Part shown: positions 1-34,416 of the stretch, one piece after another
Layout: each line of letters starts with the position of its first letter
How positions within the stretch are numbered: position 1 is the first letter of the stretch
From: a virus
Strand: one strand, 5' to 3'
Virus record (IMG/VR): IMGVR_UViG_3300030019_000106
Location: 1-34,416 of that record
DNA: 34,416 nucleotides
Notes under the pieces: generated by a model
What the model saw: the letters and a program-made list of their open reading frames with translations, nothing else
What the model was told of the DNA's origin: nothing
Database searches by the model: none
Translations under genes and position numbers: made by a program

Positions 1-1
1 A

Positions 2-1264
2 ACTAATAAAAACAAAAGAAAAGGGAATGATGGACAAGGATTAAATCTTGAAGATTTATATAGTAAAGTAGATAAAAATACAGGCGATTTAGTTTCGAAT
101 AGTGCGCAATTGGAAAACATAGCGAAGAAACAAAAAATATACAAGAATAACAATGTCTTATATCCGAAAATAATTCATTCTTTTAAGAATACAAGTGCCT
201 TTACAACAAGCGGATGCACTATAGACCAAGATACAACTAATTTTTTATCAGGAACTTATGGATTACGGGCTACAAGCACAGTTGCAGGGAATACTGCCGC
301 CTTATGGAGCCCAAATAGTTTAACTATTGATTTATCGGATGCTACAGACTTTGAATTAAAAGTTTATATACCCGATATTACAAAAACAGTATCGGTATAC
401 CTGTATTTGTATAGTGCAAATGGTAATTACAATGCCATAAAAGATGCGGTAATCAGTGGATGGAATGTCTTTAGGTTTAGCAAGTCCGAATTTGGCATAG
501 TAGGCACAGTTAATTGGGCAGATATTTTTAACCAAGTCTGCGTACGATTTATGTCTGCTTCGGGGCAAATGGGTACTTGTACTATAGAATATATAAAGAA
601 AAATGTAGTTGATATACCACAGGTTATATTTACCTTTGACGATGCCTTTACAAGTGCTTACACTGTTGCGATGCCTTACCTAAGAAGCAAAGGTCTAGTT
701 GGTAATATAGCACCGTATAGTGGGATAGTAGACACAACCAATCATATGACATTAGCACAGTTGCAAGAGGTTTATAGCTACGGATGGGATATAATGAACC
801 ACTCGACAACGCATCCAGATTTCTCGGCATTAACATATACCCAAGTATGCGATGAAATTCAATCTATGCAAAACTATTTATTAACAAATGGGTTCACTCG
901 TGCTAATGACATTATGATTTACCCTGTCAATTATTCTGACATGGGGAAACAGGTGGCTAAAGATTTAGGCTTTGTTGCAGCTAGAGGTTTACGTGGCAGG
1001 ATTAATTATGCGCATCCTGATGATATGTTTAACCTAAGAAGCAATGTGCCTGGCAAAACAAGTGTGCTATCGGATTTTACACCATATATAGACAAAATGC
1101 TTTCAACAGGTGGAACTTATATATTTACAATACACGATATAGTAGCAAGTCCATCTGGTTCAAACGATGTGGCAATTACATTATTTCAGGGTTTAGTTGA
1201 TTATATTGTTGCAAACAACATAAAGGTTGTAACCTATTCACAGTGGTATAATTCACTATTCTAA
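2..1264 (+). CDS. Tail-associated polysaccharide deacetylase (CE4/NodB type), 5' partial
   Basis: The frame is open to the left edge, so the true start lies outside the window; the first in-frame start-like codon, TTG at 110, has no ribosome binding site. The C-terminal half carries the NodB fold signature: TFDDA (motif 1, catalytic base and metal Asp), HSTTHPDF (motif 2, two metal-binding His), a YPVNYS segment in the motif 3 position and FTIHDI near the end (motif 5 His). The N-terminal half is a beta-rich region (about residues 60-190 of the visible part) that resembles a carbohydrate-binding jelly roll. CE4 enzymes remove N- or O-acetyl groups from peptidoglycan, chitin-like or surface polysaccharides. 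Directly upstream of packaging genes, it is probably the last gene of the tail fibre module and acts on the host surface polysaccharide at adsorption. The fold call is secure; substrate and virion location are inferred. Confidence 0.8.
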   Translation, partial: TNKNKRKGNDGQGLNLEDLYSKVDKNTGDLVSNSAQLENIAKKQKIYKNNNVLYPKIIHSFKNTSAFTTSGCTIDQDTTNFLSGTYGLRATSTVAGNTAALWSPNSLTIDLSDATDFELKVYIPDITKTVSVYLYLYSANGNYNAIKDAVISGWNVFRFSKSEFGIVGTVNWADIFNQVCVRFMSASGQMGTCTIEYIKKNVVDIPQVIFTFDDAFTSAYTVAMPYLRSKGLVGNIAPYSGIVDTTNHMTLAQLQEVYSYGWDIMNHSTTHPDFSALTYTQVCDEIQSMQNYLLTNGFTRANDIMIYPVNYSDMGKQVAKDLGFVAARGLRGRINYAHPDDMFNLRSNVPGKTSVLSDFTPYIDKMLSTGGTYIFTIHDIVASPSGSNDVAITLFQGLVDYIVANNIKVVTYSQWYNSLF

Positions 1265-1363
1265 TGCGACATTGATTTACATTGTTCGTAACTTAGTACA
1301 ACATAAAACACGAATTTTATCGTAATAATTAATAATAAAATTCAATAATTTGAATCTAAATTG

Positions 1364-1400
1364 AGCAAATCGATAATCTAATACTGATTGTCGATTTGCT
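1364..1400 (+). terminator. Stem-loop between tail and packaging modules
   Basis: AGCAAATCGA (1364-1373) pairs with TCGATTTGCT (1391-1400), and inner AATC (1375-1378) pairs with GATT (1386-1389), giving about 15 pairs around a 7-nt loop. It is followed by TTGGTTT rather than a clean T run, so it may be a terminator, a processing site or part of a packaging signal. The rest of the 1265-1443 gap is AT-rich with no gene visible. Confidence 0.45.
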
Positions 1401-1443
1401 TTGGTTTGGACTCAAAAATCCAATAAGGAAGTGAAAATAAACT

Positions 1444-2274
1444 ATGGCTAAAGTAGCTAAAAACGTAAAAAAGGACGATACAAAAATAACCTGTCCTATA
1501 TGTGGAAAAGCAAAAAATATAGGAAGAGGTTTTTATAACTCAAACGATCCAAGATTTGAAATATATTATGGTAAGTGCTATTGGTGCAAAGAGTGTCTTG
1601 AGGGGCTATGTTTCGATGAGAACGGTATGCCAAGTAGAGATAAGTTCCGTGAAGTGTTGAGAGACTATTTAAACATGCCTTTTTATCAAAAAATCTATGA
1701 AGAAGCCATGAAGAAAGATAATAGAACATTGGGTTATTATATAAGGCAACTCAATTTACAAAATAAATTTCAACCAACAGACCTTGTATGGACTGACGGG
1801 GAAGTTGATGACGAAGTTGCCCCTGATAGAGTTAAAGCAGCAATAAACAAAGATGAAAAAGTTTACAATTTAGAATGGATGGGAACTTACTCATATGCAG
1901 ATTCAGATTATTTAAATGATTACCTGTCAAAACTACAGAGTGATTTTAATATTATAACAACTAATCATATGGATTACGCAAGGAAAATAGCAAAAGCATC
2001 TTTAGCAACAGATAAAGCATATGAGGCTATGATTCAAGGCGTTAGTGGAGCTGATAAAAGGTATAAAGATTTACAATCTATTTTCGATACACTTTCAAAG
2101 TCTGCTCAGTTTAGTGAGAATACAAGAGGAGCTAATGACGCAGGTATATCAGGAATAAGTCAGGTTGTAGATAAGATTGAAAGCAAACAATGGATATATG
2201 ACACCGAAGAGTTCCCCGAAGACGAGCTAGACCATTTATTGAAGCAATTTGCAAACATAAGAAAGTCATTATAA
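1444..2274 (+). CDS. terS: Terminase small subunit (putative)
   Basis: Assigned mainly from position: it ends 13 nt before the large terminase gene. In phages of this type the small subunit recognises the packaging site on the concatemer and recruits the motor. The 276-residue product starts with a basic stretch, then a probable zinc ribbon (CPIC near residue 18 and CYWCKEC near residue 46). A helical middle and an acidic C-terminus follow. The start is an ATG preceded by AAGGAAGTG, and nearly the same leader (AAGGAAGTGAAATAA) precedes the large subunit, so the two are probably co-translated. The length exceeds most small terminases (about 150-200 aa). The zinc-ribbon N-terminus is compatible with DNA binding, but no helix-turn-helix is obvious by eye. 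Confidence 0.65.
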   Translation: MAKVAKNVKKDDTKITCPICGKAKNIGRGFYNSNDPRFEIYYGKCYWCKECLEGLCFDENGMPSRDKFREVLRDYLNMPFYQKIYEEAMKKDNRTLGYYIRQLNLQNKFQPTDLVWTDGEVDDEVAPDRVKAAINKDEKVYNLEWMGTYSYADSDYLNDYLSKLQSDFNIITTNHMDYARKIAKASLATDKAYEAMIQGVSGADKRYKDLQSIFDTLSKSAQFSENTRGANDAGISGISQVVDKIESKQWIYDTEEFPEDELDHLLKQFANIRKSL

Positions 2275-2287
2275 GGAAGTGAAATAA

Positions 2288-4030
2288 ATGGCGAGTCATA
2301 AGAATTTTAGTCATAGCAGTAGGAAAATCAAAGAGGGAAGCTACGATAATGTTGACAATCCAAACAGCTATGACCCGATAAAGGATAAAAAAGATAATTT
2401 AACCGAGGAAGAATGGATTAAATTCATTGTATATTATAGAAAATACATAGATAAGTTCTGCATAGAAGTATTAGGATTAAAACTATATTTATTCCAAAGA
2501 TTGATTTTGAGAGCTATGTCAAGAAACCAATACGTGCTTTTGATCTGCTGCCGTGGACTTGGTAAGTCTTGGTTGTCAGCAGTGTTCTTTGTAGCTTCCT
2601 GTATTTTATATAAAGGGCTAAAATGTGGAATTGCATCAGGGCAAGGAAGTCAGGCTAGGAACGTAATTATACAGAAGATAAAAGGTGAATTAGCCAACAA
2701 CCCTGCTATAGCAAGAGAAATAAATTTTCCTATAAAAACAGGATCAGATGATTGTGTTGTAAACTTTAAAAATGGCTCTGAGATACGTGCGATAGTGTTA
2801 GGCAGAAACAATGGAGACGGGGCAAGATCATGGAGATTTAATTACTTGCTTATTGACGAGGCTAGACTTGTTCAAGACAGTATAATAAACACAATACTTG
2901 TGCCTATGACTAAAACAAAAAGACCAGTAGCAATAACACATGGCATGATGGAAAAGGGCAAGGTAATATATATATCTTCAGCCTATTTAAAGACAAGTGA
3001 TTTATATAAACGTTTTAAATATTTTTGCGACAAAATGGAAGGTGGGGCAAAAAATTACTTTGTATGTTCGCTCGATTGGCATGTCGGAGTTGAATCAGGA
3101 ATATTTGATGAAGACGATATATTAGACGAAAAAAATAAACCTAATATGACAAACGAGGAATTTGTGTACGAGTATGACGGGGTGTTTGTTGGTTCAAGTG
3201 GAGATTCTTATTATCCTTATGAATTGACCAACCCAAGCAGAATATTGGATAAATGTGAATTAACACAACCTAGAAAATCTAATTCATCTTATATTATAAC
3301 CCATGACGTTGCAATTAGTGATGCTTCCGATTCCGATAATGCTTGTACCCATGTAATTAAATTAAAACAAAGAGCAAACGGAACATATACTAAGGATGTA
3401 ATTTATACGAAAACTCATAGTGGGTTAAGTTTGCCCGAACAAAGAGAATTTTTAAGAGAATTGTATCACATTCATTTTCCTAATTCCGAAAAAATAACAA
3501 TAGATATGAGAGGCAATGGAGAAGCTTTACCTTCTTTGTTCTATGAATCATGGGACTATACAAATCCGAAAACAGGGGAGACTATTGAGTATCCACCTTT
3601 GGTATTAGATGATGATGACGAAGGCAAGAAATTAAAAAACGCAAAACCAATAATAAGAGGTATAGCAGCAACAAATGCAAGTAATAACACAATGTACACA
3701 TATATGAAGGCGTGTTTTGAAAACGGTACTTTAAGGATATTGAAAGATTCTGTTGATCTAATGGAAAAACAAAAGAATGGCGAAATTACATTGGAAGAAT
3801 GGCAAATGTTCAAGCAAGCAGACTTTCTCATTATGGAATTATCGAACATAAGACAGTCCGAATCATCCTTTAATAATATTATCTATGAAAGAATCGACAA
3901 AGGTACTAAGCGAGATAGAGCAACTTCGCTTATGTATGGACTTTCAGTAGTGTTGGAAGCAGAAGAGAAAAATAGAAAAGACTTATACACTGATTCATAT
4001 GATGATGCAGACGAGGTTGTATATTTTTAA
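2288..4030 (+). CDS. terL: Terminase large subunit
   Basis: ATP-driven DNA packaging motor and nuclease that translocates phage DNA into the prohead and cuts it. The 580-residue product has the two expected domains. The N-terminal ATPase carries a Walker A loop CCRGLGKSW at residues 87-95 and a Walker B LLIDEA at 187-192. The C-terminal RNase H-like nuclease shows acidic clusters in order: HDVAISDASDSD, IDMRGNGEA, and a late RDRATSLMYG segment that supplies the last acidic position. The product has the usual full length for the family. Start is ATG at 2288 with GGAAGTG upstream. It lies between the small subunit and the portal in the standard order. The sequence-based call is firm; whether packaging is headful or cos cannot be read from it. 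Confidence 0.96.
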   Translation: MASHKNFSHSSRKIKEGSYDNVDNPNSYDPIKDKKDNLTEEEWIKFIVYYRKYIDKFCIEVLGLKLYLFQRLILRAMSRNQYVLLICCRGLGKSWLSAVFFVASCILYKGLKCGIASGQGSQARNVIIQKIKGELANNPAIAREINFPIKTGSDDCVVNFKNGSEIRAIVLGRNNGDGARSWRFNYLLIDEARLVQDSIINTILVPMTKTKRPVAITHGMMEKGKVIYISSAYLKTSDLYKRFKYFCDKMEGGAKNYFVCSLDWHVGVESGIFDEDDILDEKNKPNMTNEEFVYEYDGVFVGSSGDSYYPYELTNPSRILDKCELTQPRKSNSSYIITHDVAISDASDSDNACTHVIKLKQRANGTYTKDVIYTKTHSGLSLPEQREFLRELYHIHFPNSEKITIDMRGNGEALPSLFYESWDYTNPKTGETIEYPPLVLDDDDEGKKLKNAKPIIRGIAATNASNNTMYTYMKACFENGTLRILKDSVDLMEKQKNGEITLEEWQMFKQADFLIMELSNIRQSESSFNNIIYERIDKGTKRDRATSLMYGLSVVLEAEEKNRKDLYTDSYDDADEVVYF

Positions 4031-4067
4031 GAAACAAAAATAATTATGAAAGGGGGAATAACTCAAT

Positions 4068-5621
4068 ATGGCACAAAGAGGAAGACCAAGAAAAACTCCT
4101 ATTACACAAGTAAATCCTGAAACAGAAGCATTGAAATCTGCAAATACCTATGAAGATTACGTTATGAATTACATAGATGGGTTTGTCACAAAAGCATTCG
4201 GTTCGGGACAGATTAAAACAATAACCGAAGAAAAACTACAAAAATATTTTTCTAACCCCGATGTTTATTATAATGAAATATCTAGTCTTATGACATATTA
4301 TTATATTTCAGATGGAGACATATATCAGTTATATAATCTTATACAGATATTGCCTACATTAAATTATAAAATAAATGTGTTTGATACTTCAACTTCATAT
4401 GAGAAGAATTTATCATTATGCAATAAAACAATGTACAAAATCAAATATAAATCTTTAATAAGGGATTTACTATCTCAGGAATGTGTAACAGGAACAGTAG
4501 TCAGTATGTGGCTAGGAGATAAGAAAAACCCTTATTTGTTTGTATTCGATGAGTTAAAATATGTATTCCCTAAATATAGAAAAAATGGTGAGTGGGTATG
4601 TGTAGTTGACATGTCTTGGTTTAAAAATATGATACAAGAGGAAAAAGAATCATATTTCAACAACTTAAAACCATATGTAACTCAGGAACATTTAGACGAA
4701 TATGATAAAGACACCGTTAATAATAGGTATGTTGAATTACCTACGGATAGGACAACTTGTTTAAGAATTAATACGCTATTTAGAAATCAGAGATTGGGTA
4801 TGCCTAATGGTACACAATCGTTGTTTGATAAACTTCACAAACAGACATTAAAGAATCTCGAAAAGACCATAGCTGAAAAAGTTATAAAGAACATTGTTGT
4901 ATTGAAAATAGGTAGTGAAAAAGTACCCGAATATGCAAATATGAAATTGAACAACAATCTGAAAAAGAAGATCGTTGCAAGAGTAAAACAGGCACTAACT
5001 GAAAATCTAAAGGATAATAACATTCCTGTAATAGCGTTGCCTGAATACACAGATATAACTTTTGGGGATGTACAAGGATTAGATGCGCTGAAGAAAGATA
5101 AGTTTGAAGGTGTCAATAATGATATATCAAACGCTGTAGGTGTTTCAACCGCCTTGACGAATGGCACAGGATCAAACTTTGCTTCATCTAAACTTAATCT
5201 TGATATGCTTTATAAAAGAATAGGCGTGATGCTTGAAGGAGTAGAAGACGTATTTAATAAAATGTTTAGATTGATGTTGCCTAACAACGTCAAGGATAAT
5301 TACTTTATTGAATTTGATAAAGAGACACCATTAACAAGCAAAGAGAAACTTGATACGCTTATGAAATTGCATTCCGAAGGTATGGCTCTCAAACCGATAG
5401 TTGATATGATTCAAGGGGTAGATTACGGTACGTATATTGATAATACGCTTTTTGAAATTGAGGAATTGAAGCTTCGAGACAAGGTGATTCCACCCTTAAC
5501 ATCCAATGTCATTGCTGGCGGCACGGCTAATGGTTCGGGTGCTCCAACAAATGATAATCCAACAAATGAAAATACAATTAAATCTAAAACTGCCGATGGA
5601 AATAATCTGCCAAGTAGTTAG
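4068..5621 (+). CDS. Portal protein
   Basis: Forms the dodecameric ring at the capsid vertex through which DNA enters and leaves; it binds the terminase during packaging and the connector proteins afterwards. Assigned from position (first gene after the large terminase), length (517 aa, typical for a portal) and character: a mixed alpha/beta body, a long helical segment with GTGSNFASSKLNLDML near residue 365, and a hydrophilic low-complexity C-terminal tail rich in Asn, Thr and Gly. A strong AAAGGGGG ribosome binding site precedes the ATG at 4068. No motif is diagnostic by eye, so the call rests on order and size. Confidence 0.85.
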   Translation: MAQRGRPRKTPITQVNPETEALKSANTYEDYVMNYIDGFVTKAFGSGQIKTITEEKLQKYFSNPDVYYNEISSLMTYYYISDGDIYQLYNLIQILPTLNYKINVFDTSTSYEKNLSLCNKTMYKIKYKSLIRDLLSQECVTGTVVSMWLGDKKNPYLFVFDELKYVFPKYRKNGEWVCVVDMSWFKNMIQEEKESYFNNLKPYVTQEHLDEYDKDTVNNRYVELPTDRTTCLRINTLFRNQRLGMPNGTQSLFDKLHKQTLKNLEKTIAEKVIKNIVVLKIGSEKVPEYANMKLNNNLKKKIVARVKQALTENLKDNNIPVIALPEYTDITFGDVQGLDALKKDKFEGVNNDISNAVGVSTALTNGTGSNFASSKLNLDMLYKRIGVMLEGVEDVFNKMFRLMLPNNVKDNYFIEFDKETPLTSKEKLDTLMKLHSEGMALKPIVDMIQGVDYGTYIDNTLFEIEELKLRDKVIPPLTSNVIAGGTANGSGAPTNDNPTNENTIKSKTADGNNLPSS

Positions 5622-5644
5622 TGAATATAAAGGAGAAATATTAA

Positions 5645-5824
5645 TTGAATAATAAGGATTTAATTTACATTTATAATCTTGAACAGGCATATTTTTATAT
5701 TAGAAAAGGTTTAACTCCATTATCTCCACCCAAAGAAAATCCTAATAGTAAAATGGTTTATTTTGTATTTGATAAACAACAGAGCAACCCGATATATACA
5801 GAATGGCTAAGTAAAAACAAATAA
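5645..5824 (+). CDS. Small DUF5659-like phage protein
   Basis: A 59-residue product starting at TTG (5645), 9 nt after AGGAG (5631-5635). The sequence reads YIYNLEQAYFYIRKG ... MVYFVFDKQQ ... IYTEWLSKNK. This resembles the small DUF5659 proteins found next to head genes in clostridial phages: a short helix that recognises a folded strand-rich core, with KENPNSKMVYFVF as the central piece. Function is unknown. It is followed directly by a strong terminator-like hairpin, so it closes the terminase-portal transcript. The gene is short but has a good start site and a family-like sequence. Confidence 0.65.
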   Translation: MNNKDLIYIYNLEQAYFYIRKGLTPLSPPKENPNSKMVYFVFDKQQSNPIYTEWLSKNK

Positions 5825-5832
5825 ATATTCCA

Positions 5833-5868
5833 AACAAAGAGAAGATGAAACTATATCTTCTCTTTGTT
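5833..5868 (+). terminator. Strong hairpin after the DUF5659-like gene
   Basis: AACAAAGAGAAGAT (5833-5846) pairs perfectly with ATCTTCTCTTTGTT (5855-5868) around an 8-nt loop. The arm ends in T-rich sequence and AT-rich DNA follows. It separates the terminase-portal genes from the homing endonuclease gene. Confidence 0.75.
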
Positions 5869-5908
5869 GATTAATAATTAAAAATATTAAGTGAAAGAAG
5901 GAAGAAGC

Positions 5909-7018
5909 ATGGGAAGAAAAAAGACGACCAAAGAGTTTGTCGAAGAAATGAAAGTTATCAATTCAAACATTGAAATAATCGGAGAATACAAGGGGAATAA
6001 GAAACATATAACATGCAGATGTAAAATTGACGGTTGTTTCTGGGATGCTAAACCCAACAATCTCGTTTGTGGTAGTGGCTGTCCTAAATGTGGTAAAAAA
6101 TATCGCAGAAATCATGAAGAGTTTGTTCAAGAAATAAAAATAATAAATCCTAATATTGAAGTAATAGGCAACTATGTAAATGTTTGTACTAAAATAGAAT
6201 TTAAATGTAAAATAGATGGACATGTTTGGGTTGCAAAGCCAGATAATATTCTGAAAGGGTCAGGATGTCCAAAATGTAGTGGGCTTATGCGAAAAACAAC
6301 AGAGCAGTTTAAAAAAGAGGTGTACTCAAAGGTACAAAACGAGTATACAGTATTGGGTAATTATGTTAATTCTATGACAAAAATATTATTTCAACATAAT
6401 CACTTAAAATGCAAAAATTATAAATTTAAAATGTCTCCGAATGATTTTTTAAATAATGGAACAAGGTGTCCGAGATGCTCAGGAAGATATAGAACGCCTG
6501 AAGAATTCGAAACCCAAATTTTTGAATTAGTAGGCGAAGAATATAGTGTTTTAGAAGAATATAAAAAAGCCAGTTCAAAAATTCTGATGCGACATAATGC
6601 ATGTGGGCATGAGTGGAGAGTATCGATTGGCAATTTTCTACAAGGTAGTAGATGTCCAAATTGCAATAAGTCAAAAGGCGAAAGAAAAATTGAAGAATAT
6701 TTGAAAAACAACGACATTAATTATGTGTCTCAAAAGGAATTTGACGGGTTGGTTGGACAAAACAAAGGGAATCTTTCCTATGATTTTTATTTGCCAAACT
6801 ATAATCTACTCATAGAATATCAAGGTGAACAACATGAAAAACCAGTAGATTTCTGTAGCGAGGGTGTGGATATAGCCGAAAAAAGATTTAAAAAGCAGCA
6901 GGAGCATGATAAACGAAAAAGAAATTTTGCCAAAGAAAGCAATATTAAATTATTAGAGATTTGGTACTCTGATCTTGCAAACACAGGATTAATATTAGAA
7001 AGCCAATTAATTAATTAA
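5909..7018 (+). CDS. Free-standing homing endonuclease: four zinc-finger repeats plus PD-(D/E)XK-type nuclease
   Basis: Four tandem repeats of about 62 residues occupy residues 6-255. Each ends in a treble-clef-like CPxC knuckle (CPKC at 58 and 120, CPRC at 187, CPNC at 249) and has an upstream Cys/His pair such as CRCKIDG or HNACGHEW. The C-terminal domain (256-369) has the order expected of a Vsr/PD-(D/E)XK nuclease: GERKIEEYL, YDFYLP (Asp292), LIEYQGEQH (Glu303) and a Lys-rich helix. Such proteins cut intron-less or gene-less alleles and spread by homing; the zinc repeats probably read the DNA site. I chose ATG 5909 with AAGGA upstream over the in-frame GTG at 5891, which precedes that site. 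It sits alone between the portal and protease genes, inside a conserved head block, as free-standing homing genes often do. Its target is unknown. Confidence 0.85.
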   Translation: MGRKKTTKEFVEEMKVINSNIEIIGEYKGNKKHITCRCKIDGCFWDAKPNNLVCGSGCPKCGKKYRRNHEEFVQEIKIINPNIEVIGNYVNVCTKIEFKCKIDGHVWVAKPDNILKGSGCPKCSGLMRKTTEQFKKEVYSKVQNEYTVLGNYVNSMTKILFQHNHLKCKNYKFKMSPNDFLNNGTRCPRCSGRYRTPEEFETQIFELVGEEYSVLEEYKKASSKILMRHNACGHEWRVSIGNFLQGSRCPNCNKSKGERKIEEYLKNNDINYVSQKEFDGLVGQNKGNLSYDFYLPNYNLLIEYQGEQHEKPVDFCSEGVDIAEKRFKKQQEHDKRKRNFAKESNIKLLEIWYSDLANTGLILESQLIN

Positions 7019-7045
7019 GAATACTGATTAAAGGAGGTGAGATTG

Positions 7046-8599
7046 TTGGAATTAGAAAATATGAAAAAGGGAATTTGCACATTAAAATTAGAGAAGCTAA
7101 AGAAAGTATATAACTCAGAAGGAAAAGTTGATGATACTTTAGTCAATGCAGTTTTTAGTATCATAGATTTTAATGTAAGTGGAAATAGACAACTTGTTCC
7201 AAAGGATGTTTGCTTAAACTCTGCTCACACCCTTAAATTTAAACCTCTTTTGTGTAAATATAATGAGTCTACTGATTATGAAAATCCAAATGATTCGTTT
7301 GGTTCACACGAAGAATTTTTAGGAAAAACTAGAGATGGGGATAACTGTGTTTTAACAGGCACACACGCTATAGGTGTTTCTGAAAAAGAGGGCTATTTAG
7401 GAATAATTAAAGATGAAAATGGAAATGATATGGATGTCTTGTTGGCAAGTTTTATGTTGTGGACGTATAGATACCCAAATGAAATTTCATTAATTAACGA
7501 ATTCTTTGAGAAGGGTGAAACCTTGTATACTTCCTGTGAATATTTCTATGGGAATGTCGAGGATGAAATTGATGAAAATGGAATAAAATATCAGAAAGTA
7601 ATAGGAGAAATTATTTTTGATGGTCATTGCTTGTTAGGGTCAGATATTGCTCCTGCTTATGATTCAAGCAAACTTATATCATTTAATAGTAAATGGAATA
7701 AGGCATTAAATGAAAAACAAAATAACGATATCCAAAATCAGGAAACTGATGTTGATATAAAAAATGATAACCAAAAGGAGGATGCAAGTATGGAAGGAAA
7801 CGCACTATTTAAAGTGCTAAATGAACTTAGCCACGGAGACATTCGTGAAAAACTTATGTCAGAATTGAGCAAAGTTATGACAGCAGACGAATTCAAATAT
7901 GTTTGGATTTCCAACTATGGAATATATGACTCTTATTTTATATACGAAAATTATGTAGAAGACGAGTATAAAAACTTTAAAATTCCATATGAAAAGATGG
8001 AAGCAGATATAGTACTGAAATTTGACGAAAAAGTTGAAGTTCAGAGAGACGAAGTATGGGTTGAAGTTGGTGCAATGGAAAAGGCAGTTAATGAGGTTAA
8101 AGAATCTCTTGACGCTAAAGAAGTTGAAATTGGTGGATTGAATGAATCCATAAAGGAACTCAATGAAAAAGTTGAAGGACTTGAAGGTGAAAAATCTGAT
8201 TTCGCATCTAAAATGGATGTTGCTACAAATGAAATAGTTGATCTTACTAAACAGGTCAATGAAATGAAACCTGTAGTTGAACAGTTTAATTCAGAAAAAC
8301 TTGAACAGGCTATTAATGCTCAGAAAGTTAAATTTGAAGAAAAGTTTATCGCTTTAAACGCTAAAGAAGCATTTGCTTCCGAGGAAGTTCAGGAATTGGT
8401 TAAAAAATCAGTTTGTGAATCTGACGAAGGAAAAGAAGCTATCCTTTCACTTAATTCTATGCTTGTTGAATTGGTTAAACCAGTCGCTGTAGAAGTTAAG
8501 AAGGAAGAAGAAAAGATAGACATAAAAGAGTTCAACTCAAAGAAAATGGAAAATCTTATAGATACAAAAGACACATTTGAAACAAGGTATTTTGTGTAG
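7046..8599 (+). CDS. Capsid maturation protease fused to scaffold domain
   Basis: Position between portal and capsid genes and a two-part architecture suggest a prohead protease-scaffold. Residues 1 to about 225 form a globular domain (candidate protease; segments EEFLGKTRDGDN, LTGTHAIGV and ETLYTSCEYFYG). A polar linker rich in Asn, Gln and Asp follows. The last 270 residues include a long Glu/Lys-rich coiled coil (about residues 350-430) typical of scaffolds. A perfect AAAGGAGGTGA (7030-7040) precedes two tandem TTG codons; TTG 7046 has the better spacing (8 nt), TTG 7043 is the alternative. I cannot name the catalytic residues with confidence, so the protease part is inferred from context. 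An internal in-frame start at 7790 would make the scaffold alone. Confidence 0.7.
   Translation: MELENMKKGICTLKLEKLKKVYNSEGKVDDTLVNAVFSIIDFNVSGNRQLVPKDVCLNSAHTLKFKPLLCKYNESTDYENPNDSFGSHEEFLGKTRDGDNCVLTGTHAIGVSEKEGYLGIIKDENGNDMDVLLASFMLWTYRYPNEISLINEFFEKGETLYTSCEYFYGNVEDEIDENGIKYQKVIGEIIFDGHCLLGSDIAPAYDSSKLISFNSKWNKALNEKQNNDIQNQETDVDIKNDNQKEDASMEGNALFKVLNELSHGDIREKLMSELSKVMTADEFKYVWISNYGIYDSYFIYENYVEDEYKNFKIPYEKMEADIVLKFDEKVEVQRDEVWVEVGAMEKAVNEVKESLDAKEVEIGGLNESIKELNEKVEGLEGEKSDFASKMDVATNEIVDLTKQVNEMKPVVEQFNSEKLEQAINAQKVKFEEKFIALNAKEAFASEEVQELVKKSVCESDEGKEAILSLNSMLVELVKPVAVEVKKEEEKIDIKEFNSKKMENLIDTKDTFETRYFV
7773..7792 (+). promoter_or_regulatory. Internal ribosome binding site and start for nested scaffold
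   Basis: AAAAGGAGG at 7773-7781 is followed after 8 nt by an ATG at 7790 that is in frame with the protease-scaffold gene. This is as strong as the best gene starts in the window. It sits exactly where the polar linker ends and the scaffold part begins. Confidence 0.75.
7790..8599 (+). CDS. Nested scaffold protein (internal in-frame start)
   Basis: Predicted 269-residue product beginning MEGNALFKVLNEL, identical to the C-terminus of the protease-scaffold protein. It carries the whole coiled coil with heptad-like VEGLEGEKSDFASKM and the acidic/basic tail. In lambda (C and Nu3) and several Gram-positive phages, the scaffold is made in excess from an internal start within the protease gene, and the long form supplies a few protease copies per prohead. 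The internal site at 7773-7781 is a consensus ribosome binding site at ideal spacing, which is unlikely by chance within coding sequence. The existence of the short product is inferred. Confidence 0.65.
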   Translation: MEGNALFKVLNELSHGDIREKLMSELSKVMTADEFKYVWISNYGIYDSYFIYENYVEDEYKNFKIPYEKMEADIVLKFDEKVEVQRDEVWVEVGAMEKAVNEVKESLDAKEVEIGGLNESIKELNEKVEGLEGEKSDFASKMDVATNEIVDLTKQVNEMKPVVEQFNSEKLEQAINAQKVKFEEKFIALNAKEAFASEEVQELVKKSVCESDEGKEAILSLNSMLVELVKPVAVEVKKEEEKIDIKEFNSKKMENLIDTKDTFETRYFV

Positions 8600-8672
8600 T
8601 AGCCGATAGGTTATTGCATATCTTATAAATAATTAAAAATATAAATTTAGAAAAAACGAGGAGGAAATTATA

Positions 8673-9227
8673 ATGAGTTCAGAAATGTTAAAAGCTTATA
8701 AAGCCGTCCCTACACATGCAGTTGGAAACTTAAATAATTGGAAAGTTAAGGTTGTACCATACGGTGCTGTTGTTACTACAGCAGATGTAGATAACTTCAC
8801 ACTTGTACAGTATGACGGATTCAATGCTGATGGAGAAAGACAGTGCAAACAGTTAGCCGCAGTTGCTACTAAAGGTTTTCTTGTTGCTTCAGTTGAGGAA
8901 AGATTTGTAGATGGAGAACAGCTCGCAAGCTTCTTTAATGGAGTAGGCGACAGAGCAAGACTTGTAGTTCTTGAGTCAGGCGTTACAAGATTTGATACTT
9001 CCGCATTTGAAATGAATGTAGTTGGAAATGGTGGAACTGCTGTAACTGCTGTTGCAGTTGGCATGAAAGCTTTCTTTGACCCAACCAAGAAGAAATTCAT
9101 AGTCTGCAATTCAGGTGCAGAAGCAACATTGTACGCAACTGCTGCAAATAAGTTTGAAGTTGTTGGCGTAGAAACTGACGCAGCTTATGGTTTTATTGTT
9201 GATACAGTAAAGCTCGAAGCAATTTAA
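8673..9227 (+). CDS. Head decoration-type protein
   Basis: A 184-residue Gly/Ala/Val-rich protein located directly before the major capsid gene, with a strong GAGGAGG ribosome binding site. It is predicted to be mostly beta with short hydrophobic strands (VKVVPYGAVVT, ARLVVLESGV, TAVAVGMKAFF), matching small capsid-stabilising decoration or head-fibre proteins that occupy this gene slot. Codon use is cleaner and slightly less AT-rich here than in neighbouring genes (as in the capsid gene), fitting high expression. No catalytic or metal motif is visible. A scaffold or head-fibre role is the alternative. Confidence 0.7.
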   Translation: MSSEMLKAYKAVPTHAVGNLNNWKVKVVPYGAVVTTADVDNFTLVQYDGFNADGERQCKQLAAVATKGFLVASVEERFVDGEQLASFFNGVGDRARLVVLESGVTRFDTSAFEMNVVGNGGTAVTAVAVGMKAFFDPTKKKFIVCNSGAEATLYATAANKFEVVGVETDAAYGFIVDTVKLEAI

Positions 9228-9254
9228 TAATAAATAATAAAAGGAGAGTGTAAT

Positions 9255-10301
9255 TTGATGAGTATGTTAGACGCAGGTAAAACTAAAGAATTATTCATGA
9301 GAGTCTACAACAACAAAATGGTTGTTGACGAAGCAAAAGGAATATCAGATGAGAAAGATATAAAGGAACTTTGTTCAATGGTGTTTGGTGATGGTAGTGT
9401 AACACCTGATCCTTCACTTCTGCACCAGTTCAACAACATCGTTGTTGCTACAGCAGACGAAATTGCTAAACCAATGGTTACAAATATGCTTGGTTACTTT
9501 GCTAAATTCCAGACTGCAAGACCTGGGGATGCTGTATCCTACAAGATTCCTGCAAAGTCAAAAGCAAAGATTAAATGGGCTGCTAAAGGTACAGGCGTTG
9601 ATCTTCAGAGAGTTGAAGCAGGTAAGAAGGTAGTTATCGTTCCTACTACTCTTGAAGCAGGTTTCTACTATGAGCCTTTGGATATGGTACAGGATTCTGT
9701 AGATAACTTCAGAATATTAGTTCAGGACATAGCTAACGCTAAAGTTAGACTTTACTTCCAGTCAATAGGAAAGATTACTACTGCCGCTATAGGTTCAGGT
9801 AAGATTCCTGCTGTAAACTGTAAAGTTGGAGACAACAACACTATTGCTGACTTCCATAAGATAGCTTCCGTAATACAGAGAGTAGGTAGTGCTGCACCTG
9901 TATTCATAGGCGATTCAATTATGATAGATTACTTTGCCAATCAGCAGGCTACTGACACAGGAGCAAAAGTTCTTCTTAGCGAAATTCTCAAAGATGAACT
10001 TAGAGAGTCCCTTAACATCACTAAGATAGGCAAGACTATTTGTATAAATCTTGTAAATCCTTATCTTGACGACACTAACTCAAGCGTTGAACTGCCTACT
10101 AACAAGGGATATTTCCTTGCTTCAGAAACAGTTAAACCTTTCGTTATAGTTGAATTTGGTGGACTTAGACAGTTTACTGAACAAGACCCTGAAGATGAAA
10201 GAATCAAGATTATGCTGAAGATGGATGCAGCAGTTGAACTTGTTGTGGCTAATGGATTGGGCGCAATTGTTGAAAATACCGCATGTGTTTTGCCAGCATA
10301 A
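9255..10301 (+). CDS. Major capsid protein
   Basis: A 348-residue product in the canonical capsid slot: after scaffold and decoration genes and before the connectors. Its composition (many Ala, Gly, Val, evenly mixed alpha/beta, no membrane or coiled segment) and length fit the HK97 fold, with a probable E-loop region around residues 85-120 (KSKAKIKWAAKGTG). AAGGAG at 9241-9246 is 8 nt before TTG 9255 and 11 nt before ATG 9258, so the protein may start at either; I kept TTG. Codon use is the most biased in the window, consistent with the most abundant virion protein. A hairpin terminator follows at 10333. Confidence 0.85.
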   Translation: MMSMLDAGKTKELFMRVYNNKMVVDEAKGISDEKDIKELCSMVFGDGSVTPDPSLLHQFNNIVVATADEIAKPMVTNMLGYFAKFQTARPGDAVSYKIPAKSKAKIKWAAKGTGVDLQRVEAGKKVVIVPTTLEAGFYYEPLDMVQDSVDNFRILVQDIANAKVRLYFQSIGKITTAAIGSGKIPAVNCKVGDNNTIADFHKIASVIQRVGSAAPVFIGDSIMIDYFANQQATDTGAKVLLSEILKDELRESLNITKIGKTICINLVNPYLDDTNSSVELPTNKGYFLASETVKPFVIVEFGGLRQFTEQDPEDERIKIMLKMDAAVELVVANGLGAIVENTACVLPA

Positions 10302-10332
10302 TATTACCAATTAACTAGAACTAAAAATCTAT

Positions 10333-10360
10333 AAAGGGGAGAAATGTTGTCTCCCCTTTT
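10333..10360 (+). terminator. Rho-independent terminator after major capsid gene
   Basis: AAAGGGGAGA (10333-10342) pairs with TCTCCCCTTT (10350-10359) around a 7-nt loop, and the arm runs into a TTTT tract. It lies 30 nt after the capsid stop codon and probably limits read-through, so the capsid genes are transcribed more than the connectors. Confidence 0.85.
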
Positions 10361-10385
10361 AAAATAAATTTTGGAGGAAAATACA

Positions 10386-10856
10386 ATGGCTGAAATAAAA
10401 GTAGGAAGATTTAGAAATATAGCTTACACACTCAACTATCCTATGAATGAAGGACGTTGGAAACAGTATATTTGGGCGGGAGCAAAAGGCGAAAAAGTTG
10501 ATATAAAACCTCTTCCTGAAGAAGTAGTTGACTATTTGCTTATGAACTCACAGTGCTTTAAAACAGGCGATCTAAAAATTATCGAGGATACTGTCGAAGC
10601 TAAAGAGGCTGTAAATAGTATTGCTGAAGAAGATTTAGAAGCATATAAATCAAACACACATTCAAAAGATGATATAAGAAAACTGATAGTTGGAAACTAT
10701 AAGAAGTTGGAATCAGAACTTAAAAAGGCAAACATAGATGAAAAGAGATTTTTCGCTGATGTTGCCGTAGAAATGAAATTAGATTCTGCTTCAAAACAGA
10801 AAATTATCGCTGATGCTGTAGGTATACCTGTAGACATTCTGTTCGATGAGGAATAA
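10386..10856 (+). CDS. Conserved-position head protein after capsid, function unknown
   Basis: A 156-residue product starting at ATG 10386, 8 nt after GGAGG (10373-10377); an in-frame TTG at 10371 overlaps that ribosome binding site and is discarded. The N-terminus is a small beta domain (IKVGRFRNIAYTLNYPMNEGRWKQYIW), the C-terminus is helical and charged, ending DILFDEE. Its slot just after the capsid gene usually holds a head-tail connector or a Rho-N-like head protein. No specific family is recognised by eye. Confidence 0.6.
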   Translation: MAEIKVGRFRNIAYTLNYPMNEGRWKQYIWAGAKGEKVDIKPLPEEVVDYLLMNSQCFKTGDLKIIEDTVEAKEAVNSIAEEDLEAYKSNTHSKDDIRKLIVGNYKKLESELKKANIDEKRFFADVAVEMKLDSASKQKIIADAVGIPVDILFDEE

Positions 10857-10882
10857 ATTCAATAAAGAATTGAGGTGAAGAC

Positions 10883-11290
10883 ATGTCAACCTCATATGAT
10901 ACAATTTTTACAAAATTTATGACAATAAATAAAACCGAAAGCATTAATATACCGAGTGAAGATGGTAAAAAATATGAGATGATTACTAATGCGGTAGACT
11001 CTGCTAATAACAGAATGCGAACAAGTTATACGTATGACAATACCAAAGAAGCAGTAAATGAAGTTTTAAATATAGACACGATCTTAATTATTGCACATTA
11101 TATTAAACTTAATTTCTTAGAAAACAGTTTAACTTATTATGTAACACTAATGAAACCTTTCACAAAAGAAATAGGATTACTTTATTATAATGCCGATGTT
11201 AAAGCCTTAGAATCATTAATTGCAAATGAAAATAACAGAATAGATGAAATTCTAAAAAACATGTGCGAAGATGACGGATTGGAAGTGTGA
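10883..11290 (+). CDS. Putative head-tail adaptor
   Basis: A 135-residue helical protein preceded by GAGGTG. Position (second gene after the capsid) and the small, helix-rich character fit the adaptor ring (HK97 gp6 or SPP1 gp15 type) that docks under the portal. Its end lies 4 nt before the next start, suggesting translational coupling. No diagnostic motif is visible; the role is inferred from gene order. Confidence 0.5.
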   Translation: MSTSYDTIFTKFMTINKTESINIPSEDGKKYEMITNAVDSANNRMRTSYTYDNTKEAVNEVLNIDTILIIAHYIKLNFLENSLTYYVTLMKPFTKEIGLLYYNADVKALESLIANENNRIDEILKNMCEDDGLEV

Positions 11291-11294
11291 TGAT

Positions 11295-12251
11295 ATGAAA
11301 AATTACAGTAATTATTATCCATCATCTAAAGATTTTTTACATGATTCGGGCGGTATTTTATTTAATATACAACAACAAAATGCTTTAAATGAAGGAACGA
11401 CAGTTACTATAGATGGTGTTACATCAAATGTAATAATCCAAGAACACACAAATCCTTATGGAGAAAACAGGGAAGAACGTATTTTGCATTGTTTGGAAAA
11501 CGTTACTATACATAGGGGTAGCATGATCTATTGGAAAAACGAATATTGGTTAGTAATGACCGATATAGATTTCAATGGTATCTATAAATCCTCTAAGATG
11601 GTTAAGTGTACGAATACATTGACATTTAAAAACAAAAATGGAGTTATAATTCATCAGCCTGTGGTATTAGCTAATCAAACAGTATTAACAGATGGAATAA
11701 AAGAAACTGCTAGAATTGTTGATTTTGACACTATGCGATTTGCTTTAGTACCATTTAATAATGATACTAAAGAACTGTATTTACAGCAAAGATTTATGCT
11801 TAATCACAATAGTGCATTTGAAATACTCAAAATAGACGATTATACATATTGCTTAAATAGTAATGGGTACGTTGTAAATGGAGTATTGCAATTAACCTTG
11901 AATCAAGGGGCTATAATAGCAGAGGATGATATTGTAAATAACCTAGCTTATAATGACAATTTGATAATCACTCCTATAGTTACAGGTGCGACAATTATAG
12001 TTTCGGGTCAGAATTTGTTGAAGATAGGGGAACAAACTACTTATTCTGTAAAATACGATGATGGTAAACCTATTATTGGTACAACTTATACTTTTTCAAC
12101 AGACTCAGGTAAAGCATCTATAATTAGTAGTGGAAGTCAAACTTGCCTAGTTAAAGGATTGTTTAGTGGACAAGTTCAATTAACTGCCATGAATAATGCA
12201 AACCCAAGTATAACTTATAAGAAAATCATTAATGTCCAAAGTGGATTTTAG
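11295..12251 (+). CDS. Putative head closure/stopper protein with C-terminal Ig-like domain
   Basis: A 318-residue product starting at ATG 11295, just after the previous stop (11288-11290); an in-frame ATG at 11271 lies inside the upstream gene and is less likely. Residues 1 to about 220 are beta-rich (VTIDGVTSNVIIQEHTN, VTIHRGSMIYWKNEYWLV), compatible with a head-closure barrel in this gene slot. The last 85 residues (from IVSGQNLLKIGEQ to IINVQSG) have the strand pattern of a bacterial Ig-like (Big_2-type) domain, which phages often attach to surface proteins. An Ig domain on a neck protein would project from the virion. The connector role is inferred from order; the Ig-like call comes from pattern. 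Confidence 0.55.
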   Translation: MKNYSNYYPSSKDFLHDSGGILFNIQQQNALNEGTTVTIDGVTSNVIIQEHTNPYGENREERILHCLENVTIHRGSMIYWKNEYWLVMTDIDFNGIYKSSKMVKCTNTLTFKNKNGVIIHQPVVLANQTVLTDGIKETARIVDFDTMRFALVPFNNDTKELYLQQRFMLNHNSAFEILKIDDYTYCLNSNGYVVNGVLQLTLNQGAIIAEDDIVNNLAYNDNLIITPIVTGATIIVSGQNLLKIGEQTTYSVKYDDGKPIIGTTYTFSTDSGKASIISSGSQTCLVKGLFSGQVQLTAMNNANPSITYKKIINVQSGF

Positions 12252-12269
12252 GGTGGTGAATAATTAAAT

Positions 12270-12815
12270 ATGATTAGTACAAAAATGAAGTATGTTGATG
12301 ATCACATTCAGAAAATCTTAGCTCCCCTTAGAACTTCACAGGAATTTTTAAGATTGATATATTATTTAAGTGAATTTCAGAGTCCACTTGAACCATATTT
12401 CTTTGATGAAAATGGAAATAGGGTGCTTCAACCTGACATAACGAAAACATGGCAAGAATTGATATCCGATAAAAGTATTGTTTTAACTCTGTTTAATTCC
12501 ACTATATTAACCAAAGAAAAGGTTACTGTATTCTTTGCTCATTTACTGTCAAAATATGATGATAATTCCAACTTTAATGATGACACAATTTATGAAATGA
12601 ACATTGTTGTTCCATATAATAAAATAATGATACCTAACACCATACAGCAAAGACATAATAGAATTGCTAAAGTTGTATGTGAACTTATAGATAATCAACC
12701 GATTGCAGGAATAGGTAACGTATTTTGTATACATGTGAGTACATATAAAGAAAACGATGATTACGAAGGATTGTGTTTGAGATTTAAGGTAAATGACTTT
12801 ACAAAGGGTGTTTAA
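12270..12815 (+). CDS. Putative neck/tail completion protein
   Basis: A 181-residue mixed alpha/beta protein in the connector block. A GGTGGTG ribosome binding site precedes ATG 12270. It lies third among the genes between capsid and major tail protein, the slot of tail terminator or completion proteins, and the YEGLCLRFKVNDF ending fits a beta-sheet ring protein. No family is recognised by eye. Confidence 0.5.
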   Translation: MISTKMKYVDDHIQKILAPLRTSQEFLRLIYYLSEFQSPLEPYFFDENGNRVLQPDITKTWQELISDKSIVLTLFNSTILTKEKVTVFFAHLLSKYDDNSNFNDDTIYEMNIVVPYNKIMIPNTIQQRHNRIAKVVCELIDNQPIAGIGNVFCIHVSTYKENDDYEGLCLRFKVNDFTKGV

Positions 12816-12820
12816 ATAAT

Positions 12821-13600
12821 ATGGATAATCAGATGACAAAAGAAACAATGGAAATGATTGATAGATACAGAAGCCTACTAGATGAAGACTTAGAATTAAA
12901 AATATTTAGAGGCTTGCCAATTAAAGTTGGTAACATAGGTAAAATAAAACAGTTTACACTAGATGAAATTGTTAGTGATGAAATAGGATACATGTTTTAT
13001 GTTCAAACATTAAACACTATGTGTGCTGAGATAGATAATGTAAAAGAAGATGATATATATGAATCTTTTTATAATGAATGTTATAACGAAACTGAGTTTT
13101 CAAAAGACATTATTGACGCATTAGAACTGTATTTTGGTGAAAAGGTTGAATTTGATAGCGAGGGTTTCAACGTGGGTGGAATAGGTAGCAACAGAATAAT
13201 TAATAAAAGTAATTTTGCATATGTACGCAAAATAATTAAAACTATAAATCATGTTGCCCCACCTAAAGAAGAAGAAATGCCAATCTTCGCTAATAAAAAA
13301 GCTGAGATGATGTGGAAACAAATTCAAGAGAACCAAAAGAAATTGGATAAGTATAAGAAACACAAATCGAATTTATCTAGTCTAATTTCAGGTATGGCTT
13401 GGAAATCAGGTCTACACGAAAAAGTTTGGGATTTAACGGTATACAAATTGTACGATGGATTAATCAGAATCGGCGTAATTGATGAGACTCATCATATTAT
13501 GTCGGGGATATATGCAGGTACAGTTGACGCTAAAGCCATAAAAAAAGAGGAATTAGATTGGACAAAGATAATAATCAACAACGATCAAAATAATAACTAA
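12821..13600 (+). CDS. Hypothetical protein before the major tail protein
   Basis: A 259-residue acidic, helix-rich protein starting 5 nt after the previous stop and ending 19 nt before the major tail protein. It contains a Lys/Gln-rich helical stretch (EMMWKQIQENQKKLDKYKKH, around residue 163). Its position suggests a neck or tail-assembly role, but no motif supports a specific function. Compositionally it matches its neighbours. Confidence 0.5.
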   Translation: MDNQMTKETMEMIDRYRSLLDEDLELKIFRGLPIKVGNIGKIKQFTLDEIVSDEIGYMFYVQTLNTMCAEIDNVKEDDIYESFYNECYNETEFSKDIIDALELYFGEKVEFDSEGFNVGGIGSNRIINKSNFAYVRKIIKTINHVAPPKEEEMPIFANKKAEMMWKQIQENQKKLDKYKKHKSNLSSLISGMAWKSGLHEKVWDLTVYKLYDGLIRIGVIDETHHIMSGIYAGTVDAKAIKKEELDWTKIIINNDQNNN

Positions 13601-13619
13601 AAACAAGGAGGAATTTTTT

Positions 13620-13766
13620 ATGAGTACACCTAATAGATGGGCTGTCCGATCAGTTGCGAGGGCTTCATTTTATTCCCTAGTAGACGGAAAAATGCTCACA
13701 TACCTAGACACACTAAAATCTTCAGGAATGGATGTCAAGAGTACGACCACTTATGCTCGTGGAGGT
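13620..13766 (+). CDS. Major tail protein, exon 1 of 3
   Basis: Encodes the first 49 residues (starts MSTPNRWAVRSVARASF, ends TTYARGG) of the tail tube subunit. A GGAGG ribosome binding site precedes ATG 13620. Unspliced, translation would stop one codon later (AAC TAA), giving a 50-residue stub. The exon ends in GGAGGT, which pairs with GCCTCC at 13782-13787 to form a six-pair P1 with the U-G pair at the splice site. Joined to exons 2 and 3 it gives a 268-residue protein with the phage major tail protein pattern: an N-terminal arm, the KLIGFSSDKETKITLQDAL strand region and the DPAVLDIPIEVL C-terminal strand. These subunits stack as hexamers around the tape measure. Confidence 0.85.
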
Positions 13767-14179
13767 AACTAATTACCAATCGCCTCCCATATTCGTAAAG
13801 AGTATGGAACAATGTAAATTGGTTTAATGCTAATTACATTTAAAACCCATTGAACTGCTGGAAACTCCTAAAGCCTATTAAACTAAAACGTAAGAATGAA
13901 ATAAGTCTAAACGTGAAAGTTACGAAAGTAGAAAAAATTAATAGGATAGTGCAAGGTTAAATCCTAAACACTTATATATAATGGACAATCAGCAACTAAG
14001 CCTTTAATAGAGGAAAGTTCAACGACTATTCCGTAACGGGAAGTACCTGCAAGTGCGGGGAAGTGGTGGGGTGCTTAGAAATAAGTGCGTGATATAGTCT
14101 AGCCTCATATGAGAGTATGAGAAGTTCATAGGACGATAAGCCTTGAGAACTGCATATAAATAACGAATATATGTGAATG
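13767..14179 (+). ncRNA. Group I intron, no ORF, in major tail protein gene
   Basis: A 413-nt self-splicing intron. P1 pairs exon GGAGGT (13761-13766) with GCCTCC (13782-13787). P7 pairs GACTA (14024-14028, in GTTCAACGACTA) with TAGTC (14095-14099, in GATATAGTC), matching the conserved R and S elements of group I introns. A hairpin (CATATA / TATATG) precedes the 3' end, which closes GAATG with the terminal G at 14179. P10 is weak (2 pairs), so the 3' site is less certain than the 5' one; it is the only G that keeps the frame and avoids the TGA at 14174. No protein-coding frame lies inside. Confidence 0.88.
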
Positions 14180-14737
14180 GAAATTTATGGAAAATTTCGT
14201 GACGGTAATGTTAAACTTATCGGCTTCAGCTCAGACAAGGAAACTAAAATAACTTTGCAGGATGCTTTGTTTGATAATAATGTTATGGCATTATTGACAG
14301 GCAATACTCTTATAGAGGGGACAAAAAATATTTATAAGAGAGACGTTGTAGCTGTAACTACACATGCGGCTTCTATTACTAAAACACCAGTTGGAAGTCT
14401 TGCAGGAGTGTTCTTGCTCAATGGCGATGGTTCTAATGGAAAAGAACTTACTAAAGCAGTAAGTACAGTAGGCACAGGAGAATATAGTATCACCGCAAAG
14501 GCAATATCAACTTTTACCGATATAGCTGATGGCACTAAATTAGCTGTTTATTACAAAGTAGCTTCAGGTGTTTCATCTAAGACAATACAGGTAACTTCTG
14601 ACAAATTCGGTGCATCATTTTTACTTATTATGGAAGTTCTTGTAACAGACATTTTAACCAAAGCTCTTTATCCTGCACAGATAAAAGTATTTAACTGCAA
14701 GATTGAGGATGCATGGAAACTAGAATTTAAACCTGAT
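14180..14737 (+). CDS. Major tail protein, exon 2 of 3
   Basis: Encodes 186 residues from EIYGKFRDGNVKL to LEFKPD. An ATG at 14177 makes this look like a free gene, but there is no ribosome binding site there and the protein is clearly a middle piece: it continues the tail tube fold and lacks both ends. Reading on unspliced adds RSLSSITEM and a stop at 14765. The proper continuation is KPD joined to GDPAVLDIP in exon 3. Internal strands such as KTPVGSLAGVFLLN and TSDKFGASFLLIMEVLV fit the tail tube barrel. Confidence 0.85.
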
Positions 14738-15015
14738 AGATCGCTGTCGTCTATAACAGAAATGTAATAGATTATTATTCCTGAAGAAAACGGGAAGGCT
14801 AAGTTGTTTAAAGACAATACGCTAATCCGAGTGGAAGGCTAATGGTAACGCATTGGTCACACGCAACGCATAGAAGGTGAAACTACATTTGTAGAATATA
14901 ATCCTTCCAAGAGTCAGGGACACCTAAACGTAAAGACGTAGGTGAAAAGGTATGCTGAACTTATAGGAAACTATAAGAACTAGAGGATAAAAAGCCTTTA
15001 GGATAACAGGGATTG
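14738..15015 (+). ncRNA. Second group I intron in major tail protein gene
   Basis: A 278-nt ORF-less intron. The 5' exon ends in T (14737) and the intron in G (15015). P10 is strong: exon 3 GGTGATC (15016-15022) pairs over 7 positions with GATCGCT (14739-14745). P1 is short (TGAT with GTCG at 14746-14749). P7 is likely AGTCA (14912-14916) with TGAACT (14956-14961, one bulged A), and P8 is the hairpin CACCTA / TAGGTG (14921-14944). An alternative P1 (ATAGAT with GTCTAT, 5' site after 14741) has more pairs but no in-frame 3' partner. Removal joins ...FKPD to GDPAVLDIP, restoring the protein. Confidence 0.8.
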
Positions 15016-15117
15016 GGTGATCCCGCAGTATTGGATATTCCGATTGAGGTGCTTAAAGACCCTTCAAGTTCAAGTTTATGGGAGATGACTATATATTCGG
15101 AAGACGAAATAGTATAA
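15016..15117 (+). CDS. Major tail protein, exon 3 of 3
   Basis: Encodes the last 33 residues, GDPAVLDIPIEVL to SEDEIV, ending at TAA 15115-15117. It has no start codon or ribosome binding site of its own and is too short to be noticed as a gene. The DPAVLDIP(I)EVL strand is the typical C-terminal part of siphovirus major tail proteins, which is why I looked for an intron between exon 2 and this piece. Confidence 0.82.
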   Translation, partial: GDPAVLDIPIEVLKDPSSSSLWEMTIYSEDEIV

Positions 15118-15138
15118 CAAACAATTAATAACATAGAC

Positions 15139-15167
15139 TTGACAATGCTGACCTAATATGTTAGTAT
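15139..15167 (+). promoter_or_regulatory. Sigma-70-type promoter upstream of lysis block
   Basis: TTGACA (15139-15144) and TAGTAT (15162-15167) are separated by 17 nt. A TATAAT at 15167-15172 is also present but its spacing from the -35 is 22 nt. The expected start is near 15174, in the gap between the tail protein and the amidase. Confidence 0.55.
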
Positions 15168-15173
15168 ATAATT

Positions 15174-15319
15174 AGAGGATAGATAAAAGTAGCTCTTTTT
15201 ATTGACAAGCGTACCATCCTAAGTACGCTTCCTCTACTATTATTTTAGGACTCTTTATAACAACTAATAAAACTCAATAACTGCGACAATTATATGAGAA
15301 CCCGTTTGGGTTCTTTTTT
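15174..15319 (+). ncRNA. Possible short structured RNA or attenuated leader
   Basis: The span between the promoter and the terminator at 15297 carries no gene. TAGAGG (15173-15178) can pair with CCTCTA (15231-15236), enclosing a perfect hairpin AAGCGTAC (15207-15214) / GTACGCTT (15223-15230). With the terminator this would make an RNA of about 145 nt. It may be an independent small RNA or the leader of the lysis transcript ending in an attenuator. The existence of the transcript is inferred from the sites alone. Confidence 0.35.
15297..15319 (+). terminator. Rho-independent terminator before amidase
   Basis: AGAACCC (15297-15303) pairs with GGGTTCT (15308-15314) around GTTT and is followed by TTTTT. 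It stops transcripts from the tail protein gene or from the 15139 promoter before the lysis genes. Confidence 0.9.
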
Positions 15320-15361
15320 ATTATACAAAAATATATAAAAATAAAAAAGGAAGTGTGTTTC

Positions 15362-16336
15362 ATGAGGATAGCGATTGGAAAAGGACACAACGAAGGGTGT
15401 CAGGGTGCTAATGGTCTTGTAAATGAGGTTAGAGAAGATAGGCTTTACGGTCAGGCTGTAATAGATGCTTTTCGTGCCGCAGGACATGAAGTATTAGATA
15501 TAACACCACCAAGAACATTAACTTCAGCACAGGATTTGACATATAGAGTTAATAAAGCTAACGCATGGGGAGCTGATCTTGTAATATCTTGTCACGTAAA
15601 TGCAAGTGGTGGTTGTGGGGCAGAAGTTATTTATCAGGCAAACAAATCAGCAAGTAAAGTTTATGCAGATAAAGTACAGGCAGGTTTTGTAAAATTAGGG
15701 TTTAAGAATCGTGGTACATATGCAGATGTAAGAGGTTTGTATGAAATTAAAAATCATAAAGCTCCTTGTATTATAATCGAGCCATTTTTCTGCGATTCGA
15801 CAACGGATGTATCTTTATATCACAAGCTAGGATATGAAAAGCTAGGTAAAACTATAGCAGAAAGTATTTTAGGACATGCTATTGATGGTGTGCCTAGTAA
15901 TCCTGTTGCTCCTGTTACACCTGTAGCAGACGTTAAACCAAAGGCAAACGCAGATACTCTTTTAATTCAGAAGAGAATGAATAGATTGAGGTTTGTTGGT
16001 GCTAATGGTGCTTCATTAACTGAAGATGGAATATCGGGTACGAACACTGTATTTGCTATTAAGAAATTCCAGTCAATATGTGGTATTACAGAAGATGGAA
16101 TTTGGGGGCGATTAACTGAAGATTGCTTTGCTCAGATAAACTCAAAACCTCTTTGTGGACTTAAATTTGTACAGAGAGTTCCTACAAGATATATTCAGTT
16201 CCGTTTAGGGATTGCTGTAGATGGTATATTTGGAAGTGGTACAGAAGGTAATGTAATATCTTTTCAGAAAAACAATGAAGGATTAACCGTAGACGGTATA
16301 GTTGGACAGGCTTCATGGAAAGTATTAATAGGATAA
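15362..16336 (+). CDS. Endolysin: N-acetylmuramoyl-L-alanine amidase (Amidase_3) with two peptidoglycan-binding repeats
   Basis: Cleaves the bond between MurNAc and the L-Ala of the stem peptide to lyse the host. Residues 1 to about 175 are a zinc amidase of the Amidase_3 family: His9 (IGKGHNEG), Glu22 (NEVRED), His78 (SCHVNAS) and catalytic Glu140 (IIIEPFF). A proline-rich linker (PVAPVTPVADVKP) leads to two PG_binding_1-like repeats (from ADTLLIQKRMN and from KFVQRVPTRYI), each with a DGI(F/W)G turn. The protein has 324 residues and no signal peptide, so it needs a holin to reach the wall. ATG 15362 follows AAGGAA at good spacing; an in-frame GTG at 15353 overlaps that site. Confidence 0.93.
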   Translation: MRIAIGKGHNEGCQGANGLVNEVREDRLYGQAVIDAFRAAGHEVLDITPPRTLTSAQDLTYRVNKANAWGADLVISCHVNASGGCGAEVIYQANKSASKVYADKVQAGFVKLGFKNRGTYADVRGLYEIKNHKAPCIIIEPFFCDSTTDVSLYHKLGYEKLGKTIAESILGHAIDGVPSNPVAPVTPVADVKPKANADTLLIQKRMNRLRFVGANGASLTEDGISGTNTVFAIKKFQSICGITEDGIWGRLTEDCFAQINSKPLCGLKFVQRVPTRYIQFRLGIAVDGIFGSGTEGNVISFQKNNEGLTVDGIVGQASWKVLIG

Positions 16337-16363
16337 GTATTATGCAGAAAGGTAGGATGAGTT

Positions 16364-17152
16364 ATGTACAAGTATAATTTGCAAAGAGACTCAGAAGAAG
16401 GAAAATATAAAGACTATATGTTCAAAAATATCGTTAAAGATATTGCGACTCCTAACCCAATAGATTTAAGACCTCAATTTCCACCAATCTATGATCAGAA
16501 AAATCTTGGTGCTTGTCAAAGTTTTGCCGCAGGAAGTATTAAAGAAAGCAATGATGATTGCAAATATAAGTATTCTGAATTATTTCTTTATTACAATGCT
16601 AGGGATGACAAATCCCAAGACACAGGAACTTCTCTCAGACAGGTGCTTGACAGTGGAAGAAAATATGGTATGTGCGAAGATAAATATTGGAAATACATAG
16701 TAGGTAATTTTAGTTTAAGACCACCAACAGAAGCATATGATGATGGACTACTTCATACTTTTAAAACATATTACAGGGCAGTATCAATCGATGAAATAAT
16801 ACAGGCTATGGCTATGGGTTATAAAGTCATGATTGGTATTGAAATATATGAGAGTTTTCAATCAAAGCAGTGTATGAGTACAGGCATAGTCCCGTATCCA
16901 AAGGGTGAATTATTAGGAGGACATGCACTTGATATAGTTTACTCTGAACGTGCTTTGACAGCAACTAAAAAGGTATGTTTCTTTAAACGATTTATGAACA
17001 AACTAAAAGGCGTACAGCCATCAAAAGGCTTCTTCCTTATTAGGAATAGTTGGAATGAGAGCAATGGACTACCTGAAAGTAGGGGACATTATAAAATTTC
17101 ATTTGAGGTGTTCAATGAATTATTGATGGATGCTTGGATAGTAGTGGAATAA
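16364..17152 (+). CDS. Papain-like (C1A) cysteine protease
   Basis: A 262-residue product with the full papain catalytic set in order: Gln45 of the oxyanion hole (IYDQKNLGAC), nucleophile Cys51 (GACQSFAA), His187 (LGGHALDIV) and Asn228 within FLIRNSWN. The DLRPQFPPIYDQ lead-in matches the start of mature C1 proteases, so there is almost no propeptide. No signal peptide or membrane segment is seen. It lies 27 nt after the amidase and just before the holin-like genes, with a GAAAGGTAGGATGAG leader, so it is probably expressed at lysis. Possible roles are cleaving peptide cross-links or host surface proteins, or processing phage proteins. Fold and active site are clear; the substrate is not known. 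Confidence 0.9.
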   Translation: MYKYNLQRDSEEGKYKDYMFKNIVKDIATPNPIDLRPQFPPIYDQKNLGACQSFAAGSIKESNDDCKYKYSELFLYYNARDDKSQDTGTSLRQVLDSGRKYGMCEDKYWKYIVGNFSLRPPTEAYDDGLLHTFKTYYRAVSIDEIIQAMAMGYKVMIGIEIYESFQSKQCMSTGIVPYPKGELLGGHALDIVYSERALTATKKVCFFKRFMNKLKGVQPSKGFFLIRNSWNESNGLPESRGHYKISFEVFNELLMDAWIVVE

Positions 17153-17175
17153 TAATTAGAATAGGAGGAAATAGC

Positions 17176-17541
17176 ATGGCAAATTTATTAGATACGCTTG
17201 ATAAAGCTAAAGAGGTTGTTAATGGCATAAAAGATATATCTACGATTAATAATGAAACAGTAATGAATGTATCGAATGGAGATACTTCTATGGATTCTGC
17301 TGATGAAAACATAGTAGCTGTTCCTATGGTAACTAAATCAGTAACAAATATGCTTTTATGGATAATGGTAGGGTTTACAATAGCCTTATCTATTGCAGGT
17401 GGCATATGCATGATTGTATTCGACAAGGATATTTCAACTGTAATAACTCAACTTATGGGATATACAGTACCAGTGAGTTTAGGTTGTTTGGCGAAAAAAG
17501 GTGTAGAAAACGTTGCAAACACTAAATATTTAGATAAGTAG
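17176..17541 (+). CDS. Small membrane protein, holin-like
   Basis: A 121-residue product starting at ATG 17176, 8 nt after AGGAGG; an in-frame ATG at 17134 inside the protease gene lacks a ribosome binding site. A polar N-terminal half of about 55 residues precedes one clear membrane helix (LLWIMVGFTIALSIAGGICM) and a second weaker one (ITQLMGYTVPVSLGCLA), with a Lys-rich tail. Size, topology and the place downstream of the endolysin fit a holin or holin partner that lets the amidase reach the wall. No holin family is recognised from sequence alone. Confidence 0.65.
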   Translation: MANLLDTLDKAKEVVNGIKDISTINNETVMNVSNGDTSMDSADENIVAVPMVTKSVTNMLLWIMVGFTIALSIAGGICMIVFDKDISTVITQLMGYTVPVSLGCLAKKGVENVANTKYLDK

Positions 17542-17553
17542 GAGGGTAAATAA

Positions 17554-17706
17554 ATGGACTCTAATGTAGCTGCTTTAATATTTATGGCAATGTTGATGGG
17601 TTTCGTGATAATATTCTTTTGGCTTCCTTTTCATGAAGTCAATAAAAACGACTGTCGTAACTGTAGAATTAATTGTAACAATTGTGAATATAGGAGGAGA
17701 AAATAA
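17554..17706 (+). CDS. Tiny membrane protein with four-cysteine tail
   Basis: A 50-residue product. AGGAGGG (17540-17546) overlaps the upstream stop and lies 8 nt before ATG 17554. Residues 3-24 form one membrane helix (ALIFMAMLMGFVIIFFWLPF). The tail is CRNCRINCNNC followed by basic YRRRK, i.e. CxxCxxxxCxxC, which could bind a metal or form disulfides. Its stop region supplies the ribosome binding site of the next gene. It is likely a lysis accessory (holin partner or spanin-like), by context only; no known family is recognised. Confidence 0.7.
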   Translation: MDSNVAALIFMAMLMGFVIIFFWLPFHEVNKNDCRNCRINCNNCEYRRRK

Positions 17707-17709
17707 AGA

Positions 17710-18201
17710 ATGGATAATATTATAAACTTTATAAATCCATACGTGGCTTTAGTAGTATTGGTAGTAGTTGTATTATATGCAGTGGCATTGATCGCAACTA
17801 AAAAGTTTGGACTAACACTAATTCAGACCACAAAAGCTGTCGTTGATCTGATTAGAAAAGGATTAACTGACGCTAAGATAGGCAATGAGCAGTTGTCCAA
17901 TATATTAATGTTGATGAGTCAGGCAATAGTCTACGTCATAGCAATATCTGAATCAGACGACGTAGACGCACAGACAAATGAAGGTTTGCGTTTCGTAAGA
18001 GACATAATTAGGGAATTTGGATATACTGTTACCGATGCAGAACTTGTTATAATAGCAGACGTTTTGAAAATGGCATTCCAAGTTATAAGTTCAATGAACC
18101 TGAAGGTTACTGCATTGAAGGTTAACAAGGATAGAGTTGATGTGGCATCCGTAACAATGATTGCTGCAAAACTTCAGATGAACGAGTATAAATCCAAATA
18201 A
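17710..18201 (+). CDS. Putative LLH-type holin
   Basis: A 163-residue protein with one N-terminal membrane helix (VALVVLVVVVLYAVALIA) and a long soluble helical part. The pattern LRFVRDIIREFGYTVTDAELVIIADVLKMAF resembles the C-terminal region of phage holins of the LLH superfamily (one TM plus a cytoplasmic helical domain with a 'GI-x-VDE-EL-x-ALIEAAV' like segment). The ribosome binding site GGAGGAG lies in the end of the previous gene, 8-10 nt upstream. It is the last gene of the lysis block, and a strong terminator follows at 18236. Family assignment is tentative. Confidence 0.55.
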   Translation: MDNIINFINPYVALVVLVVVVLYAVALIATKKFGLTLIQTTKAVVDLIRKGLTDAKIGNEQLSNILMLMSQAIVYVIAISESDDVDAQTNEGLRFVRDIIREFGYTVTDAELVIIADVLKMAFQVISSMNLKVTALKVNKDRVDVASVTMIAAKLQMNEYKSK

Positions 18202-18211
18202 GTAGCAGGAC

Positions 18212-18240
18212 TTGACAAATAATTAAAACTATGATAATAT
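18212..18240 (+). promoter_or_regulatory. Promoter-like element overlapping a terminator
   Basis: TTGACA (18212-18217) and TAATAT (18235-18240) are 17 nt apart. The -10 box lies inside the 5' arm of the terminator at 18236-18281, so transcripts starting near 18247 would lack most of that arm and escape termination. The next 130 nt (18282-18412) show no gene. Confidence 0.4.
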
Positions 18241-18290
18241 AAAGATAAGGAGATTGACACAAGCTTTCTTATCTTTATATTATTTTTTTT
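18236..18290 (+). terminator. Terminator of the lysis block
   Basis: AATATAAAGATAAG (18236-18249) pairs perfectly with CTTATCTTTATATT (18268-18281), followed by ATTTTTTTT. It lies 35 nt after the last lysis gene. Confidence 0.9.
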
Positions 18291-18412
18291 AAAATGCAAT
18301 AAAATATTGCTTTTATCGTGTTTTTAAAGTTGAAAAATGAAGCAAACAAGAGAATGATTGAGTAAATAAAAGTTGTGAATTGTCTTATAATTTAATATTT
18401 GTTAGATTTTCC

Positions 18413-18441
18413 TTGACAACTGACAATGATATCCATATGAT
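18413..18441 (+). promoter_or_regulatory. Consensus sigma-70/sigma-A promoter for lipoprotein gene
   Basis: TTGACA (18413-18418), a 17-nt spacer and TATGAT (18436-18441) make the best promoter match in the window. The -35 is followed by a direct repeat of TGACAA. It serves the lipoprotein gene that starts at 18492. Confidence 0.8.
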
Positions 18442-18450
18442 AAAATCATA
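18436..18450 (+). promoter_or_regulatory. Possible operator overlapping the -10 box
   Basis: TATGAT-AAA-ATCATA is a perfect 6-3-6 inverted repeat that begins at the -10 box and covers the transcription start region. A repressor bound here would block the lipoprotein promoter. Such short AT palindromes can arise by chance. Confidence 0.35.
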
Positions 18451-18491
18451 CCCATTTTACATAAAAATTAAATATATAGGGGGATTTTATT

Positions 18492-18818
18492 ATGAAAAAG
18501 GTGATCTTTTTAGTTTTGTGTTTGCTGTCCGTAGCTATGTTGTCAGGTTGTGGAGGGGTTAACACCAGTTTAACAAATGGACAACAATTAACATTAACAA
18601 GTAACACACCTGTTGGTTCATCAAAAGAGGATGTAGACAAAATAATTAATTACGTTAAAGCAAATAATGAAAGTGGATTAGAAGAAATGGAATCTACAGG
18701 GGATGCGAGAGTTTTACCTGCGGGAACAACAGTTACAATAGTAAAAATAGGGATAGTTACTGAAATAAAAACAAAGAATGGTGGACAATATTTTGCTCCA
18801 ATAGAAGTTCTTTATTAA
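18492..18818 (+). CDS. Phage-encoded lipoprotein (moron; possible superinfection exclusion)
   Basis: A 108-residue product with a textbook lipoprotein signal: basic MKK, a hydrophobic core (VIFLVLCLLSVAML) and lipobox LSGC at residues 17-20, so the mature protein is lipid-anchored at Cys20 outside the cell membrane. The mature part is a short acidic helix (KEDVDKIINYVKANNE) followed by a small beta domain (GTTVTIVKIGIVTEIKTKNG). The gene has its own promoter, ribosome binding site (GGGGG) and terminator, and lies between the lysis and tail assembly genes. This is the layout of a moron, a gene expressed independently of the phage programme. Known phage lipoproteins (T5 Llp, TP-J34 Ltp) block superinfection at the cell surface; that role here is an inference. 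Confidence 0.85.
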   Translation: MKKVIFLVLCLLSVAMLSGCGGVNTSLTNGQQLTLTSNTPVGSSKEDVDKIINYVKANNESGLEEMESTGDARVLPAGTTVTIVKIGIVTEIKTKNGGQYFAPIEVLY

Positions 18819-18829
18819 CACAGAAAATC

Positions 18830-18862
18830 AAAAAGCATAAGGGGAAAACTCTTATGCTTTTT
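18830..18862 (+). terminator. Terminator of the lipoprotein gene
   Basis: AAAAAGCATAAG (18830-18841) pairs perfectly with CTTATGCTTTTT (18851-18862) around a 9-nt loop. The A and T runs on both sides allow bidirectional action. Confidence 0.9.
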
Positions 18863-18907
18863 ATATATACACTATGACAAATAATTAAAAATAAAAGGAG
18901 AAATAAT

Positions 18908-19435
18908 ATGAAATTATCAGATTTTTTACAGGAAAAGAAAATTGTTTTTGGAGGAGAGTTGCCACATGTTATCAGCCCTTCTTTAGATGGAGAGGTTATA
19001 TTTTACAATTTGGACACCGAAAGAATTAAATTTATAAACGAAAACATAATTCAGAAATTAAATGAAGGCGAAACTAAGGAATCGGTAACATATAAAATGT
19101 TCCCACACTTAGTAGATATTGAGGCTGACGTTACTTTGGAGAAATTTGTAGAGATGCTGAACAACCCACCGAATAATGAGTTCGCAAATGTCGTGAACGA
19201 GCTTTATGATGCTATGGAGAATTTATTTAATAGAGCTGCAACTGTCTCAGAAATACATAAGAAGAATGAAGAAATGCTCAAGAGAATGCCTGAACTAGCA
19301 GTAACTCCTATAAAAACCAAAGAAGAAATTGAAAAGGAATTAATGGCTGAATTAGGTGGATTGATAGAAAACACTCCTGAAAACAAAGCAAGAAGAAAAG
19401 AGATATTTACATATTTGGCTGAATTAGAAGGGTAA
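18908..19435 (+). CDS. Putative tail assembly chaperone
   Basis: A 175-residue, acidic, helix-rich protein. Its place two genes before the tape measure and the segment EFANVVNELYDAMENLF fit the tail chaperone family (lambda gpG slot), which coats the tape measure before tube polymerisation. AAAGGAG lies 9 nt before ATG 18908. The usual programmed frameshift extension (G-GT) was looked for: the following frame has a TGA at 19455 right before the next start, so no fused product is evident. The role is inferred from position and composition. Confidence 0.55.
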   Translation: MKLSDFLQEKKIVFGGELPHVISPSLDGEVIFYNLDTERIKFINENIIQKLNEGETKESVTYKMFPHLVDIEADVTLEKFVEMLNNPPNNEFANVVNELYDAMENLFNRAATVSEIHKKNEEMLKRMPELAVTPIKTKEEIEKELMAELGGLIENTPENKARRKEIFTYLAELEG

Positions 19436-19463
19436 ATAATAATGGAATTGCAGGTGAGTGAAT

Positions 19464-19871
19464 TTGGATTTTCTTGATGATTATTTCAATCTTTCGTTAA
19501 CACAAATTGCGAATACATGTAGGGAAATTTTACAAGAAGCAATACAATCAGAGGTTTATGACAAATATAATCCCACAAAGTATGAAAGAACATACCAGTT
19601 ATTAAACAATGTAAGAGTTGATATTAAAAATGGGTTTACATATGTTTATGTAAACACAGGTAATATGAAATATACATCTAATAGCAAAAGCGGAGAGGAT
19701 TTTACAAGTGCAGTCCCATTCGTTATAAATTATGGACATAATATAAATGGTCAAGGCGGTAAGTTTATGTATGACTACTACCCTTCAAGGGATTATATGA
19801 GAGTAGCCAAAGAAAGAATTGAAAGAGAGCTTGGTGTAACAGTAGAAATTATTAATAATGAATTAGTTTAA
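19464..19871 (+). CDS. Putative minor tail/completion protein (gp10-like pattern)
   Basis: About 135 residues. TTG 19464 is 6 nt after AGGTGA (19452-19457); an in-frame GTG at 19458 touches that site and is less likely, though possible. The order of an N-terminal helical domain, a strand pair (VRVDIKNGFTYVYVNTG), FVINYGHNI and a C-terminal helix (YMRVAKERIERELG) recalls HK97 gp10-like tail completion proteins that end with an amphipathic helix. That family normally lies before the major tail protein, so the location next to the tape measure is unusual and the call is tentative. Confidence 0.5.
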   Translation: MDFLDDYFNLSLTQIANTCREILQEAIQSEVYDKYNPTKYERTYQLLNNVRVDIKNGFTYVYVNTGNMKYTSNSKSGEDFTSAVPFVINYGHNINGQGGKFMYDYYPSRDYMRVAKERIERELGVTVEIINNELV

Positions 19872-19902
19872 AGGAGTGTCGTTTATAGGCACTTCTTTTT
19901 CT
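19870..19902 (+). terminator. Weak terminator before tape measure gene
   Basis: AAAGGAGTG (19870-19878) pairs with CACTTCTTT (19890-19898) with one G-U pair and is followed by TTTCT. Confidence 0.6.
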
Positions 19903-19930
19903 ATTATTTTGAGAAAGGAGTGAAGTATGA

Positions 19931-21498
19931 ATGGCAAGTAATCCTTTACAAGCACTTAAAATTAATCATAATTTTGCAGACGTAAAAGGCGACTTTGATA
20001 GATTAATTGAACATATAAATAGCGTTGCTAAAAATCCGATCAATTTAAATTTGAATTTAACACAGATAAAAACTCAAATGAACGAATTAACCAGTCAAGC
20101 AGCAAAGTTAAGCCAAACCATGAATTCATCTATGGGGAGTTTCGGTGGGAGTAAAACCACTCAGGAATTAGCCAAAATAGAAGGCGAACTCCAAAAGATT
20201 CGTTCTGAATATGATCAAATAGGGAAATATAAGATAGTTCCTCAGTCGTTTGATAAAAATGGAGAATTAAAAAGTTTTATAGTTCAGCTTGAACAAGCCG
20301 AAGGGTTAATGCAGAAAATAAGATACAACAGCATAAGCAAAGATGTAGGTGGAGTAGCAACGCCTTCGGGAGCTTTCAATGTAACAGGGATAACCCAAAC
20401 GGACAATACTGCTGCGGTTGCTGAGAAACAAAGAGTAGCTAACGAAAAAGTAATCACAGACAAAATGAAATTAGAACAACAGGCGGCTGAAACCCAGAAG
20501 AAATATTTAGCAGAAGAATTAGCTGCTGTTGAAGACACAGACGCAAAAGTAGTAGCCTCCAAACAAAAAGCAGTTGCCGAAGAAATGAAGTTAGATGAGG
20601 CTCAAGCCAAAGCTGTAAATAAAGCACTTGATGAAGAGTATGCTCGTAAACAAAAAATGGCTCAACAGACAAGCCTATTAGGTACAAAAGTGGATGACTC
20701 CAAAACGGGGGCATTAAACTACGATGCTTCTACTGCAAGTATAGAAAAATATTTAAAAGCAAACATGGGTTTAAAAGCTTCAATGACAAGCATAAGCGAC
20801 GTTACAGATTCTTACGGAAACAAAATGAAAAAGATAAATTACACAATGGATGAAGGCGGGGGATTTGTCCATAAGTATCAAATGACAATGGATGAAGCTA
20901 CTAAGAGTTCATATAATTTATCAAAAGGCATAGAGAATGTAGGATTGAAAGAGGGTAACTTTACCGCACGTATCAAAAATGCTATTGTTGCGGTTGCTTC
21001 GTTTGCTACTGTAACAACTGCTTTATATGCGGCTGTTCACCAAGTACAAGAGGGCATTTCCCTTGTAAATAACATGAATAAAGCACAGACAAATATTGGA
21101 ATGATCACAGGTATGACATCATCCGAAACTCAACAGTTGACTAAAGATTATTCTGCTTTGGCAGGACAATTACACGAAACAACAGACTCAATTATGACAG
21201 CAAGTGAGGAGTTTTTGAGAGCAGGTAATAGCATAGAAGATACAGCAACATTGCTAAAATCTTCAACAATTATGTCAAAGATCGCAGGACAGACACAAGC
21301 AGAAGCATCACAATCTTTGATAGCTGTACAGAACGCATATGGAATGAATGCAGGAGAAATGATGAATGTCGTTGATAAACTTGTTGCTGTCGATAATATG
21401 AGTGCGACTTCTACTGCTGAATTATCAGGTGCATTAAATAAAAGTGCGTCGTCAGCTCAAACGGCAGGAGTATCATTTGACCAACTGGTATCGTGGAT
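19931..21498 (+). CDS. Tape measure protein, exon 1 of 4
   Basis: The tape measure fills the tail tube and sets its length. The four exons (1568, 122, 158 and 3402 nt) join in frame to 1749 residues. Exon 1 codes for residues 1-522 plus two bases: an N-terminal segment (HNFADVKGDFDRLIEHINSV), a long Ala/Lys/Gln coiled coil (about residues 155-240) and a hydrophobic stretch (AIVAVASFATVTTALYAAV). The start of the conserved TP901-type core follows (IMTASEEFLRAGNSIEDTA). The exon ends ..QLVSW-AT at 21498. Unspliced, the frame runs NTPVPLFSNK to a stop at 21530, which mimics a truncated gene. ATG 19931 follows AAAGGAG by 10 nt. A tail of roughly 0.26 micrometre would be expected if the usual 0.15 nm per residue holds. 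Confidence 0.9.
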
Positions 21499-21804
21499 TA
21501 ATACACCAGTCCCTCTATTTAGTAATAAATAGATGATAAGTTGGCTTCTATCGGGAAAACACCAAAGACAGGTCAATTCCGAGGATAAGATTAGCATATG
21601 TTTTATGCTAAAATCCGTAACGACTCAGCATCATAATGGTAACATTATGGTCACGCCAACCTTCCATAAATATGGAAGATGATAGAGTCTACTCTGCACT
21701 AATAGTCTATTTTAAAAAGGTGCAGAATTAGGAAGAAATTCCTAATCGCCATAAGATATTTGTGGTCAGTAGGTAATTGAAAAATTATTGAAAGTAATAG
21801 AATG
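21499..21804 (+). ncRNA. Group I intron A in tape measure gene, no ORF
   Basis: A 306-nt intron. P1: exon GGAT (21495-21498) pairs with GTCC (21509-21512). P10: exon 2 TGGT pairs with ACCA directly 5' of that GTCC. P7: GACTC (21622-21626, in CCGTAACGACTC) with GAGTC (21685-21689, in GATAGAGTC). It ends GAATG with the terminal G at 21804. Splicing joins SW-I-GTVSSVTRQSA in frame, and both guide pairings agree with this. Confidence 0.92.
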
Positions 21805-21926
21805 TGGTACAGTTAGTTCGGTTACAAGACAAAGTGCATCAACAATAGGTGCAGGATTTAATAGTATATTTGCAAGGTTTCAATCAGTAAAAGAAGGAAA
21901 AGAGTTCGATCCCGACAACCAACCCT
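21805..21926 (+). CDS. Tape measure protein, exon 2 of 4
   Basis: A 122-nt exon. It completes the split Ile codon, then reads GTVSSVTRQSASTIGAGF, NSIFARFQSVKEGKE and FDPDNQP, and leaves one base (T) for the next codon. This is the conserved central core of TP901-family tape measures. It has no start or ribosome binding site and cannot be an independent gene. Confidence 0.9.
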
Positions 21927-22210
21927 TAAATGTGAGGGGCATAGTAGCATAATAAATAAACTACTATGAAAATTTTCTCTTATATACGACGAAGTGCCAG
22001 TGATGGTTAACGTCTTGGAAGATATAAAAACATTTATATCGCCAACAACGACTTATCGAGAAAAGCCTATTCCAAAGATAGGCATGTAAAAGTCTGAACT
22101 CACGCAATAATCTAATAATGAAACGTGAGAGGAATGGTCGGTATGAAATAATTACCTAAAGAAGAACCATTCCCGCCTATATATCTATAGGTCATAAAAG
22201 TAACAGAATG
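21927..22210 (+). ncRNA. Group I intron B in tape measure gene, no ORF
   Basis: A 284-nt intron. P1: exon CCCT (21923-21926) pairs with GGGG (21936-21939); a site one base later (CCCTT with GAGGG) has 5 pairs but no in-frame 3' partner. P7: GACT (22050-22053, in CCAACAACGACT) with AGTC (22091-22094). The 3' end is AAAGTAACAGAATG, with G at 22210, almost the same as in introns A and C. The join gives NQP-L-NNVEKALNRVG. P10 is weak, so an alternative phase-0 pair (after AAT 21931, before AAT 22213), adding one Asn, cannot be excluded. Confidence 0.87.
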
Positions 22211-22368
22211 TGAATAATGTCGAGAAAGCACTAAATAGAGTCGGTATTGCAATGAGGTCGGACAAAGATACATTTAAAGACTTCAATAGTATATTAAATG
22301 AGGTATCAGGAAATTGGGGTAAATATACCGACGTTGAAAAAGCAGAAGTAGCAACCGCAATCGCAGGT
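22211..22368 (+). CDS. Tape measure protein, exon 3 of 4
   Basis: A 158-nt exon coding NNVEKALNRVGIAMRSDKD, TFKDFNSILNEVSGNWGKYT and DVEKAEVATAIAG, the most conserved stretch of the TP901-type core. It ends at GGT (22368), where the joined frame has phase 0. Reading on unspliced would give KMCA and a stop. Confidence 0.92.
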
Positions 22369-23666
22369 AAAATGTGTGCCTGAGTATACAGTAATGTATA
22401 TATAGAAGTGAGCTATATCGGTGGAACTCCTAATAGGTAATGCTAAGGACAATACCGAGGGAAGGCTATTTAATTAAGATAAAACCTTTAATTAAGGAGA
22501 TGTATAATAAATTAATAAAAGGTGGAGTAAAGAACAAATTCAAATATTACAAGATAAATATAGCAATGAATCATGGGATAATTTAACAACAATATTACAT
22601 CCATTCACGAAACAAGAGATTCAACACAAGGCATATAAATTGAAAATAAAAAGAGATGCCTTTTATTGGACTAACGAACAAATGGAATATTTGCAAGAAA
22701 ATTTTTATAAAAAATCTAACAAAGAATTAACCAAAATACTCGATAAAACAACAAGTGCAATTGAAACAAAAGCCTATAAAATGGGGCTAATAATATCCAA
22801 TAAATGGACAGATGAAGAATTAAAATATTTAGTAGCAAATTATTCTTCTGTCGATAATAAAGATATTATTAAATTCATAGATAGGAATATTGATTGCATA
22901 ATAATGAAGGCAATGGAATTAGGGTTGAAAAAAGAAGTTTTTAATAAAAAATATAATCCTGATGAATTTCTGAACAATTTAAGCAACTATGCTAAAAAAT
23001 TAGGCAGAACACCATTGGTAACAGAAGTTTTTGAACAAGAATGGGCGTTACCAAATGCATCATTAAATAGATATTTTGGTGGATACAGAAAAGTGTGCCA
23101 AATGTTAGATTTAGATATAAATGCAAATATATTCGGTTCTAAATTTCCGATATATAAATCAAATAATGGAGATTTGTGCTGGTCAAAAGCAGAGCTTTAT
23201 ATTACAAACTTTTTTATCGATAATTCGATAGAATATAAAAGAGAAGTTTATTATAGAGATTACGCTGAAGATGGCAGATTTAATAACAAAACAAGTGATT
23301 GGATAATAAATAACAATACTTTTGTTGAATATTTCGGCATGATGGATAAAGATTATTATTATAAAAAAGCTATAAATAAAATGGATTTATGTAGTGAGAA
23401 TGATTTAAAATTAATTTCTCTTACTCAAAAACATTTAACTAAACTCAATAAAATATTTGAAGGTTTTATATCTTAATTAAATTGAACCCGTAACGACTAT
23501 ACGCTTGCCTCCTATAGTATTAAGAATATAGGATGAAAATATAGTCTGGACTATACAGTAATGTATAGAGAGAAACTCAAGTGTAAAGACACTTTAAAGA
23601 AGCAGTTTCTCCACTATTCTAAGTAGAATAGTCAGTAGCCTTGATAGGGTGAAAGTAACAGAAACG
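22369..23666 (+). ncRNA. Group I intron C in tape measure gene, carrying a homing endonuclease gene
   Basis: A 1298-nt intron with the best-supported ends of the five. P1: exon CAGGT (22364-22368) pairs with GCCTG. P10: exon 4 ACATAT pairs over six positions with ATGTGT just 5' of it. P7: GACTA (23495-23499, in CCCGTAACGACTA) with TAGTC (23542-23546, in ATATAGTC). The endonuclease gene sits in a loop closed by a perfect 13-bp stem, TTTAATTAAGATA (22469-22481) / TATCTTAATTAAA (23469-23481), just before P7, which suggests the P6 loop. It ends AAAGTAACAGAAACG (G at 23666). The join is AIAG-TYQRNKFLALM. The 16-mer TATACAGTAATGTATA occurs near both ends. Confidence 0.94.
22511..23476 (+). CDS. Intron-encoded homing endonuclease, three SANT/Myb-like repeats plus nuclease domain
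   Basis: The reading frame opens after TAA (22508-22510). Three related DNA-binding repeats follow: RWSKEQIQILQDKYS..., FYWTNEQMEYLQENFY... and KWTDEELKYLVANYS..., each of 45-50 residues ending in a KAYKLxI-type helix. Then comes a linker and a PD-(D/E)XK-like nuclease domain (CWSKAELYITNFF, TSDWIINNNTFVEYFGMMDK). The only usual start codon early in the frame, TTG 22640, would delete the first repeat, has no ribosome binding site and lies inside homologous sequence. The first codon, ATT 22511, follows AAGGAG (22494-22499) by 11 nt, so an ATT start giving 321 residues is the simplest reading. It probably cuts intron-less tape measure alleles at the exon 3/4 junction. Its stop codon lies in the stem that closes the loop. 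Confidence 0.82.
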   Translation: MNKRWSKEQIQILQDKYSNESWDNLTTILHPFTKQEIQHKAYKLKIKRDAFYWTNEQMEYLQENFYKKSNKELTKILDKTTSAIETKAYKMGLIISNKWTDEELKYLVANYSSVDNKDIIKFIDRNIDCIIMKAMELGLKKEVFNKKYNPDEFLNNLSNYAKKLGRTPLVTEVFEQEWALPNASLNRYFGGYRKVCQMLDLDINANIFGSKFPIYKSNNGDLCWSKAELYITNFFIDNSIEYKREVYYRDYAEDGRFNNKTSDWIINNNTFVEYFGMMDKDYYYKKAINKMDLCSENDLKLISLTQKHLTKLNKIFEGFIS

Positions 23667-26600
23667 ACATATCAGCGTAACAAGTTCCTCGCCCTCATGG
23701 ATAACATGAATATGGCTCTGAAACTACAAACCGCAGAAACAGACAGTGCAGGAAACGCTATGGACAGATATGGAACTTATGCTAAAAGTACAGAAGCTAA
23801 AATGAACGACTTAAAAAATGCTACACAGCAGTTTTGGATAAACGCAGTAAATAGTGACGTAATTAACAACTTCATTTCAGGCGTTACTAATATCGTTAAT
23901 AATTTACAAGCACTGCAAGCAATGCCTATTCAAGTTAGTGGAGCGATAGGCATTTTAACGGCAGCCTTGATAGCTCTTACCGTTGCAACATTCCACTTCA
24001 AAGCAGACGTAATGAGTGCTGCTTTAATGAAAATATTAACAAGTGCAGGAGAAACCGCCGTAATTTTAAGAGGAATGTCAGTGGCAGAAGGTTTGGCTAC
24101 CGTTGCAACTGAAGGGTTAACTGTAGCGGCAAGAGGTTTAACTACCGCCGCCGTTGCTTTATTTTCGCCTATAAACATACTTATTGGTGTTTTAGCCTTA
24201 GTAACAGCAGGTGCAATGGGATATGTTCAGCATATGACCGACCTTAAAGAACAGACAGATAAAAACAAAGCATCTATTGAAGCTTTGACTAAAGCTATGA
24301 AAGAAAATAATGCTGAAGCTATGAAATCTGGTTCAACAGACTTAGAAGGGCAACAAAGTAATTACCGAGAATTATTAAAACAAAAACAGGTGGCAGAAGC
24401 AAACTTAAAGAAGGTAAGTAATACTACAACAGGCAATGCTTTCACAGATCAAAATGCACTTTCAAAAGCACAAATAGAACTTGAAAGAGTTAACTCATTA
24501 TTATCAGATCAGAAGCAAGTTTTAAAAGATGCAGGAGCTGGATTCAATGAGTTAACAGGCGAGATATATAAAGTTACAGCAGCACAAGCAAGGCTCACAG
24601 ACCAAAAGATTATAACGGGTATTAAAAACACCACAAAAGCCGAGATTGACAACAAAGATGGAATCATAAAATTGTATGCCGAGTATAAAAGACTTATCAG
24701 TTCACATCAAGACGCTTCAATTCAAGCTCAAGACTTAGCAAATAGAATAGCAGGAGTAACTACTGCTACAGATGAAAATGGTAATACTGTTGTAGTAAAT
24801 ACTGGATTAATTGATAAAGAAATTCAAATGTTTGGTCAAGAAGGGCTTACTGTAACAGATTTAGCAAATGCGAAAATGGAAGCCGCCAAAAGTGCCATGT
24901 CATGGAACATAAACGAAACTCAGGTTACTTATGAGCAAATTAAGCAGAGAATTAAATATTATGGAGATGAGATCAATGCTTTAAATGCACTCATGGCAAA
25001 ACAATCTCAACAATATACCGACGCACAGATTAAGGGCGGTATAGCACCAGACGGAACAACACTTATGACACCTGCCGAAGCTTCACAAAGAAAAGCAGGA
25101 AACGATGTAACTCAAGGGATTTATCAATCTGCACAAAACTCTATTGATGCTATATATAACAGTTTGAGCGCACCGTCAAGTTCTACGCCAACAGACGGAT
25201 ACCCCCCATCAGGTACTTCCGCAGACAAAGCAGCCGCAGCAAAAAAAGCAGCCGACGATGCAGCCGCACAAGCAAAGAAAAACTCCCAAGCTTTGATAGA
25301 CCAGTGGCAAGAAGCATCCGATGCAGTTGTATCAGGATATGAAAAACAAATTGATGCTATAAATGCCAAAGCAGACGCAGAAAAAAGGGCAACTCAAGAA
25401 TTAGAATATCAGAATAAATTAATCAAAATCCAAAACGAGTTGAAAAATACACAGAACGAAAAGAATGTTCGATTGTATAGCAATGGTGGTTGGACTTGGG
25501 TTGCAGATCAGCAACAAATTACAAAACTAAAAGATGATTTGGCAACTGCAAAGACTGATTATTCTTCATGGCAAGCTGACAATGCTAAAACTGACCAAAT
25601 CGCAAGTATCCAATCGTCTATAGATGCTGAAAAAGCACGAGTTTCTGCACAGGTGTCTGCCGAACAAAAGAAAATAAATGGTTATGCGAGCGGTACAGAT
25701 TATGTCCCAAAAACCGACGAGTATCTTGTAGGTGAAAATGGTCCAGAAAAAGTAATATTGGCTCAAGGTTCAAAGGTAATCCCAAATAACAAACTGAGCG
25801 AAGCTCCTACACAAAACGTAACTTCTGCAACAGGTAAATTGCTTGGTGATGTAGATCAGAGTGTCAAAAAATTTGTAGACAGCGCAAAGAATTATTCAAA
25901 GGACTTAGACAAAAACATGGGAGATTCTTTGACAGTAAATGATAAATTACTTAAAGAACCATTAGATAATCTAATATCCGATGTTAGTGGCAATATACAA
26001 ACATTTGTCGATGATTCCCCCACTTACGGAAAGGACATGAATGACAACATAGGTAAAGCAATAACATCAAATGACCCATTAGTAATAAATCCTATGAATG
26101 CGGTGATAACAAAACTTCAAACTGGTATAACGGATTTTGTAAAAACAATGTATCCTTCAGGAACAAGTACCGTAAGTGAATTAGGTAACGGAATAACAAA
26201 CTCTACAGATGCAATAGCTACTGTAGTTGACACTTTAACAGCTAAGATAATAACTCAATTTAAAACAGGCTTTGGAATTGCATCTCCTTCTACTGTAATG
26301 TATGAGATCGGTGACTTCATGATGCAAGGTCTGATTAATGGTATGACGGATAGCGATGTTACTACTGTAATCAATCAAAAGGTATCGAGTTCAATTACGG
26401 CGGCACAAGCAGCAATGGGAAGTGCAGGAGCTACAGGAGACGTTACAAGTTGGCTAACACAAGCTATTCAGGCAACAGGAATAGGCATGGAAAATCTAGC
26501 AGCCTTGCAAACTATAGCTATGAAAGAGAGTGGTGGCAATCCTAATTCTATTAACTTAACTGACAGCAATGCAATAGCAGGTCATCCAAGTCAAGGACTT

Positions 26601-27068
26601 ATGCAAACAATTCCTTCTACCTTTAACGCTTATAAACTCGCAGGTCACGACAATATACTGAATCCTGTAGATAATGCAATAGCAGCGATTCGGTATATTT
26701 TGGCAAGATATGGAAGTGTAAATAATGTCCCAGGAATTGTATCTATGAGAAACGGTGGAGCTTACAAGGGATACGCAAAGGGGACAGATTATGTTCCAAG
26801 GACAGGAGAATATCTTGTAGGTGAAGAAGGCGTAGAGAAAGTAATCTTACCTGAAGGTGCAAAGGTTATTCCAAATAATAAATTGCTTTCAGGTGATTTG
26901 TCCAACAGCTTTAGAATGCCTAACTTAGACACTTTAAAAAGTGCAGCAAGTGCAGCATCTCAGAAGATAAGCAACTACAATTTTACATTCGATAAAGTTG
27001 TAGCTGAAAATGTAGATAGTTTTGTTAGACAAGCTAAAACATTTACCGCAGTTCGTAATCAATATTAA
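23667..27068 (+). CDS. Tape measure protein, exon 4 of 4, with transglycosylase domain
   Basis: Codes for residues 617-1749. It begins TYQRNKFLALMDNMNMAL, the end of the conserved core. Hydrophobic segments follow (AIGILTAALIALTVATF and SPINILIGVLALVTAGAMGYV), typical of tape measures that insert in the host membrane. Next are an Ala/Lys coiled coil (about 1110-1150), a Trp-containing repeat region, and a lytic transglycosylase-like domain near 1550-1640: MKESGGNP with candidate catalytic Glu1570, SQGLMQTIPSTF and DNAIAAIRYILARYG. That domain would open peptidoglycan during DNA entry. Two copies of a 39-residue GTDYVP module flank it. The GTG at 23649 that could be taken as a start lies inside intron C. 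Confidence 0.92.
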   Translation, partial: TYQRNKFLALMDNMNMALKLQTAETDSAGNAMDRYGTYAKSTEAKMNDLKNATQQFWINAVNSDVINNFISGVTNIVNNLQALQAMPIQVSGAIGILTAALIALTVATFHFKADVMSAALMKILTSAGETAVILRGMSVAEGLATVATEGLTVAARGLTTAAVALFSPINILIGVLALVTAGAMGYVQHMTDLKEQTDKNKASIEALTKAMKENNAEAMKSGSTDLEGQQSNYRELLKQKQVAEANLKKVSNTTTGNAFTDQNALSKAQIELERVNSLLSDQKQVLKDAGAGFNELTGEIYKVTAAQARLTDQKIITGIKNTTKAEIDNKDGIIKLYAEYKRLISSHQDASIQAQDLANRIAGVTTATDENGNTVVVNTGLIDKEIQMFGQEGLTVTDLANAKMEAAKSAMSWNINETQVTYEQIKQRIKYYGDEINALNALMAKQSQQYTDAQIKGGIAPDGTTLMTPAEASQRKAGNDVTQGIYQSAQNSIDAIYNSLSAPSSSTPTDGYPPSGTSADKAAAAKKAADDAAAQAKKNSQALIDQWQEASDAVVSGYEKQIDAINAKADAEKRATQELEYQNKLIKIQNELKNTQNEKNVRLYSNGGWTWVADQQQITKLKDDLATAKTDYSSWQADNAKTDQIASIQSSIDAEKARVSAQVSAEQKKINGYASGTDYVPKTDEYLVGENGPEKVILAQGSKVIPNNKLSEAPTQNVTSATGKLLGDVDQSVKKFVDSAKNYSKDLDKNMGDSLTVNDKLLKEPLDNLISDVSGNIQTFVDDSPTYGKDMNDNIGKAITSNDPLVINPMNAVITKLQTGITDFVKTMYPSGTSTVSELGNGITNSTDAIATVVDTLTAKIITQFKTGFGIASPSTVMYEIGDFMMQGLINGMTDSDVTTVINQKVSSSITAAQAAMGSAGATGDVTSWLTQAIQATGIGMENLAALQTIAMKESGGNPNSINLTDSNAIAGHPSQGLMQTIPSTFNAYKLAGHDNILNPVDNAIAAIRYILARYGSVNNVPGIVSMRNGGAYKGYAKGTDYVPRTGEYLVGEEGVEKVILPEGAKVIPNNKLLSGDLSNSFRMPNLDTLKSAASAASQKISNYNFTFDKVVAENVDSFVRQAKTFTAVRNQY
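25680..25796 (+). repeat. GTDYVP module, copy 1, in tape measure
   Basis: Codes GYASGTDYVPKTDEYLVGEN ... KVIPNNKL (39 residues). It is about 75% identical by eye to copy 2 at 26769 and matches a module common in tape measure proteins of Gram-positive phages. Confidence 0.85.
26769..26885 (+). repeat. GTDYVP module, copy 2, in tape measure
   Basis: Codes GYAKGTDYVPRTGEYLVGEE ... KVIPNNKL (39 residues). It lies 1.09 kb after copy 1, directly downstream of the transglycosylase domain. Confidence 0.85.
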
Positions 27069-27084
27069 ATATAATTAAATAAGG

Positions 27085-27118
27085 AAAGAGGTTGTTTTGT
27101 AATAAACAGCCTCTTTTT
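27085..27118 (+). terminator. Terminator after tape measure gene
   Basis: AAAGAGGTTGTTT (27085-27097) pairs with AAACAGCCTCTTT (27104-27116) with one G-U pair and is followed by a short T run. Confidence 0.85.
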
Positions 27119-27144
27119 AAATTCTTAGAAAGGGGGTTTAGAAG

Positions 27145-28377
27145 TTGATTTATATAACCACCGATATGTCTCCAAAAAACGAAGCAAGGAACATGAGTGT
27201 AGATCAAGTATTCAGTTGTAAAATAAACGGCACAAGTTGTACAGATTATCAGTTAGAAGTATATAACAACAAAACAGGTGCAATTATATACGACAGTGGA
27301 ATGATACACTTAGCAACCCCATTATATGACAAAGCTATGCTATATCATACTATTCCTGCTGGACGTGTGGCTTTAGGATTGGATTGCAAGTGGATTATAA
27401 CAGTTTCAGAAATCATTGGGGGAAAAGAACAGTATGCTACTTGCGGAGAAATCTTTTTTAAGAGCATGGGAAGTCCTGTGGTTAGCTTAACTGTACCTGC
27501 GACGATAACGTCTCAATCTTATACACCCATTGCGACTTATTCCCACCCGCAAAACGTAGCTGTAAAGAAATTTAAATATTTTTTATATGACAATACAGAT
27601 TATTTGTTAGCAGAAAGTGATTATATATATTCAGGAAGTATTAAATATACATTTGACGGGCTTTTACATGGGAACACCTACAAAATAAAATGTACGGTTG
27701 TAGATCAGAATGATGCAACGGTTTCTACCACCTTACAATCTTTTTCTGTAGCATATTCTCAGCCTAATGTAGATATTGTTCCACTTAGAGAAATATTATC
27801 CGAAAAAAGTGCTGCAAAAATAACATGGGGTAAAGTAGTTCAAATTGCGGGAACGACAACAGGAGCGATAGAATATACGAGATTAAGTAATAATGCAATA
27901 AATCTGCTTCCAACAATATCAACGGGAAGTTTAATAGAAACAAGAAACTCAACAGAAATTAATCCTATGGAAATTTATAATTATGCGGGAGATAGTGTTC
28001 TAACAGCAATAAATACGTTTAATAAGTGGGGAAACGGGAGCGTATCATCTGCAAATATAAACCAATTAAATGAAGTACAAATCGATAATAATTTTGTATA
28101 TAAGGTAATAGAAATAGCTTCATTAAAATATGGTTTAACTATTCCTGCTCAGTTCAATCTAAAATTTAAAATAAAATTTTCTGATGGATTTAAAGGAATA
28201 TTTTGTAGTTTCGGCACTAATGATGAATACAAAATAGGATATAACGGTACAAAATTCTATTTCAATAATAAAGGCTCAATTTGCTACAGTGAAGAAGTAG
28301 AACTGCCTACGGGAGCAACTTATGTTGATATTAGACCTACAGACGTGTTCGTTGGAACTACAAGAATTGGATTCTAG
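27145..28377 (+). CDS. Distal tail/baseplate protein with FN3-like and lectin-like regions
   Basis: A 410-residue beta-rich protein after the tape measure, in the distal-tail slot. TTG 27145 follows AAAGGGGG. Residues about 20-120 and 125-205 look like two fibronectin-III-like domains (PVVSLTVPATITSQSYTPIA ... HGNTYKIKCTVVDQNDATV). The last 150 residues resemble a concanavalin-like sheet (FNLKFKIKFSDGFKGIFCSFG). The end (PTDVFVGTTRIGF) seems abrupt for that fold, and the next gene may carry its last strands. It probably links the tube end to the hub; the exact role is inferred from order. Confidence 0.65.
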   Translation: MIYITTDMSPKNEARNMSVDQVFSCKINGTSCTDYQLEVYNNKTGAIIYDSGMIHLATPLYDKAMLYHTIPAGRVALGLDCKWIITVSEIIGGKEQYATCGEIFFKSMGSPVVSLTVPATITSQSYTPIATYSHPQNVAVKKFKYFLYDNTDYLLAESDYIYSGSIKYTFDGLLHGNTYKIKCTVVDQNDATVSTTLQSFSVAYSQPNVDIVPLREILSEKSAAKITWGKVVQIAGTTTGAIEYTRLSNNAINLLPTISTGSLIETRNSTEINPMEIYNYAGDSVLTAINTFNKWGNGSVSSANINQLNEVQIDNNFVYKVIEIASLKYGLTIPAQFNLKFKIKFSDGFKGIFCSFGTNDEYKIGYNGTKFYFNNKGSICYSEEVELPTGATYVDIRPTDVFVGTTRIGF

Positions 28378-28396
28378 TGAAAGGAGATGATACCAA

Positions 28397-29248
28397 ATGT
28401 TTTTAGCAGGTAATCTTTTAAGTATCGATTATTTAGAAAAAATAAATAATTTACCTGTACCATCCGAATATAATTCTCTGAATTTTTATGGGAATAATAT
28501 AATTGATGAAATTCAATTACAGAGTGCAATTTACACAAACGAAGACGTTGCAAATTTAAACATAGATGATTATCCTGCATGGGATGGTAACACTTTACTA
28601 TTAGCAAGATTTAATCAAAAAGATACTCAAGCAGGAAATATTTTAAATGTAAATTCTCCTGTCACAAAATGGAGTTTATATAGAAAAGACGAAGGCGATA
28701 AAGTTTCTAAAAAAATAGTTGACTTAGATGTAAGCATAACTGAATATATAGACTATTCAGTACAAGCCTATAAAAAATACAGCTATAGTTTGTTTCCTTG
28801 CAATTCTACTCAAATAGGTCAGGTTGTAGAAGTTGGACAAGTATACACAGACTTTTATGGTTGGTTCTTGGTAGATGTAGATGAAAAAATTGTATATAAA
28901 TTTGATTTAGATGTCGAAAGTAGTGAAATAACAAACGAAACAGATATAACGACTTATCAGGGATACACCAAATACAATGCTTATTCAATTGGAAACAGGA
29001 ACTATTTAAAAGGAAGTCTTAGTGCAATGTGTGGAACGATTAATTCAGATGGTACTCTTGCATACGATGATAACTACATAGACGGGTTAAGAGCGTTTAT
29101 TAACAATGGTAAAGATAAATTGCTTAAAAACAGAATAGGCAACATGTGGAAAGTGAGAACAAGTAATATACGATTTAAGTACAAAGATGAGTATTCTATA
29201 CAGCCCGCAGTTGTAACTTTTGACTATGAAGAATCAGGCGAGGTTTAA
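28397..29248 (+). CDS. Distal tail-type protein
   Basis: A 283-residue product, 20 nt after the previous gene, with AAGGAG upstream of ATG 28397. The first 75 residues (YNSLNFYGNNIIDEIQLQSA, PAWDGNTLLLARFNQKD) read like the end of a lectin-like domain. The middle has an FN3-like region (KWSLYRKDEGDKVSKKIVDL ... YSYSLFPCN). The last third (GNRNYLKGSLSAMCG, MWKVRTSNIRFKYKD) resembles the ring part of distal tail proteins. It ends 2 nt before the next start, so the two are coupled. Confidence 0.6.
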   Translation: MFLAGNLLSIDYLEKINNLPVPSEYNSLNFYGNNIIDEIQLQSAIYTNEDVANLNIDDYPAWDGNTLLLARFNQKDTQAGNILNVNSPVTKWSLYRKDEGDKVSKKIVDLDVSITEYIDYSVQAYKKYSYSLFPCNSTQIGQVVEVGQVYTDFYGWFLVDVDEKIVYKFDLDVESSEITNETDITTYQGYTKYNAYSIGNRNYLKGSLSAMCGTINSDGTLAYDDNYIDGLRAFINNGKDKLLKNRIGNMWKVRTSNIRFKYKDEYSIQPAVVTFDYEESGEV

Positions 29249-29250
29249 TT

Positions 29251-30381
29251 ATGTTAACATTTCAGGATTATATAAATGAATTAAAAAAAGGTGTGTTTAA
29301 AAAGAGAGTAAAAATAGAATGGCTGAGAAGAGAAGACGAAACCCCTTATGAAGAATTTTCCGCCGATATAATGGGTGGGAATTTGAGCATTAGTAGACAA
29401 AACGGAACAAGAAGATCAGTAAGTTTAAAATTGAAAAACATCGATGGGAAGTATATTCCAAGTGAAGATGGTGTGTGGATAAATCAAAAGTTTAAATTGT
29501 ATTTGGGATTGGATATAAACGGAGAGGATTACCTAATTCCTCAAGGGGTTTTCGTAATAAGTGATCCTGTAGCTACAAGTAATTTTAGTGAAACATATAT
29601 TGAATTAAATGGCATAGATAAATTCTCACTGCTAGATGGTACTTTAGGTGGTAATTTGGAAGGAATATATCAAATACCTCTTAATACAAAAATATTTGAT
29701 GCAATAAACTCTATTTTGGTATTAGCAAAAGACAAACTCCCAGCGTTATTAGGGGATTATTTTAAAACCGATAAAACTCCTTATACGATAAGAAAAGAAG
29801 TTGGCAGTGCAACATTAGGTGAAATATTAACTGATTTTGCCTTTATGGTTTCTGCTAATATTTATTACGGAGATTTGGGGAACTTAGTGTTTGAAGAGGA
29901 TATAGATGACGAAATTAAAGGTAGCATATGGGATTTTACCACTGATGAGTTTCATTATTTAGGGGCTACAAACAGTTACGCTTTCAGTAAAGTATATAAT
30001 AAAGTAGTTGTAATCGGAGCAAACATAGACGGGAATATTGCCACAGGAATGGCAGAAAATAAAAACCTCCAAAGTAACACGAGAAGTCAGTTAATAGGGG
30101 TTAAAATCATGCCACCAGTCACAGATGACAATATTACTACGGACGATTTAGCACAGCAGAGAGCTGTTTATGAATTGAAAAGAGTAACTGGGCTACAATC
30201 TTCTATAAGTATCAAATGTACCCCGTTTTTTCACTTTAATGTTGACGAGGTAATTACTATAACAGATAAAAATTTAAAATTAGATCATGAAAAGCACTTA
30301 ATTCAAAGCATTGATATAGATTTTAGTAACAGTGGAACTATGACTGTTTCTTGTATAAAATCAAAAGAATTAGCATTTTAG
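29251..30381 (+). CDS. Tail hub/Tal-like baseplate protein
   Basis: A 376-residue protein with the order of a phage hub (gp27-like) protein: an N-terminal strand region (RVKIEWLRREDETPYEEFSA, SISRQNGTRRSVSLKLKNID), GLDINGEDYLIPQGVFVISD, a central helical insert and a C-terminal strand region ending IDIDFSNSGTMTVSCIKSKE. Hub proteins close the tube below the distal ring and carry the spike or fibre. ATG 29251 lies 2 nt after the previous stop. The call rests on pattern and gene order. Confidence 0.7.
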   Translation: MLTFQDYINELKKGVFKKRVKIEWLRREDETPYEEFSADIMGGNLSISRQNGTRRSVSLKLKNIDGKYIPSEDGVWINQKFKLYLGLDINGEDYLIPQGVFVISDPVATSNFSETYIELNGIDKFSLLDGTLGGNLEGIYQIPLNTKIFDAINSILVLAKDKLPALLGDYFKTDKTPYTIRKEVGSATLGEILTDFAFMVSANIYYGDLGNLVFEEDIDDEIKGSIWDFTTDEFHYLGATNSYAFSKVYNKVVVIGANIDGNIATGMAENKNLQSNTRSQLIGVKIMPPVTDDNITTDDLAQQRAVYELKRVTGLQSSISIKCTPFFHFNVDEVITITDKNLKLDHEKHLIQSIDIDFSNSGTMTVSCIKSKELAF

Positions 30382-30394
30382 AGGTGAAAAGAGA

Positions 30395-30742
30395 ATGAAT
30401 GTAGGCGATATAGAATATGTACAGTTTATGCAACAGATGATAAAAGATGAGTCTGATAAAGGAATTAAAAATTTAAAATATACAAAGGCTTATCCTGCTA
30501 CAGTTGTTAGTGTAGTAAATGTATTGGATTACTATGACGTAACACAGAATACAACGGGTACATTTGAAAGTTGGTTTAAATTAACGAGAACGGTAACAGC
30601 AAGTGTAAAAATTGCAGGAGATACCGCTCTAATATCAAATTTGAAAAATAAATCGGGTGTAGTGTTAGCGGAAGGTGATGATGTTTATTTATTCTCCCCA
30701 ACAAACGATTTAACAAATTTATATATATCAGCGAAATTTTAA
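30395..30742 (+). CDS. Small baseplate protein, OB-fold-like
   Basis: A 115-residue protein with a short helical N-terminus and a strand-rich remainder (YPATVVSVVNVLDYYDVT, TRTVTASVKIAGDTALIS, GVVLAEGDDVYLFSP), compatible with a small OB-fold spike or hub-tip protein. GAGGTG precedes ATG 30395. It lies between hub and tailspike genes, fitting that role, but no family is recognised. Confidence 0.5.
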   Translation: MNVGDIEYVQFMQQMIKDESDKGIKNLKYTKAYPATVVSVVNVLDYYDVTQNTTGTFESWFKLTRTVTASVKIAGDTALISNLKNKSGVVLAEGDDVYLFSPTNDLTNLYISAKF

Positions 30743-30769
30743 AATAAGAATAGGAAAGGAGTGGAGAGT

Positions 30770-31798
30770 TTGGCTACTTTAAAACAAGATTTTAATAGAT
30801 TATACGCTTCAGAACAACTGAAATATACTTCTTTAGCACTAAAAGAAATGCCGTTGACTACAAGTGGTAGTGTAACATGGATTAGTACAAGTAGCGGAGC
30901 AACATATAATTCAACAAGTGGAGAATTAGGGTTAACGACTTTATTACAGAATGTATTAAAAAATTATATTGTTGGGGCAAGTGAATTTAATGGGAAATTA
31001 GATATTTTAAATCTATTAAGTGAAATTAAAAAAATAGATGGTGCAGGAAGTGGGATTGATGCCGACACATTGGGAGGGTACGCCGCTTCTTATTTTATGA
31101 CCTCAGCGTCAGTTTCGGCTACAACAAGCAATATAACTTATTATGTTTCAAAAACGGGTAACAATTCTAACAATGGATTAACATCAGGAACAGCATTTTT
31201 AACAATTCAGAAAGCAATAGATAATTTACCTACAATAATAAACCACGATATAATTATAAACGTGGCAAATGGAGATTACTCTGAAGTTGTAACAATTAAA
31301 AAAATAGGAAATGGTAGTATATCTATTACTGCTGCCACGGTTAGTGACATAGATGATATAAATTGTTATTTTAAGAATAAATTAATTATCAATACCAGTT
31401 CCGTTGAACTTAAATTTAACTACATGGCATTCAACCCTCACGCAACGGGCATAGGGATTAGTATTACAGGAACAAGAGCTACTTTTAACCGTTGCTATTT
31501 TGAAGGTGGCGATTTAGATTTAAGTGGGGATACTAACATAATCCTAAAAGCAGACAAATCTAATGTAACCATCAACAACAACAGTTATATAGTACGCAAT
31601 GACCCTTCTAGTTATCATTCAGATATAGGAGCTATATATGCATTATCAAGCCATTTGTCTCTTTCAAGAACTACATTTGAGTCAAATACATATGCTGTTG
31701 TATCTGATTACAGTGTTGTTTTTAGCTCAAATTGTTCATATGACGACAACGATGTGAACCGACTTGCGAGAAACGGTGGACAATTTTTCGTATCGTAG
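30770..31798 (+). CDS. Tailspike/fibre with right-handed beta-helix
   Basis: About 342 residues from TTG 30770, 9 nt after AAAGGAG; an in-frame GTG at 30761 touches that site. The N-terminal 115 residues include the linker motif IDADTLGGYAASYFM, common in phage fibre shafts. From TYYVSKTGNNSNNGLTSGT on, the sequence matches the start of pectate-lyase-like beta-helix domains, with repeated short strands and Asn ladders (KSNVTINNNSYIV, SLSRTTFESNTYAVVS). It should trimerise and bind, or cleave, a surface polysaccharide. No catalytic residues can be assigned by eye. Confidence 0.75.
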   Translation: MATLKQDFNRLYASEQLKYTSLALKEMPLTTSGSVTWISTSSGATYNSTSGELGLTTLLQNVLKNYIVGASEFNGKLDILNLLSEIKKIDGAGSGIDADTLGGYAASYFMTSASVSATTSNITYYVSKTGNNSNNGLTSGTAFLTIQKAIDNLPTIINHDIIINVANGDYSEVVTIKKIGNGSISITAATVSDIDDINCYFKNKLIINTSSVELKFNYMAFNPHATGIGISITGTRATFNRCYFEGGDLDLSGDTNIILKADKSNVTINNNSYIVRNDPSSYHSDIGAIYALSSHLSLSRTTFESNTYAVVSDYSVVFSSNCSYDDNDVNRLARNGGQFFVS

Positions 31799-31825
31799 AA
31801 AACAGTATAGAAAGGGGTAAAAACT

Positions 31826-32119
31826 TTGAAAGCATATATTTTTAACAAAGAAAACAACAAAGTAAAATGTGTATTTGATAAGGTAAGTAAAGTTGAAGGC
31901 AAAAAAATACAGTTTGAAGACGGTAGTTTTTGCGAAGTCGGAGACAACGTAGATTTTATTGTTTCAGAGTTTTTTTATGTTGTAGGTGATACTGTTTCAA
32001 ATAAAGTAAAAGATCACAAATCGAAATTTGAAGCTGTTGAAAGTCCTGATGTAGTAGCTTTGAAAAAACAAATCGCAGTATTGCAGAAAACAGTAGACGA
32101 ACTTTTAACTTCAAAATAA
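31826..32119 (+). CDS. Small protein after tailspike, possible trimeric tip or chaperone
   Basis: A 97-residue protein starting TTG 31826 after AAAGGGG. A small beta domain (AYIFNKENNKVKCVFDKVSK) is followed by a heptad-patterned C-terminus (VVALKKQIAVLQKTVDELLT) that should form a coiled coil. Such small genes next to tailspikes often assist folding or attach fibres. Function is not known. Confidence 0.55.
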   Translation: MKAYIFNKENNKVKCVFDKVSKVEGKKIQFEDGSFCEVGDNVDFIVSEFFYVVGDTVSNKVKDHKSKFEAVESPDVVALKKQIAVLQKTVDELLTSK

Positions 32120-32134
32120 TGAAACAAACATATA

Positions 32135-32183
32135 ATTAATAACCAATAGTCAAACTAAAGAAGTCTGATTATTGGTTATTAAT
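32135..32183 (+). repeat. Long stem-loop between tail genes
   Basis: ATTAATAACCAATA (32135-32148) pairs perfectly with TATTGGTTATTAAT (32170-32183). Pairing continues inward (G-U, TCA/TGA, ACT/AGT with one mismatch), leaving a 5-nt loop. There is no T run after it, so it may be a processing or stability element rather than a terminator. Confidence 0.7.
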
Positions 32184-32202
32184 ATTAAGAAAGGAGAATT
32201 CT

Positions 32203-32871
32203 ATGGCAACAGCATCAGCTTGGGGAATATATATAGGAAGCAATGTTTTAAATGTGCCTTATGATTTAGGGACTAAAGTGGCAAACAGCAAAACAGAATG
32301 TCCTATAGATTTTTATGAACAAGATTTGGCAGATATAAACAGTATACCAGTTCCTACCGATGCTTCATGGATAAAAAATATTTCACAAGAAGATATAGAC
32401 TTGCTGAAATATAATAATTCTTTGAATATATTTACAAAAGATACCTTGTTGGGTACAAAAACAAAAAGCGTTTTATTTGAAGTGGATTTTTCAAGCATAT
32501 GTACAAAATTATATGGCGGGGTTAATGCTACTTTTAAAAGTAATATATTAGCTTCCACGATTACTATGTTTGCAAATGGAATGGGATATAACTCAGGAGC
32601 ATCGGCTAACGGGTTAACCTTAAAGATATGGAACGGCACAGCATATGAGAGTTTGGGAAGCAATATTGATTCTGCTATTCAAAAGCAAGTATTAAGTTTT
32701 AATAATACACATGTAAATAGTAGCAACAAATTATATTTTGTTTTGCTCTCAACATATCCTTGTTATAACGAAATATTAAGAAGTTCAATTTCAATATCTT
32801 ACATGAACTTAGACTTGAAACTTAATAAAACAGCAGATGCAATATCTCCTATTACAATCAATCTAATATAA
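32203..32871 (+). CDS. Putative minor tail or fibre protein
   Basis: A 222-residue protein with GGAG before ATG 32203. An N-terminal beta part (GIYIGSNVLNVPYDLG) and a central charged segment (WIKNISQEDIDLLKYNN) precede a strand-rich C-terminal half (GLTLKIWNGTAYESLGS, KLYFVLLSTYP). It lies among tail fibre genes and shares their composition. No family is recognised. Confidence 0.5.
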   Translation: MATASAWGIYIGSNVLNVPYDLGTKVANSKTECPIDFYEQDLADINSIPVPTDASWIKNISQEDIDLLKYNNSLNIFTKDTLLGTKTKSVLFEVDFSSICTKLYGGVNATFKSNILASTITMFANGMGYNSGASANGLTLKIWNGTAYESLGSNIDSAIQKQVLSFNNTHVNSSNKLYFVLLSTYPCYNEILRSSISISYMNLDLKLNKTADAISPITINLI

Positions 32872-32957
32872 TCACATACAATTAATAATCAAAGGTTAAA
32901 AAGAAATTGCGTAGGTTGCAACGCAAGGTATCTAATAAATACCGACTAAATATAAAA

Positions 32958-33040
32958 AAGGAGGAAGTTACGTTAAACAAGCAATATTATAAAATTCGAA
33001 AAATATTTGGTTTTATAAGTTTTACGTAGCGACATAAACT
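32958..33040 (+). promoter_or_regulatory. Leader with distant ribosome binding site and large hairpin
   Basis: A strong AAGGAGG (32958-32964) is 76 nt before ATG 33041, far too distant to act directly. Between them TACGTTAAAC (32969-32978) pairs with GTTTTACGTA (33019-33028), one mismatch, and TTATAAAA (32987-32994) with TTTTATAA (33011-33018). Folding would bring the site to about 16 nt from the ATG. No start codon with a useful frame lies nearer to the site. The upstream part (32872-32957) holds only small hairpins. Confidence 0.45.
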
Positions 33041-33397
33041 ATGGGAATAAAATCAGTAGGTTTAAATTATATGTTGGATCAGTTAAAAGTAAGTGGCAAA
33101 ATTGCGTACATGGCACTGTTTACGGACGATGCTGCAACCGTAGAGGTGAGCGGAGGTTCACCTGCTTATGCGAGGAAAGCAGTTACATGGGATGCAGCAG
33201 GAACAGGTGGAGCAGGAAAGCTTCAACTAAACAACACTTTGCCATCGTTCGATGTACCAGCCTGCACAATCCGAGCGATTGGGTTTTATGATACCCTAAC
33301 CGCAGGAACTCAGGCTGTAATGTTTACCGCAGTGCCAGAGGTATTTGCAGCACAGGGAACATATACTATTACAGGAGGCTCAATCACCTCGTCATAA
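33041..33397 (+). CDS. Phage tail fibre protein (small, gp53-like pattern)
   Basis: A 118-residue protein. The pattern ALFTDDAATVEVSGGSPAYAR ... AVTW ... VPACTIRAIGFYDTLTAG ... ITSS matches small tail fibre-associated proteins found in many Gram-positive and proteobacterial phages (ALYTxxP-x-GTEVSGGxYARQAVTF type). A TAA at 33035 blocks any upstream in-frame start, so ATG 33041 is the start despite the absence of an adjacent ribosome binding site. Codon use is visibly less AT-rich than in the preceding genes, which suggests recent acquisition. Confidence 0.75.
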   Translation: MGIKSVGLNYMLDQLKVSGKIAYMALFTDDAATVEVSGGSPAYARKAVTWDAAGTGGAGKLQLNNTLPSFDVPACTIRAIGFYDTLTAGTQAVMFTAVPEVFAAQGTYTITGGSITSS

Positions 33398-33438
33398 AAT
33401 AAACTTGTTAAATTTAATGTCAGAAAGGTGGTGAGTAA

Positions 33439-34416
33439 ATGGCAACTTTTAACGGGCAAGTTACGGCATCGGCAGACAGTGGTTATATATATCCAAGTTC
33501 CCTTGATACAACGGAAGGTTGGTGTGGATGGGATGGATCGGCACTTAACAACGCTTTTTCAAGATTTGTAAATGTAACGATACCAAAGGGCGCAACGATA
33601 ACAAGCGCATACATCCAGTATAGGGCTGTGTCTTCAATAGGTCTTGCAAACGTACAGACAAGCATATACATGAGTAAGGAGGCTAATCCAACTTCTCCAA
33701 ACACATACGCAGCCTACAACGCCAAGCCAACTACAACTGCGTTTGCGAATTGGGATGCTCCTCCTGCATGGGTGTCTGGAACATGGTATGGCTCTCTGGT
33801 CGACATTTCTTCTGTTGTGCAAGAGATTGTTAACCAATCAGGATGGGTAAGCGGAAATGCAATGCTTGTGCTACATAAAAATAGAAAGCCTTCGGGATCA
33901 CAATCAACTTTGACTTATAACGTGCATTCTCAAGGTTCTTCTTATGCGCCTAAACTGGTGATTAACTACACGACGACAGTATTTAAATCCTTTGCCATAA
34001 CAAACAGCAACACGTTGTCTATTATAGGTAAGAAAAACGCATCAATGAATATATCTATAACAAACAGCAATAGCGTGGTTGTATTCAGTAAAAATAGGTC
34101 AAGCTCATTTGATATAACAAGCAGCAATAGCGTATCAATAACCGAGAAAAAGACAGCTAAAGCTCAAGCATTTATAACAAATGACAACATATTGTTTACT
34201 TTAGGAAAGAAAAAGGCAACATTAACTTTTAATATAACAAATAATAGTGACATTGATATCACAAACGGAAAAATTAGAGTGGCGGGCGATACCATAGCTC
34301 ATTCATTTATATTTAAAAATATATCATTGTCTTATGACGACGGAGATAACAAAGAAAGATATTTTGCGGTAATAAAGAAAAATTCAACCAACAAATATGT
34401 GTTCCTAAAAACAAGT
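33439..34416 (+). CDS. Tail fibre/adhesin with DNRLRE-like domain and 20-residue repeats, 3' partial
   Basis: The frame runs open from ATG 33439 (AAAGGTGGTGAG upstream) to the right edge: 326 residues visible, end missing. Residues 1 to about 180 have the pattern of a DNRLRE/carbohydrate-binding domain (VNVTIPKGATITSAYIQYRA, DISSVVQEIVNQSGWVSG, APKLVINYTTT). From residue about 185, five repeats of 19-20 residues start with (F)xIT(N/S)xN and end in KK, predicted to make a thin beta-solenoid shaft. A different sequence starts near residue 288. GC is higher in the first 500 nt than in the repeat part. It probably binds a host surface polymer. Confidence 0.8.
   Translation, partial: MATFNGQVTASADSGYIYPSSLDTTEGWCGWDGSALNNAFSRFVNVTIPKGATITSAYIQYRAVSSIGLANVQTSIYMSKEANPTSPNTYAAYNAKPTTTAFANWDAPPAWVSGTWYGSLVDISSVVQEIVNQSGWVSGNAMLVLHKNRKPSGSQSTLTYNVHSQGSSYAPKLVINYTTTVFKSFAITNSNTLSIIGKKNASMNISITNSNSVVVFSKNRSSSFDITSSNSVSITEKKTAKAQAFITNDNILFTLGKKKATLTFNITNNSDIDITNGKIRVAGDTIAHSFIFKNISLSYDDGDNKERYFAVIKKNSTNKYVFLKTS
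33997..34293 (+). repeat. Five tandem 60-nt repeats in tail fibre gene
   Basis: The ITNSN-type unit starts at 33997, 34057, 34114, 34174 and 34234, i.e. spacing 60, 57, 60 and 60 nt. The DNA is similar in the first three (ATAACAAACAGCAA-like) and diverges in the last two. Confidence 0.85.

Follow-up and report, generated by a model that had tools for sequence, protein, structure and literature searches.

The tail tube gene orf142 of Staphylococcus phage Twort contains three introns. For this gene, which is split by group I introns, exon skipping has been described in a 2025 survey, which also asks why the introns of its own phages reside only in genes of nucleotide and DNA metabolism (PMC11878797). 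In the mycobacteriophages BAKA and Optimus, a tail-gene intron of 265 bp without endonuclease gene was demonstrated by RT-PCR (Pope et al. 2013, PMC3706429), and the tape-measure gene of Vibrio phage ICP1 consists of four exons and three introns, one of them typically with an HNH endonuclease, with introns in the tail tube gene not being mentioned in the accessible portion of that account (PMC10448857). In phage L47, which is among the relatives considered here, introns are located between ribonucleotide reductase genes and the excerpt of the account at hand mentions no intron in the tube gene (PMC3888941). A full-text literature search, outside whose coverage most subscription journals lie, returned no report on introns in the PHROG_2729 family of tube proteins.

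Here we describe a locus in an IMG/VR record of 34,416 bases, the whole of which is referred to as the window. Positions 13620-15117 appear to constitute one tail tube gene that is split by two autocatalytic group I introns (IA-like), a reading to which we assign a probability of about 0.93. That both introns are truly and efficiently spliced, and which exact nucleotides are used at intron 1, we infer from the sequence. The assignment to a single gene with two introns is based on the homology of the exons, their collinearity with an intronless relative, the RNA cores and the pairing in P1 and P10. Structural genes are rarely organized in this way, although a few other phages are already known to have genes of the kind. 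Compared to Twort, the gene encodes an SPR-type tube and carries two introns, whose splicing is predicted from the sequence. The BAKA/Optimus intron resembles introns 1 and 2 in its location in a tail gene and in the lack of an endonuclease gene, and intron 2 also in the U at the end of the exon and the G at the end of the intron, and it differs as the single intron of a minor tail gene in phages with a high-GC host (PMC3706429). As reference we used IMGVR_UViG_2808606540_000001 (L130), the closest intronless relative found. The predicted features of the gene are as follows:

13620..13766, plus strand: exon 1 of the tail tube gene, 147 nt and 49 codons, matching positions 4-47 of the PHROG_2729 profile
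13761..13787, plus strand: P1 of intron 1, GGAGGT (13761-13766) with GCCTCC (13782-13787), 6/6 pairs including U13766.G
13767..14200, plus strand: putative group I intron 1, about 434 nt, with P7.1/P7.2, based on an RF00028 score of 50.5 bits and covariation
13772..13777, plus strand: P10 strand of intron 1, ATTACC, pairing 6/6 with GGTAAT (14204-14209) in exon 2
14024..14099, plus strand: P7 of intron 1, GACTA (14024-14028) with TAGTC (14095-14099), enclosing P7.1, P7.2, P3' and P8
14177..14767, plus strand: mechanical ORF of 196 aa from the ORF list, which starts and stops within intron sequence
14180..14198, plus strand: terminal hairpin of intron 1, GAAATTT/AAATTTC, 7/7 pairs, directly before the candidate omega-G 14199
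14201..14737, plus strand: exon 2, 179 codons, from an exhaustive join scan against L130
14738..15015, plus strand: putative group I intron 2 with P7.1/P7.2, length 278 nt, consistent with U(-1), omega-G and P10
14868..14955, plus strand: P7 of intron 2, GCATA (14868-14872) with TATGC (14951-14955)
15016..15117, plus strand: exon 3, 102 nt, 33 codons and the stop at 15117

The ORF at 14177-14767 is the sole listed plus-strand ORF of at least 60 aa within 13601-15352. It is flanked by an upstream open stretch of 49 codons, separated from exon 2 by about 434 nt in which a usable frame is absent, and by a downstream open stretch of 33 codons at a distance of about 278 nt. The start of exon 1 is strong, with an ATG at 13620 and AAGGAGG upstream, and its end lies at 13765 or 13766, either of which leads to an identical product, with exon 2 starting at 14200 in the former case. 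The sizes of exons 1 and 3 given in an earlier note on this DNA were reproduced, and the ORF list agrees with its statement that only the middle exon looks like a gene. Both ends of this ORF are read as intron sequence. Its first eight residues (MEIYGKFR) and its last nine (RSLSSITEM) are without counterpart in relatives and were for that reason read as part of the introns. A true start at 14177 was rejected, as no ribosome-binding site was seen upstream and residues 1-8 are without homologues. Two other explanations of the split gene were also dismissed: a ribosomal frameshift in place of splicing, since 434 and 278 nt with stops separate the exons, and inteins, since neither insert is an open reading frame.

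The exons form a continuous family member once they are joined. On PHROG_2729, residues 6-49 of exon 1 match positions 4-47 and residues 9-187 of the ORF positions 48-219, with both pieces abutting in the profile, and the similarity spans the full length of the joined 261-aa product, which gives a single unbroken match (residues 6-257 to positions 4-248 in a profile of 252, E 1.4e-45). The same product aligns to L130 over positions 1-257 with 50% identity, and exons 1, 2 and 3 are collinear with this protein, which is uninterrupted at both sites (SYARGGDGNVKL at the site of intron 1, FTPDGDPATLSIP, containing FTPDGDPATLS, at that of intron 2). Residues identical to L130 amount to 32/49 in exon 1, 79/178 in exon 2 and 20 of the 33 aligned in exon 3. 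To locate the junctions, we scored every stop-free join in a window around each site against L130. For intron 1, the top score of 343 among 1006 joins is common to 13764|14199, 13765|14200 and 13766|14201, all of which encode an identical product. Among the 1351 joins for intron 2, the top score (235) belongs to 14737|15016 only, which combines U(-1) with omega-G; the join KPD|GDPAVLDIP that had been proposed from the sequence thus emerges as the best one.

The joined product is, as judged from sequence and a structure model, an SPR-type tail tube (major tail) protein and member of PHROG_2729. With a profile constructed from 19 intronless relatives, the SPR tail tube protein of known structure (8k98_A) is matched over positions 6-249 (E 4.7e-17). 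Within these relatives, G48 and G49 of a GGxG motif are invariant and G51 is nearly so. The protein of L130, whose predicted structure (pLDDT 72.2, pTM 0.55) stands in for the product of the window, detects 8ygm_A in Foldseek (E 1.4e-13) and superimposes on 8xkn_B in VIA-align (Z 15.2, rmsd 3.0, 234 residues aligned). The tail tube fold of this model, together with the profile matches to PHROG_2729 and SPR, agrees with the earlier designation as major tail protein.

Both introns display a complete core P3-P9 plus P7.1/P7.2 between P7 and P3', an arrangement that is compatible with subgroup IA. When the Rfam model RF00028 was run on a stretch of 1551 bases, it scored intron 1 (13783-14121) at 50.5 bits (E 1.7e-11) and intron 2 (14728-14977) at 20.4 bits (E 0.018), the latter below the cut-off of 50 bits, which is a threshold of the model and not a biological feature. 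Shorter stretches of this kind were searched because Rfam scans over the whole window, both at the gathering threshold and at E <= 2, reported no intron, probably as a consequence of filters that are stricter on long input. A covariance model built from 12 relatives of intron 2 on other contigs, with the window left out (R1), matches intron 2 at 14785-15002 with 192.7 bits (E 5.1e-59). No start-to-stop frame of at least 60 aa is found inside either intron (with frames listed from 30 aa upwards, the longest have 36 and 33 aa), which, in combination with the full cores and their covariation, bears out the description of both introns as ORF-less. P7.1/P7.2 are named as class features of group I introns in the literature (PMC3984707).

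Most relatives for the analysis of covariation were obtained by scanning viral contigs for patterns, and others were taken from phage records. The alignment of intron 1 comprises 26 rows, the window and 25 sequences chosen from 44 non-redundant candidates, one of which is the twin of the window, and that of intron 2 comprises 14 rows, the window and 13 sequences selected from 34 matched loci, four of them carrying the window's own sequence. In intron 1, 88.7% of the cells in 78 pairs are paired and 66 pairs have changed on both sides. P7.1 is paired in 97.0% and the two parts of P7.2 in 81.3% and 78.0% of their cells, with P8 (68.9%) and P2 (65.0%) being weak. In intron 2, 95.0% of the cells in 57 drawn pairs are paired, with changes on both sides in 43 pairs and pairing in 100% of cells for P7.1 and 94.5% for P7.2. 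The corresponding slid controls are paired in 28.7-43.2% (intron 1) and 30.6-41.6% (intron 2) of cells, a comparison that somewhat favours the drawn structures since these were drawn on the sequence of the window. In each of five measures, the observed value was reached by 0/500 shuffles for both introns.

The splice geometry of intron 2 is regular. Its P1 (TGAT/GTCG) forms 4/4 pairs including a U.G with U14737, omega-G is at 15015 and the resulting join is 14737|15016. The P7 pairing is present in 14/14 rows, with compensatory change at two pairs. The 7-bp P10 between exon 3 and the first bases of the intron, which had already been noticed in the sequence, consists of GATCGCT (14739-14745) and GGTGATC (15016-15022) and pairs in all seven positions, two of them as G.U. 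In intron 1, the 6-bp P1 and the P7 with classic R/S sequences, both recognized in the initial inspection, are found as described, with P7 embedded in the context AACGACTA ... GATATAGTC and identical in 26/26 rows.

At the join of intron 1 that is demanded by homology, the join scan against L130 shows that U(-1) and omega-G are not both satisfied. The combination of U13766 with omega-G14199 would join GGU to UGAC, placing a stop directly after the junction codon, so that one base has to be dropped to obtain the family product. The ends of the intron are thus uncertain by one nucleotide, with 13766-14199 if omega-G is kept, and a 3' end at 14179 as an alternative. The latter would leave the same two introns in place while exon 2 would start at 14180, which would lengthen the GG|DGN loop by the seven residues EIYGKFR. 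Only 13766|14180, of the joins satisfying both rules, makes use of the U.G in P1, and it is in frame and stop-free. However, it scores 326 compared to 343 for the join of family length, disrupts the conserved GGxG motif and loses the 6-bp P10 with GGTAAT, and we thus regard it as rather unlikely. The homology-based product, with exon 2 beginning at about 14200, is the most likely outcome for this join on the basis of the sequence comparison. Intron 1 could also truly break the usual splice rules, either by a shifted splice point for this type of intron, by alternative 3' sites at 14180 and about 14200 that would generate two isoforms of the tube, or by retention of an extra base with +1 frameshifting at the stop to produce the full-length tube, all of which we consider quite improbable.

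It is very improbable that the locus is a broken tail gene, either a pseudogene or a relic with non-splicing introns, in a phage that uses another tube protein. The off-by-one at intron 1 might be read as decay, but no stop interrupts the 261 codons of the joined frame, the intron cores are intact and the nucleotide differences from L130 are mostly in third positions (100/76/149 by codon position in 260 aligned codons). Moreover, no other ORF scanned in the window, which is itself a fragment, matches PHROG_2729. An assembly artefact that would have joined intron sequence of other phages into what is a metagenomic contig is very improbable, since P1 and P10 fit the local exons and a second IMG/VR contig (L053), possibly from a related sample, overlaps by 14.3 kb with a single mismatch, which lies outside the 1581 bases of 13620-15200.

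In the proposed course of splicing, each intron in the late transcript would fold around its own P3-P9 core, with P1 pairing the intron with the end of the upstream exon and P10 with the start of the downstream exon. Two guanosine-initiated transesterifications would then remove each intron, thereby joining exons 1, 2 and 3 to a reading frame of 261 codons. Introns 1 and 2 are probably selfish elements spread by homing, whose endonuclease was probably either supplied in trans or has since been lost. A free-standing ORF at 5891-7018, which directly follows the portal gene and precedes the next ORF, is of the HNH endonuclease type and has domains that resemble zinc fingers (phrog_559, Pfam CapR). 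This protein is a possible homing partner in trans. For group I introns in a structural gene, which is normally highly expressed, the locus provides a well-supported example. It also illustrates how annotation can err: small exons are overlooked, codons of an intron are translated and a lineage of introns falls below the Rfam cut-off.

In related phages, the tail tube gene is located upstream of the tape-measure gene. In the window, the region 15353-17152, between the tail tube gene and the remaining tail module, holds the gene of an amidase endolysin, which includes a peptidoglycan-binding domain, as well as a peptidase-like ORF. The tape-measure profile PHROG_4211 is matched by two separate ORFs, 19931-21532 (positions 274-754) and 23649-27068 (840-1077). 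No tape-measure protein was found in the record of L130 with either of these exons, and we thus took the intronless tape measure of another record (L324) as reference. This protein holds the missing part and matches two mini-exons of the window in order, which suggests the following organization:

19931..21498, plus strand: tape-measure exon a, PHROG_4211 profile 274-754, end from the join scan
21499..21804, plus strand: putative tape-measure intron A (group I), R1 26.6 bits, E 6.1e-7, with P1-P4 and P6a-P9.1 pairing and a U(-1)/omega-G join
21805..21926, plus strand: tape-measure mini-exon b, collinear with intronless L324
21927..22210, plus strand: putative tape-measure intron B (group I, hand-drawn core), P1-P4 and P6-P9 pairing, U(-1)/omega-G join 21926|22211
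22211..22368, plus strand: tape-measure mini-exon c, collinear with L324
22369..23666, plus strand: putative tape-measure intron C, P1, P3, P4 and P7 pairing, weak R1 match (12.4 bits, E 0.018)
22640-23476: endonuclease-like ORF in intron C, phrog_1891 HNH endonuclease, E 4.7e-7
23667..27068, plus strand: tape-measure exon d, the four exons giving one frame of 1749 aa

The limits of these introns come from join scans requiring U(-1) and omega-G, where the unrestricted best join was higher by 1 (A), 5 (B) and no (C) score units. R1 gave no match on intron B, and Rfam searches of 21350-23750, 32800-34416 and 16300-19960 no group I match, so that the tape-measure introns rest on the join scans, hand-drawn cores and R1. 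In a blastn search of introns A, B and C against the fetched loci, a short match to B was the only one retrieved. There thus appear to be five group I introns in the two tail genes of the window, with the three in the tape-measure gene being less firmly supported by the sequence. The tape-measure gene of ICP1 shows the same exon-intron layout, with its endonuclease usually in the middle intron, compared to the third in the window (PMC10448857). If the tape-measure introns hold, five group I introns would reside in two neighbouring tail genes. The finding of tail genes as intron targets is in contrast to the phages of the 2025 survey (PMC11878797).

Interruptions of the tail tube gene are also found in other phages. 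In Alicyclobacillus phage KKP_3916 (L005 4457-5633), the homologous gene is split by an intron of the lineage of intron 1 (RF00028 70.2 bits) and has been deposited as two separate hypothetical proteins; it differs from the window by its single intron and by an insertion site that is a few codons away. This intron (L005 4599-4998) would show a comparable off-by-one if C4602 were the last base of the exon, with GCC joined to UAAC and an immediate stop. In L174, where a tail tube homologue (2028-3300) is interrupted after GDPS by an intron of the same lineage, both rules fit without offset (2801|3140). A further homologue (L093 3318-5022) contains, as judged by eye, a core-like sequence after ITWD, for which a join scan gave no result. 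Both L093 and L174 were retrieved by searching for intron motifs and are thus uninformative on frequency. By eye from translations, the gene is interrupted after GDPAV in L341 (2498-3600) and twice in L343 (2498-3900). Introns at several neighbouring but different sites in related tube genes make the repeated invasion of one gene a testable proposition.

KKP_3916 is the one split tube gene seen among 27 phage records with a tube match, of which seven were opened. The intron layout of the window is found in one of 34 loci, its twin L129, with some partial matches such as L162 left aside. Among the 17 loci of a genome scan, intron motifs adjoin the 3' part of the gene in L341 and L343, and in L344-L347 the tube gene is matched in pieces; no tube gene split at the site of intron 1 was seen in this set, nor did R1 find a match there. 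In none of five loci searched did Rfam detect the intron 2-like element; in three of these, L191, L262 and L307, it detected other group I introns. In the tail clusters of related phages, annotated integrase genes are located downstream of the tail tube gene (L003 7677-8669, L006 6786-7787 and L007 7138-8115).

What the first reader, a model, noticed from the sequence alone, without database searches (positions are those of the whole stretch)
19931..27068. Tape measure gene split by three group I introns within 0.9 kb of coding-free spacing
Two apparent gene fragments (stop at 21530, restart at 23649) become one intact 1749-residue tape measure when three introns are removed. Exons 2 and 3 are only 122 and 158 nt. 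Each junction has a U at the 5' site, a terminal G, P1 pairing and a P7 core; introns A and C also have convincing P10. All three sit in the conserved TP901 core, as expected for elements that home into conserved sites. Automated annotation would call this gene broken or duplicated and miss both small exons.
Basis: partly seen in the sequence, partly recalled or inferred. Interest (0 to 1): 0.85.

Follow-up and report, generated by a model that had tools for sequence, protein, structure and literature searches.

The report
Phage tape-measure gene with three introns
The gene for this phage's tail-length ruler protein is cut into four pieces by three self-splicing RNA introns; this is almost certainly real, but the same layout is already proven in the cholera phage ICP1, so it is a new example of a known thing in a gene that turns out to be a favourite intron target.

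Summary
The observation and its interpretation both hold. Removing 21499-21804 (A), 21927-22210 (B) and 22369-23666 (C) leaves one 1749-residue TP901-type tape measure. Its match to TIGR01760 rises from 48 bits for the unspliced fragment (profile 10-161) to 119 bits over 21-349, and intron-free relatives align straight through. Each insert has the group I set P1 (U.G), P2-P9 and a terminal G. Rfam's intron model finds A (23 bits) and C (29-34 bits) only weakly and misses B. B is nevertheless the best-supported one: its helices covary strongly (24 of 35 pairs with two-sided changes), and a homologous intron sits at the same site in viral contig L064 while the nearly identical L099 has exactly the empty site. 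ICP1's tape measure already has four exons and three introns, proven by RNA-seq and RT-PCR, so this is a new member of a known kind. Environmental relatives show the tape-measure core interrupted at many positions, one with five inferred introns and a 10-nt exon. Splicing was not observed here; RT-PCR would settle it.

The parts
19931..21498 (+). Exon 1 of the tape-measure gene (1568 nt)
   Evidence: ORF; junction; PF10145 and TIGR01760 partial matches
21499..21804 (+). Group I intron A, 306 nt; P1 GGAU/GUCC with U.G, P2, P3 GUUGGC/GCCAAC, P4, P6, P6a, P7 GACUC/GAGUC, P7.1, P8, P9-P9.2; P10 UGGU/ACCA; no ORF
   Evidence: RF00028 23.3 bits, E 5.6e-4; 0/700 shuffles
21805..21926 (+). Exon 2, 122 nt
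   Evidence: aligned to intron-less relatives
21927..22210 (+). Group I intron B, 284 nt; P1 CCCU/GGGG with U.G, P2, P3 UUUUCUC/GAGAAAA, P4-P6a, P7 GACUU/AAGUC, P8, P9, P9.1, P9.2; no ORF
   Evidence: covariation; same-site homologue and empty site; 1/700 shuffles; not found by Rfam
22211..22368 (+). Exon 3, 158 nt
22369..23666 (+). Group I intron C, 1298 nt; P1 CAGGU/GCCUG with U.G, P3, P4, P6, 12-bp P6a whose loop holds the ORF, P7 GACUAUA/UAUAGUC, P8, P9-P9.2; P10 ACAUAU/AUGUGU
   Evidence: RF00028 34.2 bits and 29.2 bits, E 6.7e-6; DNA relatives in phage introns
22640..23476 (+). Homing-endonuclease-like ORF in the P6a loop of intron C (278 aa from a TTG). The same frame is open from 22511 without a common start codon; the nearest ATG with a GGAG-type site (22500) is in another frame, so the N-terminus may be frameshifted.
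23667..27068 (+). Exon 4 (3402 nt incl. stop) with a transglycosylase SLT domain near its end

Best explanation
A single late tail gene is transcribed whole. Three group I ribozymes (A, B, C) fold in the pre-mRNA, each binding the end of its upstream exon through P1. Guanosine attacks the 5' splice site, and the freed exon 3'-OH attacks after the terminal G, joining exons of 1568, 122, 158 and 3402 nt into one 1749-aa tape-measure mRNA. The three introns came in separately as mobile elements whose insertion in conserved coding sequence is neutral because they splice out. C still carries a homing-endonuclease-like gene in its P6a loop; A and B have none. Shown here: the anatomy, the intact spliced frame, the RNA core and its covariation for B, and the natural empty site for B in relatives. 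Inferred: that splicing occurs in this phage, that it is self-catalysed, and that the elements arrived by homing.
For: Intact spliced frame. TIGR01760 rises from 48.3 bits, profile 10-161 to 119.4 bits, 21-349 in one stretch; PF10145 from 52.3 to 99.6 bits, 4-201. 82 known phage records cover at least 80% of the spliced core in one place, and the 10-row alignment has no gap at junctions 1 and 3. Full helix sets. RF00028: A 23.3 bits, C 34.2/29.2 bits, in the range of the matches that the same model gives in phages with experimentally proven introns (ICP1 tape-measure region 77.9/38.9/28.9/17.5, T4 105/40/36, Twort 64-101, SPO1 25.6). B: 96.6% of cells paired, 24 of 35 pairs with two-sided changes, 0/500 shuffles; homologous 288-nt intron at the same site in L064 and the exact empty site in L099, 95-99% identical around it. 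Shuffles 0/700, 1/700, 3/700.
Against: No RNA data. RF00028 scores for A and C are below the gathering cut-off of 50 and B is not matched. The protein segment at junction 2 is a variable loop, so the exact base at B rests on the U/G rule, P1 and the L064/L099 pair, whose phase differs by 1 nt. The C shuffle test is weak (3/700), and its best descriptor used a different P3 from the one I drew.
Confidence: 0.95

Rival explanations
1. The tape-measure gene is broken: the inserts are decayed remnants and the phage (or a defective prophage) makes two truncated proteins.
For: Both ORFs have possible starts; the endonuclease ORF may be frameshifted at its start.
Against: All three cores keep intact helices from P1 to P9.2, exons 2 and 3 keep the frame and family residues, and intron B's helices are maintained by compensatory change in relatives. 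Decayed introns would lose these.
Confidence: 0.03
2. Some inserts are not RNA introns but inteins, translational bypass elements or assembly joins.
For: Phage structural genes can carry inteins; the record is a metagenomic contig.
Against: Each insert interrupts the reading frame with stops, unlike an intein; ribozyme cores and the U/G splice rule fit all three. Homologous inserts of the B family occur in many contigs and at the same site in L064, so they are not a one-off assembly fault.
Confidence: 0.01
3. The introns are real but used for regulated or alternative splicing (exon skipping as in Twort orf142), making variant tape measures.
For: Short exons between strong introns; exon skipping is on record for Twort orf142 (cited in PMC11878797).
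Against: 122, 158 and their sum 280 are not multiples of three, so skipping either or both small exons shifts the frame.
Confidence: 0.06

Closest known systems
Vibrio phage ICP1 tape-measure gene (PMC10448857)
   Same: Tape-measure gene with four exons and three introns, an endonuclease ORF in an intron, proven by RNA-seq and RT-PCR. The paper calls the tape measure a frequently interrupted gene. RF00028 finds group I introns there, and intron D of this window is 79% identical over 66 nt to part of one of them.
   Different: ICP1's tape measure is not matched by the TP901-core HMM, so insertion sites are not comparable. Its HNH endonuclease sits in the middle intron (introns 1 and 3 in isolate M4); here the ORF is in the third and its nuclease type is undetermined.
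Staphylococcus phage Twort orf142, tail tube gene (cited in PMC11878797, PMC5526547)
   Same: Tail gene with three closely spaced group I introns (three adjacent RF00028 matches of 64-101 bits in Twort).
   Different: Different gene; the exon skipping reported there would break the frame here.
Tape measure of gut phage MT835481.1 (L015) and of environmental contigs L064, L099, L138, L079, L066, L091 and others
   Same: TP901-type tape-measure cores with introns, some of the same B family; L064 shares site B.
   Different: Most sites differ; the contig behind L099 has five inferred introns including a 10-nt exon.
Bastillevirinae polymerase and terminase genes (PMC11878797)
   Same: Two or three group I introns in one gene of a phage of Gram-positive bacteria.
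   Different: DNA-metabolism and packaging genes rather than a tail gene.

Membership tests
Group I intron | Conserved catalytic core P3-P8 with the P3/P7 pseudoknot | tested here: met
   All helices present in A, B, C; shuffles; covariation of P7, P8, P9, P9.1, P9.2 for B
Group I intron | P1 with a U.G wobble at the 5' splice site and a terminal G | tested here: met
Group I intron | Match to the curated covariance model RF00028 at its gathering score (50 bits); a curation threshold rather than a defining trait | tested here: inconclusive
   Not reached: A 23.3, C 29.2-34.2, B none. Matches in SPO1, T4 and the ICP1 tape-measure region, phages with proven introns, also fall under 50 in part, so failing this cut-off does not exclude membership
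Group I intron | Guanosine-initiated splicing of exons | not testable with these tools
   needs RNA
Subgroup IA1/IA2 | Extra stem P7.1 between P7 and P3 | tested here: inconclusive
   A has P7.1; none drawn for B or C; no subgroup tree was made
TP901-type tape measure (TIGR01760) | Full-length match over the curated cut-off | tested here: met
   119.4 bits against a cut-off of 28.8, profile 21-349/349 (the typed probe has one wrong residue, N to T, at its second position)
ICP1-type multi-intron tape measure | Same gene family and same insertion sites | tested here: not met
   ICP1 loci not matched by the TP901-core HMM
Homing endonuclease of intron C: HNH_repeat (PF18780) or HNH type | Curated score reached | tested here: not met
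   19.3 bits against a cut-off of 26; PHROG 1891 (HNH endonuclease) matches only the N-terminal repeats
Homing endonuclease of intron C: EDxHD / PD-(D/E)XK type | Nuclease fold and catalytic residues | tested here: inconclusive
   C-terminal E..DW..VE(Y/F)FG pattern kept in a relative, but the model is too poor (pLDDT 40) and no solved relative was found

The most novel reading that the evidence does not exclude
The conserved TP901 core of tape-measure genes is a general hotspot for independently acquired group I introns in phages of uncultured hosts, with many insertion positions in about 250 codons, five or more introns in one gene and exons down to 10 nt, so that making the tail ruler depends on several ribozymes working in order.
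Probability: 0.6. Interest if true: 0.55.

Novelty: new member of a known kind. Interest (0 to 1): 0.4.

Why it matters
It is a clean second lineage of three-intron tape measures after ICP1, in a different tape-measure family, and it shows how easily such genes are mis-annotated: Rfam's group I model at default settings finds none of the three introns. With its relatives it points to the tape-measure core as a recurrent landing place for introns, which makes the choice of targets by homing elements testable. It also led to near-identical intron-plus and intron-minus phage sequences (L064/L099).

Tried and rejected
Rfam cmscan on the whole window and on 2.5 kb gave no group I hit; search filters, not absence, appear to be the cause. 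The search for related loci with the spliced core and with the endonuclease found no viral contig, and the ten-row alignment had no stretch conserved enough to search with; patterns from the introns themselves worked. Recent duplication of one intron was considered and rejected: A, B and C share only 12-14 nt near the 3' end. Structure prediction of the endonuclease failed (pLDDT 40) and was not searched further. The Rfam hits to a coronavirus element and snoRNAs in this region are far below their cut-offs and were taken as chance hairpin matches.

Full report
What is there. The window is a 34.4 kb virus contig with a terminase-like gene, portal, head and tail genes and an endolysin. The tape-measure gene starts at 19931. 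Its first ORF stops at 21532 and a second ORF runs 23649-27068.

Protein evidence. The unspliced first fragment matches TIGR01760 (tape_meas_TP901) at 48.3 bits over profile 10-161; the spliced core scores 119.4 bits over 21-349 in one stretch. PF10145 goes from 52.3 bits to 99.6 bits over its whole length. In the phage collection 94 records match the spliced core and 82 cover at least 80% of it in one place. In the alignment with nine relatives (27-37% identity) junctions 1 (WI/GTVSS) and 3 (AG/TYQR) have no gap; junction 2 falls in a loop that several relatives lack, but Psychrobacillus phage Perkons and a gut phage keep it at nearly the same length.

RNA evidence. All three inserts carry P1 with a U.G pair at the splice site, P2, P3, P4, P6, P7, P8, P9, P9.1 and P9.2 as perfect or nearly perfect helices. 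A also has P7.1; C keeps its ORF in the loop of a 12-bp P6a. P10, read from the sequences, is 4 bp for A, 6 bp for C and poor for B. Rfam's group I model gives 23.3 bits for A (E 5.6e-4) and 29-34 bits for C, and nothing for B. Under the same model the matches in ICP1, T4, Twort and SPO1, phages with experimentally established introns, range from 17.5 to 105 bits, so these low scores are ordinary for phage introns. A descriptor using only pairing, no sequence motif, was reached by 0, 1 and 3 of 700 dinucleotide shuffles for A, B and C.

Intron B in relatives. A pattern from the 3' end of B was found in at least 119 viral contigs. On a 12-row alignment, P7, P8, P9, P9.1, its inner stem and P9.2 form standard pairs in 96.6% of cells, with two-sided changes in 24 of 35 pairs; none of 500 shuffles comes near and sliding the partners destroys the signal. 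Contig L064 has a 288-nt intron homologous to B at the same place in its own tape measure (splice phase shifted by 1 nt). Contig L099, 95-99% identical around it, reads straight through as GTAACGCT/AAATGATG, a natural empty site. This is the strongest single piece of evidence and needs no assumption about the window.

Independence of the introns. A, B and C share only 12-14 nt near the 3' end, so they are not recent copies of one another. B, C, D and E each have DNA relatives among the fetched phage loci, several of them in known or model-supported introns; A has none there.

The ORF in intron C. The 278-aa ORF 22640-23476 matches PHROG 22655 at its C-terminus and an HNH-endonuclease PHROG at its N-terminal repeats, and PF18780 (homing-endonuclease-associated repeat) below its cut-off. 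Its first repeat continues upstream in frame to 22511 without a common start codon, and the nearest ATG behind a GGAG (22500) is in another frame, so the gene may be frameshifted or start unusually. A 36%-identical relative lies about 4 kb upstream of the tape-measure core in the L138 contig. A model of the protein was too poor to use.

Precedent. ICP1's tape measure has four exons and three introns, shown by RNA-seq and RT-PCR, and its authors call the tape measure a frequently interrupted gene (PMC10448857). Twort's tail-tube gene has three introns and exon skipping (cited in PMC11878797). The architecture is therefore known. ICP1's tape measure is not recognised by the TP901-core HMM built here, so shared insertion sites cannot be claimed and the likeness is probably convergent. 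Exon skipping would shift the frame here, since 122, 158 and 280 are not multiples of three.

Context. An HMM of the core applied to the fetched loci shows breaks near core positions 45, 80, 92, 114, 163, 167 and 210 in different contigs, including contigs with two, three or more breaks. One contig (G001, loci L099 and L165) has five inferred introns in the core, with a 10-nt exon TGGTAATGCT between two of them; both flanking junctions obey the U/G rule, the Rfam match begins right after that exon, and the joined protein aligns to the window's without internal gaps (exon ends there were set by hand). The tape-measure core thus looks like a recurrent intron target; this is suggestive, not a controlled survey.

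Verdict. No splicing was observed, and that remains the one decisive missing fact.

Noticed in passing
13770-14179 (about): A fourth group I intron (RF00028 50.5 bits at 13783-14121) interrupts a virion structural gene that starts near 13621; P1 GGAGGU/GCCUCC. Part of it (66 nt) is 79% identical to an ICP1 tape-measure intron.
   Followed up: partly
about 14758-15018: A fifth, weaker group I intron (RF00028 14.1 bits) in the same gene. Joining its three exons lifts PHROG 2729 from 99 to 126 bits and from profile 48-219 to 4-247. Exact ends were not settled by the U/G rule.
   Followed up: partly
5891-7018: Free-standing 375-aa endonuclease-like gene (PHROG 559, 681, 9084; zinc-ribbon repeats) between the portal gene and the next head gene.
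   Followed up: no
22500-22640: The reading frame of the intron C endonuclease continues upstream of its listed TTG start but has no common start codon, and an ATG behind GGAG is in another frame: a possible one-base frameshift in an A run.
   Followed up: partly
22382-22407 and 23549-23574: The 5' and 3' parts of intron C share a 26-nt stretch (88% identical, around tatacagtaatgtata) in P2 and P9.
   Followed up: no
L165 3476-3485 (contig behind L099): A 10-nt exon between two group I introns of a tape-measure gene, with P1 helices ACACCAU/GUGGUGU and AUGCU/GGCAU on the two introns.
   Followed up: partly
L015 (MT835481.1): An unannotated human-gut phage record whose tape measure carries at least two group I introns, one a few bases from site C and with a B-like 3' end.
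   Followed up: partly
L017 (PQ006092.1, bajarodcaudo virus 1): Eight matches to the group I model in one phage genome, two of them flanking an endonuclease gene that separates two large ORFs.
   Followed up: no
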